From: Nitrosococcus halophilus Nc 4 | Lineage (GTDB): Bacteria; Pseudomonadota; Gammaproteobacteria; Nitrosococcales; Nitrosococcaceae | Reading direction: 5' to 3' | DNA: 64,000 bases | Assembly: GCF_000024725.1 (NCBI RefSeq) | Contig: NC_013960.1 | Coordinates: 3,768,001 to 3,832,000 of the forward strand | Shown: piece by piece, positions 1-64,000 of the stretch | Numbering within the stretch: position 1 is the stretch's first letter | Layout of the letters: every line of letters starts with the position of its first letter | Program-made: the position numbers and the translations under genes | The notes under the pieces: generated by a model | The model's database searches: none | The model's input: the letters and a program-made list of their open reading frames with translations, nothing else | Told to the model about the DNA's origin: nothing

Positions 1-2
1 TT

Positions 3-512
3 ATTGTCCACCTCTCCTTTAGGGCAATGCTATTTACAGGCGCGGGAGGATTGGCAGGCATGGTTGCTTGGTATATGGCTGGAGGAATCCGTATTGGAGA
101 ACTCGAAATCACTCCTGATCTGATTCAAATTCCTTCCCTAGGCCGCTTTGAGCTGGCGCTGTCTCCGGTCTGGGAACCGTTCTATCAGAATCTATTCGTG
201 ATGGGGAGCTGGAATCTTCTCTGGTACCTGGTCATCGGGGTATTGGCCCTCTCTGCCATCCGCATCCTCACCCATCGCCAACTCTTTGTTGACTTCACTT
301 TTATCGGCAGTGGCTTGATTGTGGTCTTCGTTACTTTTTTCCTGACCAGCAATGCTGCTTGGGCCGAATATTACACCAGCATCAACCGGATACTGCTTCA
401 CTTGGCTCCGATCCTTTTGTTTTATATTCTGGTATTACTTCAGCAAAACTATGCCGGAAACGGCCCTAGGCCTTATTCCGGCCTACCTGCTAAGAGAGGC
501 GAACCCCAGTAG
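3..512 (+). CDS. C-terminal part of a multi-spanning membrane protein (5' end outside window)
   Basis: The frame is open to the left edge of the window, so the first in-frame ATG (27) is probably internal. About 168 residues are visible. Hydrophobic stretches at the start, around WNLLWYLVIGVLALSAI, around LIVVFVTFFLT and at LLHLAPILLFYILVLL look like membrane segments. The pattern SINRILLHLAP before the last segment resembles the end of integral-membrane glycosyltransferases or related lipid-linked sugar enzymes, but too little is present to assign a family. The last 15 or so codons are made of a dispersed inverted repeat, so the natural C-terminus may have been altered. It is convergent with the DUF2304/GT2 pair. 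Confidence 0.6.
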   Translation: MVHLSFRAMLFTGAGGLAGMVAWYMAGGIRIGELEITPDLIQIPSLGRFELALSPVWEPFYQNLFVMGSWNLLWYLVIGVLALSAIRILTHRQLFVDFTFIGSGLIVVFVTFFLTSNAAWAEYYTSINRILLHLAPILLFYILVLLQQNYAGNGPRPYSGLPAKRGEPQ

Positions 513-641
513 GCCGGAATAAGCGTCAGCGTTTCCGGCAAAAATCTGGATTCTTTACCACCAATACACAAAAGGCACTAAGAACTAACCTTGCACTCCG
601 GCAAAAATTCCGCCGGAAACAGCTCCAAACCTTATTCCGGC
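451..641. repeat. Dispersed CCGGAATAAG-type inverted repeat cluster
   Basis: Two nested inverted repeats are visible: CTTATTCCGGCCT (472-484) against AGGCCGGAATAAG (511-523), and TGCCGGAAACG (452-462) against CGTTTCCGGCA (530-540). A third copy of the arm CTTATTCCGGCC lies at 630-641 beside another CCGGAAAC word (613-620). The element covers the stop codon of the upstream membrane protein and touches the 3' end of the DUF2304 gene. Confidence 0.7.
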
Positions 642-1030
642 CGACTAGAAAGCACCTTCCCCCCGTCCTCTTCGTGGGCTTGTCGGGTTCGCTGGGCTTT
701 TTCCAAATCCGCCTCAAGTATCGCTAGACGCTGAACCAGCCGACGCAGTCTGCGCTCCTGCCGGGAACGTTCCAAGTCCATGGTTAGGACCTTAAGCAGC
801 AACAACCCCATCCCCAACACCACCGCCAAAATAGGGGGATAAGCGACACCAAAAAAAGGGGCCACCTTATCGAACAACCCCGGAAAAACCCCCAGCACCA
901 CTACCGTAGTAGCGACAACCAACCACCAAACAGCATAGGGGCCATGTAAATGATCACGGCGCACCAGGAAGAGAATTAAACCCGCAATCAAGACCCCAAT
1001 AAAGGTGGATGTCCATTGGTAATCAATCAT
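632..1030 (-). CDS. DUF2304 family membrane protein
   Basis: A 132-residue protein with three predicted membrane segments (about residues 9-24, 33-50 and 64-80), followed by a charged helical tail rich in Arg, Glu and Gln that could form a short coiled coil. Size, layout and the SxxFIGVLIAGLILFLVRR start fit the DUF2304 family, which is commonly encoded beside a polyprenol-phosphate GT2 as it is here. Its start overlaps the end of the GT2 gene by 8 bp, so the two are almost certainly co-transcribed and translationally coupled. In this family the small membrane protein is thought to assist the partner transferase; that role is inferred from context. Confidence 0.8.
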   Translation of the reverse strand: MIDYQWTSTFIGVLIAGLILFLVRRDHLHGPYAVWWLVVATTVVVLGVFPGLFDKVAPFFGVAYPPILAVVLGMGLLLLKVLTMDLERSRQERRLRRLVQRLAILEADLEKAQRTRQAHEEDGGKVLSSRPE

Positions 1031-1724
1031 CGCTGTATGCCTGCCGCCGCTTCCCGTTCATCCCTACCTTAGCTAGGCATAAGATGCTCGTTTGCAGCAT
1101 ATATTTTCCAACGATCAACCAGGAAGGAAATACCCGTGAGCCACCATAATCCCGCTCACGCATGGAGACCGGAACCTCCTTGATACGTAGCCCAGCACGG
1201 CGTAATAGCAACAACACCCCCACATCCTGATAATCAAGCAATGTTGCCTCGGAAGAAGCGAGCACGGCCATGGCGGCCTCATTATAGGCACGGAAACCGG
1301 AGGTCAAATCCTCAATCCCCAACCCCGTCAACTTCCGAAAATAAGTCCAGGCAAGCCGCCGAGCATGGCTGCCCCGCCCAGTGCAGGCGCCAATCACCAC
1401 ATCCGCCTCCCCCGAGTCTAGGGCTATAAACAGGGAAGGAAAGGCCTCCGGGAGGTGCTGGCCATCAGCATCCATAGTTAGCACCTGCTTGTAACCGGCT
1501 TTTAGGGCATAGCGGATACCTGCTTGGGTCGCCCCCCAAGCCCCTAAATTGCAACTAAGGGAGAGGACGGTAGCACCAGCAGAACGGGCAATCCCGGCTG
1601 TTTTATCAGTGCTCGCATCGTCAACCACCACCACTTCGCAGGCCAAATGCCTCTTTACTGCCCCCACGATGCTGCCAATCGTCGCTGCTTCATTGTACGC
1701 CGGAATTAAAACCACAGAGTTCAC
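1023..1724 (-). CDS. Glycosyltransferase family 2 (dolichyl/polyprenyl-phosphate sugar synthase-like)
   Basis: A 233-residue single-domain GT-A enzyme. Visible motifs are VVLIPAYNEAATIGSIV at the N-terminus, VVVVDDASTDKT for nucleotide binding, LTMDADGQHLPE as the DxD metal site, and SGFRAYN further on. This is the pattern of enzymes that move a sugar from a nucleotide onto a polyprenyl phosphate at the inner membrane. There are no C-terminal membrane helices; the downstream overlapping DUF2304 protein may provide them. The donor sugar cannot be read from the sequence. Confidence 0.87.
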   Translation of the reverse strand: MNSVVLIPAYNEAATIGSIVGAVKRHLACEVVVVDDASTDKTAGIARSAGATVLSLSCNLGAWGATQAGIRYALKAGYKQVLTMDADGQHLPEAFPSLFIALDSGEADVVIGACTGRGSHARRLAWTYFRKLTGLGIEDLTSGFRAYNEAAMAVLASSEATLLDYQDVGVLLLLRRAGLRIKEVPVSMRERDYGGSRVFPSWLIVGKYMLQTSILCLAKVGMNGKRRQAYSDD

Positions 1725-1907
1725 TAAATCCTCGCGTTATCGTGCCTACGTGCGCTTAAGCACCGTCATGACAGGCTACGACGAGACGTTAAATACGCGC
1801 AAGAGCTATATAAGACCACGGTTTTAAAGCCTGGCAATGGCAGAGACGGCGCGAACAAACCTATGAGATTTTCATAGATTCTTAGCAGCAGCAATTGGCC
1901 TCGTTGA

Positions 1908-1939
1908 CAAAAAAAACGCCAGCAAAAGCTGGCGTTTTT
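1908..1939 (-). terminator. Rho-independent terminator after the cytochrome c gene
   Basis: A perfect stem ACGCCAGC/GCTGGCGT (1916-1923 with 1928-1935) closes an AAAA loop. On the minus strand it is followed by a run of eight T residues, 28 bp after the cytochrome stop codon. T residues on the + side make it partly bidirectional. Confidence 0.9.
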
Positions 1940-1963
1940 CCCCTTGCTTCAGGAAAGCCGAAC

Positions 1964-2293
1964 TTACTTAAGGCTCTCCACAAAGGCTGCCAAGTTTTCG
2001 ATATCGCTATCGCTCATAGCCGCTGAAACTTGGTTCATGATGGCGCCAGGTCCTTGACCCTTCCGATCACCACTCTTGAAAGCATGAAGTTGCTCAGAGA
2101 TGTAATTGGCATCCTTACCTGCCAATACCGGAAACATGGCCGGGTTAGTGCTCTGGCCTTGCGGTCCGTGGCAAGCCGCGCATCCTTTTTGCGCATAGAG
2201 TGCCTTGCCAGCTTCGGCATCACCAGCCCAAACCGAAACCGAAGAACAAAACATAACAGTACCAGCTGCCGCTAGCAGAACTTTTTTCAGCAT
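1964..2293 (-). CDS. Small periplasmic class I cytochrome c
   Basis: A 109-residue precursor. Residues 1-23 form a signal peptide (KK n-region, hydrophobic core, cleavage near VWA). The mature part has one haem-attachment motif, CAACH, and a later Met in PGAIMNQVSAAMSD that can supply the sixth ligand. Length and layout fit the c5/c553-type electron carriers. The start is the ATG at 2293 because GGAGG lies 7 nt upstream; a longer GTG reading would swallow that site. The gene stands alone with its own terminator. Its redox partner cannot be told from here. Confidence 0.9.
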   Translation of the reverse strand: MLKKVLLAAAGTVMFCSSVSVWAGDAEAGKALYAQKGCAACHGPQGQSTNPAMFPVLAGKDANYISEQLHAFKSGDRKGQGPGAIMNQVSAAMSDSDIENLAAFVESLK

Positions 2294-2316
2294 TCTTTCT
2301 TCCTCCACAATCTTAA

Positions 2317-2544
2317 ATGAACAAAATTATTAAACGTAAATCCTTATAAATTTTGTTACTTTTGGGTGCCTTAAACACACCGCAGGCGATTCTGGCTGAG
2401 AGTGGAACCAATGTAAAGCAACCATTCCGTCAGGCTGACTCCTTCCTATTCTCAGCCACTCCCTCACACGGCAAAAAGAAGATTTATGTACGGGATCTTC
2501 TGATGGGACCGGTAAGATACTCGGAAGGGGGTTTGGGAAAATAA
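2317..2544 (+). pseudogene. Remnant of a small secreted protein with an in-frame stop inside its signal peptide
   Basis: From ATG 2317 the frame reads MNKIIKRKSL, then TAA at 2347, and continues open as ILLLLGALNTPQAILAE followed by about 47 polar residues to the stop at 2544. Ignoring the TAA, the start is a textbook signal peptide (basic n-region, leucine-rich core, A-x-A-like end). No Shine-Dalgarno sequence is seen before 2317, and TTG 2353 is a poor restart. I do not recognise the mature part. It is best read as a decayed gene, though chance cannot be excluded. Confidence 0.4.
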
Positions 2545-2635
2545 TACCAACATCCCAGGATACCGTCCATAAGGTTCTAAGTCCACTGGCAACGCTTCGC
2601 TTACGCCGGCCAGAGAATAAGTCTGGATGGACCCT

Positions 2636-3727
2636 TTAATATTTCAATACCGCTCCCATTTTCTCCAAAAATATTTCCTTATTAAATCTCCGTGCTTGCC
2701 TTTCACAGGCTTCTCGCATCTCCAATGCCCGCTTCGGAGTAAGGGTTTGGACGGCAGAGATAATCTCCATGGGCGTCGGATTGGGAGGCATCAATAGCCC
2801 TGTTTCGCCATCAATGATGGTTTCCAATAACCCCCCTTCTGCCACACCTATCACGGGTTTACCTGCCGCCATGGATTCCACGGGGGACATGCCAAAGTCT
2901 TCATCTTTCGGAATGTAAAGAGTCGCAATGGCATTGCCCAGCAAGGCGGATAACTGATCCTGTCCCGGCCAACCCACAAAATGAATATTGCGGGCCCCCT
3001 CGGCCATATGCCTAAGGCGAGGTAAATCACTCCCCTCGGATACCACCACCAAGCGCTTGTCCGGCATCTGCAAAAATGCCTGGATAATGATATCAACCCG
3101 CTTATGGGGTTCAAGCCGAGCAAGCGAAAGGTAATAATTGCCCTGTCCTTGCCATCGGAATCGTTCTATCTCGCAGGGGGGATAAATGACTATCGTCTCC
3201 TGCCCCAAATAGTGCCGATACTTGCGGGCAACGCACTCCGAATTGGCAATCACCAAATCCATCTGGGCAATTGCCGCTTCATATCGAAGTTTGCTATAAG
3301 CAATCAAGGCCTGAAACGCCGGTTTCTGCCACCATGGACATTGCCCAAGATAATAATCCTTAAGATCATAGGCGAACCGCAAGGGACTGGTATGGCAATA
3401 GAGAATATTACGCCCTTTATGGTGATGCACCGCTACAGGCGCATAGACACCACTGTACAGCACCACTTCATAACGGGATAAAAATGCCGTACGAGAACGG
3501 AAAAGCCTCATGGTTTTCAGGGCGCGCCAGGCTGGAGACCGGGCTATACTTCCCAGCTCTATGCATTTCAAACCCACCATCTCCCCATCAGGAATCACCC
3601 CATGGTTACGGGCACCGACACAAAGGTCAAACTCTGGAAATGCCCGCGCCAACAGCAGGGTCACCCGTTCAGCCCCCCCTGGCACCTGCAAGAAGTCGTA
3701 GAGGATTATTCCTTTGGCCCGCGGCAA
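2636..3727 (-). CDS. Glycosyltransferase family 4/group 1
   Basis: A GT-B enzyme of about 363 residues. The N-terminal half carries YDFLQVPGGAERVTLLLA and VIANSECVARKY. The C-terminal half has YLSLARLEPHKRVD (start of the nucleotide-sugar domain) and the EDFGMSPVESMAAGKPVIG donor-phosphate motif (EX7E type), then GGLLETI and TGLLMPP. It likely adds one sugar to a cell-surface glycan from the cytoplasmic side. The start is uncertain: TTG 3727 has AGGAG 8 nt upstream and fits the family, while a longer TTG at 3778 has none. It ends a minus-strand series that begins with the 1307-residue fusion 67 bp upstream. Confidence 0.85.
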   Translation of the reverse strand: MPRAKGIILYDFLQVPGGAERVTLLLARAFPEFDLCVGARNHGVIPDGEMVGLKCIELGSIARSPAWRALKTMRLFRSRTAFLSRYEVVLYSGVYAPVAVHHHKGRNILYCHTSPLRFAYDLKDYYLGQCPWWQKPAFQALIAYSKLRYEAAIAQMDLVIANSECVARKYRHYLGQETIVIYPPCEIERFRWQGQGNYYLSLARLEPHKRVDIIIQAFLQMPDKRLVVVSEGSDLPRLRHMAEGARNIHFVGWPGQDQLSALLGNAIATLYIPKDEDFGMSPVESMAAGKPVIGVAEGGLLETIIDGETGLLMPPNPTPMEIISAVQTLTPKRALEMREACERQARRFNKEIFLEKMGAVLKY

Positions 3728-3794
3728 TCCATTAACTCCTGAACATAGGCGAGAGTTTCCCGTACCTCCCGTTTGCAATCAAAGAATGAAATAA

Positions 3795-6700
3795 CTAGTA
3801 CAACATAAACTCAACAGCTACTTCGCATCCATCCGTTTCCAATATTTTTAAAAACGCTTCCCCTGCTGCTTCACGACTGAACCGATAAGACCGTTGGCGC
3901 GCTGAATAAGATAAATGATCGTATTGGGCTTTGTTCGTCAGAAACAGATTCCCACAATATTGAGTATGCTCCATTAATTCTTTTTCATTACCAAACACGA
4001 ACCCATTGCGGCCGTGTTCCACGATTTCTTTCTGCCCAGCGGCATTTATCACGATGGGGACGCACCCATAGGACATCGCTTCCACGGTGGTTATCCCGAA
4101 ATGCTCATACAAGTCCGGCCGCTTACTGATATCCTCATTCAATCCGGTTGCATGCCAGTAAATGGCGGATTTCATATAGAAATATTTCAAATCGTCCAAT
4201 GGCAAATCAACATGAAAATCTACGGGATAGCCTTCTGCTTCTTGCCGCACCGCGTCCAGATATTCTATTTGGTCGTGATGAACTTGACCGACAAAAGTTA
4301 GCCGCCATTCATCATCCAAAATATTGTTATCCTTCATCCATTTGAACACCTTGACCATCTCTAGTTGCTTCTTGTTATGGCCTTCTTTAAAAAAACGGCC
4401 GACATTAAGAATTCTTTTTTCTTTCTGAATGAGGGTCAAATCGGTATTTGGAATAGCGACTGATGGATATAACAGCTCACTGTCAACCCCCCACCACTGT
4501 TTCACCCAGTGGGCGGTATAATTTGAATTTGCTAGAAAGCCATTATAGGTGGCTAGAAAGTCTTTGGCTTCATCCGGCCTATCATCAAGCCGATAGGGAA
4601 AACTCACGATGTAATAGGAAAAACGGCTTGCACATTTTAAATCGGAACCAAAGGCGGAATTGACAAAAATATCGTATTGGGAGGTGGCCTCAGGATGGTA
4701 ATGTAAATATTCGGGACTGACTATCCGTTTCCGGCAAAACTTAAGTTCTATACCGAACTGCCTCTCAAGAGTGGCAATACTAAAATCATTCTCCGAAATC
4801 AGCTCCACTGGACCCAGCCTTTGTAGAGTCTGGGCGATGACACAAGCATGATGCTCGCCACCACCGAGGGTATTCCAGAAATTATTGTAAACCGCGATTT
4901 TATAAAATCTATTTTTTCGTTTTAAAAAGCCGCCTTCTGCAATCATCGGCAGCAATCGTTCCCAATCAGTGAAAATTTGCGGTATTTTCCTCGCAAATTC
5001 CTGCTCTTCCGGGGTGCATGAGGGGTTCTGGTAATAGGAATGGAGGTGATCAAGCTCCGCTTTTGTTTCCTGCCACTGGCTTTTCCAGAGATCTTCCGGG
5101 TAGTGGGAGGCAAGAAATAAAATTCTGTTTCTATTGACATAATATCTAAAAAATACGGAGTTTTCTTTGCTGCTCGAGGCATGCTTATGATAAATAACGC
5201 TTTCTGGGCAATAGGCCAAACCATAGCCCGCCTCCCTGAGGCGCAACGAAAGCTCCGTGTCTTCAAAATAGGCAAAGAAGTCCCCGGCAAATATAGGTTT
5301 TCCTCTCAGCGCTTCACGCCGAATTAACATGGCGCCACCGCAAAGGGCCGTTACCGCCTCCTTGCTGTCGAACTGCCCTTCGTCGGGTTCGCCGAATCCT
5401 CGGTCCCTGACTTCTCCCCACTCATCCGCCTCGGAAGCCGCATTATTAATGAGGTAGCGAAGGGCAGGGCTCTCCGTTCGACCTTTGAACTCTAACGCCA
5501 CTTCAGACCACTGCTGCCCATTTACCAAACAAGTGGCCGCCTCATGGAGGGCGGAAGAAGAAATCTTGAGGGTGGTTTCAGCATCTACTTCGCTTTTTAA
5601 TCGAAGCTTCACTGACGTTTGCCCTTCGCAGATAGGGAACTGAAGCTTTGCTCTTTGCTTGAAGCGGATACATCGTTTACCGCCCAAGTTCTGTTCTTGC
5701 TCCCAACCTTGGGAAAAAAACCACTTTTTATAGACGGGGGCCGATTCCTCTAGAGCCGAAATGTCCATCCAGATATCCACATTTGCCGAGGCTTTAAGTT
5801 CTATCGGGGCGAATTTTTTCCAAAATAATATTTTGGGACCGACAGCCCCGATTTTCGGAGAGTGTTCTATGCAGGCCACCAATCCTTTCAGCCAATCTCT
5901 ATCCGCTGCCATGTCATTATTGACTAGGCATAAATACCGCCCGCTGGAAACTTCAGCCCCGATATTATTACCTTCCGCAAAACCCGTATTTTCCGCCAAT
6001 GCTACGATTTTCACTGTCGGGAAATGGTCTCTAAGGTAATCAATGGAGCCATCGGAAGATCCATTGTCGACCAATATAATTTCGAAATCCGGGTAACTTT
6101 GCCCTTGAAGCGAGACCAGGAGATCCTGTAAATGATGCTGCCCGTTGTAATTAACGATAATGATACTGACTTTCCTTTTATTTTCTAAATCATTTATCAG
6201 AAAATAATCGGGATCTTCAAATTCCTGGATCGCTCCTTCATAGCCCACCAAGGGGGAACCCTGTAGCATCCGGCTGTAATAATTGACTACACCCTTGGCC
6301 GTGGTTGGCTTTTTAACGAAAGTGACATAGGCATTGCGGATTCGTTCCCGGTTCAGCAATTTCAGGCTCTTGCGCGGATGACGAATAGCCAACAAAGTAA
6401 CCTGCAACATCAGGTGCAGATTACCCGGATGCTTGGCAAAAGGATCGAACAACCTATCGTAAACTTTTCTGACTGGCCAGGTGATTCCCATTCCTAAGCG
6501 ATAACTCAAGGAAGTTTTTATATCCTCTATCTGCCTCATTGCACCTTGAAAGTGCCCATCTATTTCTTGTTGAACCGCAATGAGCGCTTTTAATTCCCGC
6601 TCCTTGGCTGTGCGAATGGCATTGATTTCTTCTTCCTTTGCCACCTGGAGAGTTTTGACTTCCTCATCCTTTTGCCTCATCAGAGCGGTGGTTTCATTCA

Positions 6701-7718
6701 CCATGCGCAAAGTCAGTTCATTGAGCTCCTGATCTTTGCGCTCCAACTGTTGCTTAAACCATTGCAGCTCAGCCTGTTTCTGCCCTTCTAGTTCTTGAGC
6801 TTTTTTTTCTACCTCTTCATTGAGTTCTTTTTTGAAATAGCGTAATTGGCAACGGTAATTTCTTGCCTCCAAGGCGAGCGGATCAATCTTATCCAGCAAA
6901 CTCCTAGCCCGTTCCCTTGACCATCCAGAAGCTGCGAACTGAGTAAGGCCTTCATATAAATCCAATAGGCCAGGTATATTCTCGTTTTCCTGGCGGACAT
7001 CTTCCATTGTTGAGGCTGAATGGCATAATTTGGTATCAACGAATTGCTCCACAAACCAATCGATCTGTCCATGACTTAAACTTTCATCATTATTTTTTTC
7101 GATAAATCGAATTAACCGCGTCAGCTCCCCGTGTGGCTCCCGTAACAAACCCAGATAGTCGATAAACAAAGGATCGGTTGACTGCGCTTGCAAATAGCGC
7201 AAAATCAAATAATAGTGGTTAATCCATAAAATCAGACCTTTTCGTTGTTCGAACCCATTACGCACATTCAGTGAATTGGCCACATCGATTGGATTCCGAA
7301 CAGAAACCACAAAACACGTTTGGATACCTGCTTGCTTTGCCGCGGCGAGCCAAAAGGGTAAGACCAGGCTTAGCCGTGGGTCTTTTACGGCAGCGATCCG
7401 GCTTGCCGACGCTTTTTCCGCCAACAGGGCGGCTACCCGAGCTCGCAGGGGGGCAAGATCGCTCCTGGTAAAGTCGATAAAGGGAAAGGTGGTAGGAATA
7501 TCCCAGCGTAAATCCAAGTTCTCTAATAAAGCGGTATTGATTTCAAACGCATCCCTATCTTCCCAGAACCCCTTCGGGTTATCGAAGGCCGGGGGCATTA
7601 ACCTCTCCCCCAAATCGGCCCCCGAAACCTCTACGGCCTTAGCCAGAAGGCTTGTGCCAGACCGATGCATCCCCAGCACAAAGATCAAACGTCTTTCCCT
7701 TTCCTCAAGGATCGTCAT
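3795..7718 (-). CDS. Sulfotransferase / coiled-coil / GT2 / GT4 fusion protein
   Basis: A 1307-residue multidomain protein. Residues 10-280 are a sulfotransferase-like P-loop domain (GMHRSGTS at 16-23 for the PAPS 5'-phosphosulfate, VVSVRNPIDVANSL at 137-150 for the 3'-phosphate). Residues about 295-400 are a charged coiled coil. Residues 517-860 are a GT2 domain (VSIIIVNYNG; VDNGSSDGS; LVNND at the metal site; FAYFEDTELSLRLREAGYG), interrupted by roughly 150 extra residues (640-790). Residues 940-1290 are a GT4-like domain (NVGRFFKEGHNKKQ; EHFGITTVEAMSYGCVPIV). One chain could thus elongate and sulfate a glycan. The downstream GT4 gene follows after 67 bp. Substrates are unknown. Confidence 0.88.
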   Translation of the reverse strand: MTILEERERRLIFVLGMHRSGTSLLAKAVEVSGADLGERLMPPAFDNPKGFWEDRDAFEINTALLENLDLRWDIPTTFPFIDFTRSDLAPLRARVAALLAEKASASRIAAVKDPRLSLVLPFWLAAAKQAGIQTCFVVSVRNPIDVANSLNVRNGFEQRKGLILWINHYYLILRYLQAQSTDPLFIDYLGLLREPHGELTRLIRFIEKNNDESLSHGQIDWFVEQFVDTKLCHSASTMEDVRQENENIPGLLDLYEGLTQFAASGWSRERARSLLDKIDPLALEARNYRCQLRYFKKELNEEVEKKAQELEGQKQAELQWFKQQLERKDQELNELTLRMVNETTALMRQKDEEVKTLQVAKEEEINAIRTAKERELKALIAVQQEIDGHFQGAMRQIEDIKTSLSYRLGMGITWPVRKVYDRLFDPFAKHPGNLHLMLQVTLLAIRHPRKSLKLLNRERIRNAYVTFVKKPTTAKGVVNYYSRMLQGSPLVGYEGAIQEFEDPDYFLINDLENKRKVSIIIVNYNGQHHLQDLLVSLQGQSYPDFEIILVDNGSSDGSIDYLRDHFPTVKIVALAENTGFAEGNNIGAEVSSGRYLCLVNNDMAADRDWLKGLVACIEHSPKIGAVGPKILFWKKFAPIELKASANVDIWMDISALEESAPVYKKWFFSQGWEQEQNLGGKRCIRFKQRAKLQFPICEGQTSVKLRLKSEVDAETTLKISSSALHEAATCLVNGQQWSEVALEFKGRTESPALRYLINNAASEADEWGEVRDRGFGEPDEGQFDSKEAVTALCGGAMLIRREALRGKPIFAGDFFAYFEDTELSLRLREAGYGLAYCPESVIYHKHASSSKENSVFFRYYVNRNRILFLASHYPEDLWKSQWQETKAELDHLHSYYQNPSCTPEEQEFARKIPQIFTDWERLLPMIAEGGFLKRKNRFYKIAVYNNFWNTLGGGEHHACVIAQTLQRLGPVELISENDFSIATLERQFGIELKFCRKRIVSPEYLHYHPEATSQYDIFVNSAFGSDLKCASRFSYYIVSFPYRLDDRPDEAKDFLATYNGFLANSNYTAHWVKQWWGVDSELLYPSVAIPNTDLTLIQKEKRILNVGRFFKEGHNKKQLEMVKVFKWMKDNNILDDEWRLTFVGQVHHDQIEYLDAVRQEAEGYPVDFHVDLPLDDLKYFYMKSAIYWHATGLNEDISKRPDLYEHFGITTVEAMSYGCVPIVINAAGQKEIVEHGRNGFVFGNEKELMEHTQYCGNLFLTNKAQYDHLSYSARQRSYRFSREAAGEAFLKILETDGCEVAVEFMLY

Positions 7719-7936
7719 ATCACCTCAACCCAACTGATGGCCGCTCCTTATTCAATCAAATCAACTTTCAGGTGAATACCGCCACTGTTCACACCATCTT
7801 CGCTCATGGGTGACGTATCTCCTCTGATGTTTATTAGTCTTTCGCAAAACCGATTTCAGCAGGGTGCGCTGCCTCTTTCCATCAATTCCCGCTCAAAAAC
7901 CATATTCAGTTATAACTCAATATAGTCAGATAGATT

Positions 7937-9022
7937 CTAAATGTGATTTACAATCTTTTGAGCAAAATATTTAGCTAACTCGCGTTGAGATTCATATTCC
8001 TCTCGATTTTCATCAATCAAATTCTGAAAAACTCCCAATGGTTGAGACCCTTCGATTAGCCTATCGAAATCCACAGATCTTCCAGACAACCTAAACAAGC
8101 TTGTAATATCATTAACGTATCTTTCGAAGTAACTAACAGCGAGCGGCATCGCTTCCTTATCGACAAGAAAGTCTGAGTATGCTGGTAAAGTCAATCTATC
8201 AGTGCCCTTGGTCTGTTCTTTCACTTTATCAACAATATCAAATGCTAATCGGAGCGGTTGCATCTTTTCATTCCTGCCAAGCTGCGCCCCCTTGATATTT
8301 TTATCTAAGAAAAGCGCCATAGCATTTCTAATAGAAGTTATCGTAAGATAGCTCAAGGAAACGTTACGATATTCTTTCGTTGGTGACCCACCTATTGTTG
8401 CCCCTACAGTATTGCTTAAAAAATAATCCCATAGCGGCATTTTTCCTAATCTTGGTTGCAGGCATAATGGCAAGATATTGAATCCTGCTTCTCGCCACCA
8501 ACGCGCTCTTTCCGTCAAGACCAGAGCCTCTTTTAACCTAGCCGAGTCTCCGTAATTCTTCAGGTAAGAAGTAGGCGTGCCGACGAATCCATGTTTAACT
8601 TCTTCTTGCCACATAGATAACTCACGCTCTAGATGTGGCTTCGCTACAATTACTGTTACGGCCTTGTCTCCTTTAAGTACGTTTTCAAGTCGCCTAATTC
8701 GTTTAATATTCCATGTCCACATCGTCTCAGACGACACTATAATTTTTTTCGCTCCGTGCTCCATCGCCTCTCGTCTGATATCGTCCACCAACTCGTCGAA
8801 GGCAGGAATGTCCTTTACTCCCAGAGCCTCCGCATAGGGCGCACGACCATTTATCTCCTTGTTTAATGAAAAATTAAGCATATGATGCGCCGCATGTAGT
8901 ATACCTTTTTCAGGATACAAACAATTGTTGTTAGACAATAACGCAGTCCTCGCTTCATGCAGAGCAAACTGAATTGTTGTCGTTCCTGTTTTATTTGGGC
9001 CAATATGAAAAAACCATTCCAT
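7937..9022 (-). CDS. Sulfotransferase-like P-loop protein
   Basis: A 361-residue protein starting WFFHIGPNKTGTTTIQ, which matches the 5'-phosphosulfate loop of bacterial sulfotransferases (usual form HIGxxKTGTTSIQ). IIVSSETMW and VTVIVAKPHLERELSMW lie where the 3'-phosphate-binding strand and helix are expected, although the usual Arg/Ser pair is not clear. ATG 9022 is preferred, with GAGGG upstream, over the TTG at 9112. The gene is visibly richer in A and T (many AAT, AAA and ATT codons) than its neighbours, which suggests recent acquisition. It is separated from the large fusion gene by about 220 bp. Confidence 0.65.
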   Translation of the reverse strand: MEWFFHIGPNKTGTTTIQFALHEARTALLSNNNCLYPEKGILHAAHHMLNFSLNKEINGRAPYAEALGVKDIPAFDELVDDIRREAMEHGAKKIIVSSETMWTWNIKRIRRLENVLKGDKAVTVIVAKPHLERELSMWQEEVKHGFVGTPTSYLKNYGDSARLKEALVLTERARWWREAGFNILPLCLQPRLGKMPLWDYFLSNTVGATIGGSPTKEYRNVSLSYLTITSIRNAMALFLDKNIKGAQLGRNEKMQPLRLAFDIVDKVKEQTKGTDRLTLPAYSDFLVDKEAMPLAVSYFERYVNDITSLFRLSGRSVDFDRLIEGSQPLGVFQNLIDENREEYESQRELAKYFAQKIVNHI

Positions 9023-9174
9023 TTTCTCGCCCTCAATTTGCGCAGTGATGGTGCCTATTGGCTTTCTCGTTAAGATTGAACATAGTATTATTGTGTAATT
9101 TTTCTTCGGCAAATTGTTCTCATTTTTAGTCCCTATAGATTCTAAGCAATCCAGTTTTCTCGTCTCTGTCTTTC

Positions 9175-9492
9175 CTATTTCGAGGCCACGCCAGATAATT
9201 TTGTGCGGTAAAATGCCTCATAGGCAGCCACCACCTCGTTGACTTCTCCTTCCATTCGGGTCGTCCCCTGCTCCACCCAAACGGCCCGGTTGCATAGCTT
9301 GCGAATAGCCGCCGCGCTGTGGGAGACCAAAACGATGGTTTTATCCGAGGCAATCTTGCGCTCTATCTCGGCCCAGGATTTGCGCTGGAAATCGGCATCG
9401 CCGACCCCCAACACTTCGTCGATGAGCAGAATATCCGGCTCCAGGTGGAAGGCCACCGAAAATCCGAGGCGGGCCCGCATGCCGGCAGAGTA
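9175..9492 (-). pseudogene. 5'-truncated copy of wzt (ABC exporter ATPase C-terminal part)
   Basis: This reads the last third of an ABC ATPase: the end of the signature region (YSAGMRARLGFSVAF), Walker B ILLIDEVLGVGD, and the H-loop LVSHS. It is nearly identical over 278 bp to the matching part of the intact wzt at 12413-13138. Walker A and the first 140 or so residues are absent, and the homology breaks sharply at 9492. The last dozen residues differ from the intact copy. It cannot make a working ATPase. Confidence 0.9.
9215..9492. repeat. Direct repeat, copy 1 (wzt segment)
   Basis: A 278-bp segment with the same orientation and constant offset (3226 bp) as 12441-12718. Only scattered single-base differences are seen by eye, so the copies are roughly 95% identical. 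Confidence 0.9.
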
Positions 9493-9526
9493 GGACGGAA
9501 CGGATAGTAAGAATAACCGATATGAA

Positions 9527-9805
9527 TCACGGGTAAAAGTCGCTCATAGGTGGAGGCTTGGGAGTGCCGCCACCCTTGTGCCTCTTCTTCCGTTTGCGGT
9601 TGCTCTTTTTCCCCTCCAACGCCGAGGGGCGAAGTTTGGGCTTGCCTTTGTACTTCTTGAACCGTGCCACTTCCTCTTTGAGTGCTTCGATATCCTGCTG
9701 CTGATGGATCAGTTCGCGCTGGGCGGCGATCACTTCCAGAAGCAACACGACCAGCAGCGTGCGCTGTGAATCACAAATCTCCGGCACCGGCGGCAACTTC
9801 GCCAT
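9527..9805 (-). pseudogene. N-terminal fragment of an IS66-like transposase
   Basis: The fragment reads MAKLPPVPEICDSQRT, then a leucine/glutamate-rich helix (LIHQQQDIEALKEEVARF) and a basic run with KPKLRPS and KKSNRKRKKRHKGGG. This is the layout of the N-terminal region of IS66-related transposases: a leucine zipper, then a Lys-rich linker. The frame stops after about 92 residues and no DDE domain follows, so only a remnant is present. The family call is from pattern memory and is moderate. Confidence 0.55.
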
Positions 9806-10230
9806 CGCCCCCCACGATCGCTCGCGCGCTCCGGCTGTCGATCCCCCTTCACAGCTACCCGGCATTTTTCCCTCGCTTTCGCGCACCCTCACTCAATTTC
9901 GATCGCGCCATGGCAAAATCTACACCCTTCTCCGGCACCTCCCCGCATTCACCCGCCCCGACTTTTTAAGAACCTACGTCACGGCGACCCAACTATTACT
10001 AACTTCACAGGTTCTTCGGTTGTGGAGGCCTAGGCTATGAAGAGAAGAACTCCAGGCTGGCCTACCCCATATCCCACGAAAAAATCCGCTCTGGGTGACT
10101 TTTTCTATTCAAGCGCTACTGATATCATTCATATATCGATTAGCTATTTGATAAACAGACATAAATTATCTAATTTTTTATAAATAATCCTCAAATAATA
10201 GCCTAAGACACCTAACCCCGGAGGCACGCC

Positions 10231-10637
10231 ATGAAAGATAAAGGGCTGAAGGACGGACGCAAGATTCCCGATGAGGTGATGGAGCATTTTCGTCGCCGTG
10301 CGGTGCACCTCGATCCGAGTCCAGGGGCATAGTCCGGAAACCGTTGATATTGCTGGTGGACCGGGCCACCTTTCATCAGTCCCCACAGGTCCGTAATTTC
10401 GTTCGCGCTCATCGTCCCCAGCTGCGGGTGTTCTTCTTGCCCAAGAAAGCGCCCGAACTCAATCCCGATGAACCGGCGTGGAATGAGCTTAAAAATAACC
10501 ACCTGGGAAAACAACCGGTCAAAAACAAAACCGATCTCAAAAAACGTCTTGAAGCGGCCTTAAACTCGTTACAGCGCCAGACAGAGCGTATCTGCTCTTT
10601 TTTTCAATTACCGGAAGCGCAATATGCGGCTGAATAA
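10231..10637 (+). pseudogene. Internally deleted IS630-family transposase
   Basis: The 5' end is intact: GGAGG 6 nt before ATG 10231, then MKDKGLKDGRKIPDEVMEHF up to a stop at 10332. The 3' end is read in another frame from about 10332: RKPLILLVDRATFH, then FFLPKKAPELNPDEPAWNELK, which holds the last DDE-superfamily acidic residues typical of IS630/Tc1. About 200 central residues are missing at the junction near 10320-10332. It cannot encode an active enzyme but may keep ends that a related element could mobilise. Confidence 0.8.
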
Positions 10638-10686
10638 TATCCGGATATCAATTTACAGAACGATATATAGGAATGAGGAGGCTCCC

Positions 10687-11864
10687 ATGAGATGGCGATC
10701 TATAATTCTAAGTATTGTAAGCTTTATCTTCGCAGACTGCGACTTGGGATGGCCGACCACGACGTAGGAGCAACGCGCAGTACCCTCTCCTGGTCCGATT
10801 GCGGCGAGTCGATTCCCTGGGCCACCTACTGGGGCCCCTCACAGAGCGGTCCGCTGAGTACTTTTGTTGACAACAACCCATGTGTTCAGATTGCGGACGG
10901 GACGCATGTTTTCAGCGGAACACAACTTATGCAGAACACGTCCCACGGCTTTCTGTATGTGCGAGGAAATGGTAGCAACACAGTCCTCAAGGCAAACGAG
11001 AGCATGCACTGCCCTTACTATCCATCGAGCAGCAGTTGCTTCCGCAGGCTGTTGAAAGTCGACAGCTCGAATGTAAAAATCGAAAATCTGAAGATCAATG
11101 GGGATGCATACCTCAGCAACGGCACGATGCGTGACGGACTAGCAGGCGGCATCACAATTCTTAAAGGGACAAGTAACCATAACAACGTCGTCAACAACGT
11201 AATTTTCCGGAACCTTGTATGCGTCGGTGTGCAGCTAGGGGGGAATGGAAACTCGGTCAAGAACAGCAATTTCGCCTACATCGGCGGCTATTGCCCGGAC
11301 AGTGACAATCCCAATTGGTTCGGCGTAGGGGCGGGTATATATGCCGCTGGCTGGGGTGGCCTTGCCTCATGGAACGTCGCGATTCGGGACAACAGCTTCC
11401 AAAACCTCCAAGGGACGCCGATCGACGTCGCCAAGGTGGATTACGGAGCGATCACAGGGAACTTTATCAAGAATACAAAGGGAATTGCCGGGATGATGCT
11501 GTTCGGAAACCGGTATTTCAATGTGTTGAACAACACGGTGGACAACGCGGGAGGCGAGTTCAACCAGCCTGCGTATGATTCGCATCCGGATTGCTACATC
11601 GAATCCGACAACGAAGAAACCGCGATCCGTATTTGCTCGGACGGCAGTTCCAATAAATCCGTTGACATGACTGTGAAGAACAATACGATCAAAAATAGCG
11701 ACTACGGCATCGTGCTTATCGGCAGTTCCGGTCGCGAGCCGGATGACAGCACCATCGAAGGGAATGACCTTTGGAACAACCCAGTCGGCAATCGGTGCAT
11801 GGATGACCGGTCGCCCGGGGCCAATACCTGGAGCCAGTCTTCCTGCAACGTCCTTTACTTCTAG
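10687..11864 (+). pseudogene. Right-handed beta-helix protein, frameshifted after its signal peptide
   Basis: The body (frame from 10692) is about 390 residues of Asn/Gly-rich repeats such as NVKIENLKINGD, NVIFRNLVCVGVQLGGNGNSVKNSNF, ITGNFIKNTKGI and MTVKNNTIKNSDYGIVL: the pattern of pectate-lyase-like parallel beta-helix repeats. The best start, however, is ATG 10687, 6 nt after AGGAG. It encodes MRWRSIILSIVSFIFADCD, a clear signal peptide, in a different frame that stops at about 10770. A one-base loss (or two-base gain) between roughly 10735 and 10768 would explain this. If real, the protein is not exported. Such proteins bind or cleave polysaccharides, fitting the glycan island. Confidence 0.7.
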
Positions 11865-11890
11865 GCGACCTCGAACAACGAGAATCACCT

Positions 11891-12163
11891 CTAGTTGGAT
11901 ATCGCCCGGGCCAACGGCTCTCGGAGCATGGTAATTAATGCAAGGCGTTGATCAAGAAGTTGTTGAAGGCCCCAGAAATGTCCGGCGAATAGTCTGTATT
12001 CTTGCAGTTCATGGGCGGGAATCTGCAAAAGCTCTGCTTGGACCTGGGCCGGACAAATTTTGCCCCCAGGAAAATACTGGGCCAAGTAGTATTGAAAACT
12101 CGTTCCCGCCGTCTTGGGTATATGTAGAAAATAAACAACCTCATCGCCCATCAAGTGATCCAT
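11891..12163 (-). pseudogene. N-terminal fragment of a sulfotransferase
   Basis: From ATG 12163 the frame reads VVYFLHIPKTAGTSFQYYLAQ (5'-phosphosulfate loop), then RLFAGHFWG, then ITMLREPLARAISN (3'-phosphate-binding motif), and stops after 90 residues. Family members run to about 230 residues or more, so roughly the last two thirds are missing. The cut lies right beside the end of the beta-helix gene, as if a deletion or insertion joined them. Confidence 0.8.
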
Positions 12164-12412
12164 GGCTTTCCCGTCTTTGCAAAGCTATTTAAGTATCTCA
12201 GTAAAAATTTTGAAGTATTCCCGGAGCGAGCCGCTGGTGTGGAGCCGGGGGACAGGGAAATCCCCGCAAAGCCTTTTTTCAGGGAGGAAAAACGGGTTTG
12301 CGGAACACCACCGGCCCGCCCCTAAACACCTCATATTTTATGCATAGGTACTTATTAATCTCGTTCTTCAGAATAGTGTACAAATCCTCGGCAATCCCCA
12401 ACATCCCCCACC

Positions 12413-13138
12413 CTACTGGCTGTTTTTTTCCTGCACAAACGCCTCATAGGCAGCCACCACCTCGTTGACTTCTCCTTCCATCCGGGTCTTCCCCTGCTCG
12501 ACCCAAACGGCCCGGTTGCATAGCTTGCGAATAGCCGCCACGCTGTGGGAGACCAAAACGATGGTTTTGTCCGATGCAATCTTGCGCTCTATCTCGGCCC
12601 GGGACTTGCGCTGGAAATCGGCATCGCCGACCCCCAACACTTCGTCGATGAGCAGAATATCCGGCTCCAGGTGGAAGGCCACCGAAAATCCGAGGCGGGC
12701 CCGCATGCCGGCGGAATAAGTATGCAAAGGATAATCAATAAATGACTCCAGTTCCGCGAAGGCGATAATCTCGCCCAGCTTCTCCTCCACCTGCTTGCGC
12801 CGGAATCCCAACAGCAAACCGCTGACGATGGCGTTGTCGCGCCCACTGAGATTGGGATCGAAACCCAGCCTCAATGACAATAGGGCCACGGAATGCCCAG
12901 GATTGATAATTTTCCCCTTATCCGGGCGGATGATGCCGCCAAGCACCTTCAACAGGGTGCTTTTTCCTGCCCCATTGCTGCCGATTACCCCCAGGGATTC
13001 CCCTTGATACAGGTCGAAAGAGACATCACGCAGGGCCTCGAATCGGTTTTGTCTTAGAAACCCGGTCCTGCGGCGGTAGGTGACGCCGACGCCCCTGACC
13101 GAGAGCACCACCCCGTCTGCCACCTTCAATGGCCTCAT
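12413..13138 (-). CDS. wzt: Polysaccharide ABC exporter, ATP-binding subunit
   Basis: A 241-residue ATPase of the Wzt/TagH type. Walker A is GSNGAGKST, the signature region lies around YSAGMRARLGF, Walker B is ILLIDEVLGVGD and the H-loop is LVSHS. With the permease it drives export of a lipid-linked glycan across the inner membrane. It is of the short form: it ends about 20 residues after VVAAYEAF and lacks the C-terminal carbohydrate-binding domain found in E. coli O9a Wzt. It overlaps the permease gene by the four bases ATGA (13135-13138). Its 3' third also exists as a broken copy at 9175-9492. Confidence 0.93.
   Translation of the reverse strand: MRPLKVADGVVLSVRGVGVTYRRRTGFLRQNRFEALRDVSFDLYQGESLGVIGSNGAGKSTLLKVLGGIIRPDKGKIINPGHSVALLSLRLGFDPNLSGRDNAIVSGLLLGFRRKQVEEKLGEIIAFAELESFIDYPLHTYSAGMRARLGFSVAFHLEPDILLIDEVLGVGDADFQRKSRAEIERKIASDKTIVLVSHSVAAIRKLCNRAVWVEQGKTRMEGEVNEVVAAYEAFVQEKNSQ
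12441..12718. repeat. Direct repeat, copy 2 (inside wzt)
   Basis: Partner of 9215-9492 in the same orientation. The segment covers wzt from just after the signature region to near its 3' end. Confidence 0.9.
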
Positions 13139-13917
13139 GCTTCGACGATCCTGGGGTAGAGATGACTGAAACGCTGGATCAAAAGCTGGGCGCCGTAGAC
13201 GCCCGCCAGGGCGAATAAGCCCACTTTAAAGAGGGCGGCCCAATCCGGCCAGACGCCGTCCATGAGGATGTCCCGGTAGGCTTCGATGAGGTTGGCCACG
13301 GGATTGAGGTAAAAATAGGTTTGATACTGCTCAGGGATGGAAGCCCCGGCGTAAAAAATACCGGAAAGAAAAAAAACCAATTGCAGCAGGGCATCGATGA
13401 GAAACTTAAGGTCCGGCACGAAGGGAACAATGGCCGCCGTCAGATAAGTGAAGGTCGTGAGCAGCAGCAACTGCACCAATATGACGCAGGGTAGCGCCAG
13501 ATAGCTGGGGCTGATATCAAATCCGTAGAGCCAGAGAAAAATAAGCAACAGGACAAAGACGAACCCGAACTTCACCAAGTCCATCACCATTTCGATGGTG
13601 GGAAAGATTTCCTTGGGCAGATCCACCTGGGTCATCAGCCGGCCATTACCATGGATGGCGTTCATGCCATGTTTGATCGAACCGGCAAACCACTGCCAAA
13701 CCACCAAGCCCACCAATAGGAAAGCCACGAAGTCTTCCGTGCCGCGCTGAATGAGCAAACCGAAAACGACGTAATATACCGACATGGAAAGGAGGGGCTC
13801 GAGGACCCACCAGAGAAAGCTAAGGTAAGTGCGCGACGCTTCGGCTCGCAGCCCAGTGAAGGCCTTAAACAAGACGAGTTCTCGATAACGTGGCTGAAGG
13901 ACGGTGATTCCAAGCAT
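13135..13917 (-). CDS. wzm: Polysaccharide ABC exporter, permease subunit
   Basis: A 260-residue ABC-2 type membrane protein with six predicted helices. Family features are YLSFLWWVLEPLLSMSVYYVVFG near the N-terminus, LPKEIFPTIEM in the cytoplasmic region, and the ending YLNPVANLIEAYRDILMDG, a hallmark of Wzm/TagG/KpsM permeases. It forms the export channel with the overlapping ATPase. No glycan-specific gene lies directly before it; a 410-bp non-coding stretch precedes the start. Confidence 0.93.
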   Translation of the reverse strand: MLGITVLQPRYRELVLFKAFTGLRAEASRTYLSFLWWVLEPLLSMSVYYVVFGLLIQRGTEDFVAFLLVGLVVWQWFAGSIKHGMNAIHGNGRLMTQVDLPKEIFPTIEMVMDLVKFGFVFVLLLIFLWLYGFDISPSYLALPCVILVQLLLLTTFTYLTAAIVPFVPDLKFLIDALLQLVFFLSGIFYAGASIPEQYQTYFYLNPVANLIEAYRDILMDGVWPDWAALFKVGLFALAGVYGAQLLIQRFSHLYPRIVEA

Positions 13918-14329
13918 CTTTTTTTCGATTCGATTTACAATTTCAGTTCACACATAAGCCAAAAGGAAATAAGGGTTTTCGTTGCGCTCTACCCCTACTG
14001 CAACCTGAAGCTAATCTGCACACCTTACAAAACTCCCGCTCAAGAAGGGGTGGAGGCGCGTAGCGAAACCCATCGCTGCTTGTTAATGCTCCTAAAATAA
14101 AATATTTAGCCGCGAATTAACGCCTATGAACGCCAATATTTCAATAGTTTAAAAACAGGCAAGCGTTGGCCCGTCAGAAAATCATCCCAGGCAATGTTTT
14201 ATAAGCGTTTATTCGCGTGCATTGGCGGCTAAAAATCGAATCTAGATTGTTCCTCGTCGCTATTTCTTTGTCCTTGTCGGTAGGTTCTAGCGTAGAGCCG
14301 TAAAAGGAACGAAGCGAAACCCGCCACCG
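13918..14329. repeat. Non-coding stretch with degenerate inverted repeats
   Basis: No gene is seen in this interval. Two inverted-repeat pairs are present. One joins GGGTTTTCGTTGCGCTCTAC (from 13974) with the imperfect complement ending GCGTAGCGAAACCC (up to 14070). The other joins TTTAGCCGC (about 14106-14114) with GCGGCTAAA (about 14224-14232). Another GCGAAACCC word lies near 14313. They look like decayed palindromic repeat units; the wzm promoter presumably lies at the left end. Confidence 0.45.
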
Positions 14330-15550
14330 CTACCTATGGAGGTTTTCCAACAGTCTCTTAGCCACACGAAACCGACCGCGTTCTTCAGGTCTCGGTACGC
14401 TATAGCAGGCCCCGTCCATTGGCTCGACCCTTTTCCTGCCAGGTAGACGCCGCAACACCGACCCGCTCGCCAATAGGGTGGGTTCGGGGAGGGTTGTGGG
14501 GACGACGGTTTGCCGACCTGTCAACGCATCCCGATAGGCCGTCATCAATGCGGAAAATAGCCGTAAACGCCGGCGCAGAAGATAAACCAGGGATTTGCCC
14601 AAAAAACGCAATGTGGCCGCCATGGGCAGAAGCTTCGGGTGGTGTTTTCTCGTATACAGAAGCGTGCTCAGGTTTTCATAATAGTTGCTCCGCCATGACT
14701 CTTTCCGGTTGACCGATGACCTCCCGCCAGTGCTTACCCCGCCCTTATGGTAAACCAGGCTCTGTTGACACCAACGGAGAGCGTACCCTCTAGCGCGGGC
14801 CCTGCGGGCCAAGTCCGTTTCCTCGTAATAAAGGAAAAAACGCTCGTCGAATAAACCGACCTTTCTCAACATCTCGGCGCGGCAGAACAGGGCGGCCCCA
14901 CCGATATAATCCAAAGGGACATCCGCCTCCCCGGCCAGCACCTCGTTTAAGCTCCGGCCGCCCCCAACGGGATTCATGAGGGTGGTCAGGGGCTGATAAC
15001 GGCACCCCCCGGCCATTTGCACCCGGTCGCGGCGATAGTAATCCACTATTGTACTGCCAAAGACTCCCACATGGGAATTCTGCTGGGCGCACGCCAACAA
15101 TGCGTCCAGGGCATGGGGGTGGACCAGGACGTCATTGTTGAGAATCCAAACGAACTCGCACTGTTCTCGCCCCAGGGCGCAGCGGATGCCCACGTTGTTG
15201 CCCCCTGAATAGCCCCGGTTGGCGCCGGTTTGCACCAGCAGAAAATCCCACTCCGAGGAGGGTTCGCTATCCCCCAACAGCCGCGCTAGAGAGTCGGTTT
15301 GGAGGTGGAAATGGCGCCCGGCCCAGGCTCTAATCCGGTCGATGGAATCATCCGAAGAGGCGTTGTCACAGACCACCAGGGCCAGTTGACGCTTCTGGAT
15401 CAAGGGCAGCAGGGAGTCTAAACATTCCAGGGTATGGTCGGGCCGGTTCCAGTTGAGAACGACGGCGCACACGCTGGGCGCTGTCTTTTCAAGGGCTGGC
15501 ATCCTCCGCCGGACTGAAAACCCACTGTCTAGCGCCTTCATCGCAAGCAT
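14330..15550 (-). CDS. Glycosyltransferase family 2 (rhamnosyltransferase-like)
   Basis: A GT2 protein of about 406 residues. The N-terminus has SVCAVVLNWNRPDHTLECLDSLL and VVCDNASSDDS; the metal site reads WILNNDVLV; the acceptor side has GGAALFCRAEMLRKVGLFDERFFLYYEETDLARRARARGY. This is the WbbL-type layout. ATG 15550 is chosen because it lies 14 bp after the stop of the upstream gene; the longer reading would run deep into that gene. The basic C-terminal 90 residues carry no obvious domain. It is the last gene of the packed minus-strand run starting at 21566. Confidence 0.88.
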   Translation of the reverse strand: MLAMKALDSGFSVRRRMPALEKTAPSVCAVVLNWNRPDHTLECLDSLLPLIQKRQLALVVCDNASSDDSIDRIRAWAGRHFHLQTDSLARLLGDSEPSSEWDFLLVQTGANRGYSGGNNVGIRCALGREQCEFVWILNNDVLVHPHALDALLACAQQNSHVGVFGSTIVDYYRRDRVQMAGGCRYQPLTTLMNPVGGGRSLNEVLAGEADVPLDYIGGAALFCRAEMLRKVGLFDERFFLYYEETDLARRARARGYALRWCQQSLVYHKGGVSTGGRSSVNRKESWRSNYYENLSTLLYTRKHHPKLLPMAATLRFLGKSLVYLLRRRLRLFSALMTAYRDALTGRQTVVPTTLPEPTLLASGSVLRRLPGRKRVEPMDGACYSVPRPEERGRFRVAKRLLENLHR

Positions 15551-15563
15551 GCCGGGATTAACT

Positions 15564-16505
15564 TTACTCCCACGCGGCAGGGTTTGCCGCCGCTTTCCGT
15601 GCGGATTCCTCCAATGAGGGCAAAACTGCCGTCGGCAGGGTGCCCAGATAAATAGGTCTCTTTTTAGGCGGCGCGAAATCCACCCCCCGCAATTCTTTAT
15701 ACTGGGCGCGCCAGGATTGGATGTTCTGCTGCCATTGGGCTTCTCCGGAATTGGTGGCAATGCCCCCATGGATCTGATGAAAGACTCCTTCACCGAGCAG
15801 AGTCACCAACTCCGCCTTATCCCGCAGCACCGCCCGGCGATAAAAATCCAGATTGACCAGCCCCCCTCCCGCCAAATCAAACCGCTCATCATAGCCGCCG
15901 AGATTCCAAAAGCTTTCCCTGCGCAGAAAGATGGCGTTGCTTTCCCCCATGGGCAAGAACCATCCGTCTTGGCAAGAAGCGGCGAGCACGGCAATCTCGA
16001 ACAATCGGTAACCCTCCTGGGGAAAACCGATTCCCGCCAATAAGGCATCCTCCTTGCCCTGATTATATCCTTCGGCGACGGAGTAGTTTTGCAATTGAGG
16101 CCCCAAATGCCATCCCAGCACCGAGACGGTGGGATCGTCAAATATCCGGAAAGCCCCGGAAGCCCAGCGCACCAGGCCGGGGGAAGCAATTCTGGCCCCG
16201 TCAATCATCAAGCAGACAATAGCGCCCCGGGAGTTCTTCACCCCCTGATTTAACCCATAGGCGGGTGAGGGGGGCGCATTTTCCAAGTATAGATAGCGAA
16301 AATTGTCGCCGTGGGCCTCCACCCGCTCCCTCCCGAAGGGAGGACGGGAGCCGTTGTCGACCACCACCACTTCGTAATTGACGCCGTCGGCGCCAAGCTG
16401 ATAGCGCCGGCTCAGGGACTGCAAAGTCCTGGGCAGTTCCCTGTCCATATTGTAGGTGATGACAATAAAAGACAGGTCTACCGGCTTTCGGAAGAATCCC
16501 AACAA
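15564..16505 (-). CDS. GT2-like protein with an IDGAR motif
   Basis: About 313 residues. LSFIVITYNMDRELPRTLQSL and YEVVVVDNGSRPPF are the nucleotide-binding part of a GT2 fold. Where DxD is expected it reads LMIDGARIASPG. Later motifs are ESNAIFLRRESF, NLGGYDERFDLAGGGLVNLD and FHQIHGG, all shared with the first half of the next gene upstream, so the two are paralogs. TTG 16505 is chosen as start because GGAGG lies 6 nt upstream; the longer ORF overlaps the neighbouring gene. A sugar-transfer role is likely, but the unusual metal site leaves activity open. Confidence 0.75.
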   Translation of the reverse strand: MLGFFRKPVDLSFIVITYNMDRELPRTLQSLSRRYQLGADGVNYEVVVVDNGSRPPFGRERVEAHGDNFRYLYLENAPPSPAYGLNQGVKNSRGAIVCLMIDGARIASPGLVRWASGAFRIFDDPTVSVLGWHLGPQLQNYSVAEGYNQGKEDALLAGIGFPQEGYRLFEIAVLAASCQDGWFLPMGESNAIFLRRESFWNLGGYDERFDLAGGGLVNLDFYRRAVLRDKAELVTLLGEGVFHQIHGGIATNSGEAQWQQNIQSWRAQYKELRGVDFAPPKKRPIYLGTLPTAVLPSLEESARKAAANPAAWE

Positions 16506-16539
16506 TGCCAACCTCCTTCCGTAGGATTTGCCGAGAGAC

Positions 16540-18288
16540 TTACTTACCGCGCCGCTGGTTGCGGTAAAAATTCGGCGGACGGCCGGCCTTGCGCATGGCA
16601 AAACGATGGCCGGTCAGGATCACCTCGTCCGGGACCGTGTCCACCCCCAAGGCGGCGATGGCCTCGATACGCTGGACATCCTTTGCCGCCACGAACCAGG
16701 TCTGCAAGGTATGGGGCCAATCCAACTTGCGGCAACACAAACCGGCTTCGGAACAAGCGGCCACGATCGTCGACCAACTAAAATGATTGAGCCCCGGATA
16801 AACCCACTCGTCACCCACTATCAAATCCTCCTCCCGCTCCACGAAGGTGGCGACCAGCAGACCGTCCTGCTTGAGGACGCGGCCCGCTGAACGAAGGCAC
16901 TGGCGCAATAGAGGGGGGCCGGTATGACTGAAAATGGACTGGGCCAGGATGAAATCGAAATCGGTATGGAAAACCCCCAGATCGAAATCGTCGTTGTAGG
17001 CGAATTGCGGTCGCTTGAGCGCCACCAGATCCCGGCCGATCTCCTGGTTGATGCCCTCCTCCACCAACCAGCGGTTCGGCTCAATGCCAAAATAGCGCGA
17101 GGGTTGGAGATAGGGAATGAACAACCGCCCGCCACGGAGGGAGCCGCAACCCACATCCAGCAAATAATGGGATTCCCGCAACCCCAGCAGGCCCAGGAGG
17201 CTGAACTGCAAGGCTGAAATCAGATCATAGTGCTCCACCCGGCCCACATAGGCGCGATAGTTTTCGTCGCCCGGCTTCAACTCCGGGGACGGGGGCGCCG
17301 ATACCGGCTGGGAGGCTTGCCCACCGGCTTTGGAACGGGCCGCCTCGTATTCCCAATCATTCAATAGGGTCGCGCTGGCCCGACGAATCCAGGGCATGGC
17401 TTCCCGCCGGGGATAGCCCACCAACAAGGGCAGCCGAGAAGATTGGCGAAAATCCTCGCCCCGTATCCGCCGATACTGCTCCCGGTAGCGGGCCATTTCA
17501 TCGGGAATTTGCGCCGCCGGCCGATTGGCCATGGTGCCGCCATGAATCTGGTGGAAGGTCGCCTCGCCCAGCAAGGTGATGAGGGTCGAGCCCTTCAGAT
17601 CACTGGCGCGGCGATAAAAATCCAGATTGACCAGCCCCCCGCCCGGCAGATCGAAGCGCTCGTCGTAGCCCTCCAATTCATCGAACATCGCCCGTGGCAG
17701 GAACAACAGATTGCTTTCCGCAAGCCTCCCCAACCAGGCGCCCCGGCTGGAACCTCCCAAAGCGCTGATATCAAACAGCCGGTAGCCGTTCCGGCGCCAT
17801 CCGCTGCGCTCCAGCAGGGCGTCTTCCTCGGCCTGGCAGTACCCCTGGGCCGGTGAACGGGTCTGGATATCGGGCCCCAGGTGGAAGCCCACCGTCCCCA
17901 CCACCGGACGATCGAAGCGATCCAGACACGCCAACGCCATCTGCACCACTCCCGGCGTACTCATGCGCGCGCCGTCGATGAGAATGCCCACCGTCGGCGA
18001 CAGAGAGGCGGCCACGCCCCGATTAATGGCCGCTGCCGGGGACGGCGGCCCATCGTCAATGCGGATATGGCGGAAATTCCCCCCCAAACTTTCACTTACC
18101 GCCCTATCCAGGGGAGGGTTTGAGCCGTTATCCACGGCGATCACCTCGTAATCCCCTTCACTGACCCCTCGCTGATAACCTGCCGATAGGGAATAGAGGG
18201 TACGCGGCGCCTCACGCGCCATATTATAGAAAACCCCGATAATGGACAGGCGCGGCCGCACTGTTTTCCCGGTCGGCGAGGCGCTCAT
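16540..18288 (-). CDS. GT2-like / SAM-methyltransferase fusion
   Basis: 582 residues. The first 290 or so repeat the architecture of the next gene (LSIIGVFYNMAREAPRTLYS; VDNGSNPPLD; ILIDGARMSTPG; GYDERFDLPGGGLVNLDFYR; FHQIHGG). After a Pro-rich linker comes a class I methyltransferase: LLDVGCGSLRGGRLFIPYLQ is the SAM loop, YFGIEPN the acidic strand, and FDFILAQSIFSHTG motif IV. That half is paralogous to the separate methyltransferase at 18982-19707. ATG 18288 overlaps the stop of the sulfotransferase gene by four bases (ATGA). The protein may add and methylate a sugar; the substrate is unknown. Confidence 0.85.
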   Translation of the reverse strand: MSASPTGKTVRPRLSIIGVFYNMAREAPRTLYSLSAGYQRGVSEGDYEVIAVDNGSNPPLDRAVSESLGGNFRHIRIDDGPPSPAAAINRGVAASLSPTVGILIDGARMSTPGVVQMALACLDRFDRPVVGTVGFHLGPDIQTRSPAQGYCQAEEDALLERSGWRRNGYRLFDISALGGSSRGAWLGRLAESNLLFLPRAMFDELEGYDERFDLPGGGLVNLDFYRRASDLKGSTLITLLGEATFHQIHGGTMANRPAAQIPDEMARYREQYRRIRGEDFRQSSRLPLLVGYPRREAMPWIRRASATLLNDWEYEAARSKAGGQASQPVSAPPSPELKPGDENYRAYVGRVEHYDLISALQFSLLGLLGLRESHYLLDVGCGSLRGGRLFIPYLQPSRYFGIEPNRWLVEEGINQEIGRDLVALKRPQFAYNDDFDLGVFHTDFDFILAQSIFSHTGPPLLRQCLRSAGRVLKQDGLLVATFVEREEDLIVGDEWVYPGLNHFSWSTIVAACSEAGLCCRKLDWPHTLQTWFVAAKDVQRIEAIAALGVDTVPDEVILTGHRFAMRKAGRPPNFYRNQRRGK

Positions 18289-18977
18289 GAAGCTATCTCC
18301 CACAGAGTCTCATACAGGGCCCGCACCTCAGCGGGCAGTTCCCTCTCCATCCGCCCATGATGGCGCCGTAAAGCGGAGGTGAAGAAGGACGATCCCCGAG
18401 GGGGGTCGGCAAGTCCTAGCTTCCCAGCGATCTTGGCCAGCCGCTCGGCGTATTGCGGGGGCTCCCAATCGAAACAAATAATGGGAAAACGAAAGCGTTC
18501 CCAATAGGCGAGCAGTCGCCGATTATAGGCCAGCCACAAAGCGTAAGCCTTCTCCGGGGCAAACTTGTTGCGCTGGAGCAAGGACTCGGCCACTGCGGTC
18601 GGATGGCGGAAGGTGCCCACGCAACTGGGCATCGGCAGGGCTTCCAACCACCCCTCCAGGGTCAACAAGGTGCGCGGTTCCTTGAAGCCCCAAATATCGT
18701 GGGTAGGATAGGCGGCGATAATCCCATCGCGGCGCCGCCTTTGAGATTCATCCCAGCGCACTGCCGCCGGAGGCCTATCCCAGGCGCCGCCATTGGCCCG
18801 GAGCACTTCGTCGTTAAGATCCATAATGGCCCGGTTTTCCCGGTTGCCGCGGGCGTTGTGGGGCGCCTTGGTATTCACCGGCCCCAGATACAGCCCCGCT
18901 TCTTCCAGGCAGCCGGCCAGGCAACTGGTGCCGCTGCGATGCATTCCCAACACCACGACTGCCTTCGATGGACTCAT
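18285..18977 (-). CDS. Sulfotransferase family protein
   Basis: 230 residues beginning MSPSKAVVVLGMHRSGTSCLAG, where GMHRSGTS is the 5'-phosphosulfate loop. Later motifs are GFKEPRTLLTLEGW and CVGTFRHPTAVAESLLQRN, the usual 3'-phosphate-binding strand and helix, and ALWLAYNRRLLAYWERF. The domain resembles the first 280 residues of the 1307-residue fusion. It would transfer sulfate from PAPS to a hydroxyl of a glycan or lipid in the cytoplasm. It is coupled (ATGA) to the GT2-like/methyltransferase fusion and begins 4 bp after the methyltransferase stop. Confidence 0.85.
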   Translation of the reverse strand: MSPSKAVVVLGMHRSGTSCLAGCLEEAGLYLGPVNTKAPHNARGNRENRAIMDLNDEVLRANGGAWDRPPAAVRWDESQRRRRDGIIAAYPTHDIWGFKEPRTLLTLEGWLEALPMPSCVGTFRHPTAVAESLLQRNKFAPEKAYALWLAYNRRLLAYWERFRFPIICFDWEPPQYAERLAKIAGKLGLADPPRGSSFFTSALRRHHGRMERELPAEVRALYETLWEIAS

Positions 18978-18981
18978 GGCG

Positions 18982-19707
18982 CTACGCCGTGCGGGTAAAC
19001 ATCAACATGGACTGGCCGCGGGGATGTCCCCAGTCGCCGATGAACTCGAAACGCCATGGCAACCCGTCGATACAGTAGCTGAAATCTGCGAGCCGGTAAT
19101 GGTACGGATCGTCGGCGGGGTAAGTCGTAAATTTGCCCTGGGGATGGGTAAAGGCATCCGCCCAGTCGCTGCCTTCTGGGCAGATGAAGGCAGTCGCGTA
19201 GAAGGTACCGCCAGGCTTCATAGCCTCGGCCAGCCGCGTCAGACACAGCCGGATATGATTCATCGGCAAATGGGTGAACAAGGACTGGGCCAACGCCATA
19301 TCGAAATGCACCCCAAAGTGGGCAGCACGGAAGCCGTCGTCGCAGAACAGATTTTCCTTCGGCAGCTTATTGTCCAACCCCTGGGGCACTAATTCTTTCT
19401 GGTAGCCCGCATCCATCAATTCCTGGGAAATGTCGATACCATAATAGTGGCCCGGCTGGAGATATTCGATCAGGTGTACGCCGCCTCGAAAACAACCACA
19501 GCCCATATCCAAAAGGCGCATTTCCGGCTTCAGGCCCTGCTGCAAGAGAAAGTCCCGTTGCAGGCGGCCGATCTCCTCCCACAGCCCACCGACCAGGCCG
19601 CGATGCCGGCCCGCCTTCACCTGAGCGAGGGTCCTGCCCAGATCGTAATATTTATTCACCCCAGATAGCGGTTGTTCACCGGGTCTGGACGAACCACCAC
19701 TGGCCAT
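18982..19707 (-). CDS. Class I SAM-dependent methyltransferase
   Basis: 241 residues from ATG 19707, which has GGGAG upstream and overlaps the end of the lipoprotein gene by 32 bp; the longer ORF is a shadow of that gene. Motifs: LLDMGCGCFRGGVHLIEYLQ (SAM loop), YYGIDISQELM, FDMALAQSLFTHLP, and MKPGGTFYATAF. It is paralogous to the C-terminal half of the fusion at 16540-18288, differing in the acidic strand (YGIDIS against FGIEPN). The acceptor is unknown; O-methylation of a surface sugar is plausible given its neighbours. Confidence 0.82.
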   Translation of the reverse strand: MASGGSSRPGEQPLSGVNKYYDLGRTLAQVKAGRHRGLVGGLWEEIGRLQRDFLLQQGLKPEMRLLDMGCGCFRGGVHLIEYLQPGHYYGIDISQELMDAGYQKELVPQGLDNKLPKENLFCDDGFRAAHFGVHFDMALAQSLFTHLPMNHIRLCLTRLAEAMKPGGTFYATAFICPEGSDWADAFTHPQGKFTTYPADDPYHYRLADFSYCIDGLPWRFEFIGDWGHPRGQSMLMFTRTA

Positions 19708-20122
19708 CCTGTTTCTCCCACAGCTCGTCCCAGGTGCCGACGGGCTCGGCGGCGTTGAGGCCGGTGACGGTCCCGGCGGTGTCGAAATGCTGCTGCACCA
19801 CCACGGTGGCCCGCGATGGATCCTCAAAGGCAAAGATGACTTGGCGAACCTTGACCTCTTTTCGAGGCGCCAACACCTCATAATGGTTCCGCAGCCGCTT
19901 CACGCTCCAGTTGCCGCGCTGGGTTGGCGCGAAGAATTCTCGGGCCGCCTCGTAATCGCCGGCCAAGATCACCTCCCAGCGCGCCAGCACCCGCTGCCGG
20001 AGCAAGGCTTCCTCCGCCGCCAGATCCTGGGCGCGCGTGGAAGAACCGGCGCATCCCCCCAACCCGGCCCACAGCAGCAACACAATGGCGCCCGCGGTTA
20101 TCCGCACAAAGGTTTTCTGCAC
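19676..20122 (-). CDS. Lipoprotein of unknown function, paralog A
   Basis: 148 residues. MQKTFVRITAGAIVLLLWAG then LGGC gives a lipoprotein signal with lipid-modified Cys at about 24. The mature part has an N-terminal helix (AAEEALLRQRVLARWEVILAGDYEAAREFFAP), a hydrophobic strand region and the ending DGQWWFVQTR. The fold pattern (helix, then strands ending in a W-W-Y/F motif) resembles small NTF2-like or DUF4440-like cone proteins. It is paralogous to the next gene upstream (20183-20635). It sits between the isomerase and the methyltransferase/sulfotransferase genes. Confidence 0.8.
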   Translation of the reverse strand: MQKTFVRITAGAIVLLLWAGLGGCAGSSTRAQDLAAEEALLRQRVLARWEVILAGDYEAAREFFAPTQRGNWSVKRLRNHYEVLAPRKEVKVRQVIFAFEDPSRATVVVQQHFDTAGTVTGLNAAEPVGTWDELWEKQDGQWWFVQTR

Positions 20123-20182
20123 CTTCCTCTCCCTTTTAAAATTTTCCCGTCACGCCCCCGAAGGAGCTCCCCGGCATCCGGA

Positions 20183-20635
20183 TCAGCGGGGCTCCACATA
20201 CCACCATTGCCCGTCCACCTTCATCCAGGTTTCCTCCACCCGGCTCACCCCCTCGATCATGGGGCCAAGCACGCCTGAACTCTCAAACTCCAGCAATAAC
20301 CCGACCTTGGCCAGGGCAGGGTCATCCGGGTCAAAGCGGATATCCCGGATCTCGATGCCCTTGCGGCGAACCTGGGCGGCGTATTGATTCTGGAAATGCT
20401 CAAGGCTATGGGTGCGGCGATAAGCCGGCGTGGCAAACTCATAGACCCGCTCGAAATCCAGGGCCTGAATCGCCTCCCAGCGGGCATGGATCCGAGCGCG
20501 TAAAGCTTCCTCCTCGGTACGGACCCCACCTGGGTGGGCGCAGCCGCTGATCCACAGCACCGCCAGCAGGCATAAGCCGCCGAATATCCGGCTTGCGCCC
20601 CACCCTTGAAAATGATACCCAACTCGCTCCCCCAT
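20183..20635 (-). CDS. Lipoprotein of unknown function, paralog B
   Basis: 150 residues. A hydrophobic segment, GGLCLLAVLWISGC, ends in a lipobox with Cys at about 32. The mature part shares EEEALRARIHARWEAIQALDFERVYEFATPAYRR and the ending DGQWWYVEPR with paralog A, so the pair arose by tandem duplication. It starts 4 bp after the stop of the parvulin gene, implying one transcript. Function unknown; an NTF2-like fold at the outer membrane or periplasmic face is a guess. Confidence 0.8.
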   Translation of the reverse strand: MGERVGYHFQGWGASRIFGGLCLLAVLWISGCAHPGGVRTEEEALRARIHARWEAIQALDFERVYEFATPAYRRTHSLEHFQNQYAAQVRRKGIEIRDIRFDPDDPALAKVGLLLEFESSGVLGPMIEGVSRVEETWMKVDGQWWYVEPR

Positions 20636-20639
20636 GGCC

Positions 20640-21566
20640 TCACTTCCCTTTTGGCTGTAATTCGTTGACCACTTGCTCCAGCACCTCGTAATTGATTTTC
20701 CTCGGATCGGGATAGGACTGACTGCGCTTTTGCTCCATGGCGCTGGCCCGCACTTCGGCGCGCACTTGCCGCATCAGCTTCCCCTTAACTTCCTCGAAGC
20801 TGAGCTGCCGCGACGGCTTCACCTCCAACAGTTTGATCAGATGCACGCCAAAGGGAGTCTCCACCGGCTTGCTGATATCGCCGGGCTTGGTTAAGGCGAA
20901 GGCGGCATCCTCGAAGGGTTTGACCAACCTGCCGTCCCGTTTGATCCAGCCGGGCAGTTCCCCGCCGTCTGGGGCCGTCCCTTTGTCCCGGCTGCGCTCC
21001 CGCGCCGCCGCCCCGAAATCCCCGCCGGCGAGCAACTCCCGGCGAAGCGCCGCAGCCCGCTCCCGCGCCGGTGGCCGCTCATCGCAGGGACAGTCTGCCG
21101 GCTCGGCCAGCAGAATGTGGGCCACCCGGCGCTTTTCGGCGGTGCGCAGCTTATCCTTGTGCAGACTATAACGCTCCCGGGCCAGGGCCTTCAAATCCCT
21201 ATCGGAGGGCACGGCCGCCTCCCCGGCGACCTTCTTCATCAACGCCCTCGCCAGCACCTGGCGGCGCACGGCCCGAAGCTGGGCCGCCACCTTGGGATCC
21301 TCCGCCAAACCCAGGTCCTCGGCCTCGGCGGCAAGCACCCAATTAGAATGGAAATCCAGGGCCAGATCCCGCAGCCGTTCCCGATCCCCAGTCAGGCCTT
21401 GCCACTGCTTGGCTTCAACACCGCTCAAATGGCGGCGATAATCTTCCGCCGTCAAGCGCAATTGCGGCGAAACGCTCACCGCTTCGGGCGTCTCGGCGGC
21501 AACCGCCGAAGCCCCTACCGTCATCAAAAACAAAAGCCCATATCCGACCCACGCTAAAATCTGCAT
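20640..21566 (-). CDS. Exported parvulin-type peptidyl-prolyl isomerase
   Basis: 308 residues: signal peptide 1-24 (cleavage after AVAA), a SurA/PrsA-like helical N-domain (about 30-140) and one rotamase domain (about 145-250) with RRVAHILLAEP, GGDFGAAARERSRD, GGELPGWIKRDGRLVKPFEDAAFAL and ETPFGVHLIKLLEVK. The N-domain and single rotamase unit match the PpiC-domain periplasmic chaperones, not the two-domain SurA. A CPC pair sits in the loop after the first strand. It heads the run of two lipoproteins, methyltransferase, sulfotransferase and GT2 genes, so it may fold an exported partner of that system. Confidence 0.88.
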   Translation of the reverse strand: MQILAWVGYGLLFLMTVGASAVAAETPEAVSVSPQLRLTAEDYRRHLSGVEAKQWQGLTGDRERLRDLALDFHSNWVLAAEAEDLGLAEDPKVAAQLRAVRRQVLARALMKKVAGEAAVPSDRDLKALARERYSLHKDKLRTAEKRRVAHILLAEPADCPCDERPPARERAAALRRELLAGGDFGAAARERSRDKGTAPDGGELPGWIKRDGRLVKPFEDAAFALTKPGDISKPVETPFGVHLIKLLEVKPSRQLSFEEVKGKLMRQVRAEVRASAMEQKRSQSYPDPRKINYEVLEQVVNELQPKGK

Positions 21567-21601
21567 GCCGTTTAACCTGTGTCCCTCATGGTAGTGCGAT
21601 C

Positions 21602-21629
21602 AAAAAAGGCGCCGGGGTGGCCGGCGCCT
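21602..21629 (-). terminator. Rho-independent terminator after the 633-residue exported protein
   Basis: Stem AGGCGCCGG/CCGGCGCCT (21607-21615 with 21621-21629), followed on the minus strand by six T residues. It lies between the stop at 21688 and the isomerase start at 21566, so the exported-protein gene is probably a separate transcript from the isomerase run. Confidence 0.85.
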
Positions 21630-21649
21630 GTTGGTTCATGGCAGAAGCC

Positions 21650-21679
21650 ATGACTCTCCGCCCGCGAGCGGAGAGTCAT
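21650..21679. other. Perfect 12-bp inverted repeat
   Basis: ATGACTCTCCGC (21650-21661) pairs with GCGGAGAGTCAT (21668-21679) around a 6-nt loop. It lies directly before the terminator and may act with it to stop transcription or protect the mRNA 3' end. Confidence 0.75.
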
Positions 21680-21687
21680 CCCGCCGT

Positions 21688-23589
21688 TTAGTTCTGCAAC
21701 ACCAAATTGTCGTTGTCCCGCAGGTAAGCGTGATCGGTGGAACTGGCGAAGTTGCGGGTCACGTCGCCGAAAGTCCGCTGCTTGAGCATGAAGCCGGTCA
21801 CCGGCAGGCCCCGATGGTCAGCGACATTGGAGGGCAGCCCCCCCTGATCACCCTGCCCCGACAATTGCGGGTTGGTGGGGACCAGATCCAGCCGCATCCA
21901 ACCGGCGGTGTTGCCCGGCGCCGGCAAGGTGGCGGTGCTCACGGTGGTGGGCAGGCCGTCGGTGTCCAGGAGGGGATAGATGGAATCCAGCGCGCTCTGG
22001 CCGTTGAAGGTAATCACGTTGGTCTCGTAGCAGAGCTGCTGGGATTCAACCACCGGCGGCGGCGCGGGGGAGACTACCACCTCCTCGGCATCCTCCTCGA
22101 AGGTGCGCTGCTCGGCCCGGTCGAAGACCGCGGTCTGCACCTCGTTACAGGCGGTCGCGCTGGTGCGATCGGTCTCAATGGTCTGCCCAAAGGCGTTGGC
22201 AAACGGAGCGTAGGGGATGTCGTCGCCTACGCCCAGGATCGTCTCCGGGCGGTTATGGGTATTAGCGGTATCCACAACCCCGCTGGGAATGATCGCCGAC
22301 TGCACCCCCGGACCCTGGTTGCCGAACTTGGTCACACCATCGTTAGCACTCCCTTGGGTGAGCGTTTCCGAACCGTCCACGTAGAAGCCCTTGGTGGGCA
22401 GGGTCACAATCCAGTCCGTGGTCACCCCCAGGGCCGGATTGTTGGACCACTCGTTGACGATCCCGGAACGCTGGATGGTCAAACTCAGGGCATCCACCCC
22501 ACGCAAGTTCTCAGGCGGATGCGCATTAGTGGTGTTCAGCGGCATGGCCATGATGGGCAGATTCAGGCCATCGTCCCACCAGTTGGCGGTCTGGGGAAAG
22601 GCGTCATTCAGGCTCGGCTCCAGGAAGTCGAAGGCGACCTGGGCGGTGATGAGATTCCGGCAACTGGCACCGGCATCGCTAGCGTCTGGCACCCAGTTGT
22701 CAATTTGTGAACGCTCGTCGCCCCGGGTGATGGTACAACCCACGTTGTCGGCAGGATCGATGATCGCATCGACAGCGGATGCGCCCGGATTATAGAAATT
22801 GGCCCAGGTGGTGGCGGTGTTGCCGGCCTCGACCCCCCGGGAGGGATTGAGCAGGGTGAAGTTGAACTTGAGGGCATTAATGGGTTCGCCGAACTGCCGC
22901 GCCGTGGCAAGGATATTGGCGCGACTAAAGGCGGTCTCAAGGGTAGCGCAGTCATGGCTTTCGATGACGTCCTCGATGGGATCCAGGGGCAACGGGAATG
23001 TACTGGGATCCTGAGCCGTCCCCATATCGGCATGGCCCATGACGATGAACTCCACATAACCTTCCCGCATCCGCTCGGCGGCTTCCGGCGTCAACCCGGT
23101 GGGATTGGCCAGGGTCGGGGTGGAGCCCGTGGGGCCCCCGTCGTCGTTGCGGGTTCCCGCCGGACCGAAAGCCAGGGGGCTCAGGGGAATTTCCGCCCCG
23201 CCGCCAACGGCGCTAGGAATGGTACAGGTCTTGAGGCCGTCGGCATTTTCTTGATCCGTGGCCACGAACACCGGACCACTGCCGTCGGAGGCTTCCTTGA
23301 GCACCCCGGTGAATACGTCGAAACTGGACAAGGCCACGTTGAAGTCCAACACGTCGCGGCTGTTGCGCCCTTCGTGAATACGGACCTTGACGATGATGGG
23401 CACGTTCTGGGTGTTGATCAGGTTGACGGTGGTCAGCCAGCCGTCCCGGACCGTGTAATAGGGCGCGATGGCCACTTCCCCGATCCCGTCGGTGGCGATG
23501 TTCACTGCTCCGGCCTGTGGCGCCAGCAGGGCACCGCCGACCGCTGCCGTAACAGCCAGGGCCGAGCGTTTGAGATTAAATAATTTCAT
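21688..23589 (-). CDS. Large exported protein of unknown function
   Basis: 633 residues with a clear signal peptide (MKLFNLKRSALAVTAAVGGA, cleavage near QAGA, residue 28). The mature chain opens with IGEVAIAPYYTVRDGWLTTVNLINTQ, is rich in Asp, Asn, Thr, Gly and Pro, and has few Lys. It ends GFMLKQRTFGDVTRNFASSTDHAYLR without a membrane anchor or sorting tag. Four or more Cys occur singly across the chain. I recognise no enzymatic motif. Its acidic, repeat-poor, beta-rich look suits a surface or S-layer-like protein. It has its own terminator and a long upstream region. A high codon bias (GCC, ACC, GGC) is consistent with good expression. Confidence 0.8.
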   Translation of the reverse strand: MKLFNLKRSALAVTAAVGGALLAPQAGAVNIATDGIGEVAIAPYYTVRDGWLTTVNLINTQNVPIIVKVRIHEGRNSRDVLDFNVALSSFDVFTGVLKEASDGSGPVFVATDQENADGLKTCTIPSAVGGGAEIPLSPLAFGPAGTRNDDGGPTGSTPTLANPTGLTPEAAERMREGYVEFIVMGHADMGTAQDPSTFPLPLDPIEDVIESHDCATLETAFSRANILATARQFGEPINALKFNFTLLNPSRGVEAGNTATTWANFYNPGASAVDAIIDPADNVGCTITRGDERSQIDNWVPDASDAGASCRNLITAQVAFDFLEPSLNDAFPQTANWWDDGLNLPIMAMPLNTTNAHPPENLRGVDALSLTIQRSGIVNEWSNNPALGVTTDWIVTLPTKGFYVDGSETLTQGSANDGVTKFGNQGPGVQSAIIPSGVVDTANTHNRPETILGVGDDIPYAPFANAFGQTIETDRTSATACNEVQTAVFDRAEQRTFEEDAEEVVVSPAPPPVVESQQLCYETNVITFNGQSALDSIYPLLDTDGLPTTVSTATLPAPGNTAGWMRLDLVPTNPQLSGQGDQGGLPSNVADHRGLPVTGFMLKQRTFGDVTRNFASSTDHAYLRDNDNLVLQN

Positions 23590-24348
23590 GCTGAATCCCC
23601 CTTGCGAAAGAGTTTATTGTCTTTTCCATATTACAATTACAAATGATAACGATTAAGCGAATATCACGTCAGAAAAATTTCGGCGGCAACCAGCCGTATT
23701 GGGTGATTGCGCACAGCCGCCCACCCCGGTATTTCCTGCGAAGCGGACAATGAACATCACGGTAATCAACCCTTACTGATCCCTCTTATGAGCGATAACA
23801 TTGCGGTGCTTTGATTTAGAACGTAACGTAGCAGTGACATGGTAGCGTGTCAACGACATTTTTCACTTAAAAACAATGAGCAGCAAAGAAAATAACATTT
23901 TTTACTCTAAAAGCTAATGCCCACCTAAAGGGGTAAGGTGTAAAAATTATAGACAAGCAATCCCACGAATGCGAAATTCAATATCGTTTTTATCCACACC
24001 GCTGTAAAAATCAAACACTAAAACGGCAATGATGGGGTAAAACTTTAACCTTTTGGATGCCTCTAGAGAGAACAAGCTGGGTCCGTAACGGCTAGGTGCT
24101 TGTCGCCACGAATAAAAATAGGCGCGGCGAGTCCTGCCGGAAAACATTCGAGGCGGGAGGGGATGATGGCCCCTGGAATATCCCCCCCCCAGGGCGGCGG
24201 ATGCCGCCGCAGGGTCTTTTGGTCATCAAATCCGCCAGGGGTTCCGGCTAGAGTCTCCTCGCCAAGACTGGCATAATTGCTTCTATCGTTCTTGCTCCGG
24301 CAAGAGAATGTCTATTTTTTAACCGTAACTTTAGAATATTCATTGGCC
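23590..24348. other. 759-bp intergenic region, no gene recognised
   Basis: This separates two divergently transcribed genes and presumably holds both promoters. The part next to the exported-protein gene is AT-rich; near 23643 it has AATGATAACGATTA, a partial match to a Fur half-site pattern. Around 24180-24245 it is GC-rich with short palindromes. A motif CCACCTAAAGGGG (23921-23933) recurs at 30872-30884. I see no riboswitch before gcvPB. Confidence 0.5.
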
Positions 24349-25803
24349 ATGCTGATTTTTGAATCCTCACGTCCCGGTCGTCATCCTCGCACCCAAGCCC
24401 CCAAGGCGGCTGTCCCCACCGATTTACCGGCGCAATTTCTGCGGCAGCAGCCCCCGGCATTGCCCGAGGTCTCCGAATTGGATGTGGTGCGCCACTACAC
24501 CCGCTTGTCCCAGAAAAACTTTTCCATCGACACCCATTTTTATCCCCTCGGCTCCTGCACCATGAAATATAACCCCCGGGCCTGCCACACCCTGGCCAGC
24601 CTACCGGGTTTCCTGGAGCGGCACCCGGCGACGCCGGAAGCCATGAGCCAAGGCTTTCTGGCCTGCCTCTATGAGCTGCAAACAATCCTCGCCAAGATGA
24701 CGGGGATGCAGACCATGAGCCTGGCGCCCATGGCGGGGGCCCAAGGGGAGTTTAGCGGGGTCGCCATGATCCGCGCCTACCACCAGGCCCGGGGCGACCA
24801 CGAACGGCGTGAGATGCTGGTCCCCGATGCCGCCCACGGGACCAACCCCGCCACCGCCACCATGTGCGGTTTCCGGGTGCGGGAAATCCCCACCAATCCG
24901 GAGGGAGACGTGGATCTGGAGGCCCTGCGCAGCGCCTTGGGCCCTCAAACGGCGGGCATCATGCTCACCAACCCCTCTACCCTGGGGATATTCGACCGCA
25001 ACATTGAAGCGGTTGCCGAGAGCGTCCATGAGGCGGGGGGGCTGCTTTACTATGATGGGGCCAATCTGAACGCCATCCTCGGCAAGGTCAAGCCGGGAGA
25101 TATGGGGTTCGATGTCATCCATCTTAATCTCCATAAAACCTTCGCCACCCCCCATGGCAGTGGCGGCCCGGGCGCCGGCCCCGTTGGGGTAGGCGATAAA
25201 CTGTTGCCTTTCCTCCCCGTTCCCCGGGTGGAGCGAGGCGAGGATGGCAGCTTCCATTGGCTGACCGAAGAAGACTGCCCCCAAACCATCGGTCCCCTCT
25301 CCGCTTGGATGGGTAACGCGGGCGTCCTGCTGCGGGCCTATATTTATGTGCGCTTGCTGGGCCTGGAAGGGATGAAGCGGGTCGCGGATTTCTCCGCCCT
25401 CAACGCCAATTACCTGGCCAAACGCATGGCCGAAGCCGGTTTCGATCTGGCTTACCCGGAGCGTCGCGCCGGCCATGAATTCGTGGTGACCCTCAAACGC
25501 CAAGCCAAGGAACAGGGAGTGACCGCCACGGATTTCGCCAAGCGCCTGCTGGATTTGGGGTTTCACGCCCCCACCATTTATTTCCCCCTCTTGGTCCCGG
25601 AATGCCTGCTCATCGAACCGGCGGAGACCGAAAGCAAGCAAACCCTCGATGCTTTCGTGGCGGCCATGGCGCAGATTGCCAAAGAGGCCCAAGAGGATCC
25701 GGAGCAGCTCAAGGAGGCCCCCCGCAAGTTGCCGGTACGCCGCCTGGATGAAGTCAGGGCCGCGCGGGAGCTGGATCTGGTCTGGAAACCGGCCCCCCCA
25801 TGA
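24349..25803 (+). CDS. gcvPB: Glycine dehydrogenase (decarboxylating) subunit 2
   Basis: 484 residues, the usual size of the P2 subunit of two-subunit glycine decarboxylase. It has [37 protein letters not shown]-like sequence and the PLP-binding Lys in [13 protein letters not shown] (K263). With GcvPA it decarboxylates glycine and passes the aminomethyl group to GcvH. ATG 24349 is the first sound start; the longer reading begins with poor codons. gcvT, gcvH and gcvPA, which normally come just before, are not here. The stop overlaps dgkA by ATGA. Confidence 0.95.
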
Positions 25804-26165
25804 CTAAGCAAATACATCCGAAAGATGAAGGCCTCCGCCATTTGTTTTTGGCGGCGGGCTACTCTTTCAAAGGCTTTCGGGCAGCCCTTAGCGAAACCGC
25901 CTTTCGCCAGGAATTGCTCCTATTGCTGGTGGGAGGACCCCTAGGCCTGTGGCTCGGTGAAACCGGAATAGAACGGGCCCTGCTGGTGGGCAGTTTATTA
26001 TTGGTGCTGATTGTCGAATTGCTCAACACCGCGGTGGAGGCAGCAGTGGACCGGGTCGGCTACGAGCACCATACCCTTTCGGGGCGGGCCAAGGATTTAG
26101 GTTCCGCCGCCGTCTTCACCAGCCTGGCTTTGGCGGCTTTCGTGTGGTTTTCCATTCTCCTATAG
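25800..26165 (+). CDS. dgkA: Diacylglycerol kinase
   Basis: 121 residues, matching the small trimeric bacterial enzyme. It has an amphipathic N-terminus, then three membrane helices. Conserved motifs are [28 protein letters not shown] and the catalytic [15 protein letters not shown], then [14 protein letters not shown]. It phosphorylates diacylglycerol at the inner membrane so that lipid by-products of envelope synthesis can be recycled. It starts inside the gcvPB stop (ATGA), so its translation is coupled to that gene. Confidence 0.95.
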
Positions 26166-26179
26166 TTGAGTCGTCGCCT

Positions 26180-26221
26180 AACTAGCTCTTCGCGTCCATC
26201 CATGGACTTGTCGAGCTAGTT
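26180..26221 (+). terminator. Stem-loop after dgkA
   Basis: AACTAGCTC (26180-26188) pairs with GAGCTAGTT (26213-26221), and inside it GTCCAT pairs with ATGGAC. It starts 14 bp after the dgkA stop. There is no long T run, so it may serve as a processing or stability structure and not a strict intrinsic terminator. Confidence 0.5.
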
Positions 26222-26310
26222 GGTTGGCTCAACCAGCCTCAGCACGAGGAGACTGGACCCACAGAGACTCAACCAGGTCAATTCAACCCAAGCAAAACCA
26301 TCAAGTTGGA

Positions 26311-26504
26311 GTTTCGCCATGACTGATTTCAATTTTGCTCCTACAAAACTTCATCAATCTGGAGAATTCGCGGTTCCTCGCGGTCCTCGACGAAGGGGTG
26401 ACCTTGGTCTTGGGGTCTTTACCGCTCCTCGCGCTTTCACTTCGGGTGCTCCCCACCCTAGGCTCCGAGAGCAAGAAAATCATAGCGCCAATTCATGGCG
26501 AAAC
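26311..26504. repeat. MITE-like repeat, copy A
   Basis: 194 bp bounded by the inverted ends GTTTCGCCATGA (26311-26322) and TCATGGCGAAAC (26493-26504). Long blocks are shared with 50397-50581, for example around TCCTACAAAACTTCATCA and the block TTCACTTCGGGTGCTCCCCA. It contains no transposase. It lies between dgkA and the PfkB kinase gene and leaves about 95 bp before the latter's start. Confidence 0.85.
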
Positions 26505-26600
26505 GCAAGTCATGCTGACCCTCACGCTCGATGCTCCGCAAGCTGCGCACTCTCGCTGGGGGGTCATTAAACATCCATGTTTAATTCCGAAGGGAAAAAA

Positions 26601-27533
26601 ATGACAGCTTTAATTTGCGGTTCTTTTGCCTACGACACCATCATGGTGTTCCATGACCGATTTAAAAACCACATTCTCCCCGATAAGGTCCATATCCTCA
26701 ATGTCTCCTTTCTGGTGCCGGAGTTACGGCGGGAGTTTGGCGGTTGCGCCGGCAATATTGCCTATAATTTAAACTTACTCCAAGGCGACCCTTTGCCCAT
26801 GGGGACGGTAGGCGGCGACTTTGGCCCTTACCAAAAATGGCTGGACCAGGAGGGTATTTCCCGTCGGCATGTACGCCTGATTGAGGATACCTACACCGCC
26901 CAGGCTTTCATCACCACGGATATGGACGATAACCAGATCACCGCTTTTCACCCAGGGGCGATGAACTTCGCCCATGAGAATCGAGTTCAGGACGCGGAAG
27001 GGGTCAAGATGGGAATCGTCGCTCCCGATGGCCGGGAGGGGATGATTGAGCATGGGCGACAATTCCAGGAGGCCGGAATCCCCTTTATCTTCGATCCGGG
27101 ACAAGGGCTGCCCATGTTCACCGGGGAGGAGTTGCTCACATTCACTGAGCAGGCCACCTGGATTACCCTCAATGATTACGAAGCCCAGTTGTTTCAGGAG
27201 CGGACCGGGCTTTCCACCGAGCAACTGGCCGAGCGGGTCGAGGCCTTGATCATTACCCGGGGGGCGGAAGGCTCCGCCATCCATACCCAGGGGCAATGCC
27301 TCCACATTCCCGCCGCCAAAGCCAAGACCCTGGCCGATCCCACCGGTTGCGGGGATGCCTACCGGGCCGGCTTGCTCTACGGCCTTTCCCAGCAAATGGA
27401 CTGGGAGATGACGGGCCGCATTGCCTCCCTCATGGGCGCCATTAAAATCGAGCATCATGGCACCCAGAACCATCGCTTCGAACTCACGGAATTTTGGGAT
27501 CGTTTCGAGGAAAACTTCGGCTATCGGCCTTGA
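26601..27533 (+). CDS. PfkB-family carbohydrate (adenosine-type) kinase
   Basis: 310 residues from ATG 26601, which has GAAGGG upstream. Ribokinase-fold motifs: GSFAYDTIM at the N-terminus, [11 protein letters not shown] (sugar site), [16 protein letters not shown], and the anion-hole/catalytic [14 protein letters not shown] with Asp as base. A Cys replaces the usual Ala in GAGD. The overall pattern matches bacterial adenosine kinase-like PfkB proteins, which phosphorylate a nucleoside or sugar with ATP. The substrate is not certain. Its 3' end overlaps the convergent DUF255 gene by 13 bp. Confidence 0.88.
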
Positions 27534-29605
27534 TCCGCCAAATGAGCCTTAAAAGCCTCCTGCTGGGTCAGGGGTGGCGAGCAAGTGTGGCCGCTACACA
27601 CATAAGCGGTCACCCTGTCCCCCTCGGGGCGATATTCCTCCAATTGTCCCCATAAATCCCGGGCTCCCTTGGGAATCGCCAGGCTCACCCGCCGGGGCGC
27701 ATACTCCCCGGTGGCGATGGCCCGCCAGGATCCCAAATTTTCCTCAGGGCCCCGCAAAATGACCATTTGGGGGGGATAGAGCCATTCCTCCAGGGTCTTG
27801 AGCAAGCTGCAATGGGCATGGGGGGTATGCTGAATGCTGGCCCAGCTGGCCTTTAGGGTGCGCTCTGCCGCCTTCAAATAGCGCATTTCCCCCAGCAAAT
27901 GCCCCAACCTTTGTAAACTCCAGGCCAGCACCCCATTTCCCGCCGGGGTGGCGTTATCCATCAAGGGCACGGGACGGTGGATGAGGGTTTCGTGATCATC
28001 GGCGGTGAAATAAAATCCCCCTTGGGCCGGATCCTCAAAATGTGCCAATGCCGCCTCGGCAAGTTCAACCGCAAAGGCCAAATCCCCCTCGCGCCAGCGG
28101 GCTTGGAGCAATGCCAACAGGGCATCCAGGAGAAAGGCATAATCGTCTAGGTAGCCTGGGTGCTGGACCCGCCCATCCTTGTAACTCACCAGCAGGCGAC
28201 CCTCCCGCCATAGATGCCCACGCACGAAATCCAAGGCCCGCTCGGCGGAGGCGATGAACGCGGGCTCCGCCAGTGCCTGCCCGGCGGCGGCCATTCCCTT
28301 GATCATCAGGCCATTCCAAGAAGTCAGGATTTTATCGTCCCGCCCTGGGCGGATGCGCTCTTCCCGGGCGGCAAACAACTTTTGCTTGGCGGTGGCCAGC
28401 GTCTCTTCCAGAATCCGGGGCGATAAATTCAGCTCCTGGGCTAGCGCCTCGGGGGTTATCGCCCCATATAAATGCCAATGGCCTTCAAAATTCGCCGGTT
28501 GATCAAGGCCAAAATAACGGGCCACTAGCGGGTACTCATCCTCCTCCAAGAGGGCTTGCACCTGCTCCCGGGTCCAGACATAGAACTTTCCCTCCCGGCC
28601 CTCGGAATCCGCATCCAGGGAGGAATAATACCCCCCCTCAGGGGACTGCATTTCCCGGATGGCCCAGTGGCCCGTCTCCTCCAAGACCCGCCGGCAGCGT
28701 TCACTACCCCAGAGCTCATAGGCGTCGGCATAGAGGGCCAGCAATTGGCCATTGTCGTACAACATTTTCTCAAAATGAGGGATTCGCCACTGGCTATCCA
28801 CGGCATAGCGGCAGAATCCGCCTCCCAATTGATCGTAGATTCCCCCCTGGGCCATTTGCTCAAGGGTGAGTCGAGCCAAGTCGAGGGCCTTTTGCCGCGC
28901 CTCCGCCGACAAGTGTTCCCCCCGGACATCGCGCAGACAGCGCTCGATGCTGCTTGGATTGGGAAATTTGGGGGCCCCCTTAAAACCGCCATAACGGGGA
29001 TCGAAGGACTGGGCCAATTGCTGCTGGGCGGCCTTCAGGGGCGCCGGTCCCAGCATTTCAGGCTCTACCGCTGAAGTGCGCGTATCCAGCTCCTCAAAGG
29101 CGGCCAGCAAGCGGCTATTCTGGGATTGGATTTCCTCCCGGTGGGCATGAAAAAACTCGGCTATCCGCTCCAGCAAGTCCTTAAAGCCGGGCAAACCATG
29201 TCGTCCTTCAGGGGGAAAATAGGTGCCGCCGAAAAAGGGAACTTGATTCTCCGGTTCCAGGAACATGGTCAGGGGCCAACCACCGGGGCGGCCGGTCAGC
29301 ATTTGCTGGGCCAGTTGATAAATCTGATCCAGATCCGGCCGTTCCTCCCGGTCAACCTTGATATTGATAAAATGCTCATTCATCGCTGCGGCGATTTCAG
29401 GGCTTTCAAAAGACTCATGAGCCATGACGTGGCACCAATGGCAAGCAGAATAGCCAATGGAAAGCACAATGGGTTTATTCTCACGGTGAGCCCGTGCCAG
29501 CGCCTCTTCGCTCCAGGGATACCAGTCCACGGGGTTGTCCGCATGTTGCAACAAATAGGGGCTGGTCTCCCCCTGTAAGTGGTTTTTTACTGATGGATTT
29601 GGCAT
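27521..29605 (-). CDS. DUF255 thioredoxin-domain protein (YyaL/SSP411-like)
   Basis: 694 residues from ATG 29605 (GGGGA upstream; an ATG at 29620 is possible). The N-terminal thioredoxin-like domain has [33 protein letters not shown] with a C-x-x-C pair, and [10 protein letters not shown]. The remaining 450 residues form an alpha/alpha-barrel typical of the family ([49 protein letters not shown]). The family is widely conserved, and its biochemical role is not settled. It is convergent with the PfkB kinase, with overlapping 3' ends, and divergent from rluD. Confidence 0.92.
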
Positions 29606-29762
29606 AGGAAAATTCCCCATAAATTCCGAGTCATTTTCTCAACTATAGGCTACTCAGAAGGCTTCGTGAACTGCCACCCGTCCTCTTTCATCACCCCTAT
29701 ATCTCCTAAATGGTAAAATCCGCCTAAAACCCCGTAAGTCCAAATAGAGCCCCTAAAATCCC

Positions 29763-30728
29763 GTGCAGGAAACCATAGAACTGAACACGACGCTTCCCCC
29801 CGAATTGGCGGGGAAACGCTTAGACCAGGCCCTGGCCTGCGTTTTCCCCGCCTATTCCCGTAGCCGTCTCCAACAATGGATCAAACAGGGGCAGGTCAAG
29901 GTGAATGATGCCCCGGCGCGTCCCCGAGATACGGTTCGCGGGGGGGAATGGGTGGTACTCATGGCTGAAATGGAGACGGCGGTGGTTTGGCAGGCCCAGC
30001 CCCTGCCCCTGGAGATTGTTTATGAGGATGAAGCGATCATCGTGGTCAACAAGCCTGCCGGCCTGGTGGTGCATCCGGCCGCGGGTAATCGCGACGGCAC
30101 CCTCGTCAATGCCCTATTAAATCATGCCCCGGAGCTTGCAGAAATCCCGCGGGCGGGGATTGTCCATCGCCTGGATAAAGATACCAGCGGCCTGCTGGTG
30201 GTCGCCCGGACCCTAACCGCCCATCATGGGCTGGTCCAGCAATTACATGCACGCCGGGTCACTCGTCAATACCGCGCTATTGCCGTCGGGGTCATGACCG
30301 GAGGAGGGATCATCGAAGCGCCTATCCATCGCCACCCGGTGGACCGCAAACGAATGGCGGTAGTCTCCACGGGGAAACCCGCCATCACTCACTATCGGGT
30401 ACGGGCTCGCTTCCGGGCCCATACGGATGTTTCATGCCGCCTGGAAACGGGCCGGACCCATCAAATCCGAGTCCATTTGGCCCATATTGGCTATCCCCTA
30501 CTGGGGGACCCCACCTATGGGAAGCGTCTGCATATTCCTAGGGAGAGCGGAGAAGAACTGAGCACTGCCTTGCGTCATTTCAAGCGTCAAGCCCTGCATG
30601 CCGCCCGCTTGGGTTTGCTTCATCCGGAAAGGAAGCAGGCAATGAGCTGGGAAGCCCCCCTGCCCGAGGATATGAGCACACTTCTGGCCTTGCTTGAACA
30701 GGATCGGCAGCGCCATGCCCATCCCTAA
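29763..30728 (+). CDS. rluD: 23S rRNA pseudouridine synthase D
   Basis: 321 residues: an N-terminal S4 RNA-binding domain (GKRLDQALACVFPAYSRSRLQQWIKQGQVKVN) followed by the RluA-type catalytic domain with GIVHRLDKDTSGLLVVA, where Asp in HRLDKDTSG is the catalytic residue, and LETGRTHQIRVHLAHIGYPLLGDPTYG. It makes the pseudouridines of helix 69 (1911/1915/1917 in E. coli). It begins with GTG at 29763. The usual downstream neighbour yfiH is absent; instead a hairpin element and a convergent oxidoreductase gene follow. Confidence 0.92.
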   Translation: MQETIELNTTLPPELAGKRLDQALACVFPAYSRSRLQQWIKQGQVKVNDAPARPRDTVRGGEWVVLMAEMETAVVWQAQPLPLEIVYEDEAIIVVNKPAGLVVHPAAGNRDGTLVNALLNHAPELAEIPRAGIVHRLDKDTSGLLVVARTLTAHHGLVQQLHARRVTRQYRAIAVGVMTGGGIIEAPIHRHPVDRKRMAVVSTGKPAITHYRVRARFRAHTDVSCRLETGRTHQIRVHLAHIGYPLLGDPTYGKRLHIPRESGEELSTALRHFKRQALHAARLGLLHPERKQAMSWEAPLPEDMSTLLALLEQDRQRHAHP

Positions 30729-30762
30729 ACTATACATTTCCCGTTTAAATGAGACTAAGGCG

Positions 30763-30859
30763 CTTGGGGCAGGCGTGACCAGACACGCTGTCAATCCGTC
30801 CCTGGAAGCTCGACGTCGGCATCCCTGCCGCCGACGGTCTGGTCAACACTGACCCCAAG
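30763..30859. repeat. Three-tier nested hairpin element
   Basis: Three nested perfect stems: CTTGGGG/CCCCAAG (30763-30769 with 30853-30859), TGACCAGAC/GTCTGGTCA (30776-30784 with 30837-30845) and CGTCGGC/GCCGACG (30814-30820 with 30830-30836). It lies between the convergent ends of rluD and the oxidoreductase gene and could stop transcription from both sides. Confidence 0.75.
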
Positions 30860-30888
30860 CCCAACGGGGATCCACCTAAAGGGGCAAG

Positions 30889-31887
30889 TTAACCCACCTC
30901 AAGGGCTAATTTGCCCATCATCCCTCCTTGCTCCAGCAAACGGTGGGCAGCCGCTGCCTCCCCTAAGGGAAAGGTCTGCCGAAGGTGGATGCTTAGGCGC
31001 TCGGAATCAAACAATTCGGCACAACAGCGCAAGATATCCGCTTGATGTTCCAAGGCAGAGGTGAGACCGAGATGCATGGGAGTCAGCATCAATTCCAAGC
31101 TAAAACGAAGATTGCGGGTTCGCGCCGTACCCCAATTCATATCGGCGCTCGGCTGTAAAATGGTGACCAAATCCCCGTAGATGGCCACCGCCTCGCAGCT
31201 CTTTTCAAAGGTTCCTGCGCCCACTGTATCAAATGCCACCTCGACCCCTTTGCCCTCGGTCCATTCCATGACGGCCTCAACAAAATCCGTTTCGCGATAG
31301 TTGATGACATGGTCTGCTCCCAGAGCGCGGACAAATTCCCCTTTCTCTTCGGAACTCACAGTGGTGCAAACCCGAGCACCGGCACGTTTGGCCAACTGAA
31401 TAGCCACATGGCCTACGCCTCCCGCGCCACCATGAACCAGCACCCTATGCTCCGGCTGGATGCGGGCGCGATCGTGGAGGGCCTCCCAGGCGGTAATTAA
31501 TACCAATGGGGCAGCCGCCGCTTCGGGGAAGGACAGGGATTTTGGTTTTTTGGCGATGGAACGGTAGCTTACCGTCACATATTCCGCATAATTTCCCTCA
31601 GGACCGCCAATGCCCCCAAAGCAGAAAAAAACCTCATCGCCTTCTTTGAAATTTTTCACTTCCGCCCCCACAGCTTCCACAATTCCCGCCCCATCACAGC
31701 CGAGGATGGTGGGAGAGCGGTCTGGGTAGAAAGTGCCGCGGGTACGCAGCTTGGTATCCACGGGATTAATTCCTGCCCCTTTGAGGCGAACCAGAACCTC
31801 ATCGGGCCGCTGGATGGCGGGCTTCGGCAATTCTTGCCATTGCAAGACCTCCGGTCCGCCCGCTGCCGTCATCACTATCCCTTTCAT
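30889..31887 (-). CDS. Zinc-free MDR-type quinone oxidoreductase/alcohol dehydrogenase
   Basis: 332 residues of the medium-chain reductase family: GroES-like N-domain (GAGINPVDTKLRTRGTFYP; ILGCDGAGIVEAVG; GDEVFFCFGG) and Rossmann domain with VLVHGGAGGVGHVAIQLAK for NADPH. The structural and catalytic Cys/His zinc ligands of alcohol dehydrogenases are not seen, which points to the quinone-oxidoreductase/zeta-crystallin branch. It lies 4 bp after nuoN in the same direction, so it should be made with complex I. The substrate is unknown. Confidence 0.88.
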   Translation of the reverse strand: MKGIVMTAAGGPEVLQWQELPKPAIQRPDEVLVRLKGAGINPVDTKLRTRGTFYPDRSPTILGCDGAGIVEAVGAEVKNFKEGDEVFFCFGGIGGPEGNYAEYVTVSYRSIAKKPKSLSFPEAAAAPLVLITAWEALHDRARIQPEHRVLVHGGAGGVGHVAIQLAKRAGARVCTTVSSEEKGEFVRALGADHVINYRETDFVEAVMEWTEGKGVEVAFDTVGAGTFEKSCEAVAIYGDLVTILQPSADMNWGTARTRNLRFSLELMLTPMHLGLTSALEHQADILRCCAELFDSERLSIHLRQTFPLGEAAAAHRLLEQGGMMGKLALEVG

Positions 31888-31891
31888 TTTT

Positions 31892-33331
31892 TCAGCCTAG
31901 CACCGCCATGCATAGCCCCATTAAAGCGCCGGGGAAAACACCCAACCCCAATATGGCCAGGCCATTGGCGCTCATGCCCCAACGCAGGCCGGCCCCGCCA
32001 TCCAGGGAAGCGGTTTCCGTAGGACTATCGAAGTACATGAACTTGATGACCCGAAGATAGTAGAAAGCCCCAATCACGGAAAATAGCACCGCCGCCACCG
32101 CCAGCCAAATCAAGCCCTCATTGACAATGGCCATGATCACCGCCCATTTAGCATAAAATCCAACGGTAGGCGGAACACCCGCCATGGAAAACATCAAAAT
32201 AAGCATCATGAAGGCAAACCAGGGGCTTCGCTCGTTCAACCCTTTGAAATCCTCTAGCTGATCCGCTTCAAAACCCGCCCGGGAGAGTAGAATAATCATG
32301 CCAAATCCTCCCAGACTCATTAAAGCATAGACGAGGACATAGAACATGGCTGAAGCATAGCCCTCACCCGTCCCCGCCAAAATACCTAGGAGGAGAAAAC
32401 CCACATGGGAGATGGTGGAATAAGCCAGCATGCGTTTGAGGTTGGTTTGGGCAATGGCGACAATGTTACCCAGGGCCATGGAAAGCACGGCAAGAATGAT
32501 CAGCATATCCTGCCAGTGGGCTTGCACCCCGCCCAGGGCTTCCACCAATAGGCGCATGAACATGGCAAAGGCCGCAATTTTGGGGGCCGTGCCAATGTAC
32601 AGGGTCACCGCCGTAGGGGCTCCATGATAAACATCCGGCAACCACATGTGGAAAGGTACGGCGCCAAATTTAAACGCTAGACCGACCACGATGAAAACAA
32701 CCCCAAACACCAACACTTGGCTGCTGCCGCCACCTTCCCGGATGGCCTCTGCCACGGCGGCAACATGGAGATCGCCGGTGGCGCCGTAGATCATGGACAT
32801 GCCGTAGAGCAACATACCCGATGCCAAAGCACCCAACACAAAATATTTCATGGCCGCTTCGGTGGCCCAACTATTATCCCGGCGCAAAGCCACCATGGCG
32901 TACTGACTGAGGGACAGCAGCTCCAACCCTAAATAAAGGACCAAAAAGTGGTGGGCCGAGGCAAGCACCATCATTCCCAGCATCCCAAAAAGGCCCAACA
33001 CATAGTATTCGCCCTTATCCAGGTCTCTCGCCCGTAGGTAGCTGCGGGAATAGAGAAATACCGCGAAAACAATTAAATAAATAAATAGCTTTAAGGTATC
33101 GCTCAGGGGATCCTTGATGTAGCTACCACTGAAGGTGATGCTTTTGGAGGAAAAATCCGCGTAATAAAAGGTCAGTAACGCAACGATGATGAGCGTTAAT
33201 TGAGTCAGTCCATAGGAGACTCTGCCGCTTTGCTGGCCGCTATAAGCAACGGCCAACAAAAGTAGGCAGCCCATGATAAGGACAAATATCTCTGGTAACG
33301 CAGGCAGAAAACCCGGTATATCGAAATTCAT
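31892..33331 (-). CDS. nuoN: NADH-quinone oxidoreductase subunit N
   Basis: 479 residues, about 14 membrane helices. It is one of the three antiporter-like proton-pumping subunits of the complex I membrane arm. Family motifs: [50 protein letters not shown], and the broken-helix region around [18 protein letters not shown]. The Lys in FKFGAVPFH is the expected channel residue. It is the last nuo gene; an oxidoreductase gene follows after 4 bp. Confidence 0.97.
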
Positions 33332-33381
33332 CGTGTCAATTCTTTCAAATACAAGGGGAAGCGAAAATCACAGCCCACTAT

Positions 33382-34896
33382 TTAGACCAATTTTGATGCC
33401 GCCATCTGGGACAGCAGATGTTCTATGGAAGCATGCATCACTTCCAGCAGGGGCTGGGGCCACACGCCAAGCAACAACACCGCTGCGGCCAAAGATCCCA
33501 ACACCAGAAATTCCCGTGAGTTAAGGTCCTTCAAAGCCGCCACATTATCGTTGGCGACCTCGCCGAAGACCACCCGCTTCACCATCCACAGGCTATAGGC
33601 GGCGCCCAGAATCAGTGTCATCGACGCCAAAAAGGCGTACCAAAAATCTGCCTGAAAAGCACCCAAGATAACCAAAAACTCACCGACAAAACCGGAAGTC
33701 CCCGGCAACCCGGCATTGGCCATGGAAAATAACACCATAAAGGAGGCAAAGACCGGCATGGTATTCACCACACCGCCATAATCCTTAATCATTCGGGTAT
33801 GCATCCGGTCATATAAAACCCCAACACACAAAAACATCGCCGCAGAAACAAGGCCATGGGAGATCATCTGCACCAACGCCCCCTCTAGACCCATGACGGC
33901 TCCCTCGCCTTCGACGCCCCGGGCAAAAATGACAAAGGCAATGAAAAGTCCCAAAGTCACAAACCCCATATGGGCGATACTGGAGTAGGCGATGAGTTTC
34001 TTGAGGTCTTCCTGCACCATCGCCACTAAACCGATATACACCACCGCAATGAGGGATAGGGTAATAATGAGCCAATTCAACGCCAGGCTGGCATCCGGGG
34101 CAATCGGCAAGCTAAACCGCATAAAGCCGTAGGCGCCTATTTTCAAAGTAATCGCGGCCAAGATCACCGATCCTCCCGTGGGTGCTTCCACGTGGGCATC
34201 GGGTAACCAAGTATGGACCGGCCACATGGGCACCTTCACCGCGAAGGCGAGCAAAAAAGCCAAGAATAGCGCGACTTGGGCCTGCATCCCCAGGGGTGCC
34301 TGATGGAATTCCAATATGGAAAACCCATCGGTAATGCTGCGCAAATAGAGCAGCGCCAGCAGGAGAAAAACAGAGCCTAAAAAAGTATACAGAAAGAACT
34401 TAAGGGTCGCATAGATCCGATTTGGCCCCCCCCAAATTCCGATAATCAAAAACAGGGGAATCAACATCCCCTCAAAAAAGACATAAAACAACACCGCATC
34501 CAGGGCCGCAAAAACGCCGTTCATCAACCCTTCCATAATCAGGAAGGCGGCCATATATTGCCCCAGCTTGTGCTGGATAACCTGCCAACCGGCTATCACT
34601 ACCAACACCGTGGAAAAAGTGGTGAGAATGATGAGCGGCATGGAGATACCATCCACCCCTAGATGGTAATACACCTTGAAGATTTCAATCCAAGCAGCCT
34701 TCTCTTGAAACTGCATGGCGGCCGTGGTGGTGTCAAAGCCGGTGTATAACGACCAGCTCACCACAAAGCTCAATCCCGAAACCAACAGTGCCAGCCAACG
34801 AACACGGTCTACTCGGTTACCCATGGCCAATACTAGGAGGCCTCCTAGAATGGGCATCCAGATAACCAGGGAGAGAAGTGGCAATCCAGAAAACAT
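33382..34896 (-). CDS. nuoM: NADH-quinone oxidoreductase subunit M
   Basis: 504 residues with about 14 helices, antiporter-like, in the distal membrane arm. Seen: VFFEGMLIPLFLIIGIWGG with the conserved Glu in the fifth helix, KVPMWPVHTWLPDAHVEAPTGGSVILAAITLKIGAYG, KKLIAYSSIAHMGFV, and NAGLPGTSGFVGEF. It starts 3 bp after the nuoL stop and lies 50 bp before nuoN. Confidence 0.97.
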   Translation of the reverse strand: MFSGLPLLSLVIWMPILGGLLVLAMGNRVDRVRWLALLVSGLSFVVSWSLYTGFDTTTAAMQFQEKAAWIEIFKVYYHLGVDGISMPLIILTTFSTVLVVIAGWQVIQHKLGQYMAAFLIMEGLMNGVFAALDAVLFYVFFEGMLIPLFLIIGIWGGPNRIYATLKFFLYTFLGSVFLLLALLYLRSITDGFSILEFHQAPLGMQAQVALFLAFLLAFAVKVPMWPVHTWLPDAHVEAPTGGSVILAAITLKIGAYGFMRFSLPIAPDASLALNWLIITLSLIAVVYIGLVAMVQEDLKKLIAYSSIAHMGFVTLGLFIAFVIFARGVEGEGAVMGLEGALVQMISHGLVSAAMFLCVGVLYDRMHTRMIKDYGGVVNTMPVFASFMVLFSMANAGLPGTSGFVGEFLVILGAFQADFWYAFLASMTLILGAAYSLWMVKRVVFGEVANDNVAALKDLNSREFLVLGSLAAAVLLLGVWPQPLLEVMHASIEHLLSQMAASKLV

Positions 34897-34899
34897 TCC

Positions 34900-36852
34900 C
34901 TAGCCCCCGTAAATAACAAAGCCGCCGATAAAAAGAAGCAGTCCTAAAATCATGACAAAGGCATAATGGAATAGGTAACCGGACTGCACATAACGCACCA
35001 GCTTGGCAATAGCCCCCACCATTCGCGCCGTTCCATTGACGATGAAGCCGTCAATCAAGACCCGGTCCCCAAACTGGGAAAGCACCCGGCCCGTACAACG
35101 CGCTCCACCTGCAAAGACAACTTCATTAAAGCGATCAAAACCATATTTATTGTTTAAGGCCCAATAAATCAGGCCCAAGCGCGCCCCCAATTGCTCCGGC
35201 AACTGGGGGCGAACGAGATACAAATACCAAGCCGCCACCACGCCAGCCATGGCTAGGGCAAAGGGAGTGCCCTGAAATCCATGGAGGGCAAAAGCCATTG
35301 CCCCATGAAACTCAGCCCCTACCGCCGCCAGCACATCGTGGGTTGGTGAGACCACGACCGCCTCACCAAAAAAGCCGCCAAACAAGATCGGCTCGATATA
35401 GAGGCCCGCCACCACCGAAGGTATGGCCAGCAATATCAGGGGAACGGTCACCACGGCCGGGGATTCTTTTAAGTGTTCTTGGGTATGGTGGTCCATCCGT
35501 TCCTTGCCGTGGAAGGTGAGAAACAGCATCCGGAAGGTATAAAAGGCGGTGACGAATACACCGGAAAGCACCATCACGTAAGCAAAACCAGCCCCCGGAA
35601 GTTCGGAAGCATGGACGGCTTCAATAATGGAGTCCTTGGAGAAAAATCCAGAAAACCCCGGAAAACCGATCAGCGCCAACGCTCCCAACAGGGAGGTCCA
35701 ATAGGTAATGGGCATATATTTTTTTAGCCCCCCCATTTTGCGCATATCCTGCTCGTGGTGCATGGCGATAATGACTGAACCGGCCCCCAAGAAGAGCAAC
35801 GCCTTAAAAAAGGCGTGAGTCATGAGATGAAACATCCCCGCTGCGTAGGCGGAAACCCCCAGGGCGACCGTCATATACCCTAGCTGGGACAAAGTGGAGT
35901 AGGCGATTACCCGCTTGATGTCATTCTGAACAATGCCTATCAGCCCCATGAAGAAGGCGGTAACGGCCCCAATGACGAGAATCACACTCAATGCGGTCTC
36001 GGACATTTCATAGATCGGCGACATCCGGGCAACCATAAAAATACCGGCGGTCACCATGGTCGCCGCATGGATAAGCGCCGAAATGGGGGTAGGACCTTCC
36101 ATGGAGTCGGGCAGCCAAACATGCAAGGGGACCTGCGCCGACTTCCCCATGGCGCCAATGAACAGCAAAATGCCTATCACGGTAAGCACCGACCAAGCGG
36201 CATCCGGCCACAGGGAAATGGTTGCTTCCGCCAGCGTAGGAACCGCTGCGAATACTTCCGTGTAAGCCAAGCTGCCCGTATACATCAGTACGCAGGCAAT
36301 CCCCAGCAGGAAGCCAAAATCCCCCACCCGGTTCACCAAAAAGGCTTTAAGGTTGGCGTAAATGGCGGATTCCCGCTTATACCAAAAACCTATCAACAGA
36401 TAGGACACCAACCCCACCGCTTCCCATCCAAAAAAGAGCTGGAGGAAATTGTTCGCCATGACCAGCATGAGCATGGAAAAGGTGAACAGGGCGATATAGC
36501 TAAAAAAGCGCTGGTAGCCCGGATCATCCGCCATGTAGCCGATGGTATAGATGTGCACCATTAAGGAGACAAAAGTCACCACCACCATCATCAAGGCGCT
36601 TAGGCGATCAATCAGGAAGCCAATTTCCAAGCGCAGATCGCCAATGGCGGCCCAGGTGTAGACGGCCTCATTATAGGTGACCCCATCCACAACCACCTGC
36701 TTAAACACCATCAGGGATAACAGGAACGCAATCGCCACACCGGCAATCGTGACCCGATGGGACCAACGGCGCCCAATTTTTTTCCCAAATAAACCGGCAA
36801 TGACACTGCCGATTAAAGGCGCAAGCACAATTCCAAGAGTTTGGGCTTCCAT
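34900..36852 (-). CDS. nuoL: NADH-quinone oxidoreductase subunit L
   Basis: 650 residues from ATG 36852, with AAGGG 9 nt upstream (a GTG one codon earlier is less likely). It is the largest antiporter-like subunit, with 14 core helices plus the C-terminal lateral helix that spans the membrane arm. Motifs: FFGWEAVGLVSYLLIGFW, GAMGKSAQVPLHVWLPDSMEGPTPISALIHAATMV, KRVIAYSTLSQLGYM, and GFPGFSGFFSKDSIIEA. It tightly follows nuoK (5 bp between stop and start). Confidence 0.97.
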   Translation of the reverse strand: MEAQTLGIVLAPLIGSVIAGLFGKKIGRRWSHRVTIAGVAIAFLLSLMVFKQVVVDGVTYNEAVYTWAAIGDLRLEIGFLIDRLSALMMVVVTFVSLMVHIYTIGYMADDPGYQRFFSYIALFTFSMLMLVMANNFLQLFFGWEAVGLVSYLLIGFWYKRESAIYANLKAFLVNRVGDFGFLLGIACVLMYTGSLAYTEVFAAVPTLAEATISLWPDAAWSVLTVIGILLFIGAMGKSAQVPLHVWLPDSMEGPTPISALIHAATMVTAGIFMVARMSPIYEMSETALSVILVIGAVTAFFMGLIGIVQNDIKRVIAYSTLSQLGYMTVALGVSAYAAGMFHLMTHAFFKALLFLGAGSVIIAMHHEQDMRKMGGLKKYMPITYWTSLLGALALIGFPGFSGFFSKDSIIEAVHASELPGAGFAYVMVLSGVFVTAFYTFRMLFLTFHGKERMDHHTQEHLKESPAVVTVPLILLAIPSVVAGLYIEPILFGGFFGEAVVVSPTHDVLAAVGAEFHGAMAFALHGFQGTPFALAMAGVVAAWYLYLVRPQLPEQLGARLGLIYWALNNKYGFDRFNEVVFAGGARCTGRVLSQFGDRVLIDGFIVNGTARMVGAIAKLVRYVQSGYLFHYAFVMILGLLLFIGGFVIYGG

Positions 36853-36857
36853 CACGC

Positions 36858-37163
36858 TTAGCCCTTCAAGTTATCCAAATCACCCACATTAATGGTTTGC
36901 CGATTCCGGAATAAGACCACCAGAATCGCCAAACCAATGGCGCTCTCCGCCGCAGCGACTGTCAGTATGAAAAAGACAAAAACTTGACCTGCCATATCTT
37001 CTAAAAAATGAGAGAAGGCCACAAAGTTCATGTTAACCGCCAGCAGCATGAGCTCAATGGACATCAAAATAATGATGATATTTTTCCGATTGAGAAAAAT
37101 CCCCGCGACAGAGAGGCAAAACAATAATGCCCCTAGGATCAAAAAATCTGATAATGCAATCAT
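36858..37163 (-). CDS. nuoK: NADH-quinone oxidoreductase subunit K
   Basis: 101 residues, three membrane helices, the usual NuoK size. [18 protein letters not shown] carries the conserved intramembrane Glu of the proton path, and [13 protein letters not shown] carries the second. It sits between nuoJ (7 bp) and nuoL in a continuous minus-strand operon. Confidence 0.96.
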
Positions 37164-37170
37164 TTTTGGT

Positions 37171-37776
37171 TTAATTTGTTTTTTGGGTCTTCTCGGCAGC
37201 CATCTTGACCAATCTAACCCGATCTTGACGCCGTACCCGTATCTGCTGTACCGGGTCCTGAGCCTTGCTGGTGCGACGCCGCAAGGTTAGCGCAATAGCC
37301 GCAACAATCGCCACCAAGAGGATGACCGAGGCCAATTCGAAGGGGTAAACGTAAACGGTATAAAGCAGATTACCTAACTCTTTCGTATTGCTGTAATCAG
37401 GCCCCTGGGGGGGAGGTGAAGTGAACTGTTCAAGGCCAAAATTTTCTGCCCCGAGCACCGCCATCATTTCAAGGGCAATCAGCGCTGCCACCAGGAATCC
37501 TACGGGCAAGTAGCGGGCGAACCCCTCCCGCAGGGGGGCAAGATTGATGTCCAACATCATGACCACGAACAAGAACAACACCATGACCGCGCCGATATAA
37601 ACCAGCACCAGGACAATGGCTAGAAACTCGGCTTCCAGTAGAAGCCAAATAGCGGCACTAGTAAAAAAAGCCAAGACTAAAAACAATGCTGCTCGCACAG
37701 GGTTGCGGACAGTAATCACCATGGTCGCCGCAAACAGCAAAATGGCGGCGAAACTGTAGAATAGAATCTTTTCCAT
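37171..37776 (-). CDS. nuoJ: NADH-quinone oxidoreductase subunit J
   Basis: 201 residues, five membrane helices. [51 protein letters not shown] is the conserved core (with the flexible third helix implicated in coupling), and a basic C-terminal tail follows VTLRRR-like sequence. It lies 23 bp after nuoI and 7 bp before nuoK. Confidence 0.96.
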
Positions 37777-37799
37777 GGGTATTGGGACTCTACACTAGG

Positions 37800-38288
37800 T
37801 TAACGGTAGGGAGCATCAGCGGCCCTATCGGCGGCAATCTGGGCTTCGTACTTGTCACCGAGCGCCAATAATTGCTCTTTATGGAGGATGTGCTCCCCCC
37901 GCTCCTCAAAATGAAAATCAAGAATCCGAGTCTCCACAATAGAGTCAACTGGGCAAGATTCCTCGCAAAAACCGCAGTAAATACACTTGAAAAGATCAAT
38001 ATCATAGAGGGTTGTACGCCGAGTCCCATCTTCCCGCTGCTCGGAATCAATCGTGATGGCCAAAGCGGGGCAAACCGCTTCACATAGTTTGCAAGCGATA
38101 CAACGCTCTTCACCATTGGGATAACGACGCAAGGCATGAAGACCACGAAATCGGGGCGATTGAGGCGTCCGTTCCTCCGGGAATTGGACCGTTACCTTTT
38201 TTGCGAATAAATAACGCCCCGTCAACTTAAGACCAAGCAACAATTCCCAAAGTAGAAAACTTTTAAAGTACGAACGCAGGGTATTCAT
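37800..38288 (-). CDS. nuoI: NADH-quinone oxidoreductase subunit I
   Basis: 162 residues with two 4Fe-4S ferredoxin motifs, [12 protein letters not shown] and [12 protein letters not shown], which bind clusters N6a and N6b between NuoG and NuoB. The N-terminal amphipathic stretch [20 protein letters not shown] rests on the membrane arm. The position directly after nuoH (12 bp) is the standard order. Confidence 0.97.
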
Positions 38289-38300
38289 AATGATAACTCT

Positions 38301-39314
38301 TTACGCAAACCAGGGGCCTAACTGAGCAACCCGCGCACCTCCTACCACCAGCAACCAAACGATAGTAATAGGAATAAATACCTTCCAACCGAGGCGCATG
38401 ATTTGATCGTATCGGTAACGAGGGAAAGTGGCCCGCATCCAAAGATAAAAGAATAAGAATATCGCCGTCTTGATGAGGAACCAAACAATACCGGGAACCC
38501 ATTCAAAGGCGGCTTCCAGCGGGGTTCCCTGAAAGGGGGACAGCCATCCACCTAAAAACATCAAAGAGGCGAGCGCCGATATCAGGATCATCTCGATGTA
38601 TTCAGCGAGGAAAAATAGAGCAAAAGCCATGCCGGAATATTCCACATGGAAGCCGGCGACGATCTCCGATTCCCCCTCGGCCACATCGAAAGGAGCCCGG
38701 TTGGTCTCGGCTACCCCGGAAATAAAATAAACAAGGAGCAAGGGGAATAAAGGTAGCCAGAACCAGTGCCACAAACCGCCTTCCTGGGCCTGGACAATCT
38801 CGCCAAGATTAAGGCTGCCACCGGCAATCAGCACCCCCACCAAGGCAAAGCCCATGGCGATCTCATAAGACACGACTTGGGCCGCAGAACGCATGGCTCC
38901 CAGAAAAGCATACTTAGAATTAGAAGCCCAGCCCGCCAAGACCACGCCATACACGCTCATGGAGCCAATGGCGAGAATATAAAGCAGGCCAGCATTGATA
39001 TCCGCCAGCACCAGATGGGCATCAAAGGGGATCACCGCCCAAACGGCAAGGGCAGGGGCAATAGCCAGTACCGGCGCCAACAAAAATAGAAACCGATTGG
39101 CGCTTGCCGGAATAATAATTTCTTTAAGAAGGAGCTTAACGGTATCCGCAATAGGCTGCAGCCAACCGCGGGGACCAACGCGATTCGGTCCCACCCGAAC
39201 TTGCATATAGCCAATGATTTTCCGCTCGGCAAAAGTCAACCAGGCGACCGCTAGTATCAACGGCGTCACGATAACCGTGATTTTCATGAGAATTGAAAAC
39301 ACAGTGTCCATCAT
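38301..39314 (-). CDS. nuoH: NADH-quinone oxidoreductase subunit H
   Basis: 337 residues from ATG 39314, 4 bp after the nuoG stop, with GGAG inside the nuoG end; the longer reading overlaps nuoG. There are eight membrane helices. [36 protein letters not shown] and the loop [29 protein letters not shown] form the quinone-cavity region, with its cluster of acidic residues. Confidence 0.96.
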
Positions 39315-39318
39315 ACCC

Positions 39319-41718
39319 CTACTCCGTCCCGGAGACCTTAATAGGCGCAAAGGGCGCCCCCAAAGCGGCGGCCTCTTCAAAACCGGCGGCTAAGCGCAGA
39401 CATCCCTCTGCCACGGAATCATCAATCACCAGGGGCACAGTGACTTGCCCACCCCCTTGGCTAACTCGAACCCGCTTAGCGCCACTCAAACCTAGTCGAG
39501 AAGCGTCGGCACTATTCATATAAGCTCGCCGAGCAGCCTGGCCATCCGGACTTTCCTGCAATGCTTGGCTGCGCCGAACCAACCCGTCCGTGCCATAAAT
39601 AGCCACTTCCGCGATCCGCACTAACTCACCATTACCCTTTACTCGCCCGAAGTCAAGGGATTCAGGCCGCCATGGACTTATCCCCTGGGGCTTGATGGCA
39701 TTCTCCACTTGACCACGCAGCTCATCATGGATCTCTTCAGAGGAAAGGTAATCAAATCCTGGAATTTGCAAAACGTTAGCCAGGACTCGCAACACTTTCC
39801 AAGCGGGGCGCGCCTCTCCCGGTGGGCTCACTGCTCCAGAAAAATTCTGCCAGCGTCCCTCCGCATTGACATAAGCTCCCGAGGTCTCGACAAAGGTCCC
39901 GATGGGCAATAACACATCGGCGTACTCCAGCATGGCGGGGCTGCGGAAGGCCGTTAAGGAAACCACAAAGTCCGCACTCCCCAGGGCCTTCTGGGCCAAC
40001 AGGGGATTGGCGCAGTCCAATTCAGGCTCAACGGCCAACAGTAGAAAACCGCGGAGATCCCCTTCCAGCATGGCCTGCCCATGGAGCCCTCGCACCGGCA
40101 CACGACCCCCACCGGGTCCCCGATGGGGAAGAGCACCGGCCAAAGCTGCCCCTACCCCATTGCCCCCAGAGGGGAGAAATCCTAATTGGCACCCGCCCAG
40201 CTCACAGACCAAACCCGCCAAGGCGCGCAACACGGAAAAGTCAGGATGCCCTTCCGCCAACCCCCCTAGGAAAATCCGTCCACGCAAGGCATTAACCAGC
40301 TGATCGGCCATTGCCCGCTCCGTTTCGGTGGGCTGAATATCGGCCAATAAAGAAGCCCACCCGGCCGCTAAGGACTCGCCTCGATTCTCCGCCAAGCTCT
40401 TAGCGATCCCTGCGAGGGCACGAACCATGCCCTCGGGGCCGACAATCGCCTTCTCCGCGACGGGGAACCGCACCGGATAATCCACGGGGTTAATAAACAT
40501 CAGCGCCGCGCCCTGGAGCGCTGCTTTACGAAAGCGCAACCCAAACAAAGGTTGCTCTTTTTGGGCATTGGCCCCCACCACCAGAATGCAATCCGACTGC
40601 TCCATTTCTTCAATAGTGCAGCCTAGAGGCGCAGTCTGTGGTTCGGATTCCTGGTCGCGAAAATCCTGTCGGCGCAGGCGATGGTCAACATTATTACTAT
40701 GCAGACCCCGCATCAATTTTTGAAATAGATAGAGTTCCTCCACGGTCGCGCAGGGAGAGGCAAGGCCCCCTAATTTAGTACTCCCCGACTCTTCGGCAAC
40801 CCGCTGAAGACCCTTGGCGGCCGCTTCCAGGGCTTCTTCCCAGTCACTTTCCTGCCACTTGCCCTCCCGCTTAACCAGCGGTCGGTGTAAGCGCTCTTCA
40901 TGGGCGAGTCCGCGACAACTATAACGATCCCGATCTGCAATCCAGGTTTCATTGACCGCTTCGTTATCCCGTGGGACAACGCGCATCACTTCATTGCGCC
41001 GTACATGCAATTCAATGTTGGTGCCCACACTGTCATGGGGGGAAATAGCCGGGTGCCCAATCATTTCCCAAGCCCGTGCCCGGTAGCGGAAAGGCTTGTC
41101 TGTCAGCGCTCCCACGGGGCAGAGATCAATCACATTCCCTGATAACTCCGATACCAAGCTGCGCTCAATATAAGTGCCAATCTCCATGTGTTCACCCCGG
41201 CCCGTAGCCCCCAGCTCCTTGATACCGGCAATCTCTTGACCAAAGCGGACACAGCGGGTGCAATGGATGCAGCGCGTTAAGTCGGTTTGAATCAGCGGAC
41301 CAATGTTCTTGTCCTTCACCACCCGCTTACGCTCGGTAAAGCGGGAGATATCATTGCCATAGCCCATGGCAAGATCTTGTAACTCGCACTCGCCCCCTTG
41401 ATCACAGATAGGGCAATCCAAAGGATGGTTAATCAGCAAGAACTCCATCACTCCCTTCTGCGCCGCAATGGCGCGGGGTGAATCGGTAAACACCTTCATC
41501 CCATCCGCCACCGGGGTAGCGCAAGCAGGCATGGGTTTTCTAGCTTTTTCGACCTCGACCAAACACATCCGACAGTTGGCAGCAATCGATAAATTTTTGT
41601 GATAGCAGAACCGAGGGATGTAAATACCCGCCTCATCGGCCGCCTGGATAACCATCTTCCCGGCTTCTACATGGAGCTCAGTGCCGTCAATCTCAATCTT
41701 GACCATTCCCGGTTTCAT
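39319..41718 (-). CDS. nuoG: NADH-quinone oxidoreductase subunit G
   Basis: About 799 residues. The N-terminal third binds Fe-S clusters: 2Fe-2S ([15 protein letters not shown] plus CATPV), His-ligated 4Fe-4S ([18 protein letters not shown]) and 4Fe-4S ([10 protein letters not shown] with [11 protein letters not shown]). The rest is a molybdopterin-oxidoreductase-like domain without cofactor. The start is either ATG 41718 or ATG 41706: AGGAG abuts the first codon, so the second, 12 nt away from it, may be used. It follows nuoF directly. Confidence 0.96.
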
Positions 41719-41721
41719 CTC

Positions 41722-43005
41722 CTAAGACGCGCTTCCGACTAAACACCGCTTATGGTCGATGTGATATTGAAATTCATCTCGGAAGTGTTGGATAAAGCTT
41801 ATGACCGGTGCTGCCGCAGCATCCCCCAAAGCACAAATGGTATGACCATCAATGTTCTGGGCTACATTAACCAATTTGTCCAAATCCTCTTGTGTCCCCT
41901 GGCCATGCTCAATGCGACGGACTACCCGATACAACCAACCTGTCCCTTCCCGACAAGGCGTGCATTGGCCACAGGATTCTTCATAATAAAAAGCCGAGAT
42001 CCGCTCTAGGGCCCGCACCATGCAGGTCGTTTCATCCATGATGATAACCGAGCCTGCGCCCAACAGGGAGCCGGCCTTGGCGAGGGAATCGTAGTCCATA
42101 TTAGCCGCCATGATGGCTTCTGCAGGCATCACCGGCACCGAGGTCCCCCCTGGAATCACCGCCTTCAGGGCATTGCCATTACGCATCCCGCCCGCCAGCT
42201 CCAATAAATCTTTGAAGGGCGTTCCCATGGGAACTTCGTAATTACCCGGTCGGTTCACGTGACCGGAAACGCTAAAAATTTTGGTACCGCCGCTGGTCGG
42301 TGTCCCTAACTTCAAAAACCACTGGCCTCCCTTCTCCAAAATCACGGGAACCGAAGCCAGACTCTCGGTATTATTTATAGTCGTAGGTCGACCATAAAGG
42401 CCGAAACCAGCGGGAAACGGCGGCTTATAGCGGGGCATGCCTTTCTTACCCTCCAGGGATTCCAGCAAAGCCGTCTCTTCGCCACAGATATAAGCGCCAG
42501 CCCCGGGATGGGAGTAGAGATCAAAGTCGATCCCCGATCCCAAAATATTTTTGCCTAACAAGCCGGCCTCATAGGCTTCCTCTAAAGCGGCTTCAAAGCG
42601 GTCGATGGGCTCGACGAACTCACCCCGGATATAGTTGTAACCGGCTGTGGCGCCAATGGCATAGCCGGCAATGGCCATCCCTTCAATCAACTGGTGAGGA
42701 TTGTAACGCATGATATCCCGATCTTTGAATGTGCCCGGTTCCCCCTCATCCGAATTGCAAACGATATATTTGGTGCCAGGCAAATTCTGGGGCATGAAAC
42801 TCCATTTCAGTCCCGTTGGGAAGCCTGCCCCGCCACGACCTCGCAAACCAGAAGCTTTGACTTCCTCAATAATTTTGGAAGGGGGTGTCTTTTCTTTCAG
42901 GATACGCTTCCAAACTTTATATCCCTTTACTTTGAGATAGTTTTCCAATCCCCAGGGAGGATCGAGATCCAGGGTACGAAAGCAGACTTGATTGAGAGCG
43001 ATCAT
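41722..43005 (-). CDS. nuoF: NADH-quinone oxidoreductase subunit F
   Basis: 427 residues. It oxidises NADH and passes electrons via FMN to cluster N3. Seen: [20 protein letters not shown] (FMN/NADH site), [49 protein letters not shown], and [14 protein letters not shown] plus a later Cys (HTICALGD) for the 4Fe-4S cluster. It overlaps the nuoE stop by ATGA. Confidence 0.97.
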
Positions 43006-43532
43006 TTCAGGGCCTCGAGGATTTGATCGATCTTTTCCGGAGTCAGATTTTCATGGTAGGTCTGCCCCACCATCATCATGGGGGCGCCACCACAGGCGCC
43101 TAGGCATTCAACTTCTTTAATCGTGAAGCGCCGATCTGGAGTTGTCTCGCCGAAACCAATCCCCAACCGCTTCCTTAAATGAGCCACCACTTGATCAGAA
43201 CCGCAAAGCTGACAGGAAATATTGGTACAAACAGAGAGCTTATGGCGTCCGACGGGCTTTAGCTCAAACATGGAATAGAACGTTGCCACCTCATAAACAC
43301 TGATAGGGGGCATTTGCAAATATTCGGCTACTTCATCCAAAAGCTCATTGGTCAAATAACCCCCATTAGCGGCCTGAACAATATGCAGCGCTGGAATGAC
43401 CGCAGATTGTTTCTGTTCCTGGGGGTATTTCGCAATCCAATGGTCGATTTGTTGACGCACTTCAGCGGAGAGAAGGTTTTCTTCCTCTTCCAACTTTTTC
43501 AAATTCTCCTTTCCCAGTTGCCCGACGCTCAC
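43002..43532 (-). CDS. nuoE: NADH-quinone oxidoreductase subunit E
   Basis: 176 residues, thioredoxin-like fold. The four Cys ligands of 2Fe-2S cluster N1a lie in [12 protein letters not shown] and [14 protein letters not shown]. It partners NuoF in the NADH module. Its ATG overlaps the nuoD stop by four bases, and the same arrangement couples it to nuoF. Confidence 0.97.
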
Positions 43533-44782
43533 CGATCAATCTCCCCAAAAACGATATCCATAGTTCCAATCACGGCGACTACGTCGGCAAGCATGTGACC
43601 CTGCACCATTTCATCCATGGCTGCGATATGGGCAAACCCCGGCGCTCGAACTTTAAGCCGATAAGGTTTATTGGCCCCGTCCGAGATGAGATAGACCCCA
43701 AACTCACCTTTGGGCGCTTCTACCGCCGCATACACTTCCCCTTCCGGGACGCAATACCCTTCAGTAAATAGCTTGAAGTGGTGAATCAGGGCCTCCATGT
43801 CATCTTTCATGTCTTCCCGCGAAGGAGGGGCGACCTTATAGTTGTCCACCATGACCGGACCCGGATTTTTTCGGAGCCAATCCACACACTGCTGAATAAT
43901 GCGATTGGATTGGCGCATCTCTTCCATCCGCACTAAATAGCGGTCATAACAATCCCCATTGACGCCCACCGGAATGTCAAAATCCAGACGGTCATAAACG
44001 GCATAGGGCTGCTTTTTCCGTAAGTCCCATTCTACCCCTGAACCCCGCAGCATGGGGCCGGTAAAACCCAACTGGAGCGCGCGCTCCGGCTCCACCACGC
44101 CAATGCCCACCGTACGCTGTTTCCAAATCCGGTTATCCGTCAGCAGGGTTTCGTACTCGTCCACACACCTGGGAAAACGGGCAGCAAAGTCCTCTATAAA
44201 ATCAAGCAATGACCCCTGCCGATTCTGGTTAAGCGCCGCTATCTCTTTTTCATCATGCCACTTGGAAGGCTGATATTGAGGCATGGTATCTGGCAAGTCA
44301 CGGTAGACTCCGCCGGGGCGGTAATAAGTCGCATGCATGCGGGCCCCCGAAGCGGCTTCATAGCAATCCATGAGATCTTCCCGCTCCCGAAAACAGTATA
44401 AAAACACGGTCATGGCGCCGATATCTAGGCCATGGGCCCCTAACCACATGAGATGGTTAAGAATGCGGGTGATCTCATCAAACATCACCCGAATATACTG
44501 GGCCCGTAATGGCGGCTCGATGCCCAGGAGCTTTTCGATGGCGCTCACATAGCCATGCTCGTTGCACATCATGGACACGTAGTCCAGGCGGTCCATATAA
44601 CCGATACTCTGATTGAACGGCTTGCTTTCGGCCAGCTTTTCCGTGGCTCGGTGCAACAAACCCACATGGGGATCGGCGCGCTGGATAACTTCCCCATCCA
44701 TCTCTAGCACTAACCGCAAAACCCCATGGGCCGCCGGATGTTGCGGACCAAAATTGAGGGTGAAATTTCGGATCTCAGCCAT
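43529..44782 (-). CDS. nuoD: NADH-quinone oxidoreductase subunit D
   Basis: 417 residues, related to the hydrogenase large subunit. [21 protein letters not shown] at the N-terminus and the C-terminal [41 protein letters not shown] are hallmarks; the quinone head group binds between NuoD and NuoB. It is separate from nuoC here, unlike the fused nuoCD of E. coli, with an 8-bp overlap between the two. Confidence 0.97.
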
Positions 44783-45470
44783 GTTCGCCCTCGCCTTCAG
44801 ACGCCTTCACTTGGTAGCGGTGATCATCACGAATAACCCGGGGAACCAACACTCGAGGTTCAATACTTACGGGCTCGTAGATAACTCGCTGCTGCTCTAG
44901 ATCGTAACGCATCTCCACGTTGCCGCTTAGGGGAAAGTCCTTGCGGAAAGGATGGCCGATGAAACCGTAATCCGTCAAAATACGCCGCAGATCGGGATGG
45001 CCATCGAATAAAATCCCAAAAAGATCAAAGGCCTCGCGCTCAAACCAGTTGGCTGACGCCCAAAGTTCGGTCACCGAAGGAGCCACCGGCACCTCTTCCT
45101 CCACAAAGGTTCGCACCCGCAGGCGCCAATTATGACGAATCGAGAGGAGATGAGTGATTACGGCAAAACGCAATCCACCCCACACATGTTCCTGGTGCTG
45201 CCTGCGCTCCACCGCGCGACTAAAGCCCTGGGTCGTGGCTTTTCTGGTCTCCCAATCGCCAACGCCATACTCCAGGTAGTCCACACCACACAGGTCAATT
45301 AACTGCTCAAAGGCAAAGTCCTCTTCATCCCGCAGTGCTTTGCAGACTGCAAAATAGGATTCACGAGGAACCTGAACCGTGAGTTCCCCACGGTCAAGGC
45401 GGCAGGAGCTTATTTCACCTTCGAATCGGCGTTCAACACGCTCCTGTAATTCCATCACGCCGGTAGCCAT
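44775..45470 (-). CDS. nuoC: NADH-quinone oxidoreductase subunit C
   Basis: 231 residues of the peripheral arm. The family signature lies at [44 protein letters not shown]. It overlaps nuoD by 8 bp and follows nuoB after 19 bp. No unusual features. Confidence 0.96.
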
Positions 45471-45489
45471 AAATGTTTAAATTCCTACA

Positions 45490-45966
45490 CTATCGGGCAA
45501 TCGTATAGTTGCGTCTTATTTTTTTCTGTAGTTGGATAATGCCGTAGAGCAAGGCTTCGGCAGTCGGAGGACAACCGGGAACATAGATATCAACCGGCAC
45601 TATCCGGTCACAGCCACGGACTACAGAATAGGAGTAATGATAATAACCACCACCGTTGGCACAAGAGCCCATAGAAATCACCCAGCGTGGCTCTGACATT
45701 TGGTCATACACCTTTCGCAGGGCGGGCGCCATTTTATTCACCAGGGTACCAGCAACAATCATAACATCAGACTGGCGCGGACTCGGGCGAAAAACAACAC
45801 CAAAGCGGTCCAAATCATAGCGGGAGGCCCCCGCGTGCATCATCTCCACTGCGCAGCAAGCAAGGCCAAAAGTCATCGGCCAAAGGGAACCGGTTCGAGC
45901 CCAATTGATAAGCTTGTCGGCAGTAGTGGTCACAACTCCCCGCTCGAGTACCCCCTCTATTCCCAT
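45490..45966 (-). CDS. nuoB: NADH-quinone oxidoreductase subunit B
   Basis: 158 residues from ATG 45966 (AAAGGGGG 7 nt upstream), overlapping the nuoA stop by 10 bp. Ligands of cluster N2, the last electron carrier before quinone, are in [18 protein letters not shown] and [16 protein letters not shown] longer reading from 45987 is possible but has no ribosome site. Confidence 0.97.
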
Positions 45967-46313
45967 TCCAAGGCCCCCTTTTTCCATTCATAGACAAACC
46001 CGGCCACCAAAATGGCTAAAAAGACCACCATTGAGAAAAAGCCAAACAGGCCGATATCATCTAGAACCACGGCCCATGGAAAGAGAAAGGCAATCTCCAA
46101 ATCGAAAATAATGAATAGGATCGCCACCAAGTAGTAACGGACGTCGAATTTCATGCGCGCATCTTCGAATGCCTCAAATCCACATTCATAAGGGGAGAGT
46201 TTCTCACGGTCGGGGCGGTGCGGCGCTAAGCTAAACCCGAGAAACATCATGACACCACCTATCAGCAGGCCAACGATGATAAATATTAAAACAGGAATAT
46301 AATTCTCAAGCAT
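45957..46313 (-). CDS. nuoA: NADH-quinone oxidoreductase subunit A
   Basis: 118 residues, three membrane helices. The loop after the first helix holds [43 protein letters not shown], the conserved NuoA core. It is the first gene of the operon; the region between it and the tRNA-Leu gene (46314-46419) should hold the operon leader, or the operon may be read through from secG and the tRNA. Confidence 0.97.
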
Positions 46314-46419
46314 ATCTAAACTGTGTGGAGTACCGCTGCTGCGGCGCTAAAGACCATCCCATCGGTTCCGCTTTCCAAACTATGGAATTACACGAGAACC
46401 GCATCCAGTACCAGAAATA

Positions 46420-46504
46420 TGGTGCCGATGGCCGGAGTCGAACCGGCACGGGTTTCCCCACTGCCCCCTCAAGACAGCGTGTCTACCAATTCCACCACAT
46501 CGGC
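46420..46504 (-). tRNA. tRNA-Leu (anticodon GAG)
   Basis: 85 nt including an encoded CCA. On the minus strand the acceptor arm GCCGATG pairs with CATCGGC. The D-loop holds GGTAGAC, the anticodon arm is CTGTC-TTGAGGG-GGCAG with anticodon GAG, there is a long class II variable arm, and the T-arm is GCCGGTTCGACTCCGGC. It lies between secG and nuoA, a common place for this tRNA in proteobacteria. Confidence 0.95.
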
Positions 46505-46517
46505 GATGCGGTAACTT

Positions 46518-46973
46518 TTATTGCTCAGACGGTGCAGGCTCAAGCGGCAGCGAGGGAACATCCGATGACGCCGCTGGAACCTCAGAGGATTTAGGGCTCT
46601 CTTCTTGGCCAGCGCCTAACTGCTGAGCACCCTCAGAGAGCTTATCTTTAGTCGTCTCATCTTTAGGCAAAGGAGGAATGACCATATCCTCATCAGCTAC
46701 AATCTTTGGCTCTGCAGCTTGCGTCACACTGGATGTCTGCGGCTCTCGCACGGAGAAATAGGCCAAAGATAAGCTGGTAATAAAGAAGACTGCTGCCAAT
46801 ATAGCACTGGCTCGCGTAAGAAAGTTAGCCGAGCCACGCGCCCCGAATACAGTTGCCGAAGCGCCACTACCAAAAGCGGCGCCTGCATCAGCCCCTTTGC
46901 CGTGCTGAATAAGCACTAAGCTGACTAACGCTATGGCGACTAAAATATGAAAAACCAATAATACACTATGCAT
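46518..46973 (-). CDS. secG: Protein translocase subunit SecG
   Basis: 151 residues. Two membrane helices (about 3-22 and 54-75) flank the conserved cytoplasmic loop GADAGAAFGSGASATVFGARGSANFLTRAS, typical of SecG. It assists SecYE/SecA in moving preproteins. The C-terminal tail of about 75 residues is unusually long and acidic, rich in Pro, Ser and Glu. It lies 10 bp after tpiA. Confidence 0.94.
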   Translation of the reverse strand: MHSVLLVFHILVAIALVSLVLIQHGKGADAGAAFGSGASATVFGARGSANFLTRASAILAAVFFITSLSLAYFSVREPQTSSVTQAAEPKIVADEDMVIPPLPKDETTKDKLSEGAQQLGAGQEESPKSSEVPAASSDVPSLPLEPAPSEQ

Positions 46974-46982
46974 GATCTCTAC

Positions 46983-47735
46983 TTAGCCTGCCGCTTGGCA
47001 GATTGTCAAGAATTCCTCGGCATTCAATGAGGCCCCGCCAATCAAGCCACCATCGATATCGGGCATTGCCAATAATTGCGCCGCATTGTTCCCCTTAACA
47101 CTACCACCATAGAGGATAAGCAATTCCTCAGCTATATTGGAGTTCTGAGTAGCCACATGGGCACGGATAAGCCCATGAACCTCTTGGGCTTGCTCGGGGG
47201 TTGCGGTACGGCCAGTACCAATCGCCCATATGGGCTCATAGGCGATAACGGCCTTACTCAGGGCATCGACGCCGACCCGCTCCAAAACAGCATCGAGCTG
47301 ACGTTTCACCACCTGCTCGGTAACAGCCTGCTCACGCTCTTCCAGGGATTCCCCAAGGCAGATGATCGGGGTAAGCTCCGCCCCTTGGGCGGCGACTACT
47401 TTCTCAGCCACGAGGCTATCGGTTTCCCCATACAGGGCGCGTCTTTCAGAATGGCCCACAATGACAAAACGACAATCTAAATCCCTTAGCATAGAAGGGG
47501 CAACTTCTCCAGTATAGGCTCCCGTTTCGTGCTGGGATAAATTTTGAGCGCCCCAGCTAACAGCCGACCCTTGGAGCAAGGACGCCGCATCGGCAAGATA
47601 CACAAAAGGCGGACAAACCGCCACTTCTGCAGCCACCCCAGCGTCCACCCCCTCACGCACAGATTCTAAGAGGGGGCGATTGGTCGCCCGCAAACCATTC
47701 ATCTTCCAATTACCAACGACTAGGGGTTTACGCAC
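46983..47735 (-). CDS. tpiA: Triosephosphate isomerase
   Basis: 250 residues. VVGNWKMNG holds the catalytic Asn and Lys, IVGHSERR the catalytic His, and AYEPIWAIGTGRTATPEQAQ the catalytic Glu and flexible loop; LYGGSVKGNNAAQLL binds phosphate. It interconverts dihydroxyacetone phosphate and glyceraldehyde 3-phosphate. Co-directional with glmM upstream (105-bp gap) and secG downstream. Confidence 0.97.
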   Translation of the reverse strand: MRKPLVVGNWKMNGLRATNRPLLESVREGVDAGVAAEVAVCPPFVYLADAASLLQGSAVSWGAQNLSQHETGAYTGEVAPSMLRDLDCRFVIVGHSERRALYGETDSLVAEKVVAAQGAELTPIICLGESLEEREQAVTEQVVKRQLDAVLERVGVDALSKAVIAYEPIWAIGTGRTATPEQAQEVHGLIRAHVATQNSNIAEELLILYGGSVKGNNAAQLLAMPDIDGGLIGGASLNAEEFLTICQAAG

Positions 47736-47840
47736 CTAGCACCTCATGTAAGCCTTGATTTAAAACGGCCCGGTAGTCTACTGTAGAAAATTGCAAAAAG
47801 CAATTTCATCCGGGCAGGGTTTTTAAATTTATTCCAGGTT

Positions 47841-49187
47841 TCAGGGAGAATCCCCTAGCAGGAAAGCGATTTCTTGGGCAAGCTGCTGAGCCAAAGTATT
47901 CACCTGGGAAGCATCTCGACCCTCAACCATGACCCGCACCACCGGCTCAGTTCCCGATGGTCGCAACAAAACTCGTCCTTCTTCCCCTAACTGGTTTTCT
48001 ATTTCCTTCACGGCACTCGTAACTGCCCCATTGCCATGCAACTCAACGCGTTGCTCTACCCGGACATTGATAAGGCACTGGGGATATTTGGTCATCGCAG
48101 ATTTAAGCTCATGGAGGGAGCAACCCGTAGCCACCATCTCCACCAAGACCTGCAGCGCGGAAACAATACCATCCCCCGTGGTCGTCCGATCGAGGCAGAT
48201 AATATGTCCTGAAGACTCTCCTCCAAGAGAGTATCCATTGGACTGTAACATTTCTAAAACATAGCGATCTCCCACTTGGGCCCGCATTAAGGGGATACCT
48301 AAGGCAGCAAGCGCTTTCTCTAACCCTAGATTGCTCATCAAAGTCCCCACGACCCCCTCCATCATCCGGTCGGTTCGCTGTCGGGCCCGGGCAATAGTAT
48401 AAAGCATCTCATCTCCATCGACGATCTCGCCCCGGTGGTCAACCATGATGACCCGATCCCCGTCCCCATCTAAAGCAATCCCCACATCTGCCTTACACTC
48501 AAGCACTTTGCGTTGGAGGGCTTCAGGGGCAATCGAACCATAACCCTCGTTAATGTTTAAGCCATTGGGAGAAATACCAATGGCAATAACCTCTGCGCCC
48601 ATTTCCGCAAAGACCTCGGACGCCACATGGTAGGTCGCCCCGTGGGCGCAATCGACGACCAATCGTAACCCCGAAAGGTCGACGCTTGCCGGCCCAGTTC
48701 CCTTGCAGAATTCGATATAGCGACCGGCTGCATCCACCACCCGCTCTGCCTTGCCCAAGCGAGAGGAATCAACCGTCTGCATCGGTCCTTCAAGCTCCTT
48801 TTCGATGGCAAACTCAATTTCATCAGGCAGCTTAGTACCAGCGCTTGAGAAAAATTTAATGCCGTTATCATAATAGGGATTATGGGAGGCACTGATGACA
48901 ATCCCTGCTTCGGCATGGAGAGTGCGGGTAAGATAGGCAATCGCCGGTGTCGGCATCGGCCCCAGCAAGCGAATATCCACCCCAGCGGCTGAAAGCCCCG
49001 CCTGGAGCGCCGATTCAAACATATAGCCAGAAATCCGTGTATCCTTGCCAATCAATACTTTGCTTTGCCGCCCCCGGGCCAAGACCCTTCCCACGGCCCA
49101 CCCCAAGTGGAGGACGAAGTCTGCGGTAATCGGGTGTTCCCCCACTCTGCCCCGGATCCCATCGGTACCAAAATATTTTTTTTTCAT
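47841..49187 (-). CDS. glmM: Phosphoglucosamine mutase
   Basis: 448 residues from ATG 49187; AAGGGGG sits 9 nt upstream, while the ATG three codons earlier directly abuts that site. [12 protein letters not shown] at the start, the phosphoserine loop [19 protein letters not shown], the metal site DGDGDR, and the phosphate-binding [17 protein letters not shown] are all seen. It makes glucosamine 1-phosphate for UDP-GlcNAc, peptidoglycan and LPS. It follows folP with its start near the folP stop. Confidence 0.97.
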
Positions 49188-49188
49188 G

Positions 49189-50061
49189 CTAGTCATCCCC
49201 CTTATTCCCTGCCTTTCTGACCCTATCGCAGAGAATTAATGCTTGCGCCGTAGCTCGAACATCGTGGGTCCGCACTATAACAGCCCCCTGCCAAACAGCA
49301 AGAGTAGCCAAGGCCAGGCTACCATAAAGGCGCTCTTCTACGGGCACTTTCAACATTGTTCCAATGAGGGACTTACGGGAAAGCCCCACTAGCACGGGGA
49401 AACCCAACTCGCAAAAGCAATGAAGGTGTTTAAGAAGCAATAGATTATGGATAGATTTCTTACCAAAACCAAAGCCTGGGTCAAGAATCAGCCGTTCTCG
49501 AGAAATACCCGCCTGCTCACAGGCAACCACTCGCTCTAGCAGAAAAGCGCGTACTTCCTCTACCACATCACCATAGACGGGGTTTTGTTGCATGGTCTGG
49601 GGCTTGCCCTGCATATGCATCAAGCAAATGGGTACTCCCAGCTCACTGGCGGCTTGTAACGCCCCTTCTTCCCGCAGGGCGTTGACATCATTGATTAAGC
49701 CTGCACCTGCGGCAACCGCAGCTCGCATCACTTCGGGCTTGCTGGTATCAATGGAAAGGGGAACAGGCAACGCTTGGCTAAGCAGCTCAATAATAGGAAT
49801 AACCCGACGCAATTCTTCTTCTAGGGGAACAGGAGTGGCGCCAGGGCGGGTGGATTCACCACCGATGTCAACAATCGCAGCCCCCTCTTCCACCATCTGC
49901 CGGGCCCGCTGGAGCGCCTGCTCTAAAAGCAGATACTTGCCCCCATCAGAAAAGGAGTCAGGAGTGAGATTGAGGATACCCATGATCTGGGGACGACTAA
50001 GATCGAGAACCTTGCCCCCACAATCAAGAGAAGGTGGCAGGGACGATGAGCAATTTGCCAT
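49189..50061 (-). CDS. folP: Dihydropteroate synthase
   Basis: 290 residues of the TIM-barrel family. [40 protein letters not shown] (pterin/PABA sites), [17 protein letters not shown], and SRKSLIG are conserved. It joins PABA to the pterin pyrophosphate in folate synthesis. The folP-glmM order after ftsH is standard, but here nearly 600 bp of repeats separate it from ftsH. Confidence 0.97.
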
Positions 50062-50104
50062 CGGTTTTAGCCTTTAAACCTAGAAGCGGCAGTCGGACGT
50101 GCCC

Positions 50105-50226
50105 AAGTGTGCAGCTGGCGGGCTGGATGGCAAGGCGCGACGACGCCGTGGGGTGCCCCCCACAAGGAGGAGCAACACCACCAGCCGGCCCCGCCAGTGG
50201 TGCAATCAGCCGTGTCACCTAAAGGG
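50105..50226. repeat. GC-rich nested hairpin element between folP and ftsH
   Basis: TGCA then CTGGCGGG then CTGG on the left are complemented by CCAG, CCCGCCAG and TGCA on the right (ending near 50203), with an inner GTGGGG/CCCCAC stem. The word CACCTAAAGGG follows at 50216-50226, as it does 14 nt after the hairpin at 30763-30859. No coding potential is evident. Confidence 0.5.
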
Positions 50227-50318
50227 AGAAGCAGGCCAGCAGCTAGAAATCCAGCATTCATCGCACCTTTCCTCTGCTTCTGAGCGGTCAACTGCCGTTT
50301 CTAGGTTAAACAAAACAA

Positions 50319-50356
50319 AGCGCTCAGCGTGTAGTGAGAACCTCACGCTGAGCGCT
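50319..50356 (-). terminator. Rho-independent terminator (ftsH side)
   Basis: A 13-bp perfect stem, AGCGCTCAGCGTG (50319-50331) with CACGCTGAGCGCT (50344-50356). On the minus strand it is followed by TTGTTTTGTTT. It lies 300 bp after ftsH, beyond the MITE copy, and before folP. Confidence 0.8.
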
Positions 50357-50396
50357 ATTTGCTTATTCCCTTCGATAATTAGAAGTCACTCTTGGA

Positions 50397-50581
50397 GTTT
50401 CGCCATGACTGATATCAATTTTGTTCCTACAAAACTTCATCAGCCTGGAGAATTCGCGGTTCCTTGCGGTTCTCAGGCCACGGCCCTTGGGGTCTTCACC
50501 GCTCCTCGCGCTTTCACTTCGGGTGCTCCCCACCCTAGGCTCCGAGAGCAAGAAAATCTTAGCGCGCATTCATGGCGAAAC
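50397..50581. repeat. MITE-like repeat, copy B
   Basis: 185 bp with the same ends as copy A (GTTTCGCCATGA at 50397-50408, TCATGGCGAAAC at 50570-50581) and the same orientation. It is 9 bp shorter in the middle. Just beyond it a perfect 11-bp palindrome, CCTGCCTGCCT/AGGCAGGCAGG (50596-50606 with 50612-50622), lies 35 bp from the ftsH stop. Confidence 0.85.
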
Positions 50582-50656
50582 GCAAGTAATGTGGCCCTGC
50601 CTGCCTGCAGCAGGCAGGCAGGCTAGGCAGGGGGCGTCGCACTTCCTTGTGCTCCT

Positions 50657-52576
50657 TCAATGCTGGCCAGCAGGAATGGAAGATCCTCCCGCGGGTTGTT
50701 CTTCCTTGCCCTTAGCAGGGGCGCCACTACCACTCGGCGGTTCTACATCAGAAGGTCCGCCACCTGTTTGAGGTGGCCGTGGCTCTCTACCGGCCATAAT
50801 ATCATCGATTTGTTCCTTATCGATGGTTTCATATTTCATCAATGCATCGGACATGAGGTGCAACTTATCCATGTTTTCCTCTAAGAGATTCTTCGCCCGA
50901 AAATAGTTGCGATCAATAATCGCTCGGACTTCGGTATCAATTTCCGTGGCCGTGGTATCCGCGATACCCTTATGCTGGGTCACAGAGTGGCCGAGAAAGA
51001 CTTCGCCCTCCTCTTCACCATAGGCTAACGGTCCCATCTTCTCCGACAGCCCCCACTTAGTAACCATATTGCGGGCTAACTCGGTCGCACGCTGGATATC
51101 GTTAGAAGCTCCGGTGGTCACCGACTCCGTACCAAAGATCAACTCTTCGGCCAGACGCCCTCCAAAGAGACTAGAAATCTGGCTTTCTATCTGCAATTTG
51201 CTCAGGCTGTAGCGATCCTGTTCCGGCAGGAACATGGTGACCCCCAGGGCTCGACCCCGAGGAATAATACTCACCTTATAAACCGGATCGTGGGCCGGCA
51301 TCAAACGGCCAATAATGGCGTGCCCAGCTTCGTGATAAGCGGTGAGTCTCTTGTCCTCCTCGCTCATCACCGAGGAACGCCGCTCGACCCCCATCAGGAT
51401 CTTATCTTTGGCCCGCTCCAAGTCATTCATATCGACCAGGCGCTTGTTGCCACGGGCGGCAAACAAGGCGGCCTCATTGACCAAGTTGGCGAGATCGGCT
51501 CCGGAGAAGCCCGGCGTCCCCCGCGCAATCAGGGCCGGCTCAACATTCTCTGCCACCGGCACCTTACGGAGGTGAACCTTAAGGATTTGTTCCCGTCCCC
51601 GAATATCCGGTAGAGAAACCACCACCTGCCGGTCGAATCGGCCAGGCCGCAACAAGGCCGGATCAAGGACATCAGGACGGTTGGTCGCGGCGATTACAAT
51701 AACGCCTTCGTTACCTTCAAACCCATCCATCTCCACCAACATCTGGTTGAGGGTTTGCTCCCGCTCGTCATGGCCACCGCCAAGACCGGCACCACGCTGG
51801 CGCCCAACCGCGTCAATCTCGTCGATGAAGATGATACAAGGCGCGTGCTTCTTGGCGTTCTCAAACATGTCGCGCACCCGCGAAGCACCTACGCCCACAA
51901 ACATCTCGACGAAATCAGAACCGGAAATGGTGAAAAAGGGCACCTTTGCTTCACCTGCAATGGCTCTGGCCAACAAGGTCTTACCAGTTCCAGGAGGGCC
52001 TACCATCAGTACCCCCCGAGGGATTTTACCGCCTAATTTCTGGAAACGGCCTGGATCGCGGAGAAAATCAACCAATTCCTTGACTTCCTCCTTTGCCTCG
52101 TCACAGCCGGCAACATCTCCGAAGGTGACTTTTACCTGCTCTTCGCTCAGCATACGAGCACGACTCTTACCGAACGACAGAGCTCCACGACCTCCAGCTC
52201 CCCCCTGCATCTGCCGCATGAAAAAAATCCACACCGCAATCAGCAGTAACATGGGGAACCAGGAGATAAACACCTGCATCAGAAGCCCAGTACCCTCTTC
52301 CGGCTTAGCTTCAATCACCACTCCGTTATCCAGGAGGTCACCAATCAAGCCTGGATCATCACCCGGACTATAGGTCGTAAAGTGTTTTCCCTCCTTTGTC
52401 TCGCCACTGATGGTACGCCCGTCAATCACTACTTTGTTCACTTGCCCGCTTGTAACATCGGCAATGAACCGAGAGTAGTCAATCTGATGGCCGTTCACCT
52501 GACGAGGCCCGAAGCTATTAAAAACCGACATCAGTACTAGGGCAATAACTACCCACAAAATGATATTTTTTGCCAT
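50657..52576 (-). CDS. ftsH: ATP-dependent zinc metalloprotease FtsH
   Basis: 639 residues from ATG 52576 (the longer reading uses TTG). Two membrane helices (about 5-20 and 100-120) flank a periplasmic domain. The AAA module has Walker A GPPGTGKT, Walker B IIFIDEID and the second region of homology [20 protein letters not shown]. The protease has zinc motif HEAGH. It degrades unassembled membrane proteins and LpxC-type regulators. The C-terminal tail is Gly/Pro-rich. It follows rlmE after 77 bp. Confidence 0.97.
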
Positions 52577-52653
52577 GTCGCTCAATCTGTTATGCCTCGT
52601 ACGTTAGGTTCCTGACTGCTGATAATACTTGCAAATCCCTGCAGCTACCAGCC

Positions 52654-53292
52654 TCATCCCGCGCCATTGTTCCTCCGTGGCCGCCTGGCGACGATATAGA
52701 CCTCGCGGCTACGCCCTCGTGAGGCCGACGGCTTCTTAATTCGCACTCCAGAAAACTCCTGACGTATTGCCTCATAAAGTGCCTCAAACCCCTCACCTTG
52801 GAAGGTTTTAAGTAGAAACGAGCCCTCCGGACCTAAATGCTCTTGGGCAAAGGCGAGTGCCAATTCCCCAAGGTAGATAGCGCGGGGTTGATCTACTGCC
52901 GCCATACCGCTCATATTAGGAGCCATATCCGACATTACAAGATCTACCACACGGCCTGCGAGGGTATTCTGTAACTCAGCCAGAACATTATCCTCGCAAA
53001 AATCTCCCTGGATGAACTGTACCCCAGCGGGGGGAACCATGGGAAGAATATCCAGGGCAATCACTTGACCCTGTGCTCCAACCTGTTCAATTGCCCACTG
53101 GGACCAGCCTCCTGGAGCCGCGCCGAGATCTACTACCACCATGCTTGGGCGTAATAGACGCTCTCGGGTATCTATCTCTTGTAGCTTAAAAACAGCCCGG
53201 GATCGATATCCTTGCGCCTTAGCCTTTGTGACATAGGGATCACGGAAATGTTCCCGTAACCAACGGGCGCTATGACCCTTGTTTTTCGCCAT
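52654..53292 (-). CDS. rlmE: 23S rRNA (uridine-2'-O-)-methyltransferase
   Basis: 212 residues from ATG 53292. [26 protein letters not shown], the SAM loop [15 protein letters not shown], and [11 protein letters not shown] with the catalytic Lys-Asp-Lys-Glu set (K in RSRAVFKL, D in MSDMAP, K in LLKTFQG) match RrmJ/FtsJ. It methylates U2552 of 23S rRNA. Order rlmE-ftsH is the normal one. The usual yhbY is not upstream on this strand. Confidence 0.96.
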
Positions 53293-53529
53293 AATTTGTG
53301 GGGGAATCAATTGATGTTGCCGTCACCACTACCACGGCTCCAAGGAAGCCCATCCTATCAATTAAAATGTGCTGCCGAACCCTCTGCGATCGGATAAGCA
53401 AGATGATTTAGACGGGAGCGGTAAAATAAAAAAGGAACGTAAAAACCAACCCCGGGGAAAAAACCGAAGAGTCATCCCCGAGCCACCGACTCCAGATACC
53501 AGGCTGGAGTCCTTATCCATAGAGTTATT

Positions 53530-54006
53530 TTATTTATAACATACGGCAGCAATCTCATAAATAACCACTCCACTGGGGGCTTGCACCTGCACCTCATCTC
53601 CCTCTCTCTTGCCAATAAGGGCGCGGGCAATAGGAGAATTTACAGAGATTTTATTCTCTTTAATATCAGCTTCCAAATCGCCTACGATTTGATAGCTCAC
53701 TTCTCCATCCGTATCCATGTTGACCAAATCAACGGTCACACCAAATACTACGCGACCATCCTTTTGAAGCTTATTGACGTCAATTATCTGAGCATGGGCA
53801 AGCTGGTGCTCAAGATCCCTAATCCGCCCTTCGACAAACCCCTGTTCTTCCCGGGCAGCATGGTACTCTGCATTCTCTTTAAGATCACCATGGGCGCGAG
53901 CTTCGGCAATAGCCGCCACCACCCTTGGCCTGACCACGGTCTTAAGCTCTTGCAGCTCTTCACGCAACTGCTGCGCCCCTTTTTCCGTCAAGGGTACCTT
54001 ACTCAT
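53530..54006 (-). CDS. greA: Transcription elongation factor GreA
   Basis: 158 residues, the exact usual size. The N-terminal coiled coil holds [31 protein letters not shown], whose tip Asp/Glu act in the RNA polymerase secondary channel to rescue backtracked complexes. The C-terminal FKBP-like domain has [16 protein letters not shown]. Its ATG overlaps the carB stop by ATGA. Confidence 0.97.
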
Positions 54007-57000
54007 TTTTTCCTCTCCCGCTGTAAATCTTGTAATCCATAGACCGAATCAATTGTACCCACGCGCAGGGCTTCGCAAGTTGCCCAGGCGCCAGCAACAG
54101 TTGTGGTGTAGGGCACTTTGTGCTGTAAGGCCGAACGGCGAATGGCATAAGAATCGGAAACCGCTTTACGACCTTCAGTGGTATTGATAATAAGCGCAAT
54201 CTCATCATTTTTTATCATATCCACAATATGGGGTTGCCCTTCAAGCACCTTGTTGACCCGGGTACAAGTAACGCCTGCTTGCGCCAATACCGCACTAGTC
54301 CCCCGGGTTGCCAACAGCTCGAAACCCAATGTGGCAAGCTCCTGGGCAACGGGGACAATCCGCTGTTTATCCACATCCCGGACACTAATAAAAACTTTGC
54401 CCCCTTGAGGCAACACCACCCCTGCTCCAAGAAGCGCCTTATAAAAAGCTTCTCCAAAACAGCGCCCGGTTCCCATCACCTCGCCCGTTGATTTCATTTC
54501 CGGCCCTAAAATGGGATCGACACCCGAAAACTTGATAAAGGGAAAAACCGCTTCTTTTACCGAAAAATAGTGGGGTATCACTTCCTCCGTTATCCCTTGG
54601 CTGACTAGGCTCTGCTCCATCATGCAGCGGGCCGCAACCTTGGCGAGGGGAACACCAATGGCCTTAGAAACAAAGGGCACCGTCCGGGAAGCGCGGGGGT
54701 TAACCTCAAGCACATAGATATCATTTGCTTGAATAGCAAACTGGGTGTTCATTAACCCCACCACCTTAAGCTCACGGGCCATTTTATAGACCTGCTCCCG
54801 TAATTGGTCCTGCACCGCGGCACTCAGGCTGAAAGGCGGCAGGGCACAGGCGGAATCACCAGAGTGAACACCCGCCTGCTCAATGTGCTCCATAATCCCG
54901 CCCACAATGACTCGCTCCCCATCACAAATGGCGTCCACATCGACTTCAATGGCTTCATCTAAAAAACGGTCCAACAGCACGGGCGAATCATTAGAGACGG
55001 TCACTGCCTCTCTCATATACCGATTTAACTCATCCATGTTGTAGACGATCTCCATAGCTCGCCCTCCAAGCACATAGGAGGGCCTCACCACCAAAGGATA
55101 GCCGACTTCATCAGCCAAACGGAGTGCTTCTTCCTGGGTGCGAGCGGTACGATTAGGAGGCTGCTTAAAGCCCAGCCGCTCAATGAGACGTTGAAACCGC
55201 TCCCGATCCTCAGCCAAATCGATAGAGTCCGGGGAGGTCCCGATAATCGGTGCCCCTGCTGCCTCCAGAGCTCGCGCTAGCTTGAGTGGAGTTTGGCCCC
55301 CATACTGAATAATCACCCCCTTGGGTTGCTCCAGGGCAATGATTTCCAGAACATCCTCCAGAGTCAGCGGCTCGAAGTATAGCCGATCGGAGGTGTCATA
55401 GTCGGTGGAAACCGTCTCTGGGTTGCAGTTGACCATGATAGTCTCATAGCCATCCTCCCGTAGTGCCAACGCGGCGTGCACACAGCAATAATCAAATTCG
55501 ATGCCCTGGCCAATGCGGTTGGGTCCTCCCCCTAACACCATGATTTTATCGCGCTGGCTAGGGGCCGCTTCACACTCTTCATCATAGGTGGAATAGAGGT
55601 AGGCCGTGGTGGTGGCGAATTCGGCACCACACGTATCCACTCGCTTATAGACCGGGCGCACCCCCAGGGCATGCCGCCGCCGCCGTATTTCCTCTTCTCC
55701 AACTCCCAGGAGAAAGGCCAAACGGCGATCCGAAAACCCCTTACGTTTCAAAAGATAAAGCGATTCTTTCCCCAATTGCTCCAGGGACAGGCCCCCCAAT
55801 CCCTGCTCAGTCTGCACCAATTCTTGAATCTGAGCTAAGAACCAGGGATCAATATGGCTTAACTCATGAATCTCCCTCATGGAGAAACCAGCACGGAAGG
55901 CATCCGCAAGATAATAGATCCGCTCTGCGGAAGGCACCCGTAGCTGGTACCGTAGAGTCTCCGTGGTATCTTCTGCCTCTAAATTCAATTTTTCATTGAA
56001 ACCATCCGCACCTGTCTCCAGGCTCCGAAGCGCCTTCTGCAAAGATTCCTGGAAATTCCGGCCAATGGCCATCGCTTCCCCCACTGATTTCATCTGCGTG
56101 GTCAAGCGGGCATCGGCTTTGGGGAACTTCTCAAAGGTAAAACGGGGTATCTTCGTGACCACATAATCGATACTAGGCTCGAAGGAGGCCGGAGTCAGCC
56201 CCCCGGTAATCTCATTCTGAAGTTCGTCCAAGGTATAGCCAATCGCCAGTTTTGCAGCGATCTTAGCAATAGGAAAACCCGTGGCTTTGGAGGCTAAGGC
56301 CGAAGAACGGGACACCCGGGGATTCATTTCGATAATAATCAGCCGCCCATTTTCTGGATTAATGGCAAACTGGACATTGGAACCACCGGTATCCACCCCA
56401 ATCTCGCGCAATACCGCAATGGCCGCATCACGCATTATCTGATATTCCTTATCCGTGAGGGTTTGAGCGGGTGCTACCGTAATGGAATCACCCGTATGCA
56501 CCCCCATCGGGTCAAAATTCTCAATAGCGCAAATGATGATGCAGTTATCCTTACAGTCCCGCACCACTTCCATCTCGAATTCTTTCCAACCCAACACCGA
56601 CTCCTCAATGAGAAGTTCCGAATTGGGACTAAGATCCAGACCACGCTCACAGATCTCAACAAATTCTTCCCGGTTGTAAGCAATACCGCCCCCAGAGCCC
56701 CCCAGGGTAAATGAGGGTCGAATAATAATGGGGAAGCCCAAATCTCTCTGAACCTGTTGTGCTTCCTCAAGGCTGTAGGCAATTGCTGAACGGGGGACGT
56801 CAAGTCCAATTTTTTGCATCGCCAGCCGGAAGAGATCCCGGTCTTCAGCTTTATTAATGGCGTCCTCGCTCGCGCCGATCATCTCTACGCCATAACGCTC
56901 CAGGATTCCTTCACGAGCCAAATCCAGGGCGCAATTCAAGGCGGTTTGGCCGCCCATCGTGGGCAGTAAAGCATCAGGGCGTTCCTTTTCAAGGATTCGG

Positions 57001-57224
57001 GCTACGGTTTCCCAGGTGATCGGCTCAATGTAAGTGGCATCGGCCATTTCTGGATCAGTCATGATGGTGGCCGGGTTAGAATTCACCAAAATCACCCGGT
57101 AACCTTCCGCTTTAAGGGACTTACAGGCTTGAGCACCGGAATAGTCAAACTCACAGGCCTGACCTATAACAATGGGTCCGGCACCGAGAATAAGTATACT
57201 TTTGATGTCGCTACGTTTAGGCAT
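54003..57224 (-). CDS. carB: Carbamoyl-phosphate synthase large subunit
   Basis: 1073 residues, identical in length to E. coli CarB. Two ATP-grasp halves are seen: the first with [19 protein letters not shown] and [16 protein letters not shown], the second with [18 protein letters not shown] and [16 protein letters not shown]. The C-terminal allosteric MGS-like domain runs from about [13 protein letters not shown]. It makes carbamoyl phosphate for arginine and pyrimidines together with CarA. It lies 80 bp after carA and overlaps greA by ATGA. Confidence 0.98.
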
Positions 57225-57304
57225 AGGGAGTTTGTTCTCAGCGGGCCGATATCTGCCTTAGGTGGATACTCATACACTGACACTGAATCAAGGGCTGAGA
57301 GAAC

Positions 57305-58450
57305 CTATCGCTGGATATGGGTAGCTTGCATGAGGCCGATAAAACGATCGAATAATGGAGTAATATCACGAGGGCCAGGGCTAGCCTCAGGGTGTCCTTG
57401 AAAACCAAAGGCTAGCTTATCCGTGTGCTGAATGCCTTGCAAGGTCCCATCAAACAGAGAACGGTGGGTCGGTTGTAGGTACGCAGGCAAAGTACTCTCA
57501 TTAACCGCAAAGCCATGATTTTGGCTGGTAATAAACACCTCTCCAGTGGCCAGATCTTGTACCGGATGGTTGGCTCCATGGTGGCCAAATTTCATCTTCA
57601 CTGTCGTGGCCCCGCTAGCAAGCGCCAATAATTGATGACCCAGGCAGATACCAAAAAGCGGTATGGACTGGGTCAGGAATTCCCGGATCGCCACAATCGC
57701 ATAATCGCACGGCTCCGGGTCTCCAGGCCCATTAGAGAGCAGTATTCCATCGGGGGATAAAGCCAACACTTCAGCGGCTGAAGTCCTAGCCGGCACAACT
57801 GTTACCCGGCAACCCTGGTCCACAAGCAGGCGCAAAATATTATGTTTAACACCAAAATCATAGACCACCACATGAAAGCGGTCTGGGGTCTTCTCACTGG
57901 AGACAGAATCGTCCTTCTCCAGACGCCAGCTTCCCTCAGACCAGCCATAGGAAGTGCTCGTCGTGACCACTTGGGCAAGGTCCATGCCCTTAAGGCCCGG
58001 GAATGCCCGTGCCTGGGCTATCGCCTCTGCCTCATCAATCCCCTCACCGGCCATGATGCAGCCATTGAGGGCACCATGTTCGCGCAGGCAGCGGGTCAGT
58101 TTACGGGTATCAATATCTGCAATGGCAACTACCTGATTCCGTACTAAAAAAGCATCTAGCGGTTCTTCCGCCCGCCAGTTACTGAAAGTCGCAGGATAAT
58201 CACGAATGACCAAGCCGCTGGCATAAACTTGGTCGGATTCCCGGTCTTCACTATTGGCCCCCACATTGCCAATATGAGGGTACGTCAGGGTGACAATCTG
58301 CCGGCAATAGGAGGGGTCAGTCAGGATTTCTTGATATCCCGTCATCGCAGTGTTAAATACCACTTCACCCACCGTCTGCCCTGGGCAGCCAATAGCGGTG
58401 CCTCGAAATATACTGCCATCTTCGAGCGCAAGTAGGGCGTCAGGACGCAA
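57305..58450 (-). CDS. carA: Carbamoyl-phosphate synthase small subunit
   Basis: 381 residues from TTG 58450, which has GGAGG 5 nt upstream and gives an N-terminus aligned with E. coli CarA ([16 protein letters not shown]). The glutamine amidotransferase domain has the nucleophile in [13 protein letters not shown] and His/Glu in [10 protein letters not shown]. It supplies ammonia from glutamine to CarB. A longer GTG reading (58492) would start inside a terminator-like hairpin in the leader. Confidence 0.95.
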
Positions 58451-58469
58451 GTCAACCTCCAACAGATAC

Positions 58470-58503
58470 AAAAAAGCGGGACACAGCTTCACTCGTCCCG
58501 CTT
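58470..58503 (-). terminator. Terminator-like hairpin in the carA leader (candidate attenuator)
   Basis: On the minus strand a 9-bp stem, AAGCGGGAC/GTCCCGCTT (58495-58503 with 58474-58482), is followed by six T residues. The carA GGAGG starts about 10 nt later. No other minus-strand gene lies upstream to be terminated, since hemB is divergent. A tiny [11 protein letters not shown] (58513-58539), ends 10 nt before the stem. Confidence 0.75.
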
Positions 58504-58516
58504 GCCCGATAGCTAG

Positions 58517-59761
<1,245 letters not shown>

Positions 59762-60589
59762 ATGCCAGACCGCTACGCCGTCATGGGCAATCCTATCGCC
59801 CACAGTAAATCGCCTCAAATTCATACCGCCTTTGCCCAGCAAACGGATCAAGATCTGACCTATACCGCCATCCAAGTAGAAAAAGGGAAATTAGCGGAAG
59901 CCGTCACTGCCTTTCAAAACCAAAAGGGTAAAGGATTAAATATTACCCTTCCTCTGAAAGCCGAAGCCTGGGAACGGGTGGATAAATGCAGCCCCCGGGC
60001 CCAGCGAGCTAGGGCAGTCAATACCCTCACCCTTGAGGAAAATGGCTCGCTCCGAGGCGATAATACCGATGGCATAGGACTGGTGCGGGATCTTATAGAG
60101 AATCACGGTGGCCTCATCAGGGATCAACGGCTCTTACTGCTAGGGGCCGGTGGCGCAGCTGCTGGCGTCATCGAAGCCCTATTGGACGAAAAACCCGCCC
60201 GCCTTGTGGTGGTCAACCGGACCCCCGCTAAAGCCATTGAATTGGCAACCCGATTTAGCCCATTGGGTGCTGTGACCGGCGGCGGCTATGAATTACTTGC
60301 AAGCGGCCCCTTTAATCTCATCATCAATGCTACTGCCAGCAGCCTTCAAGGGGAACTCCCTCCCCTTCCCCAAGGGATATTGCACCCTGGCGGCTGGGTT
60401 TACGACATGATGTACGGCAATGAGCCTACCGTTTTCATGAAGTGGGGGCAAACTCAAGGGGCGGCACAAGCCTTAGATGGATTGGGCATGTTAGTGGAAC
60501 AAGCTGCGGAAGCGTTTTTTATTTGGCGCAAGCTACGACCCCAAACAGCGCCAGTCATTGCGCAACTAAGACAGGAAATGGCAGGTTAA
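59762..60589 (+). CDS. aroE: Shikimate dehydrogenase
   Basis: 275 residues. YAVMGNPIAHSKSPQIHTAF binds shikimate, GLNITLPLKAEAW holds the catalytic Lys, NTDGIGLVRDL the catalytic Asp, and LLGAGGAAAGVIEALL the NADP loop. It reduces 3-dehydroshikimate in the aromatic pathway. Translation starts in the last 19-bp repeat. The stop codon lies at the very 3' end of the convergent 6S RNA gene. Confidence 0.96.
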   Translation: MPDRYAVMGNPIAHSKSPQIHTAFAQQTDQDLTYTAIQVEKGKLAEAVTAFQNQKGKGLNITLPLKAEAWERVDKCSPRAQRARAVNTLTLEENGSLRGDNTDGIGLVRDLIENHGGLIRDQRLLLLGAGGAAAGVIEALLDEKPARLVVVNRTPAKAIELATRFSPLGAVTGGGYELLASGPFNLIINATASSLQGELPPLPQGILHPGGWVYDMMYGNEPTVFMKWGQTQGAAQALDGLGMLVEQAAEAFFIWRKLRPQTAPVIAQLRQEMAG

Positions 60590-60590
60590 A

Positions 60591-60770
60591 ACCCCGCGGT
60601 GCCGCTGTGAATATCGCTCTTGAACCGAGAAGTTCAAGTGGGAGCTCCGCGTGATGCCGTAGGCTTTCCACTACTTGGTGGACATGCACATTGGCACCAT
60701 CGAATCCTGCCCCCTAGCGAGTAGTATAGGCTCAAGTAGTATCCAATCCACTGGCGTACACCGCAGGGAT
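60591..60770 (-). ncRNA. ssrS: 6S RNA
   Basis: About 180 nt on the minus strand, directly downstream of zapA, the standard place for ssrS in gammaproteobacteria. The ends close as a long stem: CCCTGCGGTG (60768-60759) with CACCGCGGGG (60601-60592), one G-U pair, then TTTT. Inside, CTTGAACTTCTCGGTTCAAG matches the 3' hairpin of E. coli 6S RNA (TTGAACCAAGGGTTCAAG), and the 5' TGCGGTGT-CGCCAG region is also alike. TAAAAT at 60780-60775 can be the -10 box. It binds the sigma-70 RNA polymerase as a promoter mimic. Confidence 0.88.
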
Positions 60771-60819
60771 CTTTATTTTACTCTAATTTGTAACAGAATC
60801 CAGCCACCTGATTCCTAAT

Positions 60820-61131
60820 TTATGGATCAACCTGGCGACACTCTTCCAGCGCTGCCTCAACCTTATGCCGAAGGGTTTGGATTCGTTTGCTTAACTCACG
60901 CTCTCCTTCCTTTCGGCTTTGCTCCTTAAGCAGCTCATGGGTGATGTTTAAAGCCGTCATCACCGCCACCCGTTCTACACCGATAATTTTACCGCCGACT
61001 TTAACCTCCTCCATTTTCTTGTTAAGGTAACGGGCTGCTGTTAATAACGCTTCTTCCTCACCAGGTGGGCAAGCCACCCGATATTCTTTACCCAATATAT
61101 GCAACACTACCGGCTGGGCTTCATCATTCAT
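60820..61131 (-). CDS. zapA: Cell division protein ZapA
   Basis: 103 residues: an N-terminal domain with VVLHILGKEYRVACPPGEEEALLTAARYLNKKMEEVK and a C-terminal coiled coil. It binds and bundles FtsZ at midcell. It overlaps the small upstream gene by ATGA, and 6S RNA follows, the usual gammaproteobacterial order. Confidence 0.94.
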   Translation of the reverse strand: MNDEAQPVVLHILGKEYRVACPPGEEEALLTAARYLNKKMEEVKVGGKIIGVERVAVMTALNITHELLKEQSRKEGERELSKRIQTLRHKVEAALEECRQVDP

Positions 61132-61337
61132 GATGCCTGCTCCATAGACTTTAGGCGTGTAATCATCGCCTCGACCCGACTTCGCGCAAGTTCAGTCTGC
61201 TCAATAAGCTTCGCCCGCTCAGAAATAAGCTCAGCGTTTTGGCCACGCAAAGCTTGGTTTTCTTCCCTTAAGCGATTGCACAGCTCGATTAACTCATCGA
61301 TTCGCCGCTCTAATTGTTTAACCGTATTCTCTACCAT
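61128..61337 (-). CDS. Small coiled-coil protein (TIGR02449 type, ZapB-like)
   Basis: 69 residues from ATG 61337 (the longer reading has no support). Almost the whole chain is one heptad coiled coil: LERRIDELIELCNRLREENQALRGQNAELISER. The family is always encoded just before zapA in gammaproteobacteria, and its relation to ZapB suggests a part in Z-ring assembly, which is inferred. Its stop overlaps the zapA start. Confidence 0.88.
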   Translation of the reverse strand: MVENTVKQLERRIDELIELCNRLREENQALRGQNAELISERAKLIEQTELARSRVEAMITRLKSMEQAS

Positions 61338-61471
61338 ACTTGGTAGCCTCTTGTTTTTACCCAATATAGAGCGGCAGCAAAGGCGGGTCAACGGCAGTAG
61401 CCGAATTGGCACAAAGGTACCTTAAAGTTGTCATTAATGTTACGATGAATATTATAATTTAACATTAAAAA

Positions 61472-62008
61472 ATGGCTGAAATTTATTCTAATCTTTTAGA
61501 AGATCTCTGCAATATCGAAATGTGCGCAGATCCCTCTGAAGTTCACGGGTCCTTGTGCGGGTTTCTTTGCGCCAGACAAAAACAAACCGCTGGGGCTTGG
61601 ATCGAGGAGATCGCCCCCCAAGCCAGCCGCGACGACAAAGAAAAGCTGGCGGCGCTATTTGAACTTACCGAGCAGCAGCTTAACAGCCCCGATTTGGATA
61701 TACGGCTCTTCCTCCCCGATGACCAAGCCCCCCTTAGTGAACGCACCGAAGCCCTTGCCAGCTGGTCTCGGGGACTCCTATACGGCCTTGGTATTGGTGG
61801 GCTAGGAAAAGAAACCATCTTAGATGACGACATCCAGGAATTCCTAACAGATGTCGCAAAAATTGCAAAAGCAGTCCATTACCCCGAGACCGATACCCAT
61901 GAGGATGAGGTTGCCTATAGCGAACTGGTCGAATATCTCCGCATGGGATTGTTGTTGGTATACGAAAGTCTCCACCCCACCGATAGGGACTCACCCCCCG
62001 AAACTTAA
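61472..62008 (+). CDS. ygfB: YgfB/UPF0149 family protein
   Basis: 178 residues, nearly all helical. EVHGSLCGFLCAR at the N-terminus and SWSRGLLYGLGIGG in the middle are family hallmarks, as is the acidic EDEVAYSELVEYLRMGLLLVYE end. It precedes pepP and ubiH as in E. coli. Its role is poorly known in most species. It is divergent from the zapA pair, with 134 bp between the start codons. Confidence 0.92.
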   Translation: MAEIYSNLLEDLCNIEMCADPSEVHGSLCGFLCARQKQTAGAWIEEIAPQASRDDKEKLAALFELTEQQLNSPDLDIRLFLPDDQAPLSERTEALASWSRGLLYGLGIGGLGKETILDDDIQEFLTDVAKIAKAVHYPETDTHEDEVAYSELVEYLRMGLLLVYESLHPTDRDSPPET

Positions 62009-62033
62009 CTTTAAGGCATCACCACCTTAACTT

Positions 62034-63365
62034 ATGGAAGCCAAAGAATTCGCACGCCGTCGTAAACAATTGTTGCAAATGATGGGGGAAGGCAGCATTG
62101 CTATCCTGCCTACAGCAAGCACTTACCCCCGTAACCGAGATGTGACCTTTCCCTTCCGTGCTGATAGCAATTTTTACTACTTAACAGGGTTCCCTGAACC
62201 GGAAGCAGTGGCCGTTCTCGTTCCTGGCCGCAGCCATGGGGAATATCTCCTATTTTGCCGGGAACAGGATCCGGAGAAAGAGATCTGGGAGGGCCGCCGC
62301 GCTGGCACTCAAGGGGCTTGCAAAGATTATGGCGCTGACGACGCCTTCCCCATTACCGATATTGATGACATTCTTCCCGGATTAATGGAAGACAAAGCCC
62401 GGGTCTACTACGCCATGGGCTATTACCCCGGTTTTGATCAACGTATGGTCGGGTGGGTTAATTTGATCCGACAGGCCTCTCGTGCTGGTAAGCGGCCGCC
62501 AGGCGAGTTCATTGCGCTGGATCATCTACTTCATGAAATGCGTCTTATCAAAAGCGCCCAAGAAATCAAAACCATGCGTGAAGCGGCCCGGATCTCGGCT
62601 GAAGCCCACATCCGGGCCATGCAACTCTGCCACCCTAGCATGATGGAATACCAAATAGAGGCGGAGTACCTTCACCATTTCTTTAGCCAGGGCTGCCGAG
62701 CCCCAGCCTATCCTCCTATCGTAGGCAGTGGTGGCAATGGTTGTATCCTCCACTACACCGACAATAATGCCCGCCTCAGGAAAGGAGATTTGCTTTTGGT
62801 GGACGCAGGCGCCGAGTATGACTATTATGCGGCGGATATTACCCGTACATTTCCCGCCAGCAGCCGCTTTTCCCCCGCCCAAAAAGCGATTTATGAACTG
62901 GTCCTGGAAGCACAACTGGCGGCCATCGCCGAGGTCCGACCCGGCAATCACTGGAACGAACCCCACGAAGCGGCCGTGCGGGTACTGACAGAGGGTCTGG
63001 TGGCTCTCGGTCTGCTCAAAGGACGGGTGAGCACCTTGATTAAAAAAGAACACTATCGCCGCTTTTATATGCATCGTACCGGGCACTGGCTGGGTATGGA
63101 CGTCCATGACGTAGGGGACTATAAAGTCGATGGTGAATGGCGGGTTTTTGAACCTGGCATGACTCTAACCGTAGAACCGGGATTGTATATCCCTGCCAAT
63201 AGCCAGAAAGTAGCTAAAAAATGGTGGAATATCGGAGTCAGAATTGAGGATGATGTGCTTGTGACCAAAGAGGGCTGTGAAGTCCTAAGTGCAGCAGTCC
63301 CTAAAACAGTAGACGAGATTGAGGCCTTGATGGCCTCCTCACAGATACGGGTACCCATGCAATGA
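62034..63365 (+). CDS. pepP: Xaa-Pro aminopeptidase
   Basis: 443 residues: N-terminal domain (FPFRADSNFYYLTGFPEPEAVAVL) and a pita-bread metalloprotease domain. Metal ligands are seen in LLVDAGAEYDYYAADITRTFP (two Asp), HRTGHWLGMDVHDVG (His), TVEPGLYIP (Glu) and GVRIEDDVLVT (Glu). It removes N-terminal residues before proline. It follows ygfB after 25 bp and overlaps ubiH by ATGA. Confidence 0.96.
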   Translation: MEAKEFARRRKQLLQMMGEGSIAILPTASTYPRNRDVTFPFRADSNFYYLTGFPEPEAVAVLVPGRSHGEYLLFCREQDPEKEIWEGRRAGTQGACKDYGADDAFPITDIDDILPGLMEDKARVYYAMGYYPGFDQRMVGWVNLIRQASRAGKRPPGEFIALDHLLHEMRLIKSAQEIKTMREAARISAEAHIRAMQLCHPSMMEYQIEAEYLHHFFSQGCRAPAYPPIVGSGGNGCILHYTDNNARLRKGDLLLVDAGAEYDYYAADITRTFPASSRFSPAQKAIYELVLEAQLAAIAEVRPGNHWNEPHEAAVRVLTEGLVALGLLKGRVSTLIKKEHYRRFYMHRTGHWLGMDVHDVGDYKVDGEWRVFEPGMTLTVEPGLYIPANSQKVAKKWWNIGVRIEDDVLVTKEGCEVLSAAVPKTVDEIEALMASSQIRVPMQ

Positions 63366-64000
63366 CCCCCCCTTTCGACTACGATTTACTTATCGTGGGA
63401 GGTGGCCTCATTGGCAGTAGCTTGGCCTTGGCCTTGGCATCCCAACCCTTACGCATCGGCATTATCGAAGCGGTTCCCCCAAGTACTCAAGAGCAACCTA
63501 GCTTCGATTCCCGGGCCATTGCCCTAGCCTTCGGCTCCCGCCGTATTTTTGAGGGCATAGGCTGCTGGTCCGCCATTGCCTCTGAAACAACCCCCATCCG
63601 CCACATCCATGTCTCCGACCGGGGGCATTTTGGGGTTACCCGCCTAGATGCCGCCCAGGCTTCCCTGCCCGCATTGGGCTACGTGGTAGAAGTGCGGATG
63701 CTGGGCCAGATTGTCTATCAAAAACTTCAAGACTTTCCCCAGGTTGAGCTTATTTGCCCTGCCAAAGTCGTCAATATCGTCTCTGAAGCATCCCAGACCC
63801 AAGTACAAATTGCTTCCCATGGCCATATCCATACCCTCTCCACCCGTTTGCTGGTGGCTGCCGATGGAGGACTCTCCCTGGTGCGGCAGTTGCTGCAAAT
63901 TCCGACCCAAAAGAGAGACTACGGCCAAACAGCCATTATCGCCAATGTAGCCACCGAACGTTCCCACCAATACCGGGCTTTCGAACGCTTCACCGATACC
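63362..64000 (+). CDS. ubiH: 2-octaprenyl-6-methoxyphenyl hydroxylase (5' part, runs off window)
   Basis: The open frame from ATG 63362 continues past the right edge; 213 codons are visible. It opens with the FAD-binding YDLLIVGGGLIGSSLALALA and then has SFDSRAIALAFGSRRIF and a later TRLLVAADGGLSLVRQLL, the DG motif of flavin monooxygenases. Position after ygfB-pepP, overlapping the pepP stop by four bases (ATGA), matches ubiH of ubiquinone synthesis. Confidence 0.93.
   Translation, partial: MTPPFDYDLLIVGGGLIGSSLALALASQPLRIGIIEAVPPSTQEQPSFDSRAIALAFGSRRIFEGIGCWSAIASETTPIRHIHVSDRGHFGVTRLDAAQASLPALGYVVEVRMLGQIVYQKLQDFPQVELICPAKVVNIVSEASQTQVQIASHGHIHTLSTRLLVAADGGLSLVRQLLQIPTQKRDYGQTAIIANVATERSHQYRAFERFTDT

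Follow-up and report, generated by a model that had tools for sequence, protein, structure and literature searches.

What kind of surface system is encoded by the packed gene run on the minus strand of the Nitrosococcus halophilus Nc 4 stretch analyzed here (the window, 64,000 nucleotides)? The original prediction saw in it a candidate undescribed system, in which a protein would be folded and decorated with a sulfated, methylated glycan. S-layers are common among Gram-negative bacteria, but the factors that fold, export, and anchor them have been described for only a few. According to a passage of PMC10765051, an S-layer of Nitrosococcus, a genus of marine ammonia oxidizers, has been known for more than fifty years without an identified protein.

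Composition and extent of the gene run

The packed run on the minus strand is real: every gene named in the original prediction is present there, in the order stated (Table 1). The joins agree only in part with the description. Joins of 4 bp were found only between the isomerase (PPIase) and lipoprotein 1 genes and between the methyltransferase and sulfotransferase genes, and a clear overlap (19 bp) only between the sulfotransferase and fusion genes. The other apparent overlaps, of 206, 62, and 230 bp, become smaller or disappear with later candidate starts, as seen in a start scan and by comparison with relatives, because the starts concerned are over-long. Nor does the run end at 14330. After a gap of 412 bp upstream of wzm it extends to the Wzm/Wzt polysaccharide-export genes (12413-13917), and further glycan genes lie at 1023-7718 of the window.

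Table 1. Features of the locus, with positions in the window.
Feature	Position	Strand	Basis
Exported protein, NpdA-like (S-layer protein) family, second clade	21688..23589	-	BLAST to gsp-linked paralogue; trees
Terminator-like hairpin, 3′ of exported-protein gene	21607..21629	-	9 pairs, 8 G-C, then TTTTT
PpiC (parvulin) peptidyl-prolyl isomerase, exported	20640..21566	-	PF00639 (E 1.1e-19), PF13616
Lipoprotein 1, NTF2-like fold in model	20183..20635	-	AF2 model, Foldseek, region counts
Lipoprotein 2, paralogue of lipoprotein 1	19676..20122	-	36% identity
Methyltransferase	18982..19707	-	PF08242; start 19707 ATG or 19659 GTG
Sulfotransferase	18285..18977	-	PF13469 22.2 bits, under cut-off; G003 homologue above
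IDGAR GT2-like domain fused to methyltransferase domain	16540..18303	-	PF00535, PF08242
Second IDGAR GT2-like protein	15564..16505	-	PF00535; TTG start 16505 or 16502
GT2 glycosyltransferase	14330..15550	-	PF00535; ATG start 15550 or 15541
Wzm-type polysaccharide ABC transporter permease	13135..13917	-	PF01061; NCBIfam Wzm/RfbD and KpsM matches under cut-off
Wzt-type ATPase, 241 aa, without Wzt_C domain	12413..13138	-	PF00005, no PF14524
Sulfotransferase-GT2-GT4 fusion protein, probably same glycan locus	3795..7718	-	Pfam, sulfotransferase part under cut-off
GT4 glycosyltransferase, probably same glycan locus	2636..3778	-	Pfam
GT2, probably same glycan locus	1023..1724	-	Pfam

The terminator proposed between the exported-protein and isomerase genes has its counterpart in a terminator-like hairpin. 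Our scan gave 17 such sites in 12.4 kb against 14.9 in shuffled sequences, so this one is notable by its stem only. A stronger hairpin occupies the same place in genome G425, weaker ones lie 3′ of the gsp-linked paralogue described below, and none was found in the congener G003.

Among the glycan genes, the sulfotransferase lies under the PF13469 cut-off of 27 bits and its G003 homologue reaches 30.7 bits. The two IDGAR proteins score 41.7 and 24.7 bits with PF00535 (cut-off 23.3), and glycosyltransferases of solved structure match them by profile at E 5.7e-8 or weaker. DGAR is invariant in all 11 rows of alignment A4, in place of the DxD metal/nucleotide-sugar motif, at the position which we take to be the expected DxD site; the activity of these proteins is putative. 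The same IDGAR-methyltransferase fusion, 60% identical, was detected in G458 near genes for a sulfotransferase, PPIase, exported protein, and lipoprotein. Wzm and Wzt lie beside glycosyltransferases (PF01061, PF00005, PF00535), as in ABC-transporter-dependent O-polysaccharide loci. The Wzt C-terminal domain, which is found in only some of these systems, is absent from all four Wzt proteins of the window, G003, G425, and G450 (PF14524) and present in the other six tested, one of them under cut-off. The distal glycan genes have relatives as well: the 3795-7718 protein is matched at 84% in G003 and partially in G392, the GT2 at 92% and 62%, and the GT4 at 90% and 48%, in G392 just before genes for the lipoprotein, exported protein, and PPIase.

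The exported protein and its family

The exported protein (633 aa; mature mass about 64 kDa; pI 4.2 and six Cys by composition) has a signal-peptide-like cut after residue 28, as found with a simple motif. It gave no match in Pfam, none over cut-off in NCBIfam, and six with sequence profiles of the PDB, all at E > 0.5. Its AF2 model, made without relatives, reached a pLDDT of 30, so we claim no fold for it.

A paralogue of 481 aa is encoded in the same genome, 33 kb from the window gene (C2:3755647-3757071). BLAST aligned the window protein with residues 10-473 of this paralogue at 25% identity (E 3.7e-32). The paralogue gene is preceded by gspJ-K-L-M-C-D and a lipoprotein gene; this gsp block lies about 30 kb from the window gene (gspD about 29 kb), and gspE was found over its cut-off elsewhere in the genome. 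The order gsp genes, lipoprotein, family protein, PPIase also occurs in G001, G002, G004, and G005.

Passages of papers of 2011 and 2023 describe NpdA as an S-layer protein linked to the type II secretion system (T2SS) (PMC3110197, PMC10765051). In Delftia acidovorans and Paracidovorax citrulli it is secreted and has no known conserved domain, as here. Passages of PMC10765051 further report that NpdA builds the S-layer of P. citrulli, that gsp genes adjoin npdA, without gspEFGHI there in Nitrosococcus, and that, of 16 further cultures carrying npdA, all except one showed an NpdA-like S-layer; another passage there names two exceptions. The gsp genes beside our paralogue agree with this description for Nitrosococcus. 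From gene context, protein size, and the species list of that paper we infer that the family of the exported protein is the NpdA family.

The window protein itself falls in a second clade, supported in the trees and separate from the T2SS-linked one, and gspD, gspL, and gspK had no match at 10000-29999 of the window. As no T2SS genes lie beside the window copy, we place it in a related second clade rather than as an npdA orthologue. It also differs from NpdA loci by its IDGAR and sulfotransferase genes. In the passages on NpdA loci of PMC3110197 and PMC10765051 we found no description of a partner lipoprotein, PPIase, or Wzm/Wzt. The locus looks like a surface system, as had been proposed, and the exported protein is a second candidate coat protein for Nitrosococcus.

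The protein might instead be a soluble or adhesive exoprotein that forms no S-layer lattice. It is longer than the T2SS-linked paralogue and only distantly similar to it, and some taxa carry many members of the family in one genome, which suggests varied roles. However, its acidic composition resembles that of S-layer proteins. The layers reported for P. citrulli and for most npdA-bearing cultures (passages of PMC10765051) also argue against this possibility, which we regard as rather unlikely.

Partner genes in other genomes

The core genes of the run recur together in other genomes, and the separation that the original prediction named as counting against it is therefore not seen for these; for lipoprotein 2 and the stand-alone methyltransferase, even the congener G003 has no counterpart. 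In 40 regions around relatives of the exported protein, from genomes outside profile building (four belong to the G080 family, 12 to the G392 family, and 24 to the order of G374), which are mostly best-scoring loci rather than a random draw and some of which end at contig ends, we detected the lipoprotein in 34, PPIase in 31, wzm in 25, wzt in 26, and gspD in 23. Twenty control regions, arbitrary places in 11 first-set genomes and none from the genomes of the 40 regions, had wzt in two and none of the other four genes. The association of the lipoprotein and PPIase with relatives of the exported protein exceeds chance, and the view that they belong with this protein was upheld. Single-sequence searches of 31 regions around family members, all from genomes with family matches and apart from the window itself, gave lipoprotein 18, PPIase 14, wzm 12, wzt 14, and gspD 11, and in the 20 controls these searches again detected wzt in two and none of the others; the G003 stretch and one of G080 were originally chosen through IDGAR, and two regions are halves of one G003 locus. 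In several of these loci neither lipoprotein nor PPIase was found.

The exporter is distributed unevenly. In the order of G374, where 100 of 150 genomes have family matches, wzm is present in 22 of the 24 regions. The 16 regions from the families of G080 and G392 have wzm in three, wzt in four, and gspD in none, and it is chiefly in the T2SS-linked clade that the link to the exporter is firm; four of these 16 (L265, L267, L276, L277) have none of the partners searched for. IDGAR was detected in 4 of the 16 and in none of the 24 regions of the T2SS-linked order. Second-clade loci from three families have IDGAR proteins and sulfotransferases alongside, and together with PPIase, lipoprotein, and family protein they occur in G003, G425 (with wzm and wzt), and G458. 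The IDGAR-sulfotransferase pair is also present in G183, where the family protein had no match. A window-type locus was found in two of the four genomes of the genus searched. The sulfotransferase tree was poorly resolved.

Among 370 genomes the family protein occurs in 18, the lipoprotein in 23, and both in 11. Of the 14 strong lipoprotein sites, 10 lie near the family protein by construction, since profile A2 was built from lipoproteins adjoining it; the four strong non-member sites (G360, G395:C23, G080, G364:C2) also lie within 1.1 kb of it, and 13 weaker sites near no family member. Two conserved partners with putative roles thus accompany a widespread S-layer-like family: a lipoprotein, NTF2-like in its model, and a PpiC isomerase. 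The family is also tied to a polysaccharide exporter, and a second, sulfotransferase-linked clade is indicated.

Lipoproteins 1 and 2 both have a lipobox-like Gly-Cys, recognized by eye. In the AF2 model (pLDDT 75; Foldseek best E 6e-5) the predicted fold of lipoprotein 1 is NTF2-like, with VIA Z of 10.0-10.7 to chains titled NTF2-like; sequence profiles of the PDB gave no matches for the lipoproteins. The EpsD-type PPIase of exosortase/exopolysaccharide loci (TIGR02925) is likewise a PpiC-like isomerase amid glycan genes, but the window PPIase, at 23.7 bits, stays far below the cut-off of 108.9, and no sorting-signal family in NCBIfam or Pfam matched the exported protein, so an EpsD/exosortase system was ruled out.

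Probable surface coat and polysaccharide, and alternative explanations

We consider that the locus probably encodes a second S-layer-like coat together with a sulfated, methylated O-polysaccharide as its anchor. The exported protein would enter the periplasm by Sec and fold there with the aid of the PpiC isomerase. It would then cross the outer membrane, most likely via the T2SS whose gspJ-K-L-M-C-D genes lie beside the paralogue, and self-assemble on the cell surface, and the NTF2-like lipoproteins, placed at a membrane, may aid this step as chaperones, pilots, or docking factors. The glycosyltransferases, methyltransferases, and sulfotransferase would make the polysaccharide, which Wzm/Wzt would export and which would be joined to the lipid A core; being acidic, it could anchor the coat, probably via divalent cations.

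In Caulobacter, the RsaA S-layer is attached to smooth LPS via the O-polysaccharide, a surface layer on polysaccharide as proposed here, although secretion there is type I and the protein is different. PMC10765051 refers in one passage to RsaA and the genes for its type I secretion, and a passage of PMC3110197 states that the Delftia layer needed LPS to assemble in vitro. The A-layer/O-antigen locus of Aeromonas salmonicida (wbsalmo, vapA) likewise combines an S-layer gene with Wzm, Wzt, and, listed after wzt, a gene that has a sulfotransferase domain; T2SS genes and the S-layer gene lie there between wzm and wzt (passages of PMC4483657, where we found no description of a PPIase/NTF2-lipoprotein pair). 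In our locus, wzm and wzt adjoin, the S-layer-like gene lies outside them, and there are no T2SS genes; the likeness is one of gene content as described. The system is therefore not wholly undescribed, because the protein probably belongs to the NpdA S-layer family and the linkage of T2SS, S-layer, and O-antigen is in print for Aeromonas.

How has this locus diverged within the genus? Between G003 and the window, eight flanking genes are matched at 92-99% identity, wzm and wzt at 93-94%, and the second IDGAR and GT2 genes at 82-84%, whereas the sulfotransferase, lipoprotein 1, PPIase, and exported protein reach only 41-46%. The separate methyltransferase, lipoprotein 2, and the IDGAR-methyltransferase fusion have no counterpart of their own in G003. 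In the exported protein, 53 of the first 60 residues are identical, and later blocks reach 40-71% of aligned residues. Divergence along the locus is uneven by sequence, strong in the S-layer half and slight in the flanks. A more tentative idea, which we would not put high, is that such loci are matched cassettes of an S-layer protein, its own isomerase, a lipoprotein pilot, and a sulfated O-polysaccharide anchor, diverging and exchanging as units like serotypes. The genome would then have two of them, T2SS-linked and T2SS-free, and the cell could bear two coats, separate or one upon the other.

The explanations weighed here are not mutually exclusive, and our estimates for them need not sum to one. 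A glycan attached to the exported protein itself, in line with the original idea of a decorated protein, would make it a dedicated S-layer glycoprotein bearing sulfate and methyl groups; this option is about as improbable to us as the exoprotein. Transferases, isomerase, and exported protein do share one run, and the restriction of IDGAR to the G080 and G392 families among the 40 regions agrees with it. However, Wzm/Wzt are known for the export of lipid-linked polysaccharide for LPS or capsule and point rather to a protein-anchoring O-polysaccharide. Moreover, no oligosaccharyltransferase match was found among the cluster genes scanned (part of the window genes), and T2SS-linked relatives have wzm/wzt but no IDGAR in their 20-kb regions.

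Still a little less probable is that a surface-protein unit (exported protein, PPIase, lipoproteins) adjoins by chance an ordinary O-antigen or capsule cluster with a separate function. The terminator-like hairpin and the 412-bp gap interrupt the run, G183 has IDGAR and sulfotransferase but no match to the family protein, and wzm is missing from 13 of the 16 G080 and G392 family regions. On the other hand, wzm was absent from all controls and frequent in the 40 regions, above all in the order of G374, and the set of IDGAR, sulfotransferase, family protein, PPIase, and lipoprotein recurs in three families.

A phage origin was rejected, as none of 50,697 phage records matched the fusion protein (16540-18303). 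A defence system was rejected as well: for the four proteins scanned, the only match was a weak one of mad2 to the fusion's methyltransferase domain. A scan of genome contigs with the fusion protein gave a single locus, in a Phycisphaerae MAG, where the match is to the methyltransferase domain.

The window locus and its extent

The genes named in the original prediction, which described a surface-modification system, are all there in the order listed and on the minus strand. Three large apparent overlaps between them shrink or vanish with later candidate starts, and the congener supports this for two of the three. The run does not end with the GT2 gene, where it had been closed; wzm and wzt continue it. 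It probably reaches as far as the genes at 1023-7718, a sulfotransferase-GT fusion and further glycosyltransferases, whose places are kept in G003, a congener with a window-type locus, and partly in G392. The fusion partly matches large proteins near other family loci (G392, G425, G457).

Positions of the features discussed (within the window unless a contig or fetched locus is named)
Feature	Position	Strand	Length
Sulfotransferase + GT2 + GT4 domain fusion	3795-7718	-	1307 aa
Right-handed beta-helix (NosD-like) protein	10692-11864	+	
N-terminal Sulfotransfer_2-like piece	11891-12163	-	90 aa
Its relative in G003	L044:16067-16939		290 aa
IDGAR1-methyltransferase fusion	16540-18303	-	
Sulfotransferase (SulfoT)	18285-18977	-	
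PpiC isomerase (PPIase)	20640-21566	-	
Exported protein	21688-23589	-	633 aa
Paralogue of exported protein, own genome	C2:3755647-3757071		
Conserved exported protein, own genome	L101:6733-7347 (G000:C2)		about 204 aa
Partial family gene	L105:9754-10509 (G002:C2)		
Two split family genes	L107:11674-13391, 14513-16802 (G005:C1)		
Hairpin after family gene, G425	L262:9943-9971		

Inside the glycan region the beta-helix protein is encoded on the opposite strand. The Sulfotransfer_2-like piece scores under the Pfam cut-off, and its relative in G003 lies at the corresponding place.

The IDGAR proteins match GT2, and DGAR together with an invariant GE..FHQ.HGG block is found in 11 of 11 aligned rows. 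Because of this strong conservation, we predict from sequence that they are active enzymes despite the altered DxD. A sulfotransferase gene adjoins the IDGAR gene in 8 of 12 loci (window, L045, L046, L048, L050, L053, L262 and L270), those of the window, L048 and L053 being under the Pfam cut-off and called by BLAST. L264 has a weak sulfotransferase match, the nearest such domain in L275 is about 3.4 kb off, and L047 and L049, on contigs of only about 3.5 kb, have none.

The model of lipoprotein 1 (pLDDT 75) matches NTF2-like structures. Its best Foldseek match (E 6e-5) is penicillin-binding protein 2a, whose N-terminal part is NTF2-like. VIA Z reached 10.9 (rmsd 3.7 over 112 residues), and was 10.0 to 10.7 against chains titled NTF2-like. 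The modelled fold by itself indicates no function.

The NpdA-like family and its two clades

No Pfam family was found for the exported protein. Among 370 genomes of the class, own genome included, its family was matched in 14 by single-sequence search and in 18 by profile search. The own genome (two contigs, 4,145,260 bases in total, the larger of 4,079,427) encodes, about 33 kb from the window copy, a paralogue with 25% identity (E 3.7e-32). Upstream of it lie a lipoprotein of the window pair's family, then GspD, GspC, GspM subtype b, a PilM/PilN-like GspL, GspK and GspJ, with GspC and GspJ just under their model cut-offs and PilM just over. After it come an exported protein of 204 aa and a PPIase, with wzm- and wzt-like genes about 3.8 kb beyond. 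The small exported protein has no Pfam family and also stands between the T2SS-linked family gene and PPIase in L104 and L105.

The order gsp genes, lipoprotein, family protein, PPIase recurs in G001, G002, G004, G005, G374, G121 and G325, followed in G004 and G005 by wzm and wzt. The family gene beside the gsp cluster is partial in G002, matching the C-terminal part only, and G005 has two there, split over two frames. The window-type locus is present in two of the four genomes of the genus (G000, the window's own, and G003); in G001 and G002 there was no IDGAR match and the only family gene is the gsp-linked one.

According to the description in PMC10765051, NpdA is an S-layer protein, established in P. 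citrulli by deletion, proteomics and cryo-EM, and npdA is carried by Nitrosococcus halophilus, oceani, wardiae and watsonii; gsp genes lie next to npdA, with gspEFGHI missing from that place in Nitrosococcus. Matched by this description, not by NpdA sequence, the gsp-linked paralogue appears to correspond to that npdA, with the window protein as a second family member. The main text of that paper, its neighbourhood figure apart, does not contain 'peptidyl', 'lipoprotein', 'glycos', 'lipopolysaccharide' or 'O-antigen', and among the papers listed by searches of an open-licence library no title or abstract links the lipoprotein, the PPIase or Wzm/Wzt to NpdA. For Aeromonas, PMC4483657 describes an S-layer gene similarly linked to T2SS, Wzm/Wzt and a sulfotransferase-domain gene.

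In both family trees (24 and 23 members), well-supported branches (100/98) separate the window-type proteins from the T2SS-linked ones, and the T2SS side of the first tree includes eight members without a directly adjoining gsp gene. By the second tree, the members of the second clade are the window, G003, G080 (two), G425, G426, G427, G458, G457, G450, G429, G392 and G070. The window, G003, G080, G425, G426 and G427 share the order family protein, PPIase, lipoprotein; in other members the lipoprotein comes first. Much of the window set recurs in G425 (sulfotransferase fusion, IDGAR, SulfoT, family protein, PPIase, one lipoprotein, wzm, wzt), together with further sulfotransferase-like genes. 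G458 combines SulfoT (63%) and the IDGAR-methyltransferase fusion (60%, residues 21-590) with PPIase, family protein and lipoprotein. In G425 a very strong hairpin and eight T directly follow the family gene, at the same position as the hairpin of the window. Elsewhere, four genomes of genus g311 (G516, G537, G552, G562) have ten family matches each, and in genus g295 (G487, G567, G572, G607) open frames of about 940-1000 aa carry a tandem pair of family copies.

Partners of the family

Single-sequence queries from the window and the paralogue locus found lipoprotein genes in 18, PPIase in 14, wzm in 12, wzt in 14 and gspD in 11 of 31 family regions, against two wzt matches and none of the others in 20 control regions. 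In 40 regions from genomes outside profile building the counts were 34, 31, 25, 26 and 23. The order of G374 (24 regions) compares with the families of G080 and G392 (16) as follows: lipoprotein 24 versus 10, PPIase 21 versus 10, wzm 22 versus 3, wzt 22 versus 4, gspD 23 versus 0. Against linkage count L265, L267, L276 and L277, where the family protein stands without any searched partner, and L273, where wzt is the only one. By single-sequence search, no partner was found near more distant relatives in G156, G382, G249, G237, G308, G215 and G087 (G156 and G237 being short stretches) or near extra copies in G374 (C19, C30), G364 (C1) and G004; a sulfotransferase was the sole partner of an extra copy in G080.

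Possible mechanism and divergence from the congener

The exported protein may be secreted by the T2SS (a gspE over the cut-off lies elsewhere in the genome, at 451 kb). The PPIase would fold it, the lipoproteins would assist, and an exported O-polysaccharide would anchor the protein coat. For the Delftia layer, in vitro assembly required LPS, as described in PMC3110197. The Wzt_C domain, present in the six other Wzt proteins tested, is missing from those of the window, G003, G425 and G450, which suggests polysaccharide export without terminal-cap recognition in these four.

Protein identity to G003 is uneven: 92-99% for eight genes on the gcvPB side, 93-94% for wzm and wzt, 84-92% for the far glycan genes, 82-84% for GT2 and IDGAR2, and 41-46% for SulfoT, lipoprotein 1, PPIase and the exported protein. 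G003 lacks separate counterparts of the IDGAR1 fusion and lipoprotein 2, which match best (45% and 32%) the genes that pair with IDGAR2 and lipoprotein 1; nothing there matches the separate methyltransferase. In the exported protein, 53 of the first 60 residues are conserved, and in the blocks that follow 40-71% of the aligned ones. In their tree, the exported proteins of the window and G003 are sisters (97/95). The SulfoT proteins of the two congeners group together in only 2% of bootstrap trees, in a poorly resolved tree, and the window SulfoT is closer to that of G458, from another family (60%), than to that of G003. These identities and trees suggest fast evolution of the S-layer half or its partial exchange within the locus, a pattern that a surface antigen would be expected to show.
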